Source: Apostichopus japonicus (Eukaryota; Echinodermata; Holothuroidea; Aspidochirotida; Stichopodidae). From it: a stretch of DNA of 64,000 nt. Numbering within the stretch: the stretch's first letter is position 1; every line of letters begins with the position of its first letter. The notes below the pieces were generated by a model. That model worked only from the letters and a program-made list of their open reading frames with translations, searched no databases and was not told the origin of the DNA. Below, in pieces: positions 1-64,000 of this stretch. The stretch is from contig NC_092563.1 of NCBI RefSeq assembly GCF_037975245.1, positions 28,235,960 to 28,299,959 on the forward strand, written 5' to 3'. The translations under genes and the position numbers were made by a program.

Positions 1-260
1 CAGAAGTAAAAACCCGGCCTATGCGCTATGTCACGTTCGGTTTTTCAGCAACTATAGCCTACTGCCGGTCCGTTCGAAGGGTCGTTCATGAGTGGTCATC
101 ATGGAGATTCGAAACCATTCAGACCAATGATATATTTTTCGCACATGTATTTTTTTTTTCGACACTCAAAATCCCAGTGGGGGCGACTGGGGGCGACAAG
201 CTTTCATGGGGGCTGTCGCCCCCACGCCCCCCTTGGCTACGCCACTGATTACGGGCCCTA
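1..260. repeat. Dispersed repeat fragment with G/C-rich end
   Basis: Positions about 170-245 are unusually G/C-rich (runs of GGGGGC and GCCCCC). They end in a 'ttggctacgccactg' string, whose complement resembles the 'gcgtagccagg' string near 41770. I read this as the end of an interspersed repeat. The short open frames here overlap one another and show no protein family. Confidence 0.35.
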
Positions 261-636
261 TATAATTGTTGGTATCATGAAATAATATAGCATAAAAGGT
301 TTTATGATGTCTGGTAAACTGCCTTTCTTCAAGTATGAGGTATAATTACGCGTCTTGTTTTAGTCAACATTAAACGGTAAATTCAAGAGTTTTTAGTGCG
401 CAAAATGAAAATTTTCAGACTTACACCGTTTGCCACATGATATAACTATGCATTTGCTCATATGAGGGATGTTCATGGGTAGGCTACGTTTCGGTAAACA
501 TCGGGAAGCTTGTCCATTTGCATGGTAAAAACCTTCTCACTATAACAGTATACTTTACACTTAAAGTTTTGGCTAAGATAACACGATATGCATGTGCAAA
601 TCGGTTATTTTCGGACTATCATCGTTTTACGACAGT

Positions 637-2157
637 TATGGCAAGCCAAATGCCCAATAATAGATATTCCAGGTTAATCGACCGATAAACCTGGAATATC
701 GACCACTATTCGAGGTTTATCAACCTAGAATCCAGGTTTTTCAACCGAAAATCCAGGTTTTTCATTTACGAAAAATTTGGATTATCGGTCGACAAACTTG
801 GATTGATATCGGTCGAAAACCTAGATTATAGACGAAAAACCTAAATTATCGGTGATAAACCTTGATTTTCAGTCACAAATCCAATATTATCTGCGAAAAA
901 CTTGGAATATAGGTCGAAAAACAAGGAATTTTAATAAAATATTGGATTTTCAGTTCATAATCCATGTTTTTCAACCGAGACCTGGTTTTTCAAAAAACTT
1001 GTTATATCGGTCCAATGTTTTCGGCCAAGAAACCGGGAACGACATGTTCCTTCTGTCAGTCGTCACTTTACCAAGATGCTCGCCATTATCACGAAATTAG
1101 AATAAATAATTATTATTATTATTTATACCTATCTATACTGTGTGTGACAATTTTTTGTGTCGGTCCCATTGCCCAATACACAAGGAAGAGCAGCGGAACA
1201 TAATAAAGCAAGCATTGAGTGTTAGCTCAGTGGTTAACGCCGCTGCCTTCCAATCATAAGGTCCCCGGTTCGAGTCACTCCAAGATTAATGTATGTCGTC
1301 CAGTAACAGAGTTGTTGACAATTCATAATCATGGACGTTAAAGATCAGACAATGTAAAAGACTGACTTCGGTCAGCCTGCGGCTTTGATAAGCCAATGAG
1401 GCTTCTTCGCGATCGAGTTCCTGCTCGCAGGAGGATCTAAAATACATACATTCCCCAGGAAGTTATCCAGCCTTCTATACGCGCTTTTCAGCCTGTGGTA
1501 AATTACCATAAGGTATAGAGACTTCTAGAAACCAAAATGAGTGGTCTGAACATTACAAATGCGTATGCTAGGCAGGTCAGAGCTGTATATAGAGACGGCT
1601 CTGGGACAGGAGTTCCTTTATTGAGAACTCTAGGAAAGGTTAAGAGCTCCTTTATCTGAGGAATTCTAAGACAGGTCTCCTAAGGGAGGGCCTATATAGG
1701 ATATTCTCCTGGGCCTACGGCAAGGGCAGTTGTTAATTAGTCTTCTGCATTACAAACCTAGCATTAGTATTATATGCTGCAAGTTCTCGAAAATCCAGGT
1801 TTATCAAACGATAATCCAAGCTTTTAATCCGATAATCCAGGTTTTTCAAGTAGCTCAATTCGGGCAGGCGCTAGTAGCCTATACTTCGATAATCATGCTT
1901 GGTTTGTCGGTTGATAAACCTGGATTGTCGACTGATAAACCTGAATTATCGGTAAATAAACCTGGACTATAAGGTTTGATTAATTCATATTTTTCAGGTG
2001 TTCCAAATCTGGATTTTCGACCGATAAACTTGGATTATCGGTCGAAATTCCAGGATTTTCGCTTATATTCCACGTTTCATACCGTTAAGCCAAGTTTTTT
2101 TGTGTGGAAAATCCAGGTTTATGGAATATCTAATAATTGGGCATTTGACTTGCCATA
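637..2157. mobile_element. Non-autonomous TIR element with subterminal minisatellites
   Basis: The two ends are inverted copies of about 36 bp. The left end begins TATGGCAAGCCAAATGCCC and the right end, reverse-complemented, begins TATGGCAAGTCAAATGCCC. Flanking gacagt and gacaat may be an imperfect target duplication. Just inside each end lies a degenerate array of about 20-24 bp units (about 670-1010 and 1790-2120) built from 'gataaacctggattatcggtc'-type words (given here in shortened form) in both orientations. No transposase is visible. The centre contains a SINE-like segment and a second repeat fragment around 1580-1720. Confidence 0.6.
1216..1450 (+). mobile_element. tRNA-derived SINE (head with A and B boxes)
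   Basis: An A-box-like string ttagctcagtgg at 1222-1233 is followed 33 bp later by a B-box-like ggttcgagtca at 1267-1277, the spacing of a Pol III internal promoter. The sequence does not fold into a complete tRNA with a matching acceptor stem that I can see, and a non-tRNA body follows. It is therefore better called a tRNA-derived SINE, here nested inside the TIR element. Confidence 0.6.
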
Positions 2158-2895
2158 GACAATGCAAAGCAAGTCAATGCAATACCTCTTCTTCAGTTCC
2201 AAAGTTTATCGAGTTTATAGATCGATGATGCATGATACTGACGTCATATCTTAGAAAAGGGGATGATTGTACTTCCCGTGTACAAATTCAATGACTATTA
2301 TGACTATAATGGATAGCACATAGTATTAACAGGTAAGCCTGTTGTGTGAAGGCTGCATTGAAGTACTGTACCGACTTGCTAACGTTAGTGTCCTGTCACT
2401 TATTTCAAAGCTCATCGGTTTAAAAAGTCTGTCCTGATAATCGCGATAAGGTTGAATACGTTGAAGAATACTTTGTAAGGCCGTTTTATCCATCCTGAGT
2501 TTATGTTGTTGAAGTCCTCACTGTGGCTACGCAGTTGTTAGTCCGTCGTTAGGCTATTGTAATACTAGCCTAAGTGTTGTATAGTTAGCCTAACGTAGTT
2601 TAACCAAGCAAGTTGAGCCTAGCCTTGCTTTCACTACGCTGACGTTGAGTTTTACAAACTTCTAGTTTGAAATTTTTGTAACGACTGCATGGTTGTAGGA
2701 TACTCAGATAGGCTGACGTTCATAAAGCATAATACTTATAATTTCTGTTGATATTTACCGAAGATAGACCACTGTCTTAGTGAAAAAAACAATCTGACTT
2801 ATCACTGGTTACAGAACTTACACTAACAACTTGAGTTAGGCCTCCCAGAAATTTAGGTGTAGTTAACTTACAAGACATCTCATACGAAATTCAAA

Positions 2896-5800
2896 ATGAG
2901 TTTTATATTTGGAAAGAAAAAGAAGGAGGCAGCGCCTACCACATCAGATGCTATCGGGAAACTAAGAGAAACAGAAGAACTCTTAACTAAGAAGCAGGAA
3001 TTTTTAGAGAAACAAATTTCAGATCAAATTGGGATTGCTAGAAAGAAAGCTGGAAAAGATAAAAGGGGTAAGTCAACATTTAATGTGTTATCCTATAGAT
3101 TTGCGTCTAATTTTAGGCATGATAAGCCTCAATAATATCATATTTAGTATTAACAACAACTTTTGTAGTATTATTAGTGCAAAATAGGGATACTATTGAA
3201 CATGTGGTTACTATCATCATTTCGTTGATTGTGCCTTTGCCTATGACTGGATGAAGAGGTCAAGGACCCAGATTAAAGTGTGTTAACTCATATGAAGTGG
3301 ATATGAAGATGAGGAGTCCCAAAGTAAGAAAGTTAGGCAGTAGATATTTGGAATACTAATAGATTGTTGATAACTTGCTGGCAGACTATTTGAAACAATT
3401 ATGTTACAGTTTAGTTAATGATGTTCAGTTTATCAGGTTTAATAGGAACAACTAACAACCCTGAATATTGAACCTTGCATACAAATAAAGCAGGACAGTT
3501 GTTTCAACTGTTGTAGTAGAAATCCATGAAGGACCAGTTGAGTCTTGTTTGACTGGACTGATTTTTCTTACTGATCTTTTGACCTAGTGTCCAGGGAATA
3601 ATTTAGTGGTCCAAGTTTATGTACAGCAGTTTTGAAGGTGCTGGACATCCTCTCTCTTATAAAATACTATGGTTCCAGTGTAAAAAACTGCTATCCATCT
3701 CACTTGTATAGCATTTTTGCATAGCAAATTGTTCCCTGCTGATACAGATATAATGAGCTTCATTGATCAATGATTTCTTTATCAACAGCTGCAATGAATG
3801 CTTTGAGGAAGAAAAAGAAGCTGGAAAAAAATTTACAGCAGATAGATGGTACACTGTCAACGATCGAATTCCAACGAGAAGCTCTGGAAAATGCAAACAC
3901 GAATACAGAAGTACTGAAAAATATGGGCTATGCTGCTAAGGCACTGAAAAGTGCTCAAACTCTGTAAGTATAAAGTGACATTTATTTCCTCATTCTCACA
4001 AGAAATTGTGAAAACTGATAGTTGAATTTCAGTTGAGTTGAGTTGCAACCTTAATACCTTAGCATATTGAAAATAACATCGAAGACAAATTTTAATGAAA
4101 TATGTTTGATAGTAAGACATTTGTTGTGTAATTATTTCTTGGTATCTGGAGGTGAGGTCCAACAAGTTCTCAGTTCATGGTGCTTTGGTTTGAAGAAAGA
4201 CAAACGTTCTTCATTGCCCAAAATGCAATTTTTTATTGAAGGAAAGGAATGTGGAAATGAATCAAATTTCCTTTTCTTTAGGACTGCACACAAAGCAAGT
4301 TTGATGAAACTATTTTAATATGTGTCCAAAAAATATGTGTTTTGAACACATTCAAATACATCATGGCATTGAAATGGAAAACGTGCAGCTGATTAAAATA
4401 TACAGGTAACCCACAAATATTTCCACCTGTCTAAACTGAGTTTTATCCTCTGGACCATTTGAACCGTTGTTTCAAAACATTATAACTGAACTGTCATGAT
4501 TGACCATGTCCAGTTAGTCTACTATCAACAACATACATATAGAAGGTAAGATGTGTTTAAGTAGTATTCCATTAAAAAAGCACCCCCACAGAAAGTGGAG
4601 GAGTCTTCATGTACCGTTTCTCTGCATTTTTTCTTTCTGTTTTAGTGAAGTCGATGATGTCGATGACCTCATGGCAGATATCCAGGAACAGATGGAGAAG
4701 GCGAATGAAATTTCTCAAGCTATATCAGAACCAACTGGTTATGGCCTGGATCTGGATGAAGTAAGTACCAGGAATACTTTATGTGTATGTATGGTTATCA
4801 ATAGGCACAATGATGAGGTGTTTTTCTTTGTATATCGCAATATATATAACTAATTCGGTCCCGATTCATTGTACAGAGGTTTGGGTATGTTTGTTGCTAT
4901 ACCTTGCTTTTCTTTACTTGATAAATTATTCTGTGAAGTATAATCACGTTTGGCTTACAAAGCTGGTCAGCCCAATAGTTGACTGTAGATCTACCCATCT
5001 GTTGGTCCAAATCCTAGAAGTCCTACCCGGACAGACCACGGTCCTTTTCATCACATAGAGTTAATACAGTGACTTTGATGAAGTCACTGATTCGACTTGA
5101 GTCAGGAAACAATAATAATAATGACCTGAAAGGACATTACAACAATATGACTTGTTACAAATGTGCTTTAGAGTTGCTTGCATGATTTGATAGTGTAAAC
5201 TAGAAGCTATTTGGCTCCTCCATATGCATACTTGGCAGCATAGCATTGTAAAATAAATGAATATTCATTATGTGAAATTTAGATGACAGTGGCAAGGTTA
5301 GGACATAAACCATCAGGGCAAAACCAGTTCAAGCCGTAGTATGCAATATATTGTATTATTATTATACCAAAAGATGAAGTATTATAATATTGTACCAACA
5401 TATCTATGCAAATATGGATTGATGTGTTCAACTGAATTCATACTGTAGGACAGCATGCCATTGTAGGTGTGTATGTGACACTGACGTATAGTTCGATTGT
5501 TTGCAGAGTAGGACACAGGATCGTATAGCAGCTACAAAATTCAGTTTTCAGGATATTTAAAACAATATTGGATCATAGTGACTGACTTCTCAAAGCCTCG
5601 GTGGAGGGTTAAGTTTGAGTATCTCTTTTGTATTACGTTGTTTGAAGTTTTCCCTTGCCTGTGAGGCCCAAACTTGTTTTCAGTACCACTTGTGTTGACT
5701 TAAGAGCCAAGAGAAGGAAAGTATGCTATGCAGGAATGCTGTTTCTTTGTCTTTGGCATCCTTCTGAAGGTTTTCATGTTATTCAAAGTACGACACACCA

Positions 5801-8800
5801 AGACCAAATTAGAGTCCTGCTATCCATTCTGATATTCCCAAATTGCTTTTGAGGAAAGGCAACTCTGTAAGTTTTCCAAAAGACCAAAGAGGAACATTTG
5901 TTTTTTCTGAGGAATGTTTCAAATTACTAGTTATCTGTAACATTTAATTCCACCTTCTTTATTTCTTGCTTATAGGATGATCTTCTAGCAGAACTTGAAG
6001 AATTAGAGCAAGAAGAATTTGATGAGAAAATGTTAGATGTTGAAGTTCCAGAATTACCAGAGGCACCATCAGAACCCCTCAAGGAAAAGAAGAGTAAGTC
6101 TTGTATTGTAGTGTTTCTATATTTCTTTATTCATTCATTTTATGATTGTGAGGGCAAGTGTATAATATCACTTTGCTTATTTCAACCATATCAAAAAAAG
6201 TTAGTAAAGCAGTAGCTAAGAGTCTGATAACCTTACTACAGTCACTCGCTAAGAGTCTGATATCCTAAGTGCAGTCACTCGCTAAGAGTCTGATAACCTT
6301 AGTACAGTCACTCGCTGAGAGTCTGATAACCTTAGTACAGTCGCTCACTGAGAGTCTGATAACCTTAGTACAGTCACTGTCACAACTTCCGTGGGATAAA
6401 ACAAAATGGCACCTTCTAGCGCCCCCTCTGTTGCGACCCAGGGTTTTTCCTTTGGCCTTCAAAGCGGATAAAAATAAAATTTTAGATAGATTCAGGGAAG
6501 TAAACTCAAAGGACCAAAAGACTACTGAGAGGTTTCTGAAAGTTAACAAAACGATATATTTACAATGATACGATCTCTACTGATTTGTACAAGGATTATT
6601 GGTACTAGAAATTTGGAATATTACAGACAGATTTTACAATATTATACGGCCGTTATAGTTTTAAAAGATTACTTAACTTATCTTACGCGGCGCGTGCCGG
6701 CTCTCGGTTCCTTTCGTAGCTGTTCTGACCTCCTTGCGTCACCAACAACGATGTCGGGATTCTCCCTCGTAGGCTGGTATCCCGTGACTTGGTCAGGAGC
6801 AAAACCGTTCCCCGCTGGTCCAATTCGACTCAATGTTTGTATCCCCAGGATGGCTTCCTCCTGGGTGAACTCCGAAAAACTCTGCCGAAGTCACGCCTGT
6901 CCCGGTTAAACGACGCACCAATCTAATAAACAAACTGTCCACCGGTTCCTCCGTCCGTCCCCTCGATTATTAATCTTTTATCTCAGATGAATTTCTTTTC
7001 ACAATAGATCGGAAAACTAAACTAAACTCCTCATCACCGAAAATATCTCTTCTTATATATAGCCGGGTTTAATCTCCCGAAAGTTCTTTTCCAGGAATCC
7101 TGACGGAAAAACATTGAGAATCATCCATGTCTCGAAGATACGACTGATAGTTCAACGTTCATTGGTCGACGATATCCGGTCACCTGCTAAAAATAACTTC
7201 CCGTATGTTCTGGAAATTTGTGATCGCTTATACCTAATAGCGCCATCATTTCTGGTCGCTTCGAGAAAAAACGCACAAGTTGTCAGTCACGACGAGTGAC
7301 CTACTTATCACCCTGACCAGCATATACTGAATACACGTACAATGAATAAAGTCGTTTGTGACAGTCACTCACTAAGAGTCTGATAACCTTAGTACAGTCA
7401 CTCACTGAGAGTCTGATAACCTTAGTACAGTCACTCGCTAAGAGTCTGAAAACCTAAGTACAGTCACTCGCTAAGAGTCTGATAACCTTAGTACAGTCAC
7501 TCACTAAGAATCTGATAATCTAAGTATTATCACTCGTCAAGAGTCTGAAAACCTAAGTACAGTCACTCGCTAAGAGTCTGATAACCTAAGTGCAGTCACT
7601 CGCTAAGAGTTTGATAACCTTGGTACAGTCACTAAGAGTCTGATAGCCTTAGTACAGTCACTCTCTAGGGTGTAATAACCTAAGTACAGTCACAAAGAGT
7701 CCGATAACCTAAGTACAGTCACTGGCCAAGAGTGTGATAACCTAAGTACAGTCACTCGCTAAGAATCTGATAATCTAAGTATTATCACTCGCTAAGAGTC
7801 TGAAAACCTAAGTACAGTCACTCGCTAAGAGTCTGATAACCTAAGTGCAGTCACTCGCTAAGAGTCTGATAACCTAAGTATTGTCAATCGCTAAGAGTCT
7901 GATAACCTTGGTACAGTCACTAGAGTCTGATAACCTTAGTACAGTCACTCTCTAGGGTGTGATAACCTAAGTATAGTCACTCTCTAGAGTCTGATAACCT
8001 TGGTACAGTCACTAAGAGTCTGATAACCTAAGTACAGTCACTCTCTAGAGTCTGATAACCTAAGTATAGTCACTCTCTAGAGTCTGATAACCTTAGTACA
8101 GTGGCTAAGGGTCTGATAACCTTAGTACAGTCACTCTCTAGAGTCTGATAACCTTAGTACAGTCGCTAAGGGTCTGATAACCTTAGTACAGTCACTAAGA
8201 GTCTGATAACCTTAGTACAATCACTCTCTAGAGTCTGATAACCTAAGTATAGTCACTCTCTAGAGTCTGATAACCTAAGTATAGTCACTCTCTAGAGTCT
8301 GATAACCTTAGTACAGTCACAAAGAGTCTGATAACCTTAGTACAGTCACTGGCTAAGAGTCTGATAACCTAAGTACAGTCACTCGCTAAGAATCTGATAA
8401 CCTTAGTACAGTTACTCGCTAAGAGTCTGATAACCTAAGTGCAGTCACTCGCTAAGAGTCTGATAACCTAAGTATTGTCAATCGCTAAGAGTCTGATAAC
8501 CTTGGTACAGTCACTAGAGTCTGATAACCTTAGTACAGTCACTCTCTAGGGTGTGATAACCTAAGTATAGTCACTCTCTAGAGTCTGATAACCTTAGTAC
8601 AGTCGCTAAGGGTCTGATAACCTTAGTACAGTCACTCTCTAGAGTCTGATAACCTAAGTATTGTCACTCTCGTGTCACCAAATTAGGTATCAGACTCTTA
8701 ATGACTGTACTAAGGTTATCAGACTCTTAGTGACTGTACTACTGTAAGGTTATCAGACTCTAGCGAGTGACTTTACTAGGGTTATCAGACTCTTAGCATG

Positions 8801-11800
8801 TGACAATACTAAGGTTATCAGACTCTTAGTGACTGTACTTAGGTTATCAGACTCTAGAGAGTGACTGTACTAAGGTTATCAGACTTTAGAGAGTGACTGT
8901 ACTAAGGTTATCAGACTCTAGAGAGTGACTGTGCTAAGGTTATCAGACTCTTAGTGACTGTACCAAGGTTATCAGACTCTAGAGAGTGACTTTACTTAGG
9001 TTATCACACCCTAGAGAGTGACTGTACTAAGGTTATCAGACTCTTAGTGACTGTACCAAGGTTACCAGTCACTCTCTAGAGTCTGATAACCTAAGTACAG
9101 TCACTAAGAGTCTGATAACCTTAGTATTGTCACACGCTAAGAGTCTGATAACCCTAGTACAGTCACTTGCTAGAGTCTGATAACCTTAGTACAGTCACTC
9201 TCTAAAGTCTGATAACCTTAGTACAGTCACTCTCTAGAGTCTGATAACCTAAGTACAGTCACTAAGAGTCTGATAACCTTAGTATTGTCCTGATAACCTA
9301 ATTTGGTGACACGATTCTATAACTATCTATATGTAGGGATTGACCAACTATTATAATATTTAGAAGTTTAGTCCAGATGAAAATTTACTTTTGACAGACA
9401 AAAGCATCATGGTTTAATCTTGTCCAATTCTTACATGAAGTTCTTGAGAACCAATCATTTCAATGATCAATTTGTACTACAAGAGAACTAACAGCAAGCT
9501 GTTATGATGCCATAGTTGCACATGCCACACTGGCAGCAGAATATTTTGCTTTTTCATCATTTTCACTTTTTTGTTTTGACCATGGATTGGGTCCCAACTT
9601 TACCTAAAGGGATGTGAAGTTAACAATATACCAATGACGGTAGTGTACTAGGGCTGTGAGTTTTCGTTTAAAGACCTAAACGTTTAAACGGCCGATTTTT
9701 CGTTCGTTTAAACGTTTAAACGTTCGCGAATATCGCAAGAAAACGCCGAGTATAAAGGCGTGGGGTCCAGGGGACCGCCCTAGGGCCCTGGTGGGGCGAA
9801 GACCCTGGAAAAGGAAAAGGAATTTTTTGCGTGTCTGGCGATAAAAAAATTCGCAGTTGAGGATGCAAAATACTGACAACTTTTGAATTTAAATTGTCAC
9901 GAAGCTGATGAAAAATTTTAAATGACAAGTTAGAGTAGCTAGTATGTTATAAAATGAAAAGAGATTTAATCTGTTTTACAATCTTTAAAAAGTTTAACTT
10001 ACAGAACCTCCGATATTATGAGACAAAAAACGTTCGGCAAAGCCCCGTTTCTAGAATGCCTAACAATGAATAGCGCGCACTAAACGTACATCAGTTTACA
10101 ACTGCAGTACGGTTTAACCTAACTTAAATACTATGGTAGGATACTGTATATGTGCTCAGAATTTTCCCAGGTATCTTTCCAAACAACTGCGCGCTCATTC
10201 CCTGTCTAACACCTGTTTGTTAACATTTTTGGCACGTTTCCAAGGAACGTTTCATAGAGTTTTCCGAATGATACACGAGGCACAGTTCATACACGCAGCA
10301 CTGTGCACAAGATATCAAGCTATGGTCATCTTTATTAAAGTAAACCTTGTAATAAAATATGTTTTAGGCCACACGGCATGGTTAACTAATGCTTAACATT
10401 ATTTCCATGTTCTTGTAGAAAACGTCAAGTTCGCAAAATACAATTGGTTGTGTTTTTGTAGTTACGTGAGATCCGTAACAGACGAGGTGGTTAGGCTATT
10501 TGCTATACACTTAACTGTGGTAGGACATTATTTTTTCCGTATTTTTGGAAATTCTAGAAAATACTTTCTTCCCCCTCCCCCCCCCCCCCCCCGCTTAACA
10601 CCAGATGTGGTTTTACGGTTTATTCATAAATGGGTGTACTAGAGCCTTGTATACATGACATTAGTTGCATTTAGCACGATTTGCCAGTTTCGCGTGAATT
10701 TGTCGAAAGTGTTTTGCTGGCTCTTTCGTAAAATTTGAAAGGTGTACCAACTTACTTTTCGTACACAATTGGTAATTTCTCTACAGATTTTCAGAGTTTT
10801 TTTTTACGATCTCCAATCGATACATTTCCTTTGATCATGTATTTGAACAACTATTACCAAGTCGAGTATTCGACCCGGTATTGTCTGGTCGGAGAGTTCA
10901 AAGTGATGGACAGGGATTGTAATCATTTCGATCGAACATGCATTGACTGGATTATCTGCGCCGCCGCTGTCGGCTCGATATAAAGTACACTTGTGCCGCG
11001 AATCAGGAAGTTTTCACAAAAGGATAACAGGGTTCAAGTTTAAGCCATTCATATCGCCGGATACATCGGGGGGGGGGGGGGGGACAAAAGTAGGATTACG
11101 TTCGCGGTTATGATTCGACTGATCGTAAGTTGTTTTGTTATTTCGCGTAGTAGACAAAATAAACACGGGAATTGATACGCGATTTTTGCCAATAATTTAA
11201 TTTTCAGTTGATATCATAGTTTCGTTTAAACGTTCATAAGGTTTTATTAAACGTTTAAACGATGTTTCGTTCGTTTAAACGTGTAAACGGCACAGCACTA
11301 TAGTGTACAGTAATTCAATTTGATACCCATCCCCATTTTGAAGAAGACAATTGTAATCAAATTTTGAAGCAAAAGGAAAAAGGAATTTGTGTGTGCTGAC
11401 AACACACCTGTTTGCTTTAAGTTCACTTCTGCTGCAAAACGTGTCAACTTCTAATGTTATCTCGAAAATGGTGCATAGGAATAACAATTTCCAAGTTTCA
11501 CCAGGAAGCTTAGAATATCTTCCTCTTTCATCTGTCAAATGTAAGTCTTCCTCGGGACTAACCTTTCAAATTTTACACAAAATTATCAAGCAGAGGTGGT
11601 TCTGTGTGTTATGGGTTAAGACTTAATAGAGTGGTTCCCCTTATTTACTTACAGTGCGTCTTATCCTCTGTACTAAAGGCACTTTATAGGACAGATCTGT
11701 ATTCCCTTTAAATTTTAGCAGACTAGAAATTGCTAAAACTTTCTATCACCAAATACTTTCTTGGATGTTAAGACTGTTGAATGAGAAAAATCAAACTTTT

Positions 11801-12674
11801 TTAAAGCCACCATTGAAATTTTTAGTAACCAAACAGAAATTGATACCGGCATGGTAATGTATATTGCAATGTCTTGACAGATCTTTCCTTGATGTTTTGC
11901 AAAAACTTTTAAGATTTTTAGTACCATTAGAATTTACAGAATATGATCCTGTTTGATACTTTCATCAGTTGCTTATTTCAATTCTTAGAATTATTCTTTA
12001 TGGTTCGATGTTGTGCGTTTTGGTCTAGGGCAAGGTTTCCCTAACTTTATCCCCCCCCCCCGCACGAACCCCCTGTGGATGTCAGAGTTGTCCACGAACC
12101 CCCAACTTTTCGAGACATGATCTGAGTCATTATTACACTATAATACGCATAACAGTGCTTCGTAAAAGATCAAGTTAAGAGTGTAATATTGTAATGAAAA
12201 AAAAACAAGAGATGAACAAATATTTATTTGGAAACTTCAAGATCAGATCTGCTCTTTATCTTCACAACATACTGTCATGTGTACACCAACTTCACCAAAG
12301 TTATGCAGCCTGTGTCTGTTTCATAATTCAGTTATTTATCACATGCAAGGTACGGTACTACTATGGCAACATATGCGTATGGAACGCGAAAAGAGTGTCG
12401 ATAGGTACAACTTTTTTACATTACTAAATAATATGATATATCAGATTTTAGTTCAACAAAAAGTACTCTAGTTTGGACTTTCAGAAACATCTCACAAACC
12501 CTTGGGATGGACTCACACACCCCCTGGGAGTTCATGCACCCCAGTTAGGAAACCCCTGGTCTATGGTATGTGACAAAGTCAAATCTTACGCATTTTCAAT
12601 TTCGTTGTTTTTGCCTCACAGAAGAGAAGACGGAAGATGATGACCTTAGAGAACTGGAGGCCTGGGCGACATAG
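2896..12674 (+). CDS. CHMP4: Charged multivesicular body protein 4 (Snf7/ESCRT-III)
   Basis: Five exons join in frame to a 210-residue protein: 2896-3067, 3789-3963, 4646-4760, 5976-6093 and 12622-12674, all GT-AG. CHMP4/Snf7 is the main polymer-forming ESCRT-III subunit, acting in membrane scission during endosomal sorting, cytokinesis and repair. The first exon gives a short hydrophobic and lysine-rich N-terminus followed by the first helices. Exon 2 (residues 58-117) carries the family hallmark IDGTLSTIEFQREALENA. Exons 3-4 give the acidic regulatory helices (LAELEELEQEEFDE). The last 18 residues end in LRELEAWAT, matching the ALIX/Bro1-binding C-terminal helix of CHMP4 proteins. Vertebrate CHMP4B is about 224 aa, so length fits. 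The ATG at 2896 matches the conserved family start. The last intron is 6.5 kb and packed with repeats. Confidence 0.96.
6211..6372 (+). repeat. 29-33 bp minisatellite, left block (CHMP4 intron 4)
   Basis: About five direct copies of a unit with consensus words 'gtacagtcactcgctaag' and 'agtctgataacctta'. This is the same family as the larger block on the other side of the solo LTR. The two blocks were evidently one array before the LTR element inserted. Confidence 0.9.
6378..7363 (+). mobile_element. Solo LTR inserted in the minisatellite
   Basis: A 986-bp unique segment interrupts the array. It begins TGTCACAA and ends TTGTGACA, so it has the TG...CA termini of an LTR, and it is flanked on both sides by GTCAC, a 5-bp target duplication. 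A TATA-like tatatata lies near 7054 and an AATAAA at 7345-7350, close to the 3' end, as expected of an LTR promoter and poly(A) signal in this orientation. There is no gag or pol, so this is a solo LTR left by recombination, or less likely an unrelated TIR element. The target itself contains cagtcac repeats, so the exact duplication length is ambiguous. Confidence 0.65.
7369..9300. repeat. 29-33 bp minisatellite, main block
   Basis: Tens of degenerate copies of the 'gtacagtcact...aagagtctgataacctta' unit, 29-33 bp each, with higher-order repetition: the stretch about 7735-8000 recurs closely near 8360-8600. Copies run in the direct sense to about 8665, in the reverse sense from about 8690 to 9065, and direct again to 9300. 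No open frame is conserved across units. Confidence 0.92.
8671..9313. mobile_element. TIR-bounded palindromic block within the minisatellite
   Basis: The left end reads CGTGTCACCAAATTAGGT and the right end is its exact reverse complement (ACCTAATTTGGTGACACG, to 9313). Between them the minisatellite units are in reverse orientation on the left and direct on the right, so the whole block is a large imperfect palindrome like a foldback element. No transposase is present and I see no convincing target duplication. Confidence 0.6.
9649..11300. mobile_element. hAT-type non-autonomous DNA transposon
   Basis: The termini are TAGGGCTGTG on the left and, reverse-complemented, TAGTGCTGTG on the right. 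An exact 8-bp duplication, tagtgtac, flanks both sides (9641-9648 and 11301-11308). Subterminal cgtttaaacg palindromes repeat near each end (9680-9725 and 11222-11290). The 8-bp duplication and TIR type are the hAT signature. The 1652-bp interior has no hAT transposase reading frame. It lies in CHMP4 intron 4. Confidence 0.8.
12031..12558. mobile_element. Short hAT-like MITE next to the last CHMP4 exon
   Basis: The left terminus CAAGGTTTCCCTAAC and right terminus, reverse-complemented, CAGGGGTTTCCTAAC form TIRs. The flanks gtctaggg and gtctatgg match at 7 of 8 positions, as for an old hAT target duplication. The 528-bp element has no coding capacity and ends only 63 bp before the terminal CHMP4 exon. 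Confidence 0.7.
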
Positions 12675-12960
12675 AGACTCCCGACAGATATGAGAAAGGC
12701 AAAGAGATCTTTGCAAACTGTTTTTCTACTATAATGGAACTGTATATATAAGTAGTGCTGTGTATTTACACACTGATGTATCATTAAGATCGTTTTATCA
12801 TCATTTTTGGGTTAAAATCATTCTGTTGTTAATGGGAACTTCATTTGATATAATATCGGTCAGTCGTGATCAGCATATATAAAGATGTAACAGGATGCCT
12901 TCATTTTTTTACTCAGTTGAAATTGTTAAAATATCTTCTTGGTAAAATGTGATCTGGGAA

Positions 12961-12966
12961 AATAAA
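12961..12966 (+). terminator. Candidate CHMP4 poly(A) signal
   Basis: An AATAAA lies 287 bp after the CHMP4 stop codon, in the transcript sense, and is the first canonical hexamer I see there. Assignment is by position only. Confidence 0.5.
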
Positions 12967-12999
12967 AATGGATTCTATTATTTCTTATGTTGTTATCCA

Positions 13000-15120
13000 A
13001 ATTTCTAGTGATAAAAACCTGTTAATTTGTATATGATTTGTGTTTTAAGTGTATGGGTTAGTTCCATTAACAGTAGTTTTGGTAGGTTCAATATAAGGTA
13101 ATGTTGTAGCTACTTCAAATAGAGAAAAGTTATTCAATTTGCCAAAGTGAATCAATCCTTTGAAACCAAAGTATGGGCACTATAGAGAGAGTAAGTGATA
13201 CCCTATTTGGTAAACCTACAAATTTGTCATGTTTCACAAAGAGTGGGTAAATTGTGAATAAAACAAGATGGACAGGCCAGCTGCTATGTTGGATTTATTC
13301 AAATATTATTCAAATGATTTAATACTCTGATTTTCTGCATCTATAGCAACCTGCTTCTAATAAGACAGATGTTTATTGACAGATCTAGGCTGCAGTATGT
13401 ACCCAACTAGTACTTGCTCGATAGTTGAATGAAAAACCCAATTAATTCTCAATTTCAGTTCCACAACTCTTACGGTTGCTGTTCTGTAAACAAGAGTGAA
13501 AAGGTAAGAAAGAGTGAATTCTAGAAAGTAAAAAAGCTGGAGTAGAAGTGGCAAGTGTTCATCATACAAGACTCAAATTCATATCTATTGCTTGTCCTCA
13601 GCTTCAGTAGCCTAACAGATAAGCCATATGAGCAACATGAAGCCTAACCTTAAAAAGTGTAAACATACTTAATTGTGCTTGGCGTCAAGTGTCCACCCTG
13701 GCAGGACTTTAACATATAGGTGGTGGTAATTGAATGTTGGTAAAGGTATAATATTTTTGTGAAATTCATAATCCAATTGAAGGTTTCCTAAAGAATTTGC
13801 CTGGTAGAGATTAGTCCTGCTTGCTTACCAATCAACAGGTTGAGGAATAAAATAGTCAGATGTTTTAATTGTTTTAAAAGCAATGTTGGGTAAACCTTTA
13901 ATAAAGAATCAATAAGTTTTAGCCAAGTCCTGGCCAGTTGTATGGTTCTCAGTGAGTTTTGGTTGTCACAGTCAATGGACCTAGATGTGAACCCGTCTCC
14001 CACTTTAAGTTGATTTTATTACTGTACATTGTTTGTTTGTTTTTGTTCTTTGTTTGTTTGTTTTAGTATCATGTTCTTTGTTAATCTTGTAACCAATCAG
14101 TCTGAGACTTTATGTTTTGATGCCTTTAATGGCAATGGTGTTTTCTGTTGTTCTACAAATGCAGGAACTACTTACTTGAAATTTGTAGAAATATGGAGGA
14201 ACCATTTAGTTGAACGTCTTAAAAAAAAAAAAAAAAAATGGTAGAGGGGGAAGTAGTCCAATGTAAATCCCAAATGAGAACCAAGACACAAAGGAACCAT
14301 GAAAGGTCTGTCGGCATAAGAGTTTCAGAAGGTTATGTCAACCTGTAGTGTCTACCTGAACTGACCATTAATGTGGTCTTCCTAGTTGTCAATTGCTATT
14401 GATTCTGCCTATAGGTTGAGCCATCTTGCTATGGTATTGAGTAATGGCAACAACTTGTGTATTCTGCTAGTGCAGCAATTGTTATGTTTCGGGAGGTCAA
14501 ACTTTCCTGTGACTATGTTAAAGATGAAAAATTCTTGTTTTGTAACTATTTGTGAGAGAAAAGTAGTTTCCGACTTTAGGTAAAAGGAGCTAACGAAATA
14601 AAAGGAAAAAATTAAATTTACATTCTCTAATTGCAACCTTCTGGGAGAACTAATAATTCTCCACTTTTATTTCTGTCTTTCTTCCTTAGCCTATATGACT
14701 AACCAAATTGTCCAATGTTCATAGCAGAAGTTAGCCTTTTTATGAATGTCTGTACAGCTGTTTGTATGAAACAGCATGTAGGAAATTTTTGCTTCATACG
14801 ATATGTCTCAAGCTGTGAGTGGCAGTCCTCTGAAACCCTGTAACTTATTTAACAAGTAATGCAATCCACAAATGACATAAATATTTGAAAAGGCGCAGAA
14901 CTCTGCAAGTTTCATTCTTGAGCCATATGGTGGAGTTCATGTTAGCCCAGATCCATTAAATCTCTTTGGAGGTGTACCTTTGGGGGTGGAGGTAATCAGG
15001 AGGGGGGGTGGAGATACCTGCAGAGGTATGTGTTTTGGTATGCTTCAATGGAAGCTAAACTGACCATAATTTTCTTACATAATTCAGAAAGAAAAAGCAG
15101 GCTTGCTGTGTTTTTGGTTC
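13000..15120. other. Non-coding stretch after CHMP4
   Basis: I see no conserved protein segment, RNA gene or clear transposon here. It is AT-rich with homopolymer runs (poly-A at 14221-14238). Confidence 0.5.
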
Positions 15121-15159
15121 CTTGCTTTTTGCAAAGCAAGGAACCTATGCGTTCAACTT

Positions 15160-15215
15160 GGCGTGTGTGTGTGTGTGTGTGTGTATGTGTGTATGTGTGT
15201 GTGTGTGTATGTGAC
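15160..15215 (+). repeat. (GT)n microsatellite
   Basis: A run of GT dinucleotides with scattered 'gtat' interruptions. It sits at the left edge of the AGGTCA-rich repeat region, and a (GT)n in the same arrangement recurs at 50641-50662. Confidence 0.9.
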
Positions 15216-15219
15216 GCTT

Positions 15220-17620
15220 GGCTTGTGTACACGATATCTCAATAAGGAAATGATGTATCATGATCAAACTTGTTGGGTGGATAGCCCATAGTGAGAGGAA
15301 GATCCCTATTGTTTTTGGTGCTCGCAAAGGTCACCAAAGGTCAGTTAGATGCCAAAAACCAATATATTAAAAACAGCAATAACTCCCATTGACAGGGTCC
15401 GACATGGTTGATATTTTGGGAGTAGTTGTGAATGGGGTAAGGGATCGTTTTCAAACATAACGGTAATGTGATCGGAGGTCAACAAAGGTCAATTAATGAT
15501 AAAAAACTAGTATTTTTGCGATAACTTGAGAACGAAATGTCCGTTAGGGTTGGGAGTTGCTTTAATGTTATCCAATTGTCGACCCGCATCTGGGTGACCC
15601 TTGACCTCAATTTGACCTCTGGTGACCTTTACGTGTTTTGGGGGATTTTTACAGTTTTGATGCTATTTTCAGATGTCAAAGGTACCTTCTGATCATAAAT
15701 GTCAATAGGTTGACCCCGTGTGACCTTTATGTGCGAAGTTATATCGGGTCAAAGTTTTTCGGTCGGAGTTAGGATGGTTGTACAGACTTGTCGTTTTGTT
15801 TTTTGGAATCAGGAGATTAAACTACATCTGAAACCAAGGTCAAAAGGTCAAAGGTCACATTAGAAAAAATGTGCTTATTTTGGGAGGAAACGAGCAAAAA
15901 AGAAAATGTTTGGTTTTGATGCTAGATTTGGATATCAAAGGTACCTTCCGATCAAAAATGTCAAATGGTTGACACCCGTGTGACCTTCGTGTGCGAAGTT
16001 ATATGAGGTCAAAGTTAATTTTCAGACATTTAATGCAACAACTCCCAGTTCCAAGGTGTAACATGGTTGATATTTTTGGACAAGTTGCAAATGGTATAGG
16101 GAAATATTTTCAAACTTAACGGTCATGTGATCCGAGGTCACCAAAGGTCAATTAATGTTAAAAAACTAGTATTTTGGGGGTAGAAAATGGGCAAAGAAAA
16201 AATGTTTCAATTTGTATAGTTTGATGCTCTATTTAGGTCTCATCAATCAAAAATGTCAATAAGTTGACCCAAGGTGACCTTTGTATGTTAAGTTATATGA
16301 GGTCAAAGTTAATTTTCAGACATTTAGTGTAATAACTCCCAGTGCCAAGGTGTTACACAGTTGATATTTTGAGACAAGTTGCAAATGGTATATGGGAATA
16401 TTTTCAAACTTAACGGTCATGTGATCCGAGGTCACCAAAGGTCAAGTAATGATAAAAAACTAATTATTTTTGCGATAACTTGAGAACAAATTGTCCGTTA
16501 GGGTTGGGAGTTGCTTCAATGTAATCCAATTGTCGACCCGCATCTGGGTGACCCTTGACCTCAATTTGACCTCTGGTGACCTTTTCGTGTTTTGTGGATT
16601 TTTAAAGTTTCGATGCTATTTTCAGATGTTAAAGGTACCTTCTGATCATAAATGTCAATGGGTTGACCCCCGTGTGACCTTCGTGTGCAAAGTTATATGA
16701 GGTCAAAGTTAATTTTCAGACATTTAATGCAATAACTCCCAGTTCCAAGGTGCGACAAGGTTGATATTTTTGGAGTAGTTGCAAATGGTATAGGGGAATA
16801 TTTTCAAACTTAACGGTCATGTGATACAAGGTCACCAAAGGTCAATTAATGATAAAAAACTAGTATTTTGGCGATAACTTGAGAACAAATTGTCCGTTAG
16901 GGTTGGGAGTTGCTTCAATGTAATCCAATTGTCGACCCGCGTCTGGGTGACCCTTGACCTCAATTTGACCTCTGGTGACCTTTTCGTGTTTTGTGGATTT
17001 TTACAGTTTCGATGCTATTTTCAGATGTTAAAGGTACCTTCTGATCATAAATGTCAATGGGTTGACCCCCGTGTGACCTTCGTGTGCGAAGTTATATGAG
17101 GTCAAAGTTAATTTTCACACATTTAATGCAATAACTCCCAGTGCCATGGTGTGACAAGGTTGTTTTTTTGGACAAGTTGCAAATGGTATAGGGGAATATT
17201 TTCAAATTTAACGGTCATGTGATCCAACGTCACCAAAGGTCAGCTAATGTTAAAAAAGTAGCATTTTGGGGGGAGAAAATGGGCAAAGAAAAAATGTTTG
17301 AATTTTTACAGTCATGCTCTATTTAGGTCTCACCGATCAAAAATGTCAATTTGGTTGACCTCCGGGTGACCTTTGTGTGTGAAGTTATGTATACAAGTTC
17401 AAAGTTAATTTTTAGACATTTAATGCAATTAAATCTCAATGCCAAGGTGTGACATGGTTGATATTTTGGGACAAGTTGTGAATGGGGTGGTGGAACATTT
17501 TGAAACTTAAAGGTCATGTCATCTGAGGTCACCAATGTTATCATATCTGTTGACACGCTTGTAGGTCTCATATATTTCTTACATTTTCGATGCCATACTT
17601 AGATCTCAAAAGTGCCTTTT
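15220..17620 (+). repeat. Tandem repeat of about 400 bp rich in AGGTCA half-sites
   Basis: The stretch from about 16480 recurs at about 16880 with a 399-bp period and near identity, and more diverged copies occur from about 15480 and to about 17570. Each unit contains aggtcaccaaaggtca (two AGGTCA words spaced by four) and tgacccttgacct (two words spaced by one on the other strand). Around 15838 three AGGTCA words lie in a row. The matching 69-codon open frames at 16491 and 16890 arise only because the DNA is repeated. The outer edges carry 'gcaaggaacc' strings (15136 and 17767), which may mark ends of a larger mobile unit. Confidence 0.85.
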
Positions 17621-17799
17621 GAACAAAAATCCGATCACATTTTGTGATCACAAAAGTGTTGGCTATAGTGTTGGTTACTTTATGGGAACATGTAGGACCA
17701 CAATTACTAGGACTATTTGAGCCCAATCTTGCTTGATAATATTATGTGTATTGTCATATACCCCAAGCAAGGAACCACAGTGCCCTTGGGCTCTTGTTT

Positions 17800-20700
17800 A
17801 ATTTTGTCTTCACTTTCTTCCCATTGTTGGAATGCTCTTGGAATAATCATTTATAACAGAATCTGGAGTCACCATTTTTTTTTCTCATTCCTCTCTCCAA
17901 TTACATTAATTTTTAATTTACGCCATATAGCAAGCATGAAAAACAAAACATTTGATAATTCTTTTCATTTTATTCTTGTCTTCCCAAAATTATAGATACG
18001 TCTGTTTCATACCTTGCTGTGCTACATAATATCCATAACCATTTCAGCGAGCTCTTTTCTGTTTTGTTTTTGATTCAGTGTTTAGTACACCAGGAATTTT
18101 TTAATAAAAATGGTCCAAGTGCAGCATATAAGCTTATGTTATCCTGTGACTTGGTTTAATTAAACCAGATGATTACCTAACCATATTCCTATTCTGGATA
18201 GTGGACTTATAGACTACTAACATACTAATAATGGATATGTGGTACTTCTTCTCACCTGCAAGGGTGAAATCGGGCGTTAGTTGGTACTACCCAATATTAT
18301 GACAATGGAAACATCTGCCAGGTAACGTACATGATAAAGCCAATGTGAAGTGGAATAAGCAACACATGATGGTGCAAAACTTCAGTGAACACACTCTCAG
18401 GGCTTATGTCAATTCCATAACAACTTATATCAGTACCATACAAATAGCTATTCCAGAACTCTCAAAGAAATCTTGGAAAATATATCTAGGTTTAAAATCA
18501 TTTTCGGCAAATCTAGCAATTTCTGTGTGATGGCCATCTTAATTGGTAATTTTTTAGCCCTCCAACACCCTTCTTAAACATTGAAGGGACCTTAAGCCAA
18601 AGAGGGTAATGTTTTGACAGTGACAACAAAAGTTTTGTTCAGTTTGAACATGACTTACCGTTATTGGACTTAAAATCGATGTTGTTATTTCGTTTTATGT
18701 GAGGAGATGGGGTGAGGGATATAAGTGTAATACATATGATAATGTAGAGATTAAATAAAAAAAAATAGTAATTGGGAAATTAACCGTATGTTTAGAGACT
18801 AAATGTTTTCTCTCACATTTGTTCATACGGTTCCTCCTATTGAGATACATAACTGAGGATTTGAGCTTTTAACTTGATATGAGTGAAAAGCTTGAATTCA
18901 TATCAGATTTCAAATTATATATAAGTAACATTCAATATATATACTTGAGAAATGATGAGAAATTTGGTTTTGGAGATGTTCTCATTAAGCTCACATAACA
19001 ATATCACATTGTATGTCTATGGGTGTGGAGCTCAAAGCATTAATTAGTTGTAAAACTTGCCAACATTGTTTAAAGTGACAAACAAGTAATAAGATCCTTT
19101 GCTGACTGGTTAACACCATACCAGGAAGCATATTCTTGAGTACATTAACCGTCATATTACACTGTACCAGAAGACTGTCACAATAGATTTGTTATGGTTA
19201 TCAGCCAATCACTGTCTTATATGTTGGTCTTCTCTGTCATGTGCTTCTATAGAAGTGCTTTACATATTGGCTGACAGGCTCTTCTATGAACTAAGGTGAA
19301 AGCTGAGTGGTCATTGATCCATATCTTTTGTAATCAAATTTAGCTTGTAATCAAATTTTCGTTTCTGATGTTGATAAATCCAGATAATCTACAAAGAAAG
19401 CCGCATGTCAGTTTTGGTTTTATTCAATTAAATTTACAATTCTTTGAACTCATATGTCAAAACCTGCATGGATCTAAACGACAGAGATACCTTTAAAGAA
19501 TACAGAAAGCATAAAAGAGAAAGATGTTTAGTTTTTCATTAAAAGCCAAGTGTATATTGTTGCTTCAGTTGTAAATTTATATATAAAAGAACCTTGATTA
19601 CATTTAGATTTCATGGCCTCTACCTATGTGTAGGCATTGAGGTGATAACCAAAATGAGAACATTATGGGGAGTGGAAGACTCAGGCTAGTACTGTCCAAA
19701 TGCCCTTTGACAAAATCTGCTACATTCATTTGCATGCTAATATAATATTGATAGTTTCCCCCTCCACACCCCCCCCCCCAAATAAATGGCTTAAAACTTT
19801 TTACTCAATTTATCAAAGAAAAATGTATTTACAATAATACAATTGCAGCAAATGTTTGTTACAAAAAGTGGGACACTTGCAGGCACTAAGAAGTCTAAAA
19901 CATGTATACTAGCATTAAAGCCAAATTAAGGCTATGGTTTAAAAAGGGAGTGAAACATAAAACAGTTAGGACAGGAGATTATGTGGAGATCTTGGCTTTT
20001 GTGTGTGACGATTAAAGACAGAAACTGACGTTGATTGCACCCTGTATAAACCTACTGGAGTTGAGTTGACACTGTATAATTTAAATGATAGAACTTTGTA
20101 GTTTCTAGGGTGCAATAGAAAGTCACCATTTATCCTGTAAGGCTACTACGGGCCTCATAATTTAGCCATGATCATAGTAGCCGCATAGTTTGTTTTTATA
20201 ACTGCATTCAACAAATTCACTCAAATTTGTAGTTATCTTTTCATGACTTGTGACCCAATATTTATCATGCAAAGTATTGATGTTTATTTAAAACAGCAAC
20301 AGACCTTACAATGCATCAGTAAAATTGCACCAGTTTCAATATTCCAGAAAGGCAACCAATGGTCATTCATGGTCAACCAATTTTAACTTTCAAGATCAAA
20401 AGCATTTTCCCTTGTCTGTGACATCTGATTCTAACATCCCTTAATGTCCGAGAAGGCTAGAACCAACTTGAAAAGTACTTTTCGAAAGCTTTTGGGCACT
20501 TTTCAGTATGCTTGGAATTTGGGAGCTTTTCTGATTAGCTTTGACAAAACTTTATGCAACAAAGTTATCATAATTTTTTTTGCAATCACATCAAATGGTG
20601 AGAAATACTTAAAGGATATTCCATTGACAGGAACATATTCTACACTGTCACATGAAAACTCCAACACCCATATCTTGTTCCTAACATTTGAATGTAAACT

Positions 20701-22470
20701 ATATTACCATATACAACTTTAAAATATAACAAAACTGTTAACATACTGCTTATGCACTAAAGAGCCTGTGTATGAGAATGTGTAAAAGTAAGTTGGCCTG
20801 ACGTTTTGATCATAGCAGAATCTTCTTCTGTTACTTGTCATTCAGCCTCTGAACACACACAGATACAACTTGCCCTACCTCCAGGGAAGTGTATAATGGG
20901 TGGGTGGTCTGTGATGTAACCATGGTAGAGGTCTTTTGGAAAGCTTTTCTTTACTATTATAAAAACTATTGCTGATTTGTTCCTCGAAAAGTGTCATATT
21001 TGGAATGTTTCATTTTCTAGTTGTCAATGTTTTGTTTTTTTCTGCATTGAGAATTTCATGGAACATGTTAGTAAGGATTATTTCCCTCAGGGGGTTAATA
21101 ATCTTTGCAAACTGAAGAAAAGGAAAGACATTTTCATCTCAGTTGGCACAATGACATCACTGAATGTGTTGCCATATGGGTTCGTAAAATGTTTACCAAA
21201 CTGCCAAAACGTTGTATCTCCATGAATACTTCCAGTAATTTTGTTAAAACAATTTTTCAGCCACTGAAATATCCCTCCAAAAGTTGAAAACTCAGCCAGT
21301 TGCTTTTATCATTAAGTCAACCATGAACACATATTAATATTACTTACAAAGATGACATTAATTTCATCATAACATAATACGAAAAACAAGACATTATACT
21401 AAAAAAAGTTGACTTAAGAAGAAAGTGGAAAAAATAAGAAAAAAAGAAATGGATTACATTCAAGAACCGTGGATTTCAATTACATGCTCTCAACTAAACT
21501 GAATTTAATTTCACCCTGTTGTAACATTTTTGGGATCACCTTAAACGATCAAAAGTGTTCCTGTTTTTGAGAGGGGCATGTTATACATCTCATCCTTATA
21601 TGTTTCACCTTTGATCATTAATGAAATTTAAAAAGGCCACCTGGTGCTACATTAAAATTTAAATATTGACAAAATCTAATCAAAGTAATATGTGCATGTC
21701 AGACTTAATATTTGGTACATAACATCCCATAAATCTTTCAGCCATTGTTGTCTATTGTCATTACTCTAGTTCATTTGACACCAGGGCTAGAAAACTTAGT
21801 TCAAGGTTTCAACATGAATGGAAGAAGCTATACAGTAAAAATTGGAAAAGGTATAATTAACTTTCATTTTCTGAGGGGGGGTGGGGGGAGGGGCTGCCTG
21901 AAGGGGTAAATTTTATTACAAAGACATTTCCATGAAGAAAAGCCACATTGTTGTATTCATCTTGACATGAACTGGGCAGTTCTACACACATTGCAACCAG
22001 GAATAAGTGCTGTGTGCAAGTCAAGTCATTTCTAACCAACAACCCATATTGGATTAGTTTCCTTAATTAATGGGTAACTTTAGGCATAAAATTAATATTG
22101 ATGCAGCCATAAAGGAGCATTGCAGAGATTTAGCATATTACATAGCTCAATATCTTGAAAACTGGAACAGCTATAGGACATTAATCCCACTGAAATCTTT
22201 CCTGTTTGGACACATCAAGACTAAAAGTCTGCCTACGTTCATGCTTGGAAATGGATACCGAACTCAAGTGACTAAGCCTGGTATATAATTCAAGAAAAGG
22301 TCAAACCAAAATTGTGCTGAACTAACTCAAACAATGTCTTCACATCTGGTCATTTTGCTCTAATGCATATTCAGTGGTCAAATACTGAATATAAGACAAG
22401 TAAGAAGAGCAAAAATCTCAGCAAATCTGTGACTTTGGCCAAGTTTCAAGTTATCTTTGCCTTTTCCTGT
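17800..22470. other. Long non-coding stretch between convergent genes
   Basis: This lies between the 3' ends of CHMP4 (+) and the kinase gene (-). No open frame shows a recognisable family or splice-consistent exon chain. It contains AT-rich unique sequence, poly-G/C runs and scattered low-complexity DNA. Confidence 0.5.
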
Positions 22471-22474
22471 ATTT

Positions 22475-22480
22475 TTTATT
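22475..22480 (-). terminator. Candidate kinase-gene poly(A) signal
   Basis: AATAAA in the minus sense, about 400 bp after the stop codon of the deoxynucleoside kinase gene. Assigned by position only; other hexamers could be used. Confidence 0.35.
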
Positions 22481-22880
22481 AAAATAAATATGATGCTAAT
22501 CGATACATCATAGCATGCATTTTTGGACAATGAGTGACCGATGATAATTGCTATGAGACTGTGGTGTTTTCTTGTTAATTATCTTTAATTAAATATCAAT
22601 TAGGAAAGAACCCGAAGTTGCTGCATTGTCAATATGAACGACAGATTTGATCCTAAATGGCTGGTTTGTGGGGAAAAAGTGGTGGAGTGTGGGGGGGGGG
22701 GTGGTGGATGGCAAAACAAAGATGGCTGCCTTTCACTTCTCTCTAACATGATGAATTGTAAATACTAGAAAGAATTATCATAGTTAATTTAATTCAGAGT
22801 AGAAATGGTGGCTGAGGTAGAACCATTAATTTAAATCTTTAACTGAGGATTATGTAAATTCTTATGGTCACTGACGAAGT

Positions 22881-25800
22881 TTACCCTTTTAATAATATTT
22901 TATTCTGTTGTTCTTCGAATAGCTTTATCATTTCTGGCAATGAGAGTTCTGCATCCAAAATCTGAAAAAAAAAAAAGATTAGAAAAATTCATTAATTCAA
23001 CAAATGAATTACCTAACAGCTAATGAGTCAATAACTGGGTTTGCAGGCCAACTTGAGAATTTCCCCTTGAAATTCCATTTAAGAAAAAAACAAAACATTC
23101 TTTTCAGTGACAAAAGACCATGGAAACCATTCAAAATCTGATAAAATATGGTTTTTGGAATATAGCTGGTAACCTTTTCATACTGACTCATTCCATTCCT
23201 CTACAATTCGTTGTTCTCTGAATTTTTCTGATACAGTAGAGACATTTTAACAGAATTTTCTCTTTTTTATTGGGGGGGGGGGGGGAGTGGAGAGGTGGGT
23301 GCCTGTTTTATTCCTTACCAACTGTAAGACTGACAGTGAAAAAAAAAAATTATATTGGAGAGAAAATGGAGAAAAGAAAAGTGCCAATGTTTTCCAAAAG
23401 CTATTTATAGAATCAAGGAAAACAAACAAATATGTGGAAAAACATGATGCATGTCACATGCCAATAATATCATTATTCTTTTTGAGTTATATCCAGTTAT
23501 CTACACCAGTGACAGTGACGTCAAACTAATTTCCTGGCATTTTGTTAACCGATTGTCGGGTGACTTTTCCCCGGCAAATTGCTTTCAGTTAGCAACTTGC
23601 CAAGTGCGTCAATTGGCCTTTGTTTCTTTCCCTCATTAACAAAAACAAAAGCGCCATGCCTGTTGATTACAGACAGATCAAGCTAATAAGGAAAGAAACT
23701 TTTGCATATGTAAATATCCTTAAAAAAACATGTTTGTTTGTTTGTGTTTGGCCACAACTTTTGAAGCAATATCAAAAATGTTTTCAATTAATTAAAGGAA
23801 TCTTCTATAATACATCGTTTCATTTATTCTGCTCTGGGAGCTTTTTCAATTTCATTTCAAAAGTGTATGAAAAAAAAAACCAAAGCAGGAAAATGCCATG
23901 AAAATCAGGACATTCAAGGAGTAAATTTATTTTTGTAGCTATACCTCAGCTTCTGGACAAGTGCCAAACAATGTTTTAGACAGAAACGGCTCAAAAACGA
24001 AAAAAACAAAATTGTAGACATTTGGAAATCTGTGGTTTAGAGTAAAGGGTAGGGGGGAGGGAGTGATTTCAATTGACATGTTTCAACAAGTGTGAGGCCT
24101 TAAATATGTCAAAACATGATTCCATCAATAGTTTCAGCCTGACTTTCAGGTTTCTAGCCTTCTAGGTCATTAACTATTATCATACCTATTGTTGTGTAGA
24201 AGGGGAATGGGGTAGATGAATGGCACGGACTACACCAAATTCCCACCAAGTTAGCGTGATAGTGTTTTTAATCCAGTAGAGTTAACAGCTAGGCATATAC
24301 AATAGACGATTAAACAGTAATACATTTCTGATAGCTGAGCATAAGGCAGATTGTTTTAGAGTTGCTGCGTTAAGTTGTTAATTTGGGATATTCTGCATGT
24401 TTAACCACACGTCTACGATTCAGTTCACTTTTAGCTTTACTACTAACATGTAGTGATACCAAAAAACATGAATTTTGCATTTATAAAAGGTATAACAAAG
24501 TCCAAGATTTACCAAGTTAATCACATATCGTATGCTATACCTTATAGTCAATAGACTGCACATTATATCTCAACAATAGAACAAGCCATGGAAGATGGGA
24601 TCAACGTGCTTTGTTTGACATGCACTCTATCATACCAAACAAAGCATGTTGATCCCATCTCCACGGCTTGTTCTATTGTTGAGATATAAATCTCAAGACT
24701 TTTCTTAGCCAACCCCCCCTCCCACCCCTCCTCTTTGAAGAAATGAAGCTGAAACTTACAATGACTGGAGCTGGGATGCTAAATTTCGTCTTCTTAATCA
24801 GCCACTCCTCGTAACGGTCGTGAATTTCTTGCAAATATTCTAGGGGAATGCCCAATTCTTCCTTCCTACAGCGTTGCTTGATCCTCTGGTGGCAAACCTC
24901 GGGAGTTGATTGAAGGTATACTAGAAAACAAGACCAGATTGAATTTTGAAGTTTTGAAGAGTCCTTGAAGATGTACATAATTAAACTAATTACTAAAAAC
25001 TGAAGTAATACCTTTGGCCTGACACCAATATATACCATTAAACAGTCACAAAAAATTAACACCCCAGGGCCAAACGTCTGACCGTAATAACAATCAATTA
25101 CTGTAGGGAACTGTACGATGACTCTGAAAAGTTCTCTTTTAATTTTCATAACGATAAGTTTAGTATGAGAACACTTACCAATCTGGTCTAGATGAACATC
25201 TGAATTCTTGAGCAGCCATTGGAACCATTCATCTAAAACAGTGTATTCAGCGTCTGCTATCCTCTTGCTGTTTGATTGGTAAAAACAGAGAGACGGAGTA
25301 TTAAATTTTTATTAAATTATTATAAATACTTATAAGTACATATTGCTCTATAGTCAGTATTATAAGTTTCTGTCAGAAAAACAGTAAAAAATGTTGGAAA
25401 ATTTCAAGATTCCCTGATTTTCAACTTTGGAATCAAATATTTAGCCTAACGGTAACAAGTTTTGCAAAGTGTTCTACATGAGAAAAAAAAGAGCAGACAG
25501 TCACTGTGGAAGTTATAAGGAAATGAAAGAGCAAAATAAGTATTGGGGGCTAGATTGGGATTCGGAGTACAGTAAATTTGTACTGTAACTTTGTAACTTA
25601 ATTATACCTTTCACATATAAGTTTAAACGCTGGTAGAAAATGGGGTACAAATTCTTGCATGTTTAGACATCCTAATGTTAATCTAGCAGCTAAGTACTGA
25701 ATGTGATGTATAATAACCCACAAAGCAAGTCCTATTTTAAACACACTAACAAGACATTAAGGTGTGGGGAGGGGTATTGGAGCAATTAGATACCCAGCAG

Positions 25801-28156
25801 TCTGGTCCACCCCTCCTCCCAAGGAAAAGATAAATTTCTACAACCCTTGGCAGGCCGGATGTTCAAGGTCACCGTATGGCTTTTGTTAGGATGAAATTTG
25901 ACAAACAGAGTAAGAATAACTAGATATCCTCATATTATTAAATATCAATTAACATCTTTTTAATTACTGATAAGCCAATATCCCTCCCCCCGGTATCTTC
26001 ATCCCCCCCCTCTTCCTTGATGCCATCATGTTTAACAGGACAGAGAAGTCGGTTGACTTACTTTACTGCCATATTCTCAACGAAACAGTATCTTGCACTC
26101 TGTATAGACCTTTCCAGGAGTTTGATTGGTCGTGTGTGTGGCAGGATGTGTTGATTCAACATCGTCAGTTGTACATAGGACTGGAAGGTGAATGCCCACC
26201 TCACTGGATCTTCATACATCAGACCCTGTATCAATAATAATTATTAATATCAATATTAATATCAATAATAATAATTATCGATCATAATAATAATTATTAT
26301 TGATATTGATATCAATAATACGTATATGATTATTATTGTTATTATGTTATCAACATTCAAAAAGAACTACTGTACACGTGTATAGTTGGTATATACTTAA
26401 TGGTTGGAACTTAAAGGACAATGTATAATGAAATAACACATTTCATGAGTTGTCGTGAGTTTTCGTCCACTGATCTGAAGTGACTCGTTTTCTTAAAGGA
26501 CGATCGAACTGTACTTGAAAATAAATTTTGTAATAGAACTATTTATTACGATGGCTTAATAGGGACAGAGGAATAAAAAAAAAAATTTGAGATAAAACGT
26601 CAAACTTTTGAGACTTGGGGCACTTAATTTTTTTCCCTATGTCCCTAGTAAGCCACCGTAATTTATAGCTTGTACAGCAGTATTCGTAACATATATAAAC
26701 ATGTGGTCCTAGACTGTATTGCTCCTGTCAAGAGTGCCGAGACACAAACCCTCCAATTGTCAGTTGCTTATCGGCTTCACTGGGTCACTTCACTGGGTCG
26801 AAGTTCAACGTGAACAATCAATATCTTCAAGTTTAAATTTTGTTTGGTTTCATTCCAATCATTGTTTTAAACACAGCCAGATTCCTCCACTTTAATTACA
26901 GGCATCTAGATGCAATCAAAATACAAGTGTCACTGACTTGGAAAGCTTTCCAAATGACAACAAAATGTCAGTGCACTCCTCCACTGTGTAAATTTCCTTG
27001 TAATTTAACATTTCTTAAAACATGAGTCGATCACCACAATATGGAGGAAGACAACCGAAAACCTGACAAAAGGTATAACTTACCAATAAATTATGTCCCC
27101 TGCAATTCTTCCAGTCGTCTACCGGTTCCACGTTGACTTGGACGTCATCCCGTTGTGCCAGGTAGTTTAACAAGGTGGTTTTCCCAGAGCCGATGTTACC
27201 CTCTACTGATATCTGGGGACATAGAAGGTGAATGTCAAGAATAAACACTGCAGAAACAGCTCAAAGTCAATATACATAAATCCTTTGCCGATCAATTTTA
27301 TTGAGCTCCAGATGATCAAAAGTAAAATGACTTGAAAATGATAATAATTGGTTACTTGTTGCACACCTGTTGGGGAAAACACAACATTTCACAAAATCTT
27401 CTTAACATCTGGAGGAAAATGGAGAAAGATGCAACAAACTAACGACAATCCAGAGGTAACACTGTGGGATGTTGACCAATCACAAGGCGGGAAACTTTGA
27501 CTAGATGTATTGTTTATTCAGTTCAGTTTCACCAAAAAATTTAAAAAAAAAAAATGTTCAGCTTTGAAAACAGGCCTTAGTTCAGTTCTCTAAGATACAG
27601 TTTACCTCTTTCTCTTCAATTTCACATGAATGTTGCACATATGAATAAAGCTGAAAAGCTCCATTTTGGTAATGTCTATTATTTTTGATTGGATGCTTGC
27701 TTTTGACAAGTGTAAGAGTGTCAGCTGCCATGAGTTGTTGTGGTAGATGGGCCACAATACCAACAATAACCGTGACAAGACAAGATGGACTAAAAAGGCC
27801 TGAAAAAGTACTGATAAGCTTAAAGGGTGTGAAGACTCACGCAAAAAGAAACGTCCTCAATGCCTTTAATAATGTACTACTCACAGTAACTCGTCTCTGT
27901 TGCTTTTGTAAAGATGGCATTGAGATGCCATTAGGTATGGAAACAACATAATTTTCTTTGTCCTCCTGGTGAGCAGATGCAGTTAGAGATAATTTCTTCA
28001 GGGTGCCAGGGTGCTGGTTAATTTTCGACTTGAGAATCACTCTCTGGGGGCTTAAGAACTTGCTGTGAATGGCATCGTGGGACACAGACTTTCTTCGAAA
28101 GAATCTGAGAGAGGAAAACACTGAAATATTGAATGTCTCTGCTGAAGAATCAAAGC
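22881..28156 (-). CDS. TK2: Deoxynucleoside kinase, TK2/dNK family (first exon not placed)
   Basis: Six exons on the minus strand join in frame: 27885-28156, 27084-27212, 26062-26225, 25179-25267, 24760-24920 and 22881-22961, about 298 residues plus an unplaced start. The enzyme phosphorylates deoxynucleosides in the salvage pathway; TK2 works in mitochondria. Visible motifs are the P-loop EGNIGSGKTT, the EPVDDW segment with the likely catalytic Glu, LERSIQSARYCFVEN (the ERS motif), and the arginine-rich lid KQRCRKEE followed by PLEYLQEIH and EEWLI, all in TK2/dNK order. The 5'-most exon opens with a 3' splice site in phase 1. Its protein is Ser/Arg-rich and basic, compatible with a mitochondrial presequence. 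A weak candidate for the first exon is a short frame near 30572-30631 that would join in phase, through a poor donor. Both TK2 and a broader-specificity dNK remain possible. Confidence 0.92.
24563..24689. repeat. 127-nt near-perfect hairpin
   Basis: Arms at 24563-24617 and 24636-24689 are reverse complements over about 54 bp with roughly three differences, separated by an 18-nt loop. It lies in the last intron of the kinase gene. It could be a small MITE made almost entirely of TIR, or a hairpin RNA source. Confidence 0.85.
26225..26345. repeat. A/T-rich palindromic low-complexity tract
   Basis: Runs of aataat, attatt and atatca words form local inverted repeats directly next to the 3' splice site of a kinase exon (boundary at 26225/26226). 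Confidence 0.75.
26539..26668. mobile_element. Small MITE-like inverted repeat
   Basis: The left end ctatttattacgatggctt pairs with the right end, reverse-complemented ctataaattacggtggctt, and both continue into TAGGGACA. The arms are about 29 bp and the whole element 130 bp. It lies in an intron of the kinase gene. Confidence 0.65.
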
Positions 28157-28670
28157 CTGAAATAATACAGATATGGAAATACAATTAACTTAGTATTGTG
28201 CCAATAAATTCTTGGCAGCAAGACTATGCTCAGCTCCTTATGACCTTTTGGGCTTGCAATGTGCTTGTTAAAAGAAAATATCAAACATTTATTTAAAGCA
28301 CTTCAAGGCTTAAACAACAGATATATGTTATTGAATGAAATTATATTTTTTAAATTGACCAAATTTGTGTACCTGTACATCTGTATCTGGAGATCAGTGC
28401 CTGAAACTTGGAGATTTTATAATTCTTTTATCTTTTATAAATCTTTTATCATTTTTTTATCTTATTCTTAAAATCTTTTATAAATCAAATCGACCAAACT
28501 CATCTTAGGCAATGTAATTCTTGGCTGTTTCTTTTAATTATGGTAACTCAAGCTGATGTAAGCGTGAGTATGGCAGTAGAACCCCTGAGGGACCATACTG
28601 GAAAGTACTTTGACCATACGCAAAGAAATACGCCAAGGTGGATGTGGTTTTGTTCTGTATTTGTATGCCA

Positions 28671-28790
28671 CACTATCTAAGCGGGCGCCACCATCGGTTG
28701 GCGCGGAGCGTACCCCAAAATTTTGGTCAATAATGCCTCCCAGATCGCAGGAAATGGCACTTCCCGGACCATATAACTTTCATCTGTAAT
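28671..28790. repeat. Dispersed repeat related to 41835-41950
   Basis: The segment with gcgccaccatcggttggcg and 'gcggagcgtac' is clearly similar to 41850-41880, and both continue into a related 'gcaggaaatggcacttccc' stretch. It is a fragment of an interspersed element without visible coding sequence. Confidence 0.65.
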
Positions 28791-29712
28791 TGTTTATTTG
28801 GAGGTTTCATGTAATGAAAATTTGGCACTGGGATGAAAAGAAGACCGAAGAAATGAATGGATTTTTTTTTCAATTTATTTTCACATGGTGCATGCTGTGG
28901 GGAAATGTTTAGTTCAGTGCAACCACGGAATTCTCCATGGAACAGAGCCTAATGCTGCTCGACGGGAATATAGCTATCATGTTAGGCTACAGACATGGTT
29001 ATTGTTAGGTAACAGGTGTTGTCTGCTGCTCTTAGCACGCATACACATTTACGTACTAGTTGAGTGAAATCATGCCCAATAGGGATAGTAATATATTAGT
29101 ACCACCCTGGAACACATCACATGACCCTCCATGCATGGTACGCGCATACGCGCGCTTTTACTGTGTGTTAGTTTCTCCAGATTTATTAAACTCATGGTAT
29201 GAACCATGTTGCGTCACTTGCACTGTTGCGGCTGAATTTTCCTCCACGCTTACGCAATATGCCACGCCAACCGTCGTACTTTTCCCTGGGGCAGTAATGC
29301 ACGCCGTACGCAAATTTATTGGCGTACATTTCCATATGCCAAAGATCTTTGTGTGAAAGGTCGTACTTTCCAATATGGCTGAGGGATGGCTGGTATGACA
29401 TCGAAAAAACATTGCTGAGACTCAAGGTCCAATTGATTTAAAGCAAGGGAGATTCTAACACCGTAAATACAAATTGCCATCCCTAATATACCAGAGATAA
29501 GGTAAAACTTAAAGGCTTGACCAACAATGTAAAATTAATACAGAATGATTTTGTGGTTTAACAGAACCCAATGTTAACAGAATGAGAACATAACAGAAAG
29601 TTTGAAACAAAAATAATGCTTACAAAAAACTGTGGCTCTGCATAACACAATGGCATGGGCAAATGGTGAATCACTTTAGGCTAACTTACGCATAACTATA
29701 AATACTACAAAG

Positions 29713-29935
29713 TGGCTATTTTTACGACCAGGAGTAACAATAATTTCCGGTTACGCATGGGCAGTTGCTTTAAATTTTTACGACCAGGAGTACCAATAAT
29801 TTCCGGTTAGGGTTTAGGGTTACCCCTATACTGCATGCGCAGTTGCTTTATTTACTTTACTGCACATGCAATAATTCGCCGATGTCGTAAGAATAGTTTA
29901 TAAATAATTGATACTCCTGGTCGTAAGAATAGCCA
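29713..29935. mobile_element. Short TIR element (MITE) of about 223 bp
   Basis: Both ends read TGGCTATTyTTACGACCAGG inward from the edges. An internal direct copy of the 'acgaccaggagta' stretch begins at about 29779. No coding capacity. It sits upstream of the kinase gene. Confidence 0.7.
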
Positions 29936-31029
29936 TGGCCTAAATACTATATTTACTAACTAGTAACAAGATGATTTTCTCCACATTCCTTAAATTAAAA
30001 GTGAAATATTACACCCAGCCCAATTATGACTGCAAATTATAATATAACATCAAAATTGGCTGGGAGATTTGGCTATGTCTGGCAAATAAACTTGGTAGAA
30101 TGTGAGATTGAAATTAAAGCCAGGAGAGTTGGCAGGTAGCTTAGGCTATGTTATTCTTAGGCCTTGCCAACCTACGCTGGGGTAATGTAGGATTATGTAG
30201 CAATATTACTATTAGGTTTTACTTGGCCTAACTTTGGTTATTATAAAAAATATGGTAGTTGGTACGCTAGTGCTGAAAGGTTAGCCGTCAACTAATGTTA
30301 GGCTTAGCATTAGGCCCAACTCAGAACATTGATATAGGCGCTCCCAAAGTTGGGGTCGCTTGCGACTGAATTAAGCCAGTACTTTTGCGACAAGTGTTCA
30401 AAAAATGCAGAAGAGGGAAATTCTTAGTTGTGCTACTCAAGTTATGGCACATATTTTCCCATGTATACATGAATTTTTCCAACCTTCTATCATTATTCCT
30501 TTGTGCTGCGCCAACTTCGATAAAACGTGTAAAATTGGATGAAAACGGCATTGTTGAATGAAGTCTGCACCAGGACTGGACGCAGTAGGACCAACAGACG
30601 GTAGAGGCGGTTTGAGTGCCCCGCCAAGCATTCGCTGACCTCATTTGTTCGATTTTCCCGCGTTACGGTTGTAAAAGGGCCAGACAATGCTTTAGGTACC
30701 CAACTTATCATAGATGACGTAATGTATTCAAGTACAGTAGTACAGTAATAGATGACAAAGCGGTAACGATAATTTTGTACGGAAGCCGATAGATAATATT
30801 TATGGGCGGCCATTACCGCAAAAACAAAATATAAAAATTAATTTATTAAATTACACCACAAATAATTTTAACATGAAAAAAAATAAAATTTCTCCATCAA
30901 AAATATATTAACTCCATCAAAATAAATTTACTCCGTCAAAATAAATTTACTAACTCACATCAAAAATTAATTTTCTTCATCAAAAAAAAATTTACTCTGT
31001 GTCAGAACTAATTTCACCCTGCACGTATT

Positions 31030-33233
31030 AAATCTTCACTAAGTCATAAAATAAAGGTGTCTGTTTCTGTAAATAGATGACATAGTTAACTGTTTCGATA
31101 TAAACTCATCCTAGCTGCATCCCGTCAAGAACAAACAAATGTTCCAAGATTGTCATCCTTGACATATTAGGTTTGTCACACTACATTCATACAATCAACC
31201 GTGTAGTCTTTTTTTCCCTTTTTCTTGGCAATGGAAATAATAGACGTTTGTCCACATTAGCCAACATCTCTTGTTCAGTTCCATCTATATGAATAGGTAT
31301 GATAAATTAAACAAAGATATTTGTATCTCCCTGAGTAGTATGAAGTGTTTAAATTATTTGTGTACATCATTATTAGTATTGGAGAACTTCAATATAAAGT
31401 CTCTTTTGGGACTTAATTGTTGTCTGCTTAATCTTTTATGACACTACCTAACTTACCGTTACGCTAGCAGTTCTTCTTTGTAGCACCTTTGGAGCACAAT
31501 TGTACATGGCAGAAAGAGAAATGACACCTACATTTCTCTGGAATGAGTGTATCGGGTGATCTCAGGGCCCTGGTCTAGGTTCACGAACGAAGCTAATGCA
31601 TTTTCACATTCCTTTTCCCCTCTCATAGAGAGTTTAAAGCACAAAATACATGTGTGAGAGAGTAACTGAAATTCTATGGAATTTACTTCTTTTGGTGGGT
31701 GGGGGAAGGGAGTTGGGGCATGGGAGGAGGGGTGGATTGGCAGAAAGTGAAGCCAAAAAGTTGTTGGAATTTTTTATATTTCTCATTCTCCCGGAAGAAC
31801 TCTATAAAGTACATGGCAGAAAGAGGAGTTTAATTTCTGTGGAAGGTATTGCAAGCTTTCAGATGGTAGTTTCTCGTAGCTATTTTAATATAAATACATA
31901 ATTACATTCTAGAGATCCACTTAAGTTATTGGAATGTATTTCAAAGCACAGCATCTGTGGGGGTCCAGGAGGCAAAGCATTTTATTAGGCTAATGTTGCC
32001 CAAATAAAAGAAATGTGGACATAAGTTTTCAGTATTACCGCAGCCAGCTGAGAAGGGGGAGGGTTGTGGTGGGGGGGGGCAAGCATCTTCATTGGGACTC
32101 ATGGATATCAAGTAAGTTCTTCTTCAAGTTGTCACAGTGTGTTAAAAGAAAGAAAGAAAACTCTTTTTCTTGTTCATTTTTTCATATGAATATGATCATA
32201 TTATTGACATAACATTTCAAAGAAAGCCAAGCAGTTAATAACGGGTGCAACACACTAGAATGAAACTACACAAATTTCTACATTAAAAAAACTTTTGATG
32301 ACAGTTTTCTTTTATCTACATTATATACAAATATATCTTTATAAATGTAAACATGAAACAGAAATGAAGAAAATCTAGTATAAAAAAAATAAAAAATAAA
32401 ATAAAAAAATAAAAATCCTAAATGAGTTAACTGAATCAAACTCAATTAAAATCAAAGATTTTTCTATCTCAGTCTGAGTTGAGCATAAACATCACAATTT
32501 CAGAATCTGTAGGCCTATTGGCATTTGGAACTACATCTGACTCATGAACAGCTCTGGCTTTGAGGAAATAGTTAAGTAATATTAATGATCAATAAATCAA
32601 TCCATAAATGGTATGAATTAATATTGCATACATGATCCTTATACCATTAACCAGTTGGAATGTTTTTGTCATTGTCCTTTCATGTCATGATATAGAGCAC
32701 TCGTACTGACAGTATGAACTGTATGAATATCATGGTTTTATCAGGCAGAGGTTAGGATCTGTTCACACTGCCAGTACAAGCTTTGATGCAAAGCATGATG
32801 TGGTAAGGACGTTGTCCTAGTTGGCTGATACCAAAAAGCATGCATATGCATGAGATAGCAGGTGAGCACATACAAGCACATTCAATCAAATGTGATGAAA
32901 ATACTTGAGAATATTACTAGAAACCATTTTGGGAAAACAATGAAAGATACAAAGATGTTGAGCAAAATAGTACTCGAGACGTAGATATAACTGTACATTC
33001 TTCTATCATTGCATGTGCAGAGTTGAAGACAGAAGACAATATTTGCATTTAAATATTCACAATTAACAACATGAAAGGATGAAACTCATGGAGCAACCTC
33101 AAGACATTGATTTAATTTAGATGGAGCGAGGGAAGGAGGAGAGGTGATTGGGAGAAGTCTTCATGTACATACAGTTAACTATGTCATCTATTTACAGAAA
33201 AAGACACCTTTATTTTCTGACTTAGTGAAGATT
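31030..33233. repeat. Inverted repeat with 63-bp arms about 2.1 kb apart
   Basis: Arms at 31030-31092 and 33171-33233 are reverse complements with about two or three mismatches. The right arm lies just downstream of the stop codon of the minus-strand IRF-like gene and contains, in the minus sense, an AATAAA at 33209-33214. This may be a TIR element of about 2.2 kb, although I see no coding frame in the interior. The rest of 28.2-33.3 kb is non-coding as far as I can see. Confidence 0.65.
33209..33214 (-). terminator. Candidate poly(A) signal of IRF-like gene A
   Basis: AATAAA in the minus sense, about 150 nt after the stop codon at 33365. It lies within the right arm of the long inverted repeat, so the repeat may supply the 3' end of the transcript. 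Confidence 0.45.
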
Positions 33234-33364
33234 TCCTTATTTCTGGATTAGGGTGTTACAGTGGGACAGGGAAGGGGGGGGGGGGAGGAATTCTCCTCTC
33301 TCTTTTGTTATGCTGTTGATCAAAACCACCGATCATGCTGTACTATGAAATGAACCATCTATAT

Positions 33365-36300
33365 CTATTGTTCCATTATTTCTACTTTGTTCAATTCATC
33401 AGAATCTACTGCAGAAATTTGTATGAGGCCACTATAACTATTAACAGATGCAAGATTGTTGGCTGAAGGATGGCAAAGTCCATCCCACAGTTCACGGGCC
33501 AAACTTGGGGTCAGTTTTGCCCATACCAGGGTCTTATTTAATGGTACTGTCCCTGGACACCACTTTTGAGCAAAGGTAAAGTATATCGTTGGATTCATGT
33601 GGTGTGCAAATTGACGATTCGACTCATTTGCTGCAAGGGCGGGACTTGATTCGATTACATGTAAATAGCCATGCATTAGTGTTTTTGAATACGAAACACC
33701 GTTGAAAATCATCGTTTCCTGACACCTCGGGAGTTCCAATGATGTGTCCACACCTGTTTCAACACTGGTGTAGAATATTTTGGCCTTTGATCTCCGTGTG
33801 GCATAGATGCAACCCTGGTGACATCTTATCTGCAATCTGTGAAGAGAACAACACAAAATGTCTGTAATGTCAACAAAAATGCTACATCCAAGGTAAAATA
33901 TATACATGATATATATGATAAGTAATTTGACTACGACAAAAAAAATTTCAATGTTATTACCATACTCTATCATCGTTAATCAAAAAATATTGCTAATACA
34001 TGTTTCAAATATAAACCAAAAAGCTATTTATCTCAGGATTTCTTGCCATACAAGTTGCTCAAAGCTTAAAATAACTATCTCAGTAATGTAGAGCAAGTGA
34101 GTTAACATTTGTTCAAGATTTAAACCAGGACTAGAAAAGATTTATTTTTTGTAGCAATCCCTTGTCACTGGGCATCCCCCATGCCATTCAATCACAAATA
34201 TTTTACAGTATACAGAATTTTTAACCAATATGTTTCAATATCCAGAAAGAACCGTCTTCCCCTGTGAAAATATAGACACATTTTTACCCATTTTGAGCTA
34301 AAAAATCCATTCAATGATTGTTTAGAGTTACATAACATTGATTATACACTGTGAAATATTTTTGAGAAAATGGCAAAATTTGTCCCCATCTGAGATATTC
34401 TTTTGCCCACCCCCCCTTTTGGGGTTATCATATTTAAAGAATTTCAGACTTTGATGCCTATTGATTTCCTGTGACCTTTGACCTCTACCAATTTCAATAG
34501 GGCTCTTGTACTCAACAAGATGAATATGCATACCATGTATGAAATTCAACAAAGATGTACTTATTGAGTTATCTTGTTCACAAAGTTTTCAGGCTTTGAC
34601 CTCTGTTGACCCAAATGACCGTTGAACTTCACAGAAAACAAAAGACCTTATTGTACTCGATAAGATGGATCAACACACAAAGTATGAAGTAAATCCACCA
34701 TCAACATTTTAGGTTGATGTGTTTATAAGAAAGTGTCACAAGCACCAACACACGCCATCACTATCGCAAAGATTCCTTTCGCCTCCTGCAAGGAATAACA
34801 AAAATTTACCAAGAAAACCTTTTACTTACCCGCCTTGCATATTTTCAAGAATGTTTCTAATATTTTTCTTCTCTTTAGGATTCAGTGATAGGTCATCATT
34901 TGCTTTTTCTGCTTGAGGTAGGGGTGGAAAACGGATGAAATGATAGCCCTGTGGGATGTCCCTTGGAACTTTCTCATGAAAGAGAAGAATCCCACCCGGA
35001 AGAGAGACGTCATACTCCTTCTCGATGGTATGTTTTGATGAAAGGTAACTCACCATCAGCTTCATTTTACAAGCTGGCAGAAGAAAAAAATAACTCAATT
35101 ATGTTCAACAAAGTTTTCACAACTTCCAAGAAGATTGTCAGATGTCTCTCTGCAGTATTATTGAGAAAACATAGTCTCTTGGTCTGAGGCTGCCAAGAAT
35201 AATGTCTACAACAGTAACTGGTATTGTAAGAACTGTGTAACATTGAATTCAACCCCCTTGACAAAAAAGACATATTGGAAGAAGAGCTCACCAGATGGTA
35301 AACCATTGTTTGGATCAGCTGCAGCATTAATTCTAGAAGCAGAAGAATCATCGTTTCTAGAAGGTGCCACATCATTCGTTTCTGGACGATGAATTGTTGG
35401 CGATGGTTCCATGACAGGATTCATAGAAGATGGATTATCTGCAGCTCCTGATAAAAAAAAACAAAAACAAAGATAATGAATCCTTGTTATTGTTTTCATT
35501 GCAAAATCATATCAAATTTTAACTGTCAGGATTACACAATATCTTTCGCACCTTTGCTTCAACGGCTCATGCAAACGTTCTCTTTTTTTCTGGTTCCTGT
35601 ATTAATGTTAACTGATCTCAGTCATACCTGATCTGTGAGACTATAAAAAACATTAACAAAGTTTCACCCCAAAAAGCTTGGATCTTTTCACTGTAAGAGA
35701 TTGAACTCTGTACAATCAATTCAAGGTTTTGCTACAATCTTCTTGTCTTTGCAAAAGTACAACAAGAGAAATATACCAGGGTTTTGCTACAACTAACAAC
35801 TAATTGTACTATTGTATAAACACATCAATTAGGTCACCTGGCTTAGACAATTAACTCTCATAGCATCCTGGAAAACAACTCATTTTAATGTTTCTTAAGC
35901 AGTTAAGTACTATGACTGTAATTAATATTGGAGTAACCTTCTTTACTTTCACTTGCCTAAGTGCCCAGAATCAGGTGACATAACAGGCATTTGATGAGCA
36001 GGCTGAGAATCAACGTTGAAGTCTCCTGAGGATATCCTTAGTTGCGGCAACGGAGCATTGTCACCTTCCATCCGTATTTGATCGAGGATCTGTGGAATCT
36101 CGGTATCTTCCGAACTCAGTGAAATGCTGGCTGAACTCTATACAATATAGAACAAACCATATAGAATATAAACTGTAGGAATATCGATTAATTGGGCTGT
36201 GATTCTGTTTCCCACAATTCTCTGTTTCCCTTATACATTTTATTTTCAGTTCTCTGATTTTATGAAGTCAGCTATTCATCCTTTTGCAAATGTTATGTTC

Positions 36301-38022
36301 ATCCCCTCACCAGTGCTTTTTTAGGATAAATCGTGGCAAGACAACCTTTTTTGGGACTTACATTGACATGGCAGGGCGGTATGGCAAGGGGCAATGGCAC
36401 TGACCGATGGCAATATGCGGTAGATGCCGTTGGTTTATTTTTCGAGCCCTGTTCCTCACATTTGATCTGTTTTGTTCAGACTGTCCTCTCTGCTTTATTA
36501 CAAGGACAGAGGATGCATGATTTGTTGATTATGTGTTAAGTTGAAGTTAAGTCAGTAGTTAAGATAGTTAACTTGAAGAAAAAGCTATACCTACCTGTAT
36601 TGGTATCAGTACACCCTTGGTTGCACACAGTGCAGGCATTTCTGATTAATTTCTAGTGGTTGTCCTACATTGTCATTATTATACTTTCAGTATTTATTCA
36701 TTCCTTTGTACCTGTCATAATACATAAGTCAACAGTGGGCATACCTCTCTTATATCCCCACCTATGATGACTGCTTAAAGGTATGCTGTATTGGCCCAAA
36801 ATATGGTCACCTTTGGTCAAAATTCTGAACTGTTTTTATTACAACCTTCAAGGGAATTTTCCTCACCGGGACATTCAGTCATCTTGTGTGTTCCTTAAAA
36901 ATGTCTGAGGACAACCTTTAACTTGTTGGCATGTCCTACCATACTACTACCATTGTATGTTCAATTTCTCTTCTACAGTGAATGATAGTAAATGCACTGA
37001 TGTAACATGAAAGTCAACTTACCAAGAACTTTCTCGTTATTCCTCTCGATGGATCAGTGATTATTTGAGCACTTGATGTTTCCTGATATATACACGGCTC
37101 TGTATACGTTTCTGCATCTGCAAAACAGAAAAGTTCAGTAGGTCAACTACATGGTGAAATCTAAAAGGAATCAACATTAAGGTATAACATCTTTATTATA
37201 TGTGTCTCTACTCTCACCAACGATGAACAACCATTCTCGTTACAGAGAAGGAAACAGCCTCAGATGGTCAACCAAGTATCCTTGCTACTCTGCCAGTAGA
37301 ACCATCAACCATCTGCACCCTTAACAGTGTGTACATACAATACTAATAACTTAGCTGTCTGTACACAATACTAATAACTTAACCAACTGTACACAATACC
37401 AATAACTTAACCGTCTACACACAATACCAATAACTTAACTGTCTGTACACAATACCGATAACTTAACCAACTGTACACAATACCAATAACTTAGCCATCT
37501 ATACACAATGCCAATAACTTCACCTTCTGTACACAATACCAATGACTTCACCAAATGGTTATCTCAACCTGGAAACAGGCATGGAACACATGAGGTTGTT
37601 CCAGCAGCTATTCAACAGTATCAAAGGGAGGGTAAACTACAAACTCTCTATGAGAGACAAAATGGGTATAGGCTATACACACATTAATGTATAAGAAAAT
37701 CCAGTATCCGGGCCATGTGCACTGATGATGATGTGAATGATGATGCCACTTTTAAGCACTCAATAGATTATAAACCCACACAATTGATCTATCTTGCCTT
37801 ACCTCTTAGTTAATTCTCACTTAACATCAATCACACAGCCATGCATAGTGTTTGGGGAGGCTGGGAGCGTGGGTGTCAATGTGCATTGATCCTGCCCAGG
37901 ATAAGAAAATACTAACCTTGCATGTCTTGGTCTGGTGACATTCTTCCCAATATGCTCTGATCATGTATATCCATCAAGGCTTGCTCATAGTCAAAGCTGC
38001 TTATGGTTCCTTCAGAACTCAT
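33365..38022 (-). CDS. IRF-association-domain protein without DNA-binding domain (paralogue A)
   Basis: Six coding exons join in frame to 417 residues: 38022-37917, 37117-37023, 36137-35957, 35447-35292, 35073-34830 and 33836-33365. Residues about 180-417 resemble the IRF association domain (IAD/IRF-3 fold). Visible landmarks are a strand-rich start (MKLMVSYL), GCIYATRRSKAKIFYTS, the core FTFAQKWCPGTVPLNKT followed by LVWAKLTPSLARELW, and GLIQIS near the end. In vertebrate IRFs this domain mediates dimerisation and binding to phosphorylated adaptors. Residues 1-179 are Ser/Pro/Asp-rich and probably disordered, with no Trp-cluster DNA-binding domain. An in-frame TAA at 38512-38514 in the likely 5' UTR exon, with no ATG between, supports the chosen start. 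The intron after 35957 has a GC donor. Family assignment is by eye; a divergent IAD-like fold is the main alternative. Confidence 0.82.
35956..35956 (-). other. GC-AG intron donor in IRF-like gene A
   Basis: In the minus sense the exon ends ...CACTTAG and the intron begins gcaagtg. Only this donor keeps the frame into the next exon, where the split codon G|GA encodes Gly. GCAAGT is the usual form of the rare GC-AG class. Confidence 0.75.
37326..37560. repeat. Minisatellite of about 30-35 bp units
   Basis: Copies of 'tgtacacaataccaataact' plus a short variable piece are repeated about seven times in the first coding intron of IRF-like gene A. Confidence 0.85.
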
Positions 38023-38468
38023 AGTGGCTGAATTAATTAATCCTGCAGAACGTAAAATATGAATAGTAAGAAAATAGCTGTGTAAGTTTGGCATAACATA
38101 TACCTAGTGGCGATTTTATTACACCCTTTCTTTTTCCTTCTCCACGAACACATTTGTTTCATTATAATTTTTTCCCAACTTTATGCCGTAGTTCAAAGTA
38201 AAGTATAGGACCTGTGGTGTGTTGGCCTAGTTGACTAATTTACACTAGACTGCAACATTGAAAGGTGCCTAGGCCTAGACCATAACTAATTGGAGCTTCC
38301 AATAATCACTATGCTACATACATTCACACTAGGCCTATGTTATGTAGGCCTGGTACGATGTTAGTTTCACTTTTGGAGCAACTGCATGTCTCCTTTTATC
38401 GCTGCGCTAAGCACACCTTTGGCTTAGTTAGGTGAAAAATCGAACTCTTCCATAATAGCAAACCTTAC

Positions 38469-38532
38469 CTTCCTCTTCCGCTTTGACAAGTTTAGAATGA
38501 TGACCTAACGTTTAACACTGACTAACTGTTAG
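38469..38532 (-). other. Probable 5' UTR exon of IRF-like gene A (5' end not determined)
   Basis: In the minus sense this stretch ends in gaggaag followed by a gtaagg donor. Spliced to the exon at 38042 it would place an in-frame TAA (38512-38514) upstream of the ATG. The upper coordinate is only the part examined, not a transcription start. Confidence 0.5.
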
Positions 38533-39029
38533 TTGCAAACTGTAATATCAAAATCTCGAGATAGAAGTTCAGGTACGTCCGTTCGCTGCTTCGTAGTAAG
38601 ATAAAATGAACTTTCTTTACCTTGAAAGCTACAAGTATAATTCCGTAGGAGGATATAAATACTCACAGAAATTCCAATCACGTAAACACTGTACAGTACA
38701 CGTATTTTTGCGTAATATTTTGGCGTCAGGGTATTCCCTATAAGGTATTTCAGGCGTACGGAGTCAAGTAAAGAACATGTATAACAGAGTTAAGGACAGA
38801 GGGAAGAATTGTGGAACAACATTACACTAGCAGTAGGAGTCTGATAAAATGTTTTGATGTATAAAGCGCTTCCTATACCACAGTTCCTCTCTGAATAAAC
38901 TTTTCGTGGCGAGCAATGGACACTTATATTTAGTTAAGTTTAGTTTAGTAGAAAAAAGGATCAGGAGGGACACTTAAGTCCCCATCAAGGACCCTACAAA
39001 GAGAGGGAAAAAACTGAAGACACAAACAC

Positions 39030-39737
39030 TCAGATCCGATTACAATGCTTAAAGTGCTTGTCCAAAGCATTCTTAAACCCATTGACACTACTTGCAAGTA
39101 CAACTTTCTCAGGCAAACTATTCCACTCATTCACAACCCTATTAGAAAAAAAGTTATGCCGAATATTAATCCTACTATGCGACTTTTGAAGTTTAAGACA
39201 ATGACCTCTAGTACAACTACTGTTTGCAAACATGAAAAAGTCGGTAAAGGATAAATTGTCGAAACCATACACAATCTTGAAAATCTGGATCAAGTCCCCA
39301 CGTAACCTCCTAAGCTCCAGTGTGGTGAGATTGAACAGTTGTAACCGCCTATAATAAGGAACCCTCTTTAAGGAACTAATCATCCTAGTAGCCCTCCTCT
39401 GGACCTTTTCAAGTACTTCCTTATCCTTAGCAAAATAAGGGTTCCAAGCCTGCACAGCATACTCCAGATGAGGCCTAACCAACTGCTTATAAAGCCTAAC
39501 TACGATGTCCTCTTTCAGAAAACTCAAGTTCCTCTTGATCATACCTAAAACCCTATTACCTCTTTTAGCAGCTTCAAGACAATGTTTAGAAGGTTGCAGA
39601 GACGATTCAAAGTAGATACCTAGGTCTCTTTCAACAGCGACCTCCTGGAACTCCACACCATTTAGATTGTATGCAAACTTTTGGTTACTACTACCAATTT
39701 GCATTACCTTACATTTATCAATATTACATAACAACAT
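39030..39737 (-). pseudogene. 5'-truncated non-LTR retrotransposon, reverse transcriptase C-terminal part
   Basis: A 235-codon open frame shows the C-terminal part of a jockey/CR1-like reverse transcriptase. Seen are a FAYNLNGVEF-like strand, ERDLGIYFESSLQPSKH, the segment LVRPHLEYAVQAWNP, a KVQRRATRMI stretch, and the terminal VNEWNSLPEKV...VNGFKNALDKH. The catalytic YxDD core and endonuclease are missing, so it is a dead 5'-truncated copy; a G-run begins just beyond its 5' edge. Downstream (toward 38930) there is an ttagtttagt-like tail. It occupies the intergenic space between the two head-to-head IRF-like genes. Confidence 0.9.
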
Positions 39738-40734
39738 TTTTCATTTTTATGACTGATTTGCCATGGGGGGGGGGGGGGGGTGGGAGGGATATTGACAAAT
39801 CATCCGATACCATCCGAATACTCGTAACTGGTAACTAAACAGTGACCGATCACATTTTTCAACTTCACACCTCACTTACGCCGAGCCTAACTAGGCACAA
39901 TATTAAAAATGTATTGAGTTAGTGGCAAGTGTCATAAAACAGTGCTCGATGAAAATAAGCAAGGTTATCTTAAAAGTTGAACCAATTTTCGCAAAAGGCA
40001 TTCACACTCTTCAAAATCATATGATATGGTGTTGAAAAATTCAATCCGTCGATATATCTTGTTATTATTTCCCAGCCATTGAGTCCGAGATCCCTATTTT
40101 ACCATGATTTCAAAGTTGGCACTTATAACATATATTCTTATATATAATAAACATGGCTGTGTCTTTCATCATGAACAAACTTTGTCAACACCTTATCGAC
40201 CCCGCATAATCTTTACGGTAGATCCGCCAGTATAGGTTTTTAAAATGCTTGACTTGAGCGGCCCTTTCATAACACGAAAACGAGAATTATGTTCATTTTG
40301 GTTGCTAGTTTGGTTGCTTGGTCATGAAATTTCTGCTGCTTATGAGGGCTAGAATGGTTGTTTTTTTTTTGGGGGGGGGGGGGAGTTTCGGATGTCATTC
40401 GATAGCGTATAAGGAGGGCATCTTATTTTCCCTTTACCTATTTGTCAGTACAGTTGTACACAGTTTGCGATTGCCTTTGATGTTGGCATCGATGACCTAT
40501 AAAGGCTACCATACCCTCCAAGAACATCACGAACCACAGGAAATATTGACTTTGGCCATGCAGTGCCTTTGACTTTGATTAAACTTTAACAATGAAAATT
40601 ACATTGTTTAAACTGGGGTTTCCCATTGGAATTCCTATAAACTGCTTCCTGTAACATGCATAGACAAAATTATAACAAGGAATTCCGACTGTTGCTCAGT
40701 ACATAATTTCAGTTTATTATATGTCTTCTTGCAG

Positions 40735-40985
40735 GCAGTGTATTATTAATATTATTATTATTATTATTATCAGGTTATCTGTTTTTTTTTTGGAGGGGGG
40801 GTTCTTTTTTAGGTGTTAAGGTTTTCTATTTTCTTTGATGGGAGTACTCTATTCGATTAAGCCCACAAGGGTGGGTTTCTAAGTTTACTTCCTTTCACAT
40901 ACTTTACTTATTTGCAGTTATATTGTCTTGTTCACCTTGTATTACTATGTGTTGAAACAAATAAATTCATCAAATCATTATTATT
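40735..40985 (+). repeat. ATT-rich tails, possible retrotransposon 3' end
   Basis: Two (ATT)n runs (40738-40770 and 40976-40988) bracket a segment ending 'gaaacaaataaattcatcaa', which resembles the 3' end of non-LTR elements. No coding frame is visible. Confidence 0.35.
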
Positions 40986-41764
40986 ATTGCGGGGTGGAGA
41001 TGGGGGTTACAAGAACCTTCTCCTCATTTGCGTTTTATTTTTTGGGAGGGGGAGGGGGAGGTGGAGAACTTTTAAAGATAGTTTAAGATAGTTGTTACTG
41101 AGAACGGTTGGAAGCAGGGATGTGTGGGTTGAAGTAAGGTGGTCAGTTTAATTTTAGAGTGGATCATAGGATAGGTACACGTCACTGTCATCGTCAAAGC
41201 AGTTTGATAGCTGGATCATAACAATGATCCTACACCACACAAAGCAACTAGAGCGGCAATTGTTTTAAAATTACAACTGCAGAATATTATTGGATAGGAA
41301 TCTGGGGATTCTCGCACAAAATAAAAGTTAAAACTATAGACGCCAAAAGGTACATCGAAAGTTATATTTAGACTATAATGATTGAACAAGGGCGGCGGAA
41401 GCACTTTTAATCTGGGGGGCACCGACATCAAAGGGCACTTTGCAGAAATTCGATTGGACTGATGCAGCCTTATATTTAGTACCCATTATAACTCTTATTG
41501 TATTATCTTATTTGCGTATACACATCAGGCTCGATCAACGCCCCCCCCCCCCTTCAAGGAAAATATGCATACTAGCACTGCAATATCCAATGTGCAAATT
41601 GGGAAAAAAAGGAACAAGTTTTCTTTTGAGACAAAATGAGGTGAAATCATGTTAGTTGCTAATGTAGGAATCTTCGGAATTAGAGTTTATTTCTTGTTAA
41701 TATCTTTACAAATTTTTCCATTCGAAATAGCTTTGAGTTTGACCCACAGAAATTCATTAAAAGT

Positions 41765-42080
41765 CAGGGGCGTAGCCAGGATTTGCAAAGTTGTATACAC
41801 GACTATCAGAGCCGTATATAGAGATACGGCTCTGACGACTATGTGAGCGGAGCGCCACCATCAGTTGGCGCGGAGCGTACAAGAAAATTTTTGGTTTTAC
41901 AAACCCCTCAGATGGCCGGAAACGGCCCTTCCCGAGTGTTCATTCTAATTCCCTGGCCTCTTGCTAACTTGAGACACCTCAATTTTTATGTAGAAAAATG
42001 GCACATTTTTAACCTGAGGAAAAGTGGGGGGGGCACGACCCCCTGTGCCCCCCCCCCCCGGTTCCGCCGCCCTTGACCGC
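41765..42080. repeat. Dispersed repeat with hairpin and G/C-rich end
   Basis: It contains 'ggcgtagccagg', a hairpin (agagccgtatatagagatac followed by ggctct; a related copy is near 1580), and the gcgccaccatcagttggcg block shared with 28685. It closes in runs of G and C around 42028-42060. It is probably one or more mobile-element fragments. Confidence 0.55.
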
Positions 42081-43727
42081 AGCTGCTTCATATGCAAGTT
42101 CCTTGATTTGTGTCACTGTTATTCAATCTTGGCGATATTGGTTTTTTCTGTGTTTACTATGTCTTGCAGGGTAATCACCATGACGTATGTCAACGTTTGG
42201 GGCGTGAAGCATTATGGATTGTGCAACGTCTAAACGAAATCCACAACACCACACAAATCTTGCAAATTTACGTTTGTGATTGCGTTCATGTTTCGCAATT
42301 ACAAAACCCCCATAATTTATGTACAATTTAAAATTCGATTTTACTAAAATGAAAGTGATGTCTATATTTTGTTTATGGAATACACTTGCACTTAAAAATA
42401 TATTTATACTGTATACATGTCTTTTAATTAACTGGAAAATACTCATCTTCTTTAAAAGGGAAATTGTTTTCCACAAGAAATCTGATAAACGTGAACGAGA
42501 CTGATTGATGACCTAGGGGAATCCCCATAATTTCTGAATTTATGACGGCGCAGAATTGGGATGTTCTTTTGACATTTTGATATTTGCAAATTTTTATGTT
42601 TCAAACGCGATCTTTTGGAAGGTATCGTTCACATTTGATTTTCTTTTCTAATTGTCGGCTTCTAAGGATCAAACTTCGCTAAGTAAAAATTTAATCTGAA
42701 AATGAAATGTAATCTTCTAGCCAGTATGCTACACTAGGCTTACTTTGTACAACGTAACCTTACTACTACTAGTAGTAGTATAGTAATAGCCTATACATAG
42801 TTATATTGTAGTGTAAGCTAGGCCTAAGACAGTAAGCATAACTTTACTACTGCTACTGTTTAGTGAGACCATCCGACTCAATACAATTTGATAACTATCT
42901 CATAGGCTTCGTATCAGCTCTAATAGTGTAAGTACTTATTTAAGTGTTGGAAATCACTTATTCTTTCCTTGTATTCAGTGAAGTATCAAACAGTAGTATT
43001 GTTTGCAATGCTAGGGCTAAACAACCGTTGATTAAGGAAGAGAAATGTCCTTGCTTAAGATGTGTTATAGAGTATCACTTCCAAATTGGAAAATTAGTTG
43101 ATGCTGATGTGAACTGATTTTGAAGCCCATGTATTCAAGCGTGGACAATTCAAACCATGAACAACTAAAGTTTGTATCAGCTCTATCAATCAATGGTAGA
43201 CCTATAATATCAATGAATGTTGCCTTCATAGTTACTACTACACAACTAGGAGGAAGTCAAGAACTTTGTGAAAACATCTTTTTAATTCAAACCTCAAATT
43301 CCTCTTTCTACATGGATGATAGGCTGGATTGAATGCCTATTACTTGAAGTGTCAAAGTGTTTTGGATTTTTCTGCATTTTGGAGTGTGTTTTAAGCCTTC
43401 ACATTGACCATTAGATGCCAAAAATGTTCAATGATTTAAAGAATAATCAAATCTGTAATTTGATGTGACAATCATCGAGATTGATGGAAACACACTTTTC
43501 TGTTTTTATATTTATAAAGGACTCTAGGAGTCAAGGTAAGTTGGCATCTCCGACATTCAATTAATTGATATAGTGTGATAGACTTCAGGACAGAGTGATG
43601 ATAGCAGAACTTTTGGGTTTAAATTATTTTAACATTTTGCTAACACTTTATGTTTTATTTATTAATACCTAACATTTTCTGTTGTACAGGTAACTGAATT
43701 GAGTGCGGTCATCCACTAAGCTACATA

Positions 43728-46700
43728 ATGGACTCAAACATGGAAACGAATGAAACATCATATGGCACCAGCCATAATTTCGAAAATTGGCCACCAAACC
43801 CTCAAGGTAATTACCAAGCAATGGCATTATAATATTTGCAAAACATAGAACCTCAAGAAAACTTTGCATGTAATCAGCGTACTTGTTGTTGAAGAGGATG
43901 GGAGGGGATATTATGGACAAGATATTGGAAAGGCAAGTTTTTTCCTTGTAGCTTATGCATAATACATACGGTATGTATAGTAAAGGCGTCATAATTGACG
44001 CACCTTCGTAATTGACGCACCTTCGTAATTGACGCACCTTCAAATATTACTGGCAACGATACAGCAGGCAACTTTTTGTAGCGAAGCAGAGTTTGAATCC
44101 ATTTCAGCTATGTGCTAATCAATATGTGTTTTAAGCTTTTAACACCCCTCCCCTCAATTTTGCACATATTTGGGATTTGGAAATCTTACTCCCTAAAACT
44201 AACCAATATTACCACAGCATGATACCACTACTCTCTGGGTCCTGACCTGTCTGAGCTTAGGGGCTCAGAGCATAGCAAAGAGCATTCAGAGTCAATTGAT
44301 GTATACTTACACAAAAGTTACAGTTAACTTATCGAGGAATGTGTCCATTTAAGGGTATGAAAGAACTTGACACGGCAGACATTTTGTGGTCAAGTTCTGC
44401 TCAATTGTACGTTGCATATACACAGAACAATAAATATTTTGAGATCATTACATTTCTGGGGAACTATACATATGAAAAACACATACAGTTGAGTGATTTC
44501 GATTTTTCAAATTCTTAAGTGCGTCAATTATGAGCCCACCATGCTACAATATAAGTTGTTTTTTGCAAACATCACCTAACAATTAGCTCAATATTGAAAA
44601 GGAAGTTCCTGTTTGATTGTTATTTAATTTAAATTCAGTGAAGTTCTCTTAAGATGCTTAGTAATATAGCATGCTAATGTTAGTTATAGTCAATACAGCA
44701 CTTCTTTCAAAGTCAACTTTGGAAGCTGGTCCTACTCACAACAACATTTTAAATTATCGGGCCATTGCAGGCTCTGTAATGTCTTACCTTTGACATGAAC
44801 CCTTTCGAATTGTCCTTTAAATAGATTTGTAAAAGGAAGAGGAGGATTTTCAGTCTCCTGTATATTCCTACTGTCTGACCAGTGAGTGATGGATATAGAA
44901 TATGCCAGTTCTCATTGAAGTAAGAGACACTTCCAGGGACTTGTGACAGATATCTTTGTAGCATCTGTAAGAGAAGCTGGATTTGCAAGTTACGTCCATG
45001 GCTAGTGGGACGGATATTTCTTTGCAGCATCTGTTAGAGGATATAAAATATGTCCATGGGGGGGGGGTGGGACAGGTGCGTGGGATGGATATGTCCTTGC
45101 AGGTTCTTTAAAGAGAAGTTAAATATGCATGTAGCTGTTGTTGTGCTTTGAATTACAAATGGCATTTTTTTTCTTTTACATATACTTCTATTTAGATGTT
45201 CCACAAGCCAGAATGGACAGTTTTGATAAAGTTCTTGAAGAGTATCGCACAGGTGGTAAGTAAAGAAAATGAACCCTTCTCAGTGAGAGAGGGGAACAGG
45301 AGGAGGACTTTGTGTTCCCAAGGGTCTAAACTTGAAATCCTTGTAAACACTATATCTCCAGATAGGAAACTTTATTTGCTATCATGTTTTGCATGTGGCT
45401 TCTCTATAATGAGTACAAGAACCTTGTTGTTTTTGCTGGAGGTCAAAGGTCACTTGGGGTCATCAAAGATCACCTTCTGTAGAGTCTTACAAACACAAAC
45501 CTATTAAACATGATATCCCAAGATATGGTACATCACATAGCTCATATTTGGCATATGTGTCTGTCTTATAGTGAGTACAAGAACCTTATTATTTTGGGTG
45601 GAGATCAAAGGTCGGCATAGGTACAGGCAGAAGGAACTTCAGCAAGGGTTAGCTTGCAAACTACTTTTGTACCAGAGGTTTCCCGCTGTTTTTTTGTTAC
45701 GTTTGCTTTCCCTACATTTATAGTAGTTCTTAGCAGGTTCGTCACTTATGCTAAAATGTTTGTACGAAATATAAGAACTGTTTTTCTTGTCGTAAAAGTT
45801 TTATCGGCTATTAATTAGCCACCACAGGTTATTAATAGTAAGAATGTCAGCCCCAATTCTTACATGCAATACTAGGCTAGGCACCTTTTGTGTTAAAATG
45901 TAGTAGGATAACCTTTGGGATAAATTCTGACGTTTTCAATTTTCTCAACTTACCAATACAGTTTATGTTCAAGTTTATTGAGTGCTTAAGTTACAAATCA
46001 TATTCAGCCAGCTGCATTTGAGATTTGAAGCAACCATGGTTGCTAACATCAAGCATGTGACATGTCACATATGTAAATAAATTAACATATATCTATAGCT
46101 ATATTGTTAACCATTTACACTGAATGCATAACAACCTTATAAAACATTCTTCGTTCTGTGCTTCAAATTCTGAACCTTTGTTCCAGTGACGATGCAGTTA
46201 GACAGATTCCAATTTCATGAATTTAATAAGCTTTCTTGTGAAGAAACAATACCCTCTATACATGTTCTGATTCATAGGTTTGTGATGGAATCTTGGTTTC
46301 ATAGTTGAACAAGTGGTACTACGTGAACATGTAAAATAATCAATGTTTGGGCTGTCAAGTTTGTCGCCCTCTTTTATGTCTGTAGTAACCTGTATATCCT
46401 AAAATACCTTTAAGTGAATTTTAAATTATTTAGATGTTGGTTAGTGCTTAATATCATATATAGTGAAACAGCTTAAAGGCATTTCTCACCAATTTGTATG
46501 ACAGTAGAAGAGAAGGCAAAACTTAGACTGAATTGGCCTTGCCCACGTTTTTTCTTTCTTTCTAAATCCATGTGAGAAAAGCCTAAACACAGAGAGTCAT
46601 TTTTATTAATATTAATAAAATGGTTACTCACATCTTGTATCATATTTTCCTTGAAGACTTTAATGGTCGGGCAGACAGTGGTATTATGATTGCAGAGATA

Positions 46701-49248
46701 ATGGCAGCTCTTACCACACCTGGACGGCACATAGCAACAGAAAGTCAGCAAGATGAAGTGGTGAGTTAAGCTTTCAAAGATTCATTATATTTTTGTTAAT
46801 GTGTACTGTATGTCCATGAACTAGTCACAACCTACTCACTTAATTGTTCACTTACTGACTTTGAATGAAGTGAACAATTGAACATATAGCAGAAAATTGT
46901 TGAATTGACGACACATGATAAGTTTTCAATTAAACATTTTAACAAAATTGTTCAATTGCTCAGTCGGAATGAAGTAAACAATTGAACATTTTGCAGAAAA
47001 ATGTTGACTTGACACGATATGATAAGCCCTATGTACACTTTAGGACAATGAGTTTATTTTATTTTAGCCCTCCTCTTCTGCTGTACATTCCAACTCCAGG
47101 AAAATAAATGCAGAATGGTACAGCCCTTTGGTAATATATCAAGTATTAGATCGTACTCACTACCTGTTGTCAACCCTCCATGGAGAAGTATTACGATGAT
47201 GTATATATTTCATTTTAATTCATGAAAACCGTGTTACTTACATGCGTCGAATGAGAAACAAATATTAGGACCATCACCAAACTCAAGAAGGTGTTGCAGA
47301 GACCACAAGGTCAAGTTAAAAATGTTACAATACTGATGTAAAAAGATGCCTTGAAATGCGGTCGTACAAAGAAAGATTCTCTTCATGCTCTGATGCCCCA
47401 GACAGTGCAATTTTGCGATGAAAGCAAGTATTTTCTTAAGAAAATCTCTCCCAAAGATGTACTGTGTATAACAAAGGTACCTCCGATTGATCTTACCCCT
47501 TATGTTCAATGTAGAGAGGTTAACAAAAATCTAGCAAGTCCTGTACCATTGAATCAAAAAGATATAGACCGGAACCATAAGTTCTCTAAAAATGTCAATT
47601 TCCAAGGATTTGAAATCATTTGTGTATGATATTTAGCAGGACATTAACGATGCCTTCTATCTCTTTGTATTTCTGATAGTGAAACACCACACACACACAT
47701 TTTGGTGGACTGTTGATCCATATTTTGCACACGATGACATTATTGATACATACCTTGACCGCAAAAGTTCAAATTCGTGGTAATCCCGAGAGGATCTTGT
47801 GTCAATTTTTTTCTCTGAACAGTGAAAATGAAGAAATGATAGAGGTTTCAAAGTTTAAAGTGGTTGGGTTGAAACTGTTAAATGTTGAAACTGTTATGTT
47901 GCACGGTTATGTATTCAACTTGCTTGTATCGTTTTGAGATGTTTGGTTCAACTGAACTGTAATTCAGTTATTACGTTGTTTTCGTGATTCATTTTTTCGA
48001 TATTATTTTTGTATTTCATTTACTTGTCATATGTGTTTTGATTGATGTTTCTACAATATGGAAAATAGTCAAGACTTATAAAAGCTCATGACTTGAGAAT
48101 TGGTATATTTTCAAGAAGAAATTCTAGATCATCCAGGGAGAAATGTTGGTTGGATGTGCAGTTAAAGTTATTTACAGATATGATATATTCTGTACTTGTT
48201 GCCTATATGGTAGTCTTCACGGTAATCCAAAGCACACCAACTTCCTCAGTGTTGTTGTGAAAATATTATGGATGAAACAATTCATGCCGCGATACCTTCC
48301 ACAGCAAGGGTAGCGAATGTTTGCTTACAATTGTGTTTACTTTGTTATATTTCCGTTACACATGCTTCTATTTTGTCTTACTGTTTTTTTTATCATGTCA
48401 GATGGATTCTATGGAGTCAGTCCCATCTAGTGTAATAAATTCCGCTTTGAAAGGCTACGATAAGACATCGTTGCCAGAGGTTCATGACAACGAGATTACA
48501 CAAGCGCTCATGCCGGGTCAGAGGCCCCCTTACCTACTGAATCAGGCAATACTGGTATCACCACCATCGTATGATGAATCTTATGCACAGGCCACTTACC
48601 ACGACCTACAAACTAGACCGTTCCTTGATCCAAACCAAGAAATACATGGTATGTGCTGGAGAATAAAATATGCCTAATTAATACATTTTTTATCTTTCCA
48701 TATTTTGGGAATGTAAGGTATCTTCTGAAAAGTTACCAGGCTGTAAAACAATAATTCTGTGTCAAAGGTTCCTTTTGAGATTATAGCTGTAGAATTTTGA
48801 TTGGGGGGGGGGTGTGGGAAGGGGAGGAGGGAAGGGGAATCATTTGCCATCACCATATGGTGTGGCACCATATGGTATGTACCATTGATGATCAACAACT
48901 GATAGCTACCTTGTTACTGCTACAACAAACATGAATGCTTCCTTCATTGGCTCATCGTTAGCAATATACAAAACATACCAAACAATGATTCATCAGTTTG
49001 AAGGATGGTGGTATGTTATGAGCAAAAGAAAAAAAAATTGTGTAAGACACGTAGAACTGTTCAATTCATATTCTTTGTTTTGTTTCCTATGGTATTGCAG
49101 AGTCATTCTACCTCGCCTACCCACCCTGTCCGTTCAACCCCGTCCCGTCCCGTCCCCTCCCACCCCATCCCCTCCATGTTCATTGCTACTGCGTTATTAA
49201 TTATTAATTTTGGGAATTGTTTCACTACAGATAAGAGTTAATTGTCTG

Positions 49249-49289
<41 letters not shown>

Positions 49290-49675
49290 TATAGATATAT
49301 ATATAATTGAAATCGTAATGAGTTGGAAAATCCAGAACAATTAAAAAACTTCCAGCCTCTATGCGGATACCCTAACCACTAGGCTATGGACAATGATTGT
49401 ATGTCCAGAGGTTCGAAATCGGTAAGGAAGGTCGTTATTCCACTGTAGGCGTTTGTCACCTGTATGGAACCATACTAGTTCTGTTTTAGTCACATATTTG
49501 CCTTACCCTAGAGATCAAACATTATGCTAACTAACTCGAAATCATTTGTGATTCCTTAAGCCGGATCTCGAAAGAGATACTTTGAACAGATTCTGTATAT
49601 ATATTCCGGTGGAGGCTGGAAGTTTTTTCACTGTTCTGGATTTTCCAACTCACTACAATTTCAATTATATATATA

Positions 49676-49749
<74 letters not shown>

Positions 49750-52514
49750 CAGTGAAAAAACTTCCAGCCTCCATCGCAATTCGAACCCGGACCTCCCACT
49801 TTATATGCGGACACCCTAACCACTAGGCTATGGTCGCTGGTTGTATGTCCAGAGGTTAGAAACCAGTGTTACCATTCTGGTTTCCGTTATTCAATACTAT
49901 TGTTCCGTTTGTCATTTTTTTATCGTTTTTTAATACAGGCGTTCAGCCAGGCTTTTACAGTAATGCGCTACCAGTTCCCGAACCCGAACATTCAGAACCT
50001 CAAAGATTCCAACCAGCTACAACCGCTAATCAACCAGACAGCCAGAATCTGCATCCCGACGATGACGTAATGTCAGTTAAATCCACAGACTCATCGACAG
50101 ATACCTCGTACAAGTTATCACCAGGTGAGAATCCTTGTGACTTGTATTATTTACCCTCATGGTCGTTTCTATGGAGGACATTTGTAAATTTAACAGATTT
50201 TATACCTTTAGTTGCTCGGACTGTTGCAGGTGAGAAGTTATGACAGAGAAATGCTTGAAGGACAGACCTCAAATATTTTATGTTTATGTGTTTATAATGG
50301 AATGCATAATTTGACAGTAAGGAATAAATCACAATCAAATTATGCAAGGTCTCACGATGCCATTGAATATCTATACTCTGTCTGTCAACAATGTCATTTT
50401 TGGTTTTGATGCAGTCAGTGATGATAATGTGTGTGTGTATGTATGGGTGCGTGCGTGCGTTTGTTTTGCTATCTGACCAAGGACTTGAACAAAAGAATTC
50501 CAGGTCCTCGGTTGTGATTTCTAAAGAATCACCACGTCCTCGGAAGAATTCTATTGTATGGGGTATTGTTAAGGTTAGGGTACGTGGATTTGAACAATGG
50601 AAGTACAATGGGGTCCTCGGTCTGAATGTAATACAAACATGTGTGTGCGTGTGTGTGTGTGTGAGATGTCCAGCTTGTCAACACGATATTTCAAGATAGA
50701 AATCATCTTTACTCTTTATACTTGGTATGTAGATGTGTCATATTGAGAGGAAGAACCCTGTTGTTTTTGTTGAGGTCCAAGGAAACATTGTAAACAGGAT
50801 ATCTCAAGGCAGGAGGCATGGATACCTCTCATACTGATCATGTGGATGTGTTATCTTAGTACTTGATTATAGTATATATAGTAAAAGAACAAATATTAAA
50901 AAACTTGTAAACATGATAGCTCAACTTAGGAAAGCATGGATATATTTTGAATATGTGGCATGTGGATGCATTATATTGAATCGAAGAAGTCAGTTGTGTT
51001 TGGTGGAAGTCAAATGTCATCTGAGTTACCAGCAGTCAAGCTCTAGAAACCCTTTAAACATGATATCTCAAAGTAGGAATCCTGGATACTTCTCATACTT
51101 TGGTGTGTGGATGCATCACATTGAGTACAAGACCCCTATTGTTTCTGGTGGAGGTATGTATTGCCACGTACAGTAGACTGACCTGTGTTTATCATGGCAT
51201 AGTGTAATTGTTCATCAAACTAGTGTTTCAGGACATTTACGTTATAAGAGCTGTTTCTGCATGGTGACCAAGCAGAAGGCTAGGGTAATGAAGTCATCGA
51301 AACCTCAATGCATTTTTTGCATTCTGGTTTTAAAGTGTTATACATTTTGAAAATTTCAGAGACTAATCTGGAGATCACTGTTAGCTATTCGACGCTGCCA
51401 GTCTGTGGAACTGTAAAAGTGGAGCGTGCTGAGGGCTGCATCATGTTCTACAATAAGACCAGCAAAGAACTGTTGGATCGATGTCAAGCTGTATCGTTCC
51501 CATCTCTGGAAAATACAGAGGTCAAAAAGAAATTTGAAAAAGTATCTCCGAGGGCCATGGAACTCACAGAAAGAGCACTAAATGCACTCCAGGGAGGGTG
51601 AGTAAATGAATGGCATCTTATGTCTTGAACCTCTAGAAATTTAGCATGAATTTATCTTGTCCCAGGGAAATTATAAATTCCAGATAGGTTGCTATGGTAA
51701 ATACTTGGTGTAGTATTATCTGTGATATTCCAGATAGGTTGCTATGGTTTATACTTGGTATAGTTTTATCTGTGAAATTCCAGATAGGTTGCTATGGTTC
51801 ATACTTGGTGTTGTATTATCAATTAATTATCCTGGGTTGAAATCCTGGCCAGCCAGCCATAGCAAGCCAGAATATTCAAGGGTTTTGTAATTTAAAAAGT
51901 TGCTATAAACTTAAATCTAAGTGAAATTCAGAGGGCAAAATGTCATGACAAAACAATATGTAATTTTGCACTTTTGAGGATTATATCATTAAATGACTCA
52001 GCTGGCACTCCAGATATTGGCTTTATTGACGCTACAGTTTCTTAGACTCTTTTAAGCTGCCTGAGTAATACTTTCCACATGTAAAGTGTTGTATTTATTT
52101 TAATCTTTCAGACTTCAGCTATATTGGAAACCTCAGAAGGGTGTTTTTGCTATCCGGAGGTCGAGGGGTAAGATTTATTGGACTAGCACACAGCTAGCGT
52201 CGCCAGAGCCACAAGAATTAGCCAGGAATGTTGAAACCCAAGTATTTGACTGGGATATATTCCGTTCGAGTCTATCAAAAACTTATGCACTGAAGGCCAC
52301 AAAGCAGGACTTTCAAGAGCCAAAGTTGCCATCAATAATTTTCACTTTTGCTCAAAAATGGTGCAAGGACACTGCCCCAGTGACGTCGTGCCTGGTTTGG
52401 GCAAAAGTCATTCCAAAGAAGGCGGATGAGATGGTAGTTGGATTATTTCCAAAAGCAGAGCCTGCTGCCCATAGTAAACACAACAGCGGTATGTTGAGAG
52501 TGTCCCTGGAATGA
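43728..52514 (+). CDS. IRF-association-domain protein without DNA-binding domain (paralogue B)
   Basis: Eight coding exons join in frame to 459 residues: 43728-43806, 45196-45255, 46657-46760, 47068-47130, 48402-48648, 49939-50124, 51360-51597 and 52112-52514, all GT-AG. Residues 247-459 form an IRF association domain like paralogue A. Seen are NLEITVSY, GVFAIRRSRGKIYWTS, the VFDWDIF segment, FTFAQKWCKDTAPVTS leading into LVWAKVIPKKADEM, and a final MLRVSLE. The first 246 residues are low-complexity with PPYLL and PPSY motifs and no Trp-cluster DNA-binding domain. The first coding exon (3' splice site at 43689) has an in-frame TGA at 43695-43697, 10 codons before the ATG, so the start is well supported. 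Its last four intron phases (0,1,1,2) equal those of paralogue A, evidence of duplication. Upstream non-coding exons were not identified. Confidence 0.82.
43984..44540. mobile_element. TIR element with 18-bp direct repeats in IRF-like gene B intron 1
   Basis: The left edge holds three tandem copies of an 18-bp unit, 'ataattgacgcaccttcg'. The right edge, near 44513-44535, carries the inverted form 'gtgcgtcaattatgagccc'. The arms match over about 17 bp. No coding capacity is seen. Confidence 0.5.
45390..45625 (+). repeat. Dispersed repeat with AGGTCA words
   Basis: Phrases 'gtgagtacaagaacct' and 'ttttgctggaggtcaaaggt' recur in tandem at about 45410 and 45570 and again in variants at 50740-51150. 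The 45438 copy contains aggtcaaaggtca (two half-sites spaced by one). It lies in an intron of IRF-like gene B. Confidence 0.7.
46855..47030 (+). repeat. Imperfect duplication of about 60 bp
   Basis: 'gaatgaagtgaacaattgaa' at about 46863 and its continuation recur at about 46969 with about 80-85% identity over roughly 60 bp, in an intron of IRF-like gene B. Confidence 0.6.
49245..49305. repeat. (AT)n microsatellite
   Basis: A run of about 55 bp of AT dinucleotides at the edge of the inverted SINE-like segment. Confidence 0.95.
49310..49660 (-). mobile_element. SINE-like segment with inverted flanks
   Basis: The left flank (aaaatccagaacaatt near 49330, then cttccagcctctatgcgg) reappears inverted at about 49607-49665 (ggaggctggaagtttttt, then gttctggattttccaactc). 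The tRNA-like 'ccctaaccactaggctatgg' string lies at 49370-49389. This is the minus-sense head of the SINE seen in fuller form at 49750-49850. Confidence 0.55.
49675..49749. repeat. (AT)n microsatellite
   Basis: About 70 bp of nearly pure AT dinucleotides between the two SINE-like segments, in an intron of IRF-like gene B. Confidence 0.95.
49750..49870 (-). mobile_element. tRNA-derived SINE head
   Basis: In the minus sense an A-box-like tagcctagtgg (49820-49830) is followed by a B-box ggttcgaat (49779-49787). A truncated second copy lies at 49350-49420. It ends 70 bp before the 49939 exon of IRF-like gene B. Confidence 0.65.
50641..51180 (+). repeat. Dispersed repeat starting with (GT)n
   Basis: A (GT)n run leads into 'cagcttgtcaacacgatatt', parallel to the (GT)n and 'cgatatctcaa' arrangement at 15160-15245. 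Several degraded copies of the 'gtaaacatgatatctcaa' / 'attgagtacaagacccct' unit follow. It lies in an intron of IRF-like gene B. Confidence 0.7.
51669..51815 (+). repeat. Minisatellite, about 54-bp unit, three copies
   Basis: Three copies of 'ttccagataggttgctatgg' plus 'acttggt(g/a)tagtattatc' occur in the intron that splits the IAD of IRF-like gene B. Confidence 0.85.
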
Positions 52515-52759
52515 AACTTCAGTGACAAGATGGCATAGGGTTATATGTGTGAAAGGTTGTCACGCTCTTTGATATGGAGACAACTCAAGGCTCACCTTAC
52601 ACTAGCACGTATGCCTCGGGACCAGGCAAGGAACAGTCTGTACCCAGTATTGGAGATTAATACACCATATAGCCATACTATAGCACACATCAGTGTACTG
52701 CCACAGTAAATGAATAGATAATGCTGAAATGTTGTATTTGAAAATTGGCAGATCTGTAA

Positions 52760-52765
52760 AATAAA
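52760..52765 (+). terminator. Candidate poly(A) signal of IRF-like gene B
   Basis: AATAAA 246 nt after the stop codon, in the transcript sense. Assigned by position only. Confidence 0.4.
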
Positions 52766-52826
52766 CCTTATATAAATCGATAGGAAGAAAGACTTTATGC
52801 AATTTGATTGTCCATTTAGTTGAATA

Positions 52827-52908
52827 GGACTTAACAATAGGACTTAACAATAGTACTTAACAATAGGACTTAACAATAGGACTTAACAATAGGACTTAAC
52901 AATAGGAC
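52827..52908 (+). repeat. 13-bp minisatellite
   Basis: About six copies of 'aataggacttaac' follow the IRF-like gene B terminal exon by about 310 bp. Confidence 0.92.
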
Positions 52909-52919
52909 TAAATTGCGTG

Positions 52920-55900
52920 TCCAGTCAGGACACGCAAGGACATGGAACGAGACCGACACAAGTCCAACAAAACTTGTTTTATCACAATTCAGAGCATTGC
53001 CCTTTGATCTGTGAGGTGACCAGATGTCCCCAGATTAAATTGTCCCCAGCAAGGATTTAGCCAGCCCATATTTGTGCGATTTTGTCACATATTCGTAAAA
53101 GAATGTCACACCTAAAAATATATGTAATGAGCAATTTGTACGCAGGTGTTTATTTCAAGGTAATCACTTGGTTCAGTTTCACCAAGAATTAATAGTTCCT
53201 GTCAATCACTTTCTCAATTTTACGCATGGTCTTTGTAGCTTTGCCATGTGCCCACCTCTCAAAGTTACAATTTCTTTCCAAAGGAAGGAGGACACCACCT
53301 CCCATGAGACCCCTCCCCTAGGCCAACTATTCAGAATGTCGCATTGGATAAATCACTGTTCCTCTGAAAGGTCTCAAGATTATTTTAACTTCAATTTCAC
53401 CTTCATGGGCCCCCCATTCTCAGAGACAGCTTGCAACCTAGGCAAGTCCTCAATTGTTTCACAACCAGGCAGCAAAGCTGAATTTCAGTCATGGCTCACA
53501 GATAAAGGTAATCAAGATCACTGAATAATAATTTCACATAGTCTGTAATTCACATTCAAAACATTCTATGTTGCACTTAGTGATGAAAAAATATATGTCT
53601 TGCAGCAACCTTGAAGGATTTGGCATTGGATTTATATCTTGGACAAATTTCCGGTTGAGGTGTTCTAACCGTGATTATTTGAAAACATAGGACACCAAAA
53701 ATGCCTTCCTTTAAAATTAATTTGTTGGTATAAGCCTTTGATGTCAAAATGGGGGGGGAGGGGGAAGGGGAGGGGGTGTCAAAATCAGTGTCATATCCCT
53801 GGATTCCCTAGAAAAAATATGGTCACCTTATTATAGGGTGGGTGGTGGGTCACTCTCAAGTGTTCCTATATCTCATATATAGGTGGAGGGGAGGGGGAAG
53901 AGGGGGGAAGGTGTTAGATGAGAGTGAAACTTGTTTCACAAGGACAAAAAGGCTAGCTTGCAAAATCTTGAAAGACAGTTGATGCTCATTGATAAGACTG
54001 ACAAATTTTTAACAATGTTACAAGTTTCCCAACTCGTTGGTTACGCTCATGGTAAATGCATGTCTTTGAAAGTGTTTTGCCTTTAGTAACCCAAAATGGA
54101 ATTTTATTGATATTTGGAAGAGCAAAAGGACTGAGGGGTTAATTATGTGGGAGAAGATTAAATTTTGAATTTTGATTTATTATTCTGTTTCAATTCTTCA
54201 CATGATTCTTGTTTGTGTTTTCTGTATTAAGTACATCACCTAGCTAGGTTTCTGGAAGATTGGGAAAGGAGGGAAATTTTGAGTGGAGGGAAAGGTTCCC
54301 TGACCTATTTTCCAAGCTTTGTCCACCATGTATGATATTTATCAAAGCTAAATTCATTAAATCAGCATTTGCTACATTACTAACCATTTTATATACATGT
54401 GGCCGCAGAACCATAGCCCAAGCTGGGGATCGGGCAGAGGGTGGTCTGTTCCCCCCTTCCCCCAGTGTAATGTGCACCCCAATCTGCCACAACAGTCAAT
54501 TTTGTTGTGCCTCTCAATAAATGGTTTGCAATAATGGTACAGGTATATTTATCTCGCTGATGGTGTAGTCCATATAGAAACTAGCAAAAACAACCCATAA
54601 AATCTGCTATATTCTAATCTATGATTCCTAGCTTGCCACGGATGCAGACATAGCTTGTCGAATGGCACCACACCATAGAGATAGGCTTCATAACTCATTA
54701 ATGGGACACAAATATTCTGCCCCTCATTAACTTGTTGGTGTCCCACCTCCCTCCCCTCCCACCCCTCACCCCCTCATGTTGGATGCCATCACTGTCAAAC
54801 CATTTTTGAACTATTTCATATGTATTTATAGAGATTGCTCACCTATAGTATCTTACCACCACAGATGTTGTGGCTCACTTTTATCAAACTGTTGTTCTTA
54901 TAGAATGTACAGATCTTTCTTTTTTTTTTTCTTCTTTTCTTTCTTTTTGTATTTTGTGTTTTCTCTGTTGATATTTATTTATGACCAGCTGTTGATGTGT
55001 TATATGCCTTCCTGTGGCATTGTTTACTGATATTTTAATCCAGCTTGCATGTAGTTTGCCAATATTCCTTTGCAACATTGGAAATAGACACCATGGCAGT
55101 GTGGATGGGGACAGTGGCTTTAACTTATCCTTATCACTTATCCTTAAACCCTTAGAAGGGAGATGCTTTCACTTAAAATCGTCACTATCTGTCATGCATT
55201 TTCTTTCCCCAAGACCACAGATATGCTCGGGCTTCCTCACAACAGAACCACCTCAACTAAATCATTGTTCAATGTTGCTCTAGCATTGTGTTAGTGAAAG
55301 AGTTTTTACCCATTCTTCTTAAATCTACCTTAATTTGCAGCCGTTGCTATTATACAACTTTGTTTTAAGTTATAATAAGTTATTAGTTAAAGTTATATTT
55401 AATGTTATAAAATGAAAGTGATATTTTGTTTTGTAACTTTACAAATAAACAGCTTTGCACGATTTGATTAAATGGAAATTATGTATCTTTTTCTGTTTTT
55501 TTTTTTATTGCTTTTGTGTGTAAATGAGATTATGTAACTAGCTGTGCTCTTTTCTCTGAATCTGGAAGAACATTGGTTACAATCTCGCAATTTTTTTTCA
55601 CTGCTTTTATCAAAGGTTACATTAAAGGCATTGAAGACTCGCCCAAACGGTGTGCTGCCCTCTGAAAAAAAAACTTTCCGTTGCTTGCAAGTGAAGTTTT
55701 CTTCCTGTCGCTACCAAATGCAGACAGTAATGAAACGTGATACCTCGTTTTCTTTTATCTTGACCTGAGATGTCCATCACTGCTATGTACACTGTGTTAT
55801 TGGTAATGACCGTGGCTGCATGTATTGAATGTACACTAGTGTCTAATTACCGATGGTAGCAAGCAGTGTGTGTATTTTCTGGGATCGATGGTGGTGTCTA

Positions 55901-57280
55901 ACCCTATTGTTACACCTAATTCGAAATAAGGTCAGATTACCGGCATGAGACGTTTCTTTGTGCGCGAGTCTTCACTCTCTTTAAAGGTTATGTTAACTGA
56001 ACACACTTTTTGCCTCAATGTGATGAAATCATGAACCAGTCTTGTGGATATGCATGCAATGACTGATTGTTTACAAGAACGACCAAGGACTGCAAGCTTT
56101 TCTAGTTATTTATGTGGGAAACACAAAAGAAGTCATTTGACTTGTAATGAATGGTATTAAGTATAACAAAGTATTTTATCATTCTGCACTTTTGATTGAC
56201 AAAACTATCTTTATTTTATTTTTATGGTTACCATGATTTCTTATAAAATCTGGTTTCTTATGAAATCAATCATGAAGCTAGTTTAAGAAAACCTTCATAT
56301 TATTGGAGAACATTCCATGGGCATATAAGATTTGTTGTCATTCTTCTTTATGGCAACAAGTGTTAGAAACAGGGTTAGAGATTGAAATAAGCTAATTTTG
56401 CCAAATTTTGCTCACAGAATAGCCTTACCATGTACATTTCAGTCAAAATCCTCCTGATCAATTCCAAGCAAGGTTTACCTACAGAATAATATCTCAGATG
56501 ATTTGTGTTAAAATTTTCCATATTTTAATTATTTTTTGGCAAATGTAGTAAGGTAGATTTGACAGTATTGTGTTACTCCTTGGCACAATTTGTATGAGAA
56601 TCAACAGATGGTTGTTTTTCACCACTTTGTGTGTGTGGCCATTCATGACTGGTCATTGGTTCAACTTAGGCCAATCTCCATGTATTTTGCATCTCATGAA
56701 TATGCATAACCTATTAACTATTTGCCTATGATCATTGTGACATGCTTTTTTGTAAGTTGCAATTATATTTCTGAGCTGCAATGTTAGATGATCAAATGGT
56801 AATTATAAAATGGACACACACACAGATTTTTTTAGTCCAATATTAGCATATTTGGATATTACTGCATAAGCTCTTGCAGAATTAACATCGAAAAATCACA
56901 TTGGTCAACAAAGTAAAACTATGAAAGTGAGGTAAAAGTAAACCTTTTAAAGGTTTAAAAATAAGTTGAGCCAAGTTGTGGGAAAGTCTAGAGTTATTGT
57001 GACAGTACTATGCATTTTGGGAATTCTGAACATTCTTCACTTATACCTGAATGGCTAAGTGAGGCTTTTGAGGTACCTATGTGTAAATGAAACTTTGAGA
57101 GAGGGATAAAATTAATGTAATGTTGTTAAATGCATGTAAATATATTATATTTTTAAGTTATTAATAAAAGATGAATGTTCTCACCAAAATGAGATTTCTT
57201 CCTTAAATGGGCATGACTGTGGGTAATTTCTTTCGACACCTCCTATATTGCCTCACCCAGTTACCCACTCTGAAGTGTAA
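52920..57280. other. Non-coding stretch after IRF-like gene B
   Basis: No conserved protein segment or RNA gene seen. It contains poly-G/A-rich tracts (53750-53910) and AT-rich unique sequence. Open frames here overlap without family resemblance. Confidence 0.5.
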
Positions 57281-57284
57281 AATA

Positions 57285-57545
57285 TATCTCTGTGGAACAG
57301 CCTTCCAGAACATGTAAAACACAGTCCATCTCTTGCTTCTTTTAAACGCTCTCTCAAGACTCATCTGATGAAAACTGTTTCATTAATTGTTCAATGTTGC
57401 ACATTTTTGCTGGCATTTTTGTCTTGTACTATGTTTACTGTTTTTTGTTCAGCTGTCGCACTGTTTGTGTCACTGCGCCATGAACGTCTTTTTTGACGGA
57501 TACCAGCGCATTATAAATGTCTATGATTATTATTATAGAAAAATG
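57285..57545 (+). pseudogene. Non-LTR retrotransposon 3' end
   Basis: Translation of 57291-57390 gives LWNSLPEHVKHSPSLASF followed by KRSLKTHLMKT, the typical C-terminal tail of non-LTR reverse transcriptases. A later stop-containing stretch resembles RRIPAHYKCL, followed by an (ATT)n tail at 57525-57538. Only the extreme 3' end is present. Confidence 0.8.
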
Positions 57546-58696
57546 TGGAGATGTGACAATCCAAGAAAATAGAAAGTCAAGTTCCCTTGACATTTAGGTC
57601 TACACTTACCACTTTTGTCTCTGATTGTAATGAATGGGACTGACCTTGAAAAAATGCAAAATATTTATCGATTTTGTCGTTACTTAGGCTGAACTGGAGA
57701 AAGGATATAATTTTGTTGGAAACATTTGCAGTTTGCTTGGCTACGCAAATTTATTGGAGTAGGGGAGAGGTTAAGTGGGGCATGGTGTTTTGTTAAATAG
57801 GCATAGTGGTGGCATCCTTATAAAAAGGTAATCTCCTCAGCCTACCGTAAGATATTCCAGAATTCTTTGTTTAGGCAAAACATGAAAGAAAACAAAACAA
57901 GGCTATGCAGGACTTAATTACTTCACTGTTAAATTCCCTTCACACTTCTGTTTACAGAGAATTTAAAATCTTCAGTTGGAGCTATGGGTATATGTACATG
58001 ACAATAACACATAACATGATGTATGGAGTAAATAGAAAGCGTGTATTACTACGTTCAGAAAGACACAAACTTGCTCCATTAGTTTGCAAACAGAAACTGA
58101 TATGAATATTCAACATGCTTTTCATTTCCCTCTTTTTTTTTGCTTTTAATTTTTTTTTCCTTCTACTTTTTAATAATCCTGTTACTTAATGCCATATATT
58201 CTGATACAAAAATGACTATGGCAGAAAAATCTACATTCATCTCCGTTTAAAATACCAACATGACTAGCTTAGAAAAATCAATCTTCGGGTAGGTAGAGGT
58301 AACATTCTTGCTTCAAATAGACAAAAAGAAAAAACAGAAGAAAAATGTCTTTTAAATTCACTTACATTTTTTCAGTGGGTACCAAAAGTTGTTAATCCCA
58401 AATATATTATTGAGGTCTGTCAAACCAAATTAGAATAGCTTCAAGAAAGTTTACTTAATACAGGGAAAGCGAAAAAATTATTAAACTTTTGGTTCCTCGC
58501 AATTTTTCATGCTTCTTCTGCAATGAGCCATTATCTGATGTTGACACAGTACTTGATTCAGCGATGGTTCACTTCACACCCAAGTAAGTGATCAACAACC
58601 ATGTAAGACTTGGAGCTCCTCACACTTATCAATACAATAGGAGGAGAGAATTGTTGGCAATAAACTACAACACACAGACTTTATACAAATCTAAGC

Positions 58697-58698
58697 TA

Positions 58699-58734
<36 letters not shown>

Positions 58735-58763
58735 GATATATATATATATATATACATATATAT

Positions 58764-58814
<51 letters not shown>

Positions 58815-58832
58815 CTGTATATATATATGTAT
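58697..58832. repeat. (AT)n microsatellite
   Basis: A long AT dinucleotide tract with 'ac' and 'ag' interruptions. The tyrosine/isoleucine-rich open frames across it are artefacts. Confidence 0.95.
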
Positions 58833-60274
58833 AGATGTACTTCAAAGAAACAGAATATGCATAGCTGATGCATTTGAAATATCTTTTTATTACCAGAGCT
58901 GTTTGACAAGTATTTGACCTTACTCACATATGCTTATGCAGCCATTCCACTTAAGACAAAAGCAAATGTTTCATCTCATACATAATGTGTGTGTGTGTGA
59001 ACTTAACAAATCTAACATGCACTCAAGGTTCAAATCTTTGTTTCGGTGTTAACATTGTCTACACTTTGCTGATGCAGTGAAACTAACAGCATACCGTTCA
59101 TGAAACCTTAATTTGATAAGGACAGAAAATATACTGCAAATGAAACCAGGTGCTTGAAGAAGGAAGCAAAATCTATAACAATTGAATACACTTTCTTGAA
59201 ACCAATTAGTGGGTAATGATGAGAAATGTTTGCTTAGTAAAAACCAGTCACTTTCCTTCAGGAATTACATGTTGTTGAAACCAGAATAATCAATGGTTGA
59301 CTATTTTACCAGTTTCTTTGCCAGATGCATGTAGTACTAAACAAGCAACTTCTTAAAATTTTCCGATCAAGCCGAAACTTTAGTTTTTGCTTGCACAGCT
59401 ATTCGCATAATCAATGTTTTAAAGGTCAACAAAGCTTAGACACTTTGCAACTGAAAAAAAAAATTATGAAACAAAGCATGGCTTTACAAGTGATGCCATT
59501 TTTGAAATTGGCAACGAATCTAAGTTTCCCAAAGTGATGAGATTGTCCATAAAATTTGCCAAACCGAAAAGTGAAAATCCCAACTCTATGAACAGTGTAC
59601 AAACAAAAGAAAGGGAGCCTTTTAATTCGTAAAAAAATTGTTACACACTTACCTTTAAGTAAGAAGTCAGATGTTATTATCTATGAACAACGAGTGTGGT
59701 TTAATCATCATCTCTCCTATCCAAAATGTAAATTCTATATTATGGGATCGTCATATAATATGAGGTCATTTTAGAAAAAAAAATGATCCTACAGAGCTAG
59801 AAATAACACAAAAATATACCAAAACCACAAATAAGGTTAGCATTTGACCTTGTCATGTTCCCCCTTCAAATTGCAACTGATTATTTTTGGCTAAGGAATG
59901 TAGTGTAAAACCGATCTATGTTGTGTGAACAACAAAGAAATGCACCACAGAATTTGCATGTGTGTCTAAGGATTTTCTTTGGCAGGGGGGAGGGGGGTGG
60001 GGTAGTTGGACAGAAGAAGAAAAGAGAAGAGGTGATGTGGGATGGGGTCAAATAGCAAGAAATTGCAAACATTAAAAAAGAAAATATATGATCAACATAA
60101 CTCCTTTTGTCAGCCCTCTGCTACAACTGCCAATTGACAAAAATAAAAAACCATTTTTTTTTTGTATTGTTCAGAGCACTGAAAATCTTCTCTCGCTTAA
60201 ATATCAACAGCAACACGACCGAGATTGTGATGATAAAGAAACTGCGAGAGCTGTCATGGTACGACTCGTCCCTC

Positions 60275-60903
60275 TCAATGATAGGTCGCGTTCTCTGGCG
60301 GCTGGGGTAGTTTCTTATTTTCCTTATCATTCATATGTGACTTGATACTCCTGAGTAAATCCTTCATACTAGAAGTCGGTTTCCAGCTTTTGAAGAATGA
60401 AAAGTGTTTGCGGTCAAGCTGTATTGGAGAGAGGTGAGAGAAACGAAGAGGAGAGATATTAACTGCTGTATGAGTCAGAGGTGGGCAAATCGCTGCCAGC
60501 GTGGCACCAAAATGTTGCATGCGGGATGGAATCCTGTAATATATCAGAGCAACACACTTTAATCCAACCATAAATCGATTGGAAACCATGAATTCACTAA
60601 CACCAAATGAGCACAGCAGAATTTTTCTTGATTTATTTAAAACTTGATCTTGAACAGTTTTTAGCTAATGGGGTGCAGTTTATCGCTATGGAACAAACCT
60701 TGAGGACCCTCACCCAATATGCTAATTTCCCAGGAAAACCCAAGAACTTAGTAATCCAGCAGAAAGCAGTTCCTACTTACCAATCCATCTTGTCCAACAC
60801 CGACCATGTTTATCCTGTTCATGAAACGAACTACTGGTGGCTCTCTTGGGTACTTCGGCCCACACGTTATGGATAGCGCAAAGATTCTACCGTCAAACGG
60901 ACT
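60275..60903 (-). CDS. UBE2V: Ubiquitin-conjugating enzyme E2 variant, UBE2V/MMS2 type (last two exons)
   Basis: Two minus-strand exons, 60903-60781 and 60418-60275, join in phase 0 to an 88-residue C-terminal half. UBE2V proteins lack a catalytic Cys and pair with Ubc13 (UBE2N) to build Lys63-linked ubiquitin chains. Seen are FALSITCGPKYPREPPVVRF with INM after it, and the C-terminus KENKKLPQPPENATYH, both close to the family pattern (CGPKYP.APP.VRF, ENMKLPQPPEGQTY). The second exon must start at 60418 (LDRKHFSF...); starting at the upstream acceptor near 60537 would insert about 40 unrelated residues. The middle loop differs from vertebrate forms (no NNSSG, no RSIP), so this is a diverged homologue. 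The N-terminal exons are not in the 3.1 kb that remain, so they probably lie beyond the window edge. Confidence 0.9.
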
Positions 60904-60944
60904 CTGCACAGAAAGAGAGAAGCAAAGTAAACTCAGATGGTAAT

Positions 60945-61235
60945 TGACCTATAGGGTAATTATGCAATCTAGTAACTAACCTATATGTTAATAATGAAAT
61001 GTAGTAATTAACTCATAAGTTAATAATGAAATGTAGTAATTAACCTATAGGTTAATAACAAAATGTAGTAATTGTGCCTATAGGTTAATAATGAAATGTA
61101 CTTTTTAACCTATATGTTAATAACGAATACATGTATTAATTAACGTAAAGGTTAATAATGAAATGTAGTAATTGACCTATAGGTTAATAATGAAATGTAG
61201 TTATTAACCTATATGTTAATAATGAAATGCAATCA
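60945..61235. repeat. Minisatellite of about 35-bp units
   Basis: About eight copies of 'aacctataggttaataatga' plus 'aatgtagtaatt' lie directly upstream (minus sense) of the UBE2V exon, within its intron. Confidence 0.92.
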
Positions 61236-61454
61236 GCAATGTTATACTTGTAACCAGAACATATCACAAATTATTGTCAAACAATGAAAACATGTCTCAA
61301 TTATGAGGATTAAAACAAAGTGGTTGTATTTCGTACAGAAAAGTCAATGTACAATTCAAAGTCGGCTTGTCTCGGTATCAGTGAGTAAGGAGAGGTTTAG
61401 AATTTGAGTTGAATTCCAATGGTTTTAACGTTTACAGCTTGGGGTGTTTTCTAG

Positions 61455-63346
61455 TAGGGTTGGGCATTATATGGAAAATTATTATTATCGCGATAATTTT
61501 TTTTCAAGACGATATTTTTTGAGGATTGAACAATTGACGATAATTTCTTGTGAAAGAAATTTAAAATAAATGTGGAAAAAAATGCAATTATCCTTTTCCG
61601 TTTTATGTGTAAATGTTATTCTAGCATTCCATGGTTAAGAAAGTTGAAAAGAAATAAAGTTGATCAACTTCATTTACTGACTTTTGAACTTTGTAACAAA
61701 CCCGTCTTTTACAACAAGTTTGCTACAGTAACGCTCACGTATAACTGAATATGTGTACGGGCACAGAATCGTATAAAGACATATAAACCAAACAATCGCG
61801 TATAAACTCGTTGACAAACAAATTGCCACGTAGACGCCGCGTAGACACCTTGTATAATCCCTGTACGAGTTTATATGCAGGAAATGCTATTGTGCTCAAT
61901 GAAAAGGGATTAAAGTCGCCAAAAGAATTAGTGAGATGTTTGAAAGAGCCGTTTCTTAAATCGTAGTTTAAGACGTGATATTCGCCTAGCAGTGTTTCCT
62001 TTCCCGACTTTTTTTTCAGTTGTAGAGGTTATGTTCCACGGAGAATAAGTTTACTTTGAATAGTTGGCAACATTTTGAAGAAATAATAAAGTATTACTAA
62101 GCGTTTCTTGTGTCAATTTTTTAATATACTTTACCGTTGGTTCCAATAGAGTGAAAAGAATACAAAACTTCCACCCAACAACTTTGAAGCAGGGCCGGTT
62201 AAAAACAAAACATGTTTCTCGTCCGCGCAAGGGGCCTCCTTTTTCCTGATTCCTGAGTCTGTATTCGGATAACAACAAATCTAAATTATCCTTAAAAATT
62301 ATTTTGTAAAGGTTGCCACATATTCCAAACTAGTATTAGCGCATGAAAAGAAGAAAAATGGCCGCCGTTTTTTTTTTCAGATCTCAGTACGAGAAACATG
62401 TATTTTGTTTGGATGTAGAACAACTTTCGTTAATGTGGTTAAGTTAATATTTTCCTACCCTAGCTGTATGTCGATTTTATAAACCTTCATGAAAACAGAC
62501 TTTTTTGAAAATGGATTTTGAAGCTCAGTCAACAATTTAAGAAATGCTTACCGTTAAATACTGGCGTCAAATAATACATTTCGTATTTATTCCAATAAAG
62601 ATCCACAAAGGATAAACATGCTAAGTATACAGAGCTTACTAAAGAGAAATAGAAACTGCATGTACATGGTCATTTTAAGTATCCAAATACTATACAAAGA
62701 GATTGAGTTCACCGAAACACCCCTTTTCCCTACCACCTGAGGAAAACCGTCTTTTATAAATTATAGTACCATACAGTACTTTACATTTGATACAGAAGTT
62801 ACTTCTACAACAACTTCCCAAAATTAGTGTCGCAATAGTTTAAGTTTTAACCGCACAGCACAGTACCATCGATAATTTGCATATTACACCAAAATTTACA
62901 CTCGGCGTCCAGATGGCAGGAAAATGTAACATCATGTTCAATATGTTGTGTTGTTCCCATGGTGCGATGAACACGGGCAAGTTTGAATGTCGATGACCTA
63001 CTTATGTTCTGTGACCAATGTCAGTGGGAATTATGCGTGTAAAAACTCGGGTTTTTCCACATGTTACAGTATATATGTAGAAATTTTACGTAAGCGGAGC
63101 GAATTTCGGGGCGGCTCGTTGATTGTGAGGAAGCACTTTATCTAAGCATCAATATTTGTGAAAAATATCGTAAGGTTTTTCAAATATTCTCTTTGAATGT
63201 CCCCTCCATACAGTCTATCTCTCTTTGTCTGTCCACTCAAAGCTCGAGATTTATGATAATTCTGTTAGGGGAAAAATTATCGAAATATCGCAATAATTTT
63301 TGAACTATTTATCGTGACGGTAAAAAGCAAATATCGCACAACCCTA
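61455..63346. mobile_element. hAT-like non-autonomous DNA transposon
   Basis: The left end TAGGGTTGGGC and right end, reverse-complemented TAGGGTTGTGC, are TIRs. The flanks ttttctag and ttttctat match at 7 of 8 positions. Inside each end are AT-rich 'ttatcg'/'cgataat' words. The 1892-bp interior shows no transposase frame. Confidence 0.75.
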
Positions 63347-63749
63347 TTTTCTATCCAAATTGCCGAGAATCAGTTTCATCATATAGGCAACTTGTCCAAG
63401 TAAAGGCCAAGCAACCTACCTTAACCTTAATTTTTTCCATGCCAGTAGTGCATAAGGCAATGGTTTCTGTAACAATAAGACTTCTTATGGGGTGGGGCTG
63501 TTAACCCCACACCCATTCCCCAACCCCCAACCTAGAGGATCAGGGGTTGTAGTTTGTCAGGTTTCTTCCCTGTGACCAGTCTGGCCAAGCAGCATGCAGC
63601 AGTAACTGTGCATAATTTCATTTGTAATACTTATAGGACCACAAATTAGCCCATGCAGCTTAACTCAGAAAGGGAAGAAAATGAGAACTTATTGACTTAT
63701 TATGCAACTGCTCTTGTGATGTGACAGTTGGGCGGAGCACTTGCTCCAT

Positions 63750-64000
63750 CATAATAATAATAATAATATACAGTTCTTATAAGGCGCAAATATACACTAA
63801 AGTCTCTATGCGCTGAAAGGCCGGAAAACTACAAAGGTGAGAAAAGGTGAGACTTTAAAAGCGTTTTGAACCTGGTTACAGATTGAGCTTCTTTAATTCC
63901 GATTGGAAGGCCGTTCCAGAGGATAGCAGAAGAGAACTGAAATGAGCGAGAGCTGTATGACTTTGTGGACACAGAAGGGGCAACCATGCAGTAAAGATTT
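63750..64000 (-). pseudogene. Non-LTR retrotransposon 3' end (runs off the window)
   Basis: In the minus sense this encodes SSRSFQFSSAILWNGLPIGI and then a TRFKTLLKSHLF segment before a stop, the C-terminal tail of a non-LTR reverse transcriptase. It is followed by an (ATT)n tail at 63750-63766. The upstream part is outside the window. Confidence 0.75.

Follow-up and report, generated by a model that had tools for sequence, protein, structure and literature searches.

The sequence evidence supports the view that two genes in the window (the whole 64,000-nucleotide stretch of DNA that was analysed), here called genes A and B, encode an IRF association domain (IAD) without a detectable DNA-binding domain (DBD). 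We think it probable that they are dedicated paralogous genes of the IRF family in which the IAD was kept and the DNA-binding half was replaced or lost, and whose products would act as partners, decoys or scaffolds.

Gene models and C-terminal domains

Both genes were rebuilt from splice sites, and the two complete spliced frames described in the sequence-only reading were reassembled at the same lengths (417 and 459 aa). The genes lie head to head, with start codons ~5.7 kb apart, and have the following parts:

38022-33365, minus: gene A, 6 coding exons, 1254 nt with the stop codon, 417 aa
38469..38514, minus: presumed 5' untranslated part of gene A, unproven; ends at a GT donor and holds the in-frame stop 38514-38512
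37917..38022, minus: gene A coding exon 1, with the ATG at 38022; the exon likely runs from 38042, after an acceptor
37023..37117, minus: gene A exon 2
35957..36137, minus: gene A exon 3, with a GC donor
35292..35447, minus: gene A exon 4, end of the Ser/Asp/Pro-rich N-terminal half
34830..35073, minus: gene A exon 5, first part of the IAD; E 0.44 alone with our own IAD HMM, not significant
33365..33836, minus: gene A exon 6, remaining IAD and stop codon
43728-52514, plus: gene B, 8 coding exons, 1380 nt, 459 aa
43690..43806, plus: gene B exon 1, with TGA 43695-43697 in frame and the ATG at 43728; 5' end guessed from an AG acceptor
45196..45255, plus: gene B exon 2
46657..46760, plus: gene B exon 3
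47068..47130, plus: gene B exon 4, of 63 nt and phase 0-0, which may be optional
48402..48648, plus: gene B exon 5
49939..50124, plus: gene B exon 6
51360..51597, plus: gene B exon 7, first part of the IAD; E 0.39 alone with our own IAD HMM, not significant
52112..52514, plus: gene B exon 8, remaining IAD and stop codon

Among the 12 introns (five in gene A and seven in gene B), 11 begin with GT and one with GC, and all 12 end in AG. The single GC donor belongs to intron 3 of gene A, at 35957 on the minus strand (TAG followed by gcaagt), where its position is demanded by phase. Coding intron phases are 1,0,1,1,2 in gene A and 1,1,0,0,1,1,2 in gene B. When the coding sequences were shuffled, none of 2000 stayed open for either gene. 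Downstream of the stop codons there are poly(A) signals of the AATAAA/ATTAAA type, two for gene A (at 151 and 249 nt) and one for gene B (at 246 nt). The 63-nt exon at 47068-47130 is in frame, and the gene B protein lacking it would have 438 aa. Both N-terminal halves are rich in Ser, Pro and Asp; that of gene A has 178 aa and no Trp, and that of gene B has 246 aa and two Trp.

Between the two genes, at 39030-39740 on the minus strand, lies a long open remnant without a Pfam match at thresholds up to E 1; by eye, it looks like the final part of a non-LTR reverse transcriptase. Positions 49250-49870 contain a tRNA-like piece and long repeats of the dinucleotide AT. The tRNA-like piece (49766-49837, minus) scores 29.8 bits with the Rfam tRNA model and is not called by ARAGORN; it is likely a tRNA-derived repeat within a gene B intron.

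The IAD landmarks previously noticed in the C-terminal halves were borne out by Pfam, whose IRF-3/IAD model (PF10401, cut-off 27) matches both that of gene A (46.9 bits, E 3.4e-12) and that of gene B (78.2 bits, E 8.2e-22); our own HMM and PDB profile matches agree. The Pfam search of both proteins that had been proposed as a check thus found the IAD, and it found no match to the IRF DNA-binding model (PF00605) in either. Our own IAD HMM was built from the human IRF3, IRF4 and IRF5 IADs and run on 2170 stop-to-stop ORFs of at least 20 aa across the whole window. The four IAD exons of the two genes ranked as the top four of these ORFs, and only the two 3' IAD exons were significant singly (E 4e-9 and 0.0012; the 5' ones gave 0.39 and 0.44). 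PDB profile matches were IRF5 (E 5e-6) and IRF4 (E 6.3e-6). The gene B IAD alone matched IRF4 in PDB (E 0.001), and gene A alone gave only a chance match there, to concanavalin A (E 1). In Foldseek, the best matches of the last exon of gene B (a low-confidence model, pLDDT 47) were the IADs of IRF4, IRF9 and IRF5, followed by SMAD MH2; for the last exon of gene A, no IRF or SMAD was among the best 50 of 254 matches. The Pfam MH2 model gave 18.4 and 23.1 bits in the two proteins, both under its cut-off of 25. A tblastn match at 13805-13653 (E 0.79), a candidate for a third IAD, was taken as chance.

Search for a DNA-binding domain and the two gene starts

No Trp-cluster DBD was detected within the window by Pfam, our own HMM or tblastn, in line with its reported absence from both genes. 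Pfam three-frame scans for PF00605 found none on the minus strand at 38000-64000 (~26 kb upstream of gene A) and none on the plus strand at 23900-43720 (~20 kb upstream of gene B). Frame scans of plus 13950-52600 overall, of minus 20000-29990 and of plus 1-9990 were likewise negative, with thresholds of E up to 1 in some segments and up to 0.5 in others. The other segments (minus 1-19999 and 29991-37999; plus 9991-13949 and 52601-64000) were searched with our own HMM and tblastn only. The best value of our own DBD HMM (three human DBDs) among all 2170 window ORFs was E 1.9, and human DBDs compared with the window by tblastn reached at best E 0.86 (IRF1), 2.9 (IRF3) and 4.0 (IRF4). As controls, the Pfam frame scan recovered the last IAD exon of gene B and missed its other IAD exon, and Pfam recognised all five exon-sized pieces of human DBDs (29-57 aa), the shortest at 24.9 bits (below 27) with E 2.6e-5. 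A strongly divergent DBD could be overlooked by every one of these searches; for gene A, a distant DBD exon could also exist.

In-frame stops upstream of both starts had been taken to make a missed DBD exon unlikely. This argument is good for gene B, where the in-frame TGA at 43695-43697 and the ATG, 30 nt downstream of it, share one stretch; the stop remains valid unless splicing uses another acceptor between the two. It is weaker for gene A, since the stop quoted there rests on the assumed 5' exon. In exon 1 of gene A, the frame stays open as far as the acceptor, and a phase-1 upstream exon could be joined to it; thus, the stop at 38514-38512 counts only if 38469 splices to 38042. On the unspliced genome, reading upstream, the first stop in frame is at 38106-38104, beyond the acceptor before 38042. 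A phase-1 upstream coding exon of gene A is therefore opposed only by the failure to find a DBD exon, not by stops.

Paralogy, intron phases and conserved residues

The two proteins are 29% identical over 264 residues (BLASTP) and their IADs are 31% identical in a 240-column alignment. Both IADs carry a phase-2 intron at a common column (between QGG and LQ), and a phase-1 intron lies directly 5' of the IAD in each gene. Given the ~30% IAD identity together with the common intron positions and phases, we read genes A and B as probable old paralogs. Their N-terminal halves have no detectable likeness, with 141 of 500 shuffles scoring equally high.

In both genes, the final coding intron phases are 1-1-2. 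Among the 108 rows that make up Table 1 in a deuterostome IRF census, three end in this way by visual count, namely sea urchin IRF-like-2, acorn worm IRF-like-2 and zebrafish IRF-9 (PMC2885996). According to the authors of that census, invertebrate IRF-like genes show almost no likeness in intron phase (PMC2885996). The shared 1-1-2 endings make an origin of genes A and B from an IRF-like-2-type gene an attractive idea, in a comparison of phases and not of intron positions.

Residues were compared by aligning the two proteins with IRF3, IRF4 and IRF5 only. IRF3 uses R285 to dock adaptors through their phosphorylated pLxIS motif and R211 to bind pS386 when it homodimerises; in IRF7, the residue equivalent to R211 is a lysine (PMC7672473). 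The R285 equivalent is arginine in A and B, as it is in IRF4 and IRF5, and is thus a family trait. The equivalents of 288 and 290 are K/R and K in the two proteins (both are H in IRF3), and that of 313 is R in both. The R211 equivalent is serine in A and B, the alignment of A being uncertain at this site (a 2-residue insertion there). Other IRF3 positions have H and L (213), K and S (360) and T and C (361) in A and B, respectively. The GASSL (or GVSSL) motif of the IRF3/IRF7 signal-response domain (PMC7066157) is absent from both proteins. The C-terminal tail comprises 15 residues after LIQIS in A and two after MLRVS in B.

Several short motifs were considered and set aside. A pLxIS motif in A (99-103) and a PPxY motif in B (156-159) do not exceed chance expectation, since 15.5% and 9.1% of 20000 shuffles, respectively, hold one. 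By eye, the LIQIS of A and the MLRVS of B resemble the LQIS of IRF5; however, MAFFT did not align them with IRF3 or IRF5, and so a pLxIS-like reading of these segments is only an idea.

Possible roles and competing explanations

The nearest known proteins are those of the IRF4 group (IRF4, IRF5, IRF8, IRF9, IRF3 and ambulacrarian IRF-like-2). Genes A and B resemble them in the PF10401 IAD and the R285-type arginine (compared with IRF3, IRF4 and IRF5 only) and, for sea urchin and acorn worm IRF-like-2, in the terminal intron phases. They differ in having no detected Trp-cluster DBD, no R211-type arginine and a short C-terminal tail.

A decoy, scaffold or partner role is plausible and has precedents in IRF-3a, viral IRFs and DBD-less IRF8. 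The human IRF3 splice form IRF-3a is missing part of the DBD, does not bind classical IRF sites, and forms heterodimers with IRF3, which it inhibits (PMC3639176). Like the A and B proteins it has an IAD, with the DBD incomplete, but it is an isoform of a full-length gene, whereas A and B are whole separate genes with N-terminal halves of their own. A passage on gammaherpesvirus IRFs, which are IRF relatives, describes some dominant-negative forms without a DBD that dimerise with host IRFs and antagonise them (PMC6255967). These are viral genes, in contrast to the intron-rich animal genes described here; a search of viral contigs with the gene B IAD gave one pattern match and no confirmed relative. 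The IRF8 IAD is sufficient for STING binding and DBD-less IRF8 rescues signalling, so that, as proposed for A and B, an IAD acts without a DBD; unlike them, IRF8 has an inhibitory DBD and C-terminal tail, which bind and silence its IAD (PMC9381507).

In the reading that we favour, the IAD, with its R285-type arginine, would bind either IRFs of full length or signalling adaptors in their phosphorylated form. A protein that does not bind DNA would then shift the amount of IRF reaching the nucleus, either as a decoy or heterodimer partner or as a cytoplasmic scaffold. Since A and B lack the two parts that lock the IRF8 IAD at rest (the DBD and a long C-terminal tail), their IAD may also stay permanently open. 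By analogy, we judge a negative or modulating partner to be the most likely role and a cytoplasmic scaffold the next; the binding partners, the direction of the effect and the immune role are what we infer. A bolder version, which we hold to be possible but doubtful, is that the two genes represent a separate animal IRF subfamily that never binds DNA. Its IAD-only proteins would carry a permanently unlocked phospho-reading domain and act at the level of adaptors, joining kinase, adaptor and full-length IRF or holding them apart, and IRF output would be set by a dedicated non-transcriptional partner and not by splice forms or viral mimics.

One competing explanation is that either or both genes, most likely gene A, are ordinary IRF4-type genes whose DBD exons were missed by lying outside the window, by being very divergent or by belonging to an alternative 5' isoform. 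Exon 1 of gene A, open to its acceptor and able to accept a phase-1 upstream exon, would fit this, as would the phase-1 second intron of many vertebrate IRFs and the agreement of the tail intron phases with those of sea urchin and acorn worm IRF-like-2, which are full-length genes (Table 1, PMC2885996). We nevertheless regard it as unlikely. No DBD was found in the ~26 kb upstream of gene A, the ~20 kb upstream of gene B, plus 13950-23935, plus 1-9990 or the 2170 ORFs, even though human DBD exon-sized pieces are detectable singly (five of five). Moreover, gene B has an in-frame stop just 5' of its ATG, and the same failure would be needed in both genes. It is far less probable still that the genes are pseudogenes, that is, IRF copies that have lost the DBD and are drifting. 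Their divergence from vertebrate IADs, and the GC donor and weak single-exon scores of gene A, could be read in this way, but 1254 and 1380 coding bases are open over 6 and 8 exons with splice signals intact, coding GC exceeds that of the introns (42.5% vs 35.7% in gene A and 45.5% vs 35.6% in gene B), and two divergent paralogs are both intact with intron columns in common.

A different function for the same domain has also to be weighed. SMAD MH2 and FHA domains offer a comparison as phospho-peptide readers, and the IAD fold might likewise serve as such a reader in a signalling complex unrelated to IRF transcription, making A and B adaptor-like proteins. The weak MH2 matches, the IRF8 precedent and the basic character of the positions equivalent to IRF3 R285, 288, 290 and 313 are compatible with this idea. 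The MH2 fold is related, with weak matches in both Pfam and Foldseek, but both proteins fall under the MH2 cut-off and their best sequence matches are IRF IADs; in addition, neither the pLxIS of A nor the PPxY of B rises above shuffles. We therefore give this explanation a low probability and retain paralogous, IAD-only members of the IRF family as the preferred reading.

The IAD family is already known, as are DBD-less forms arising as splice forms and in viruses. The sequence-only reading knew of no standard family with the architecture of A and B, and the matches listed from the open-licence full-text literature include no description of such genes in animals. Two IRF censuses selected genes by the DBD, and IAD-only genes would therefore be missed there and are not shown to be absent. 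One of them depended on InterPro entry IPR001346, which we take to be the IRF DNA-binding domain. That entry was required in the Aplysia census (PMC9334734), and the search of the 2010 deuterostome census was trained on DBDs (PMC2885996). A mussel study states that all mollusc IRFs show an N-terminal DBD (PMC3308963). If expressed as predicted, genes A and B would be genomic equivalents of the DBD-less inhibitors met in papers only as splice, viral or engineered forms, and they would allow a direct test of whether an ancient IAD function exists apart from transcription.

The window holds further gene pieces away from the two IAD genes. Pieces of a deoxynucleoside kinase gene lie at ~24775-27212 on the minus strand (PF01712, E 1e-21 and 2.7e-14), and pieces of a Snf7/CHMP ESCRT-III gene lie in three frames at ~2950-4760 on the plus strand (PF03357, E 1.8e-12 and 1.9e-8, and a weak 0.19). 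At ~60778-60909 on the minus strand there is a weak match to a ubiquitin-conjugating enzyme (PF00179, E 0.00038, under the cut-off).
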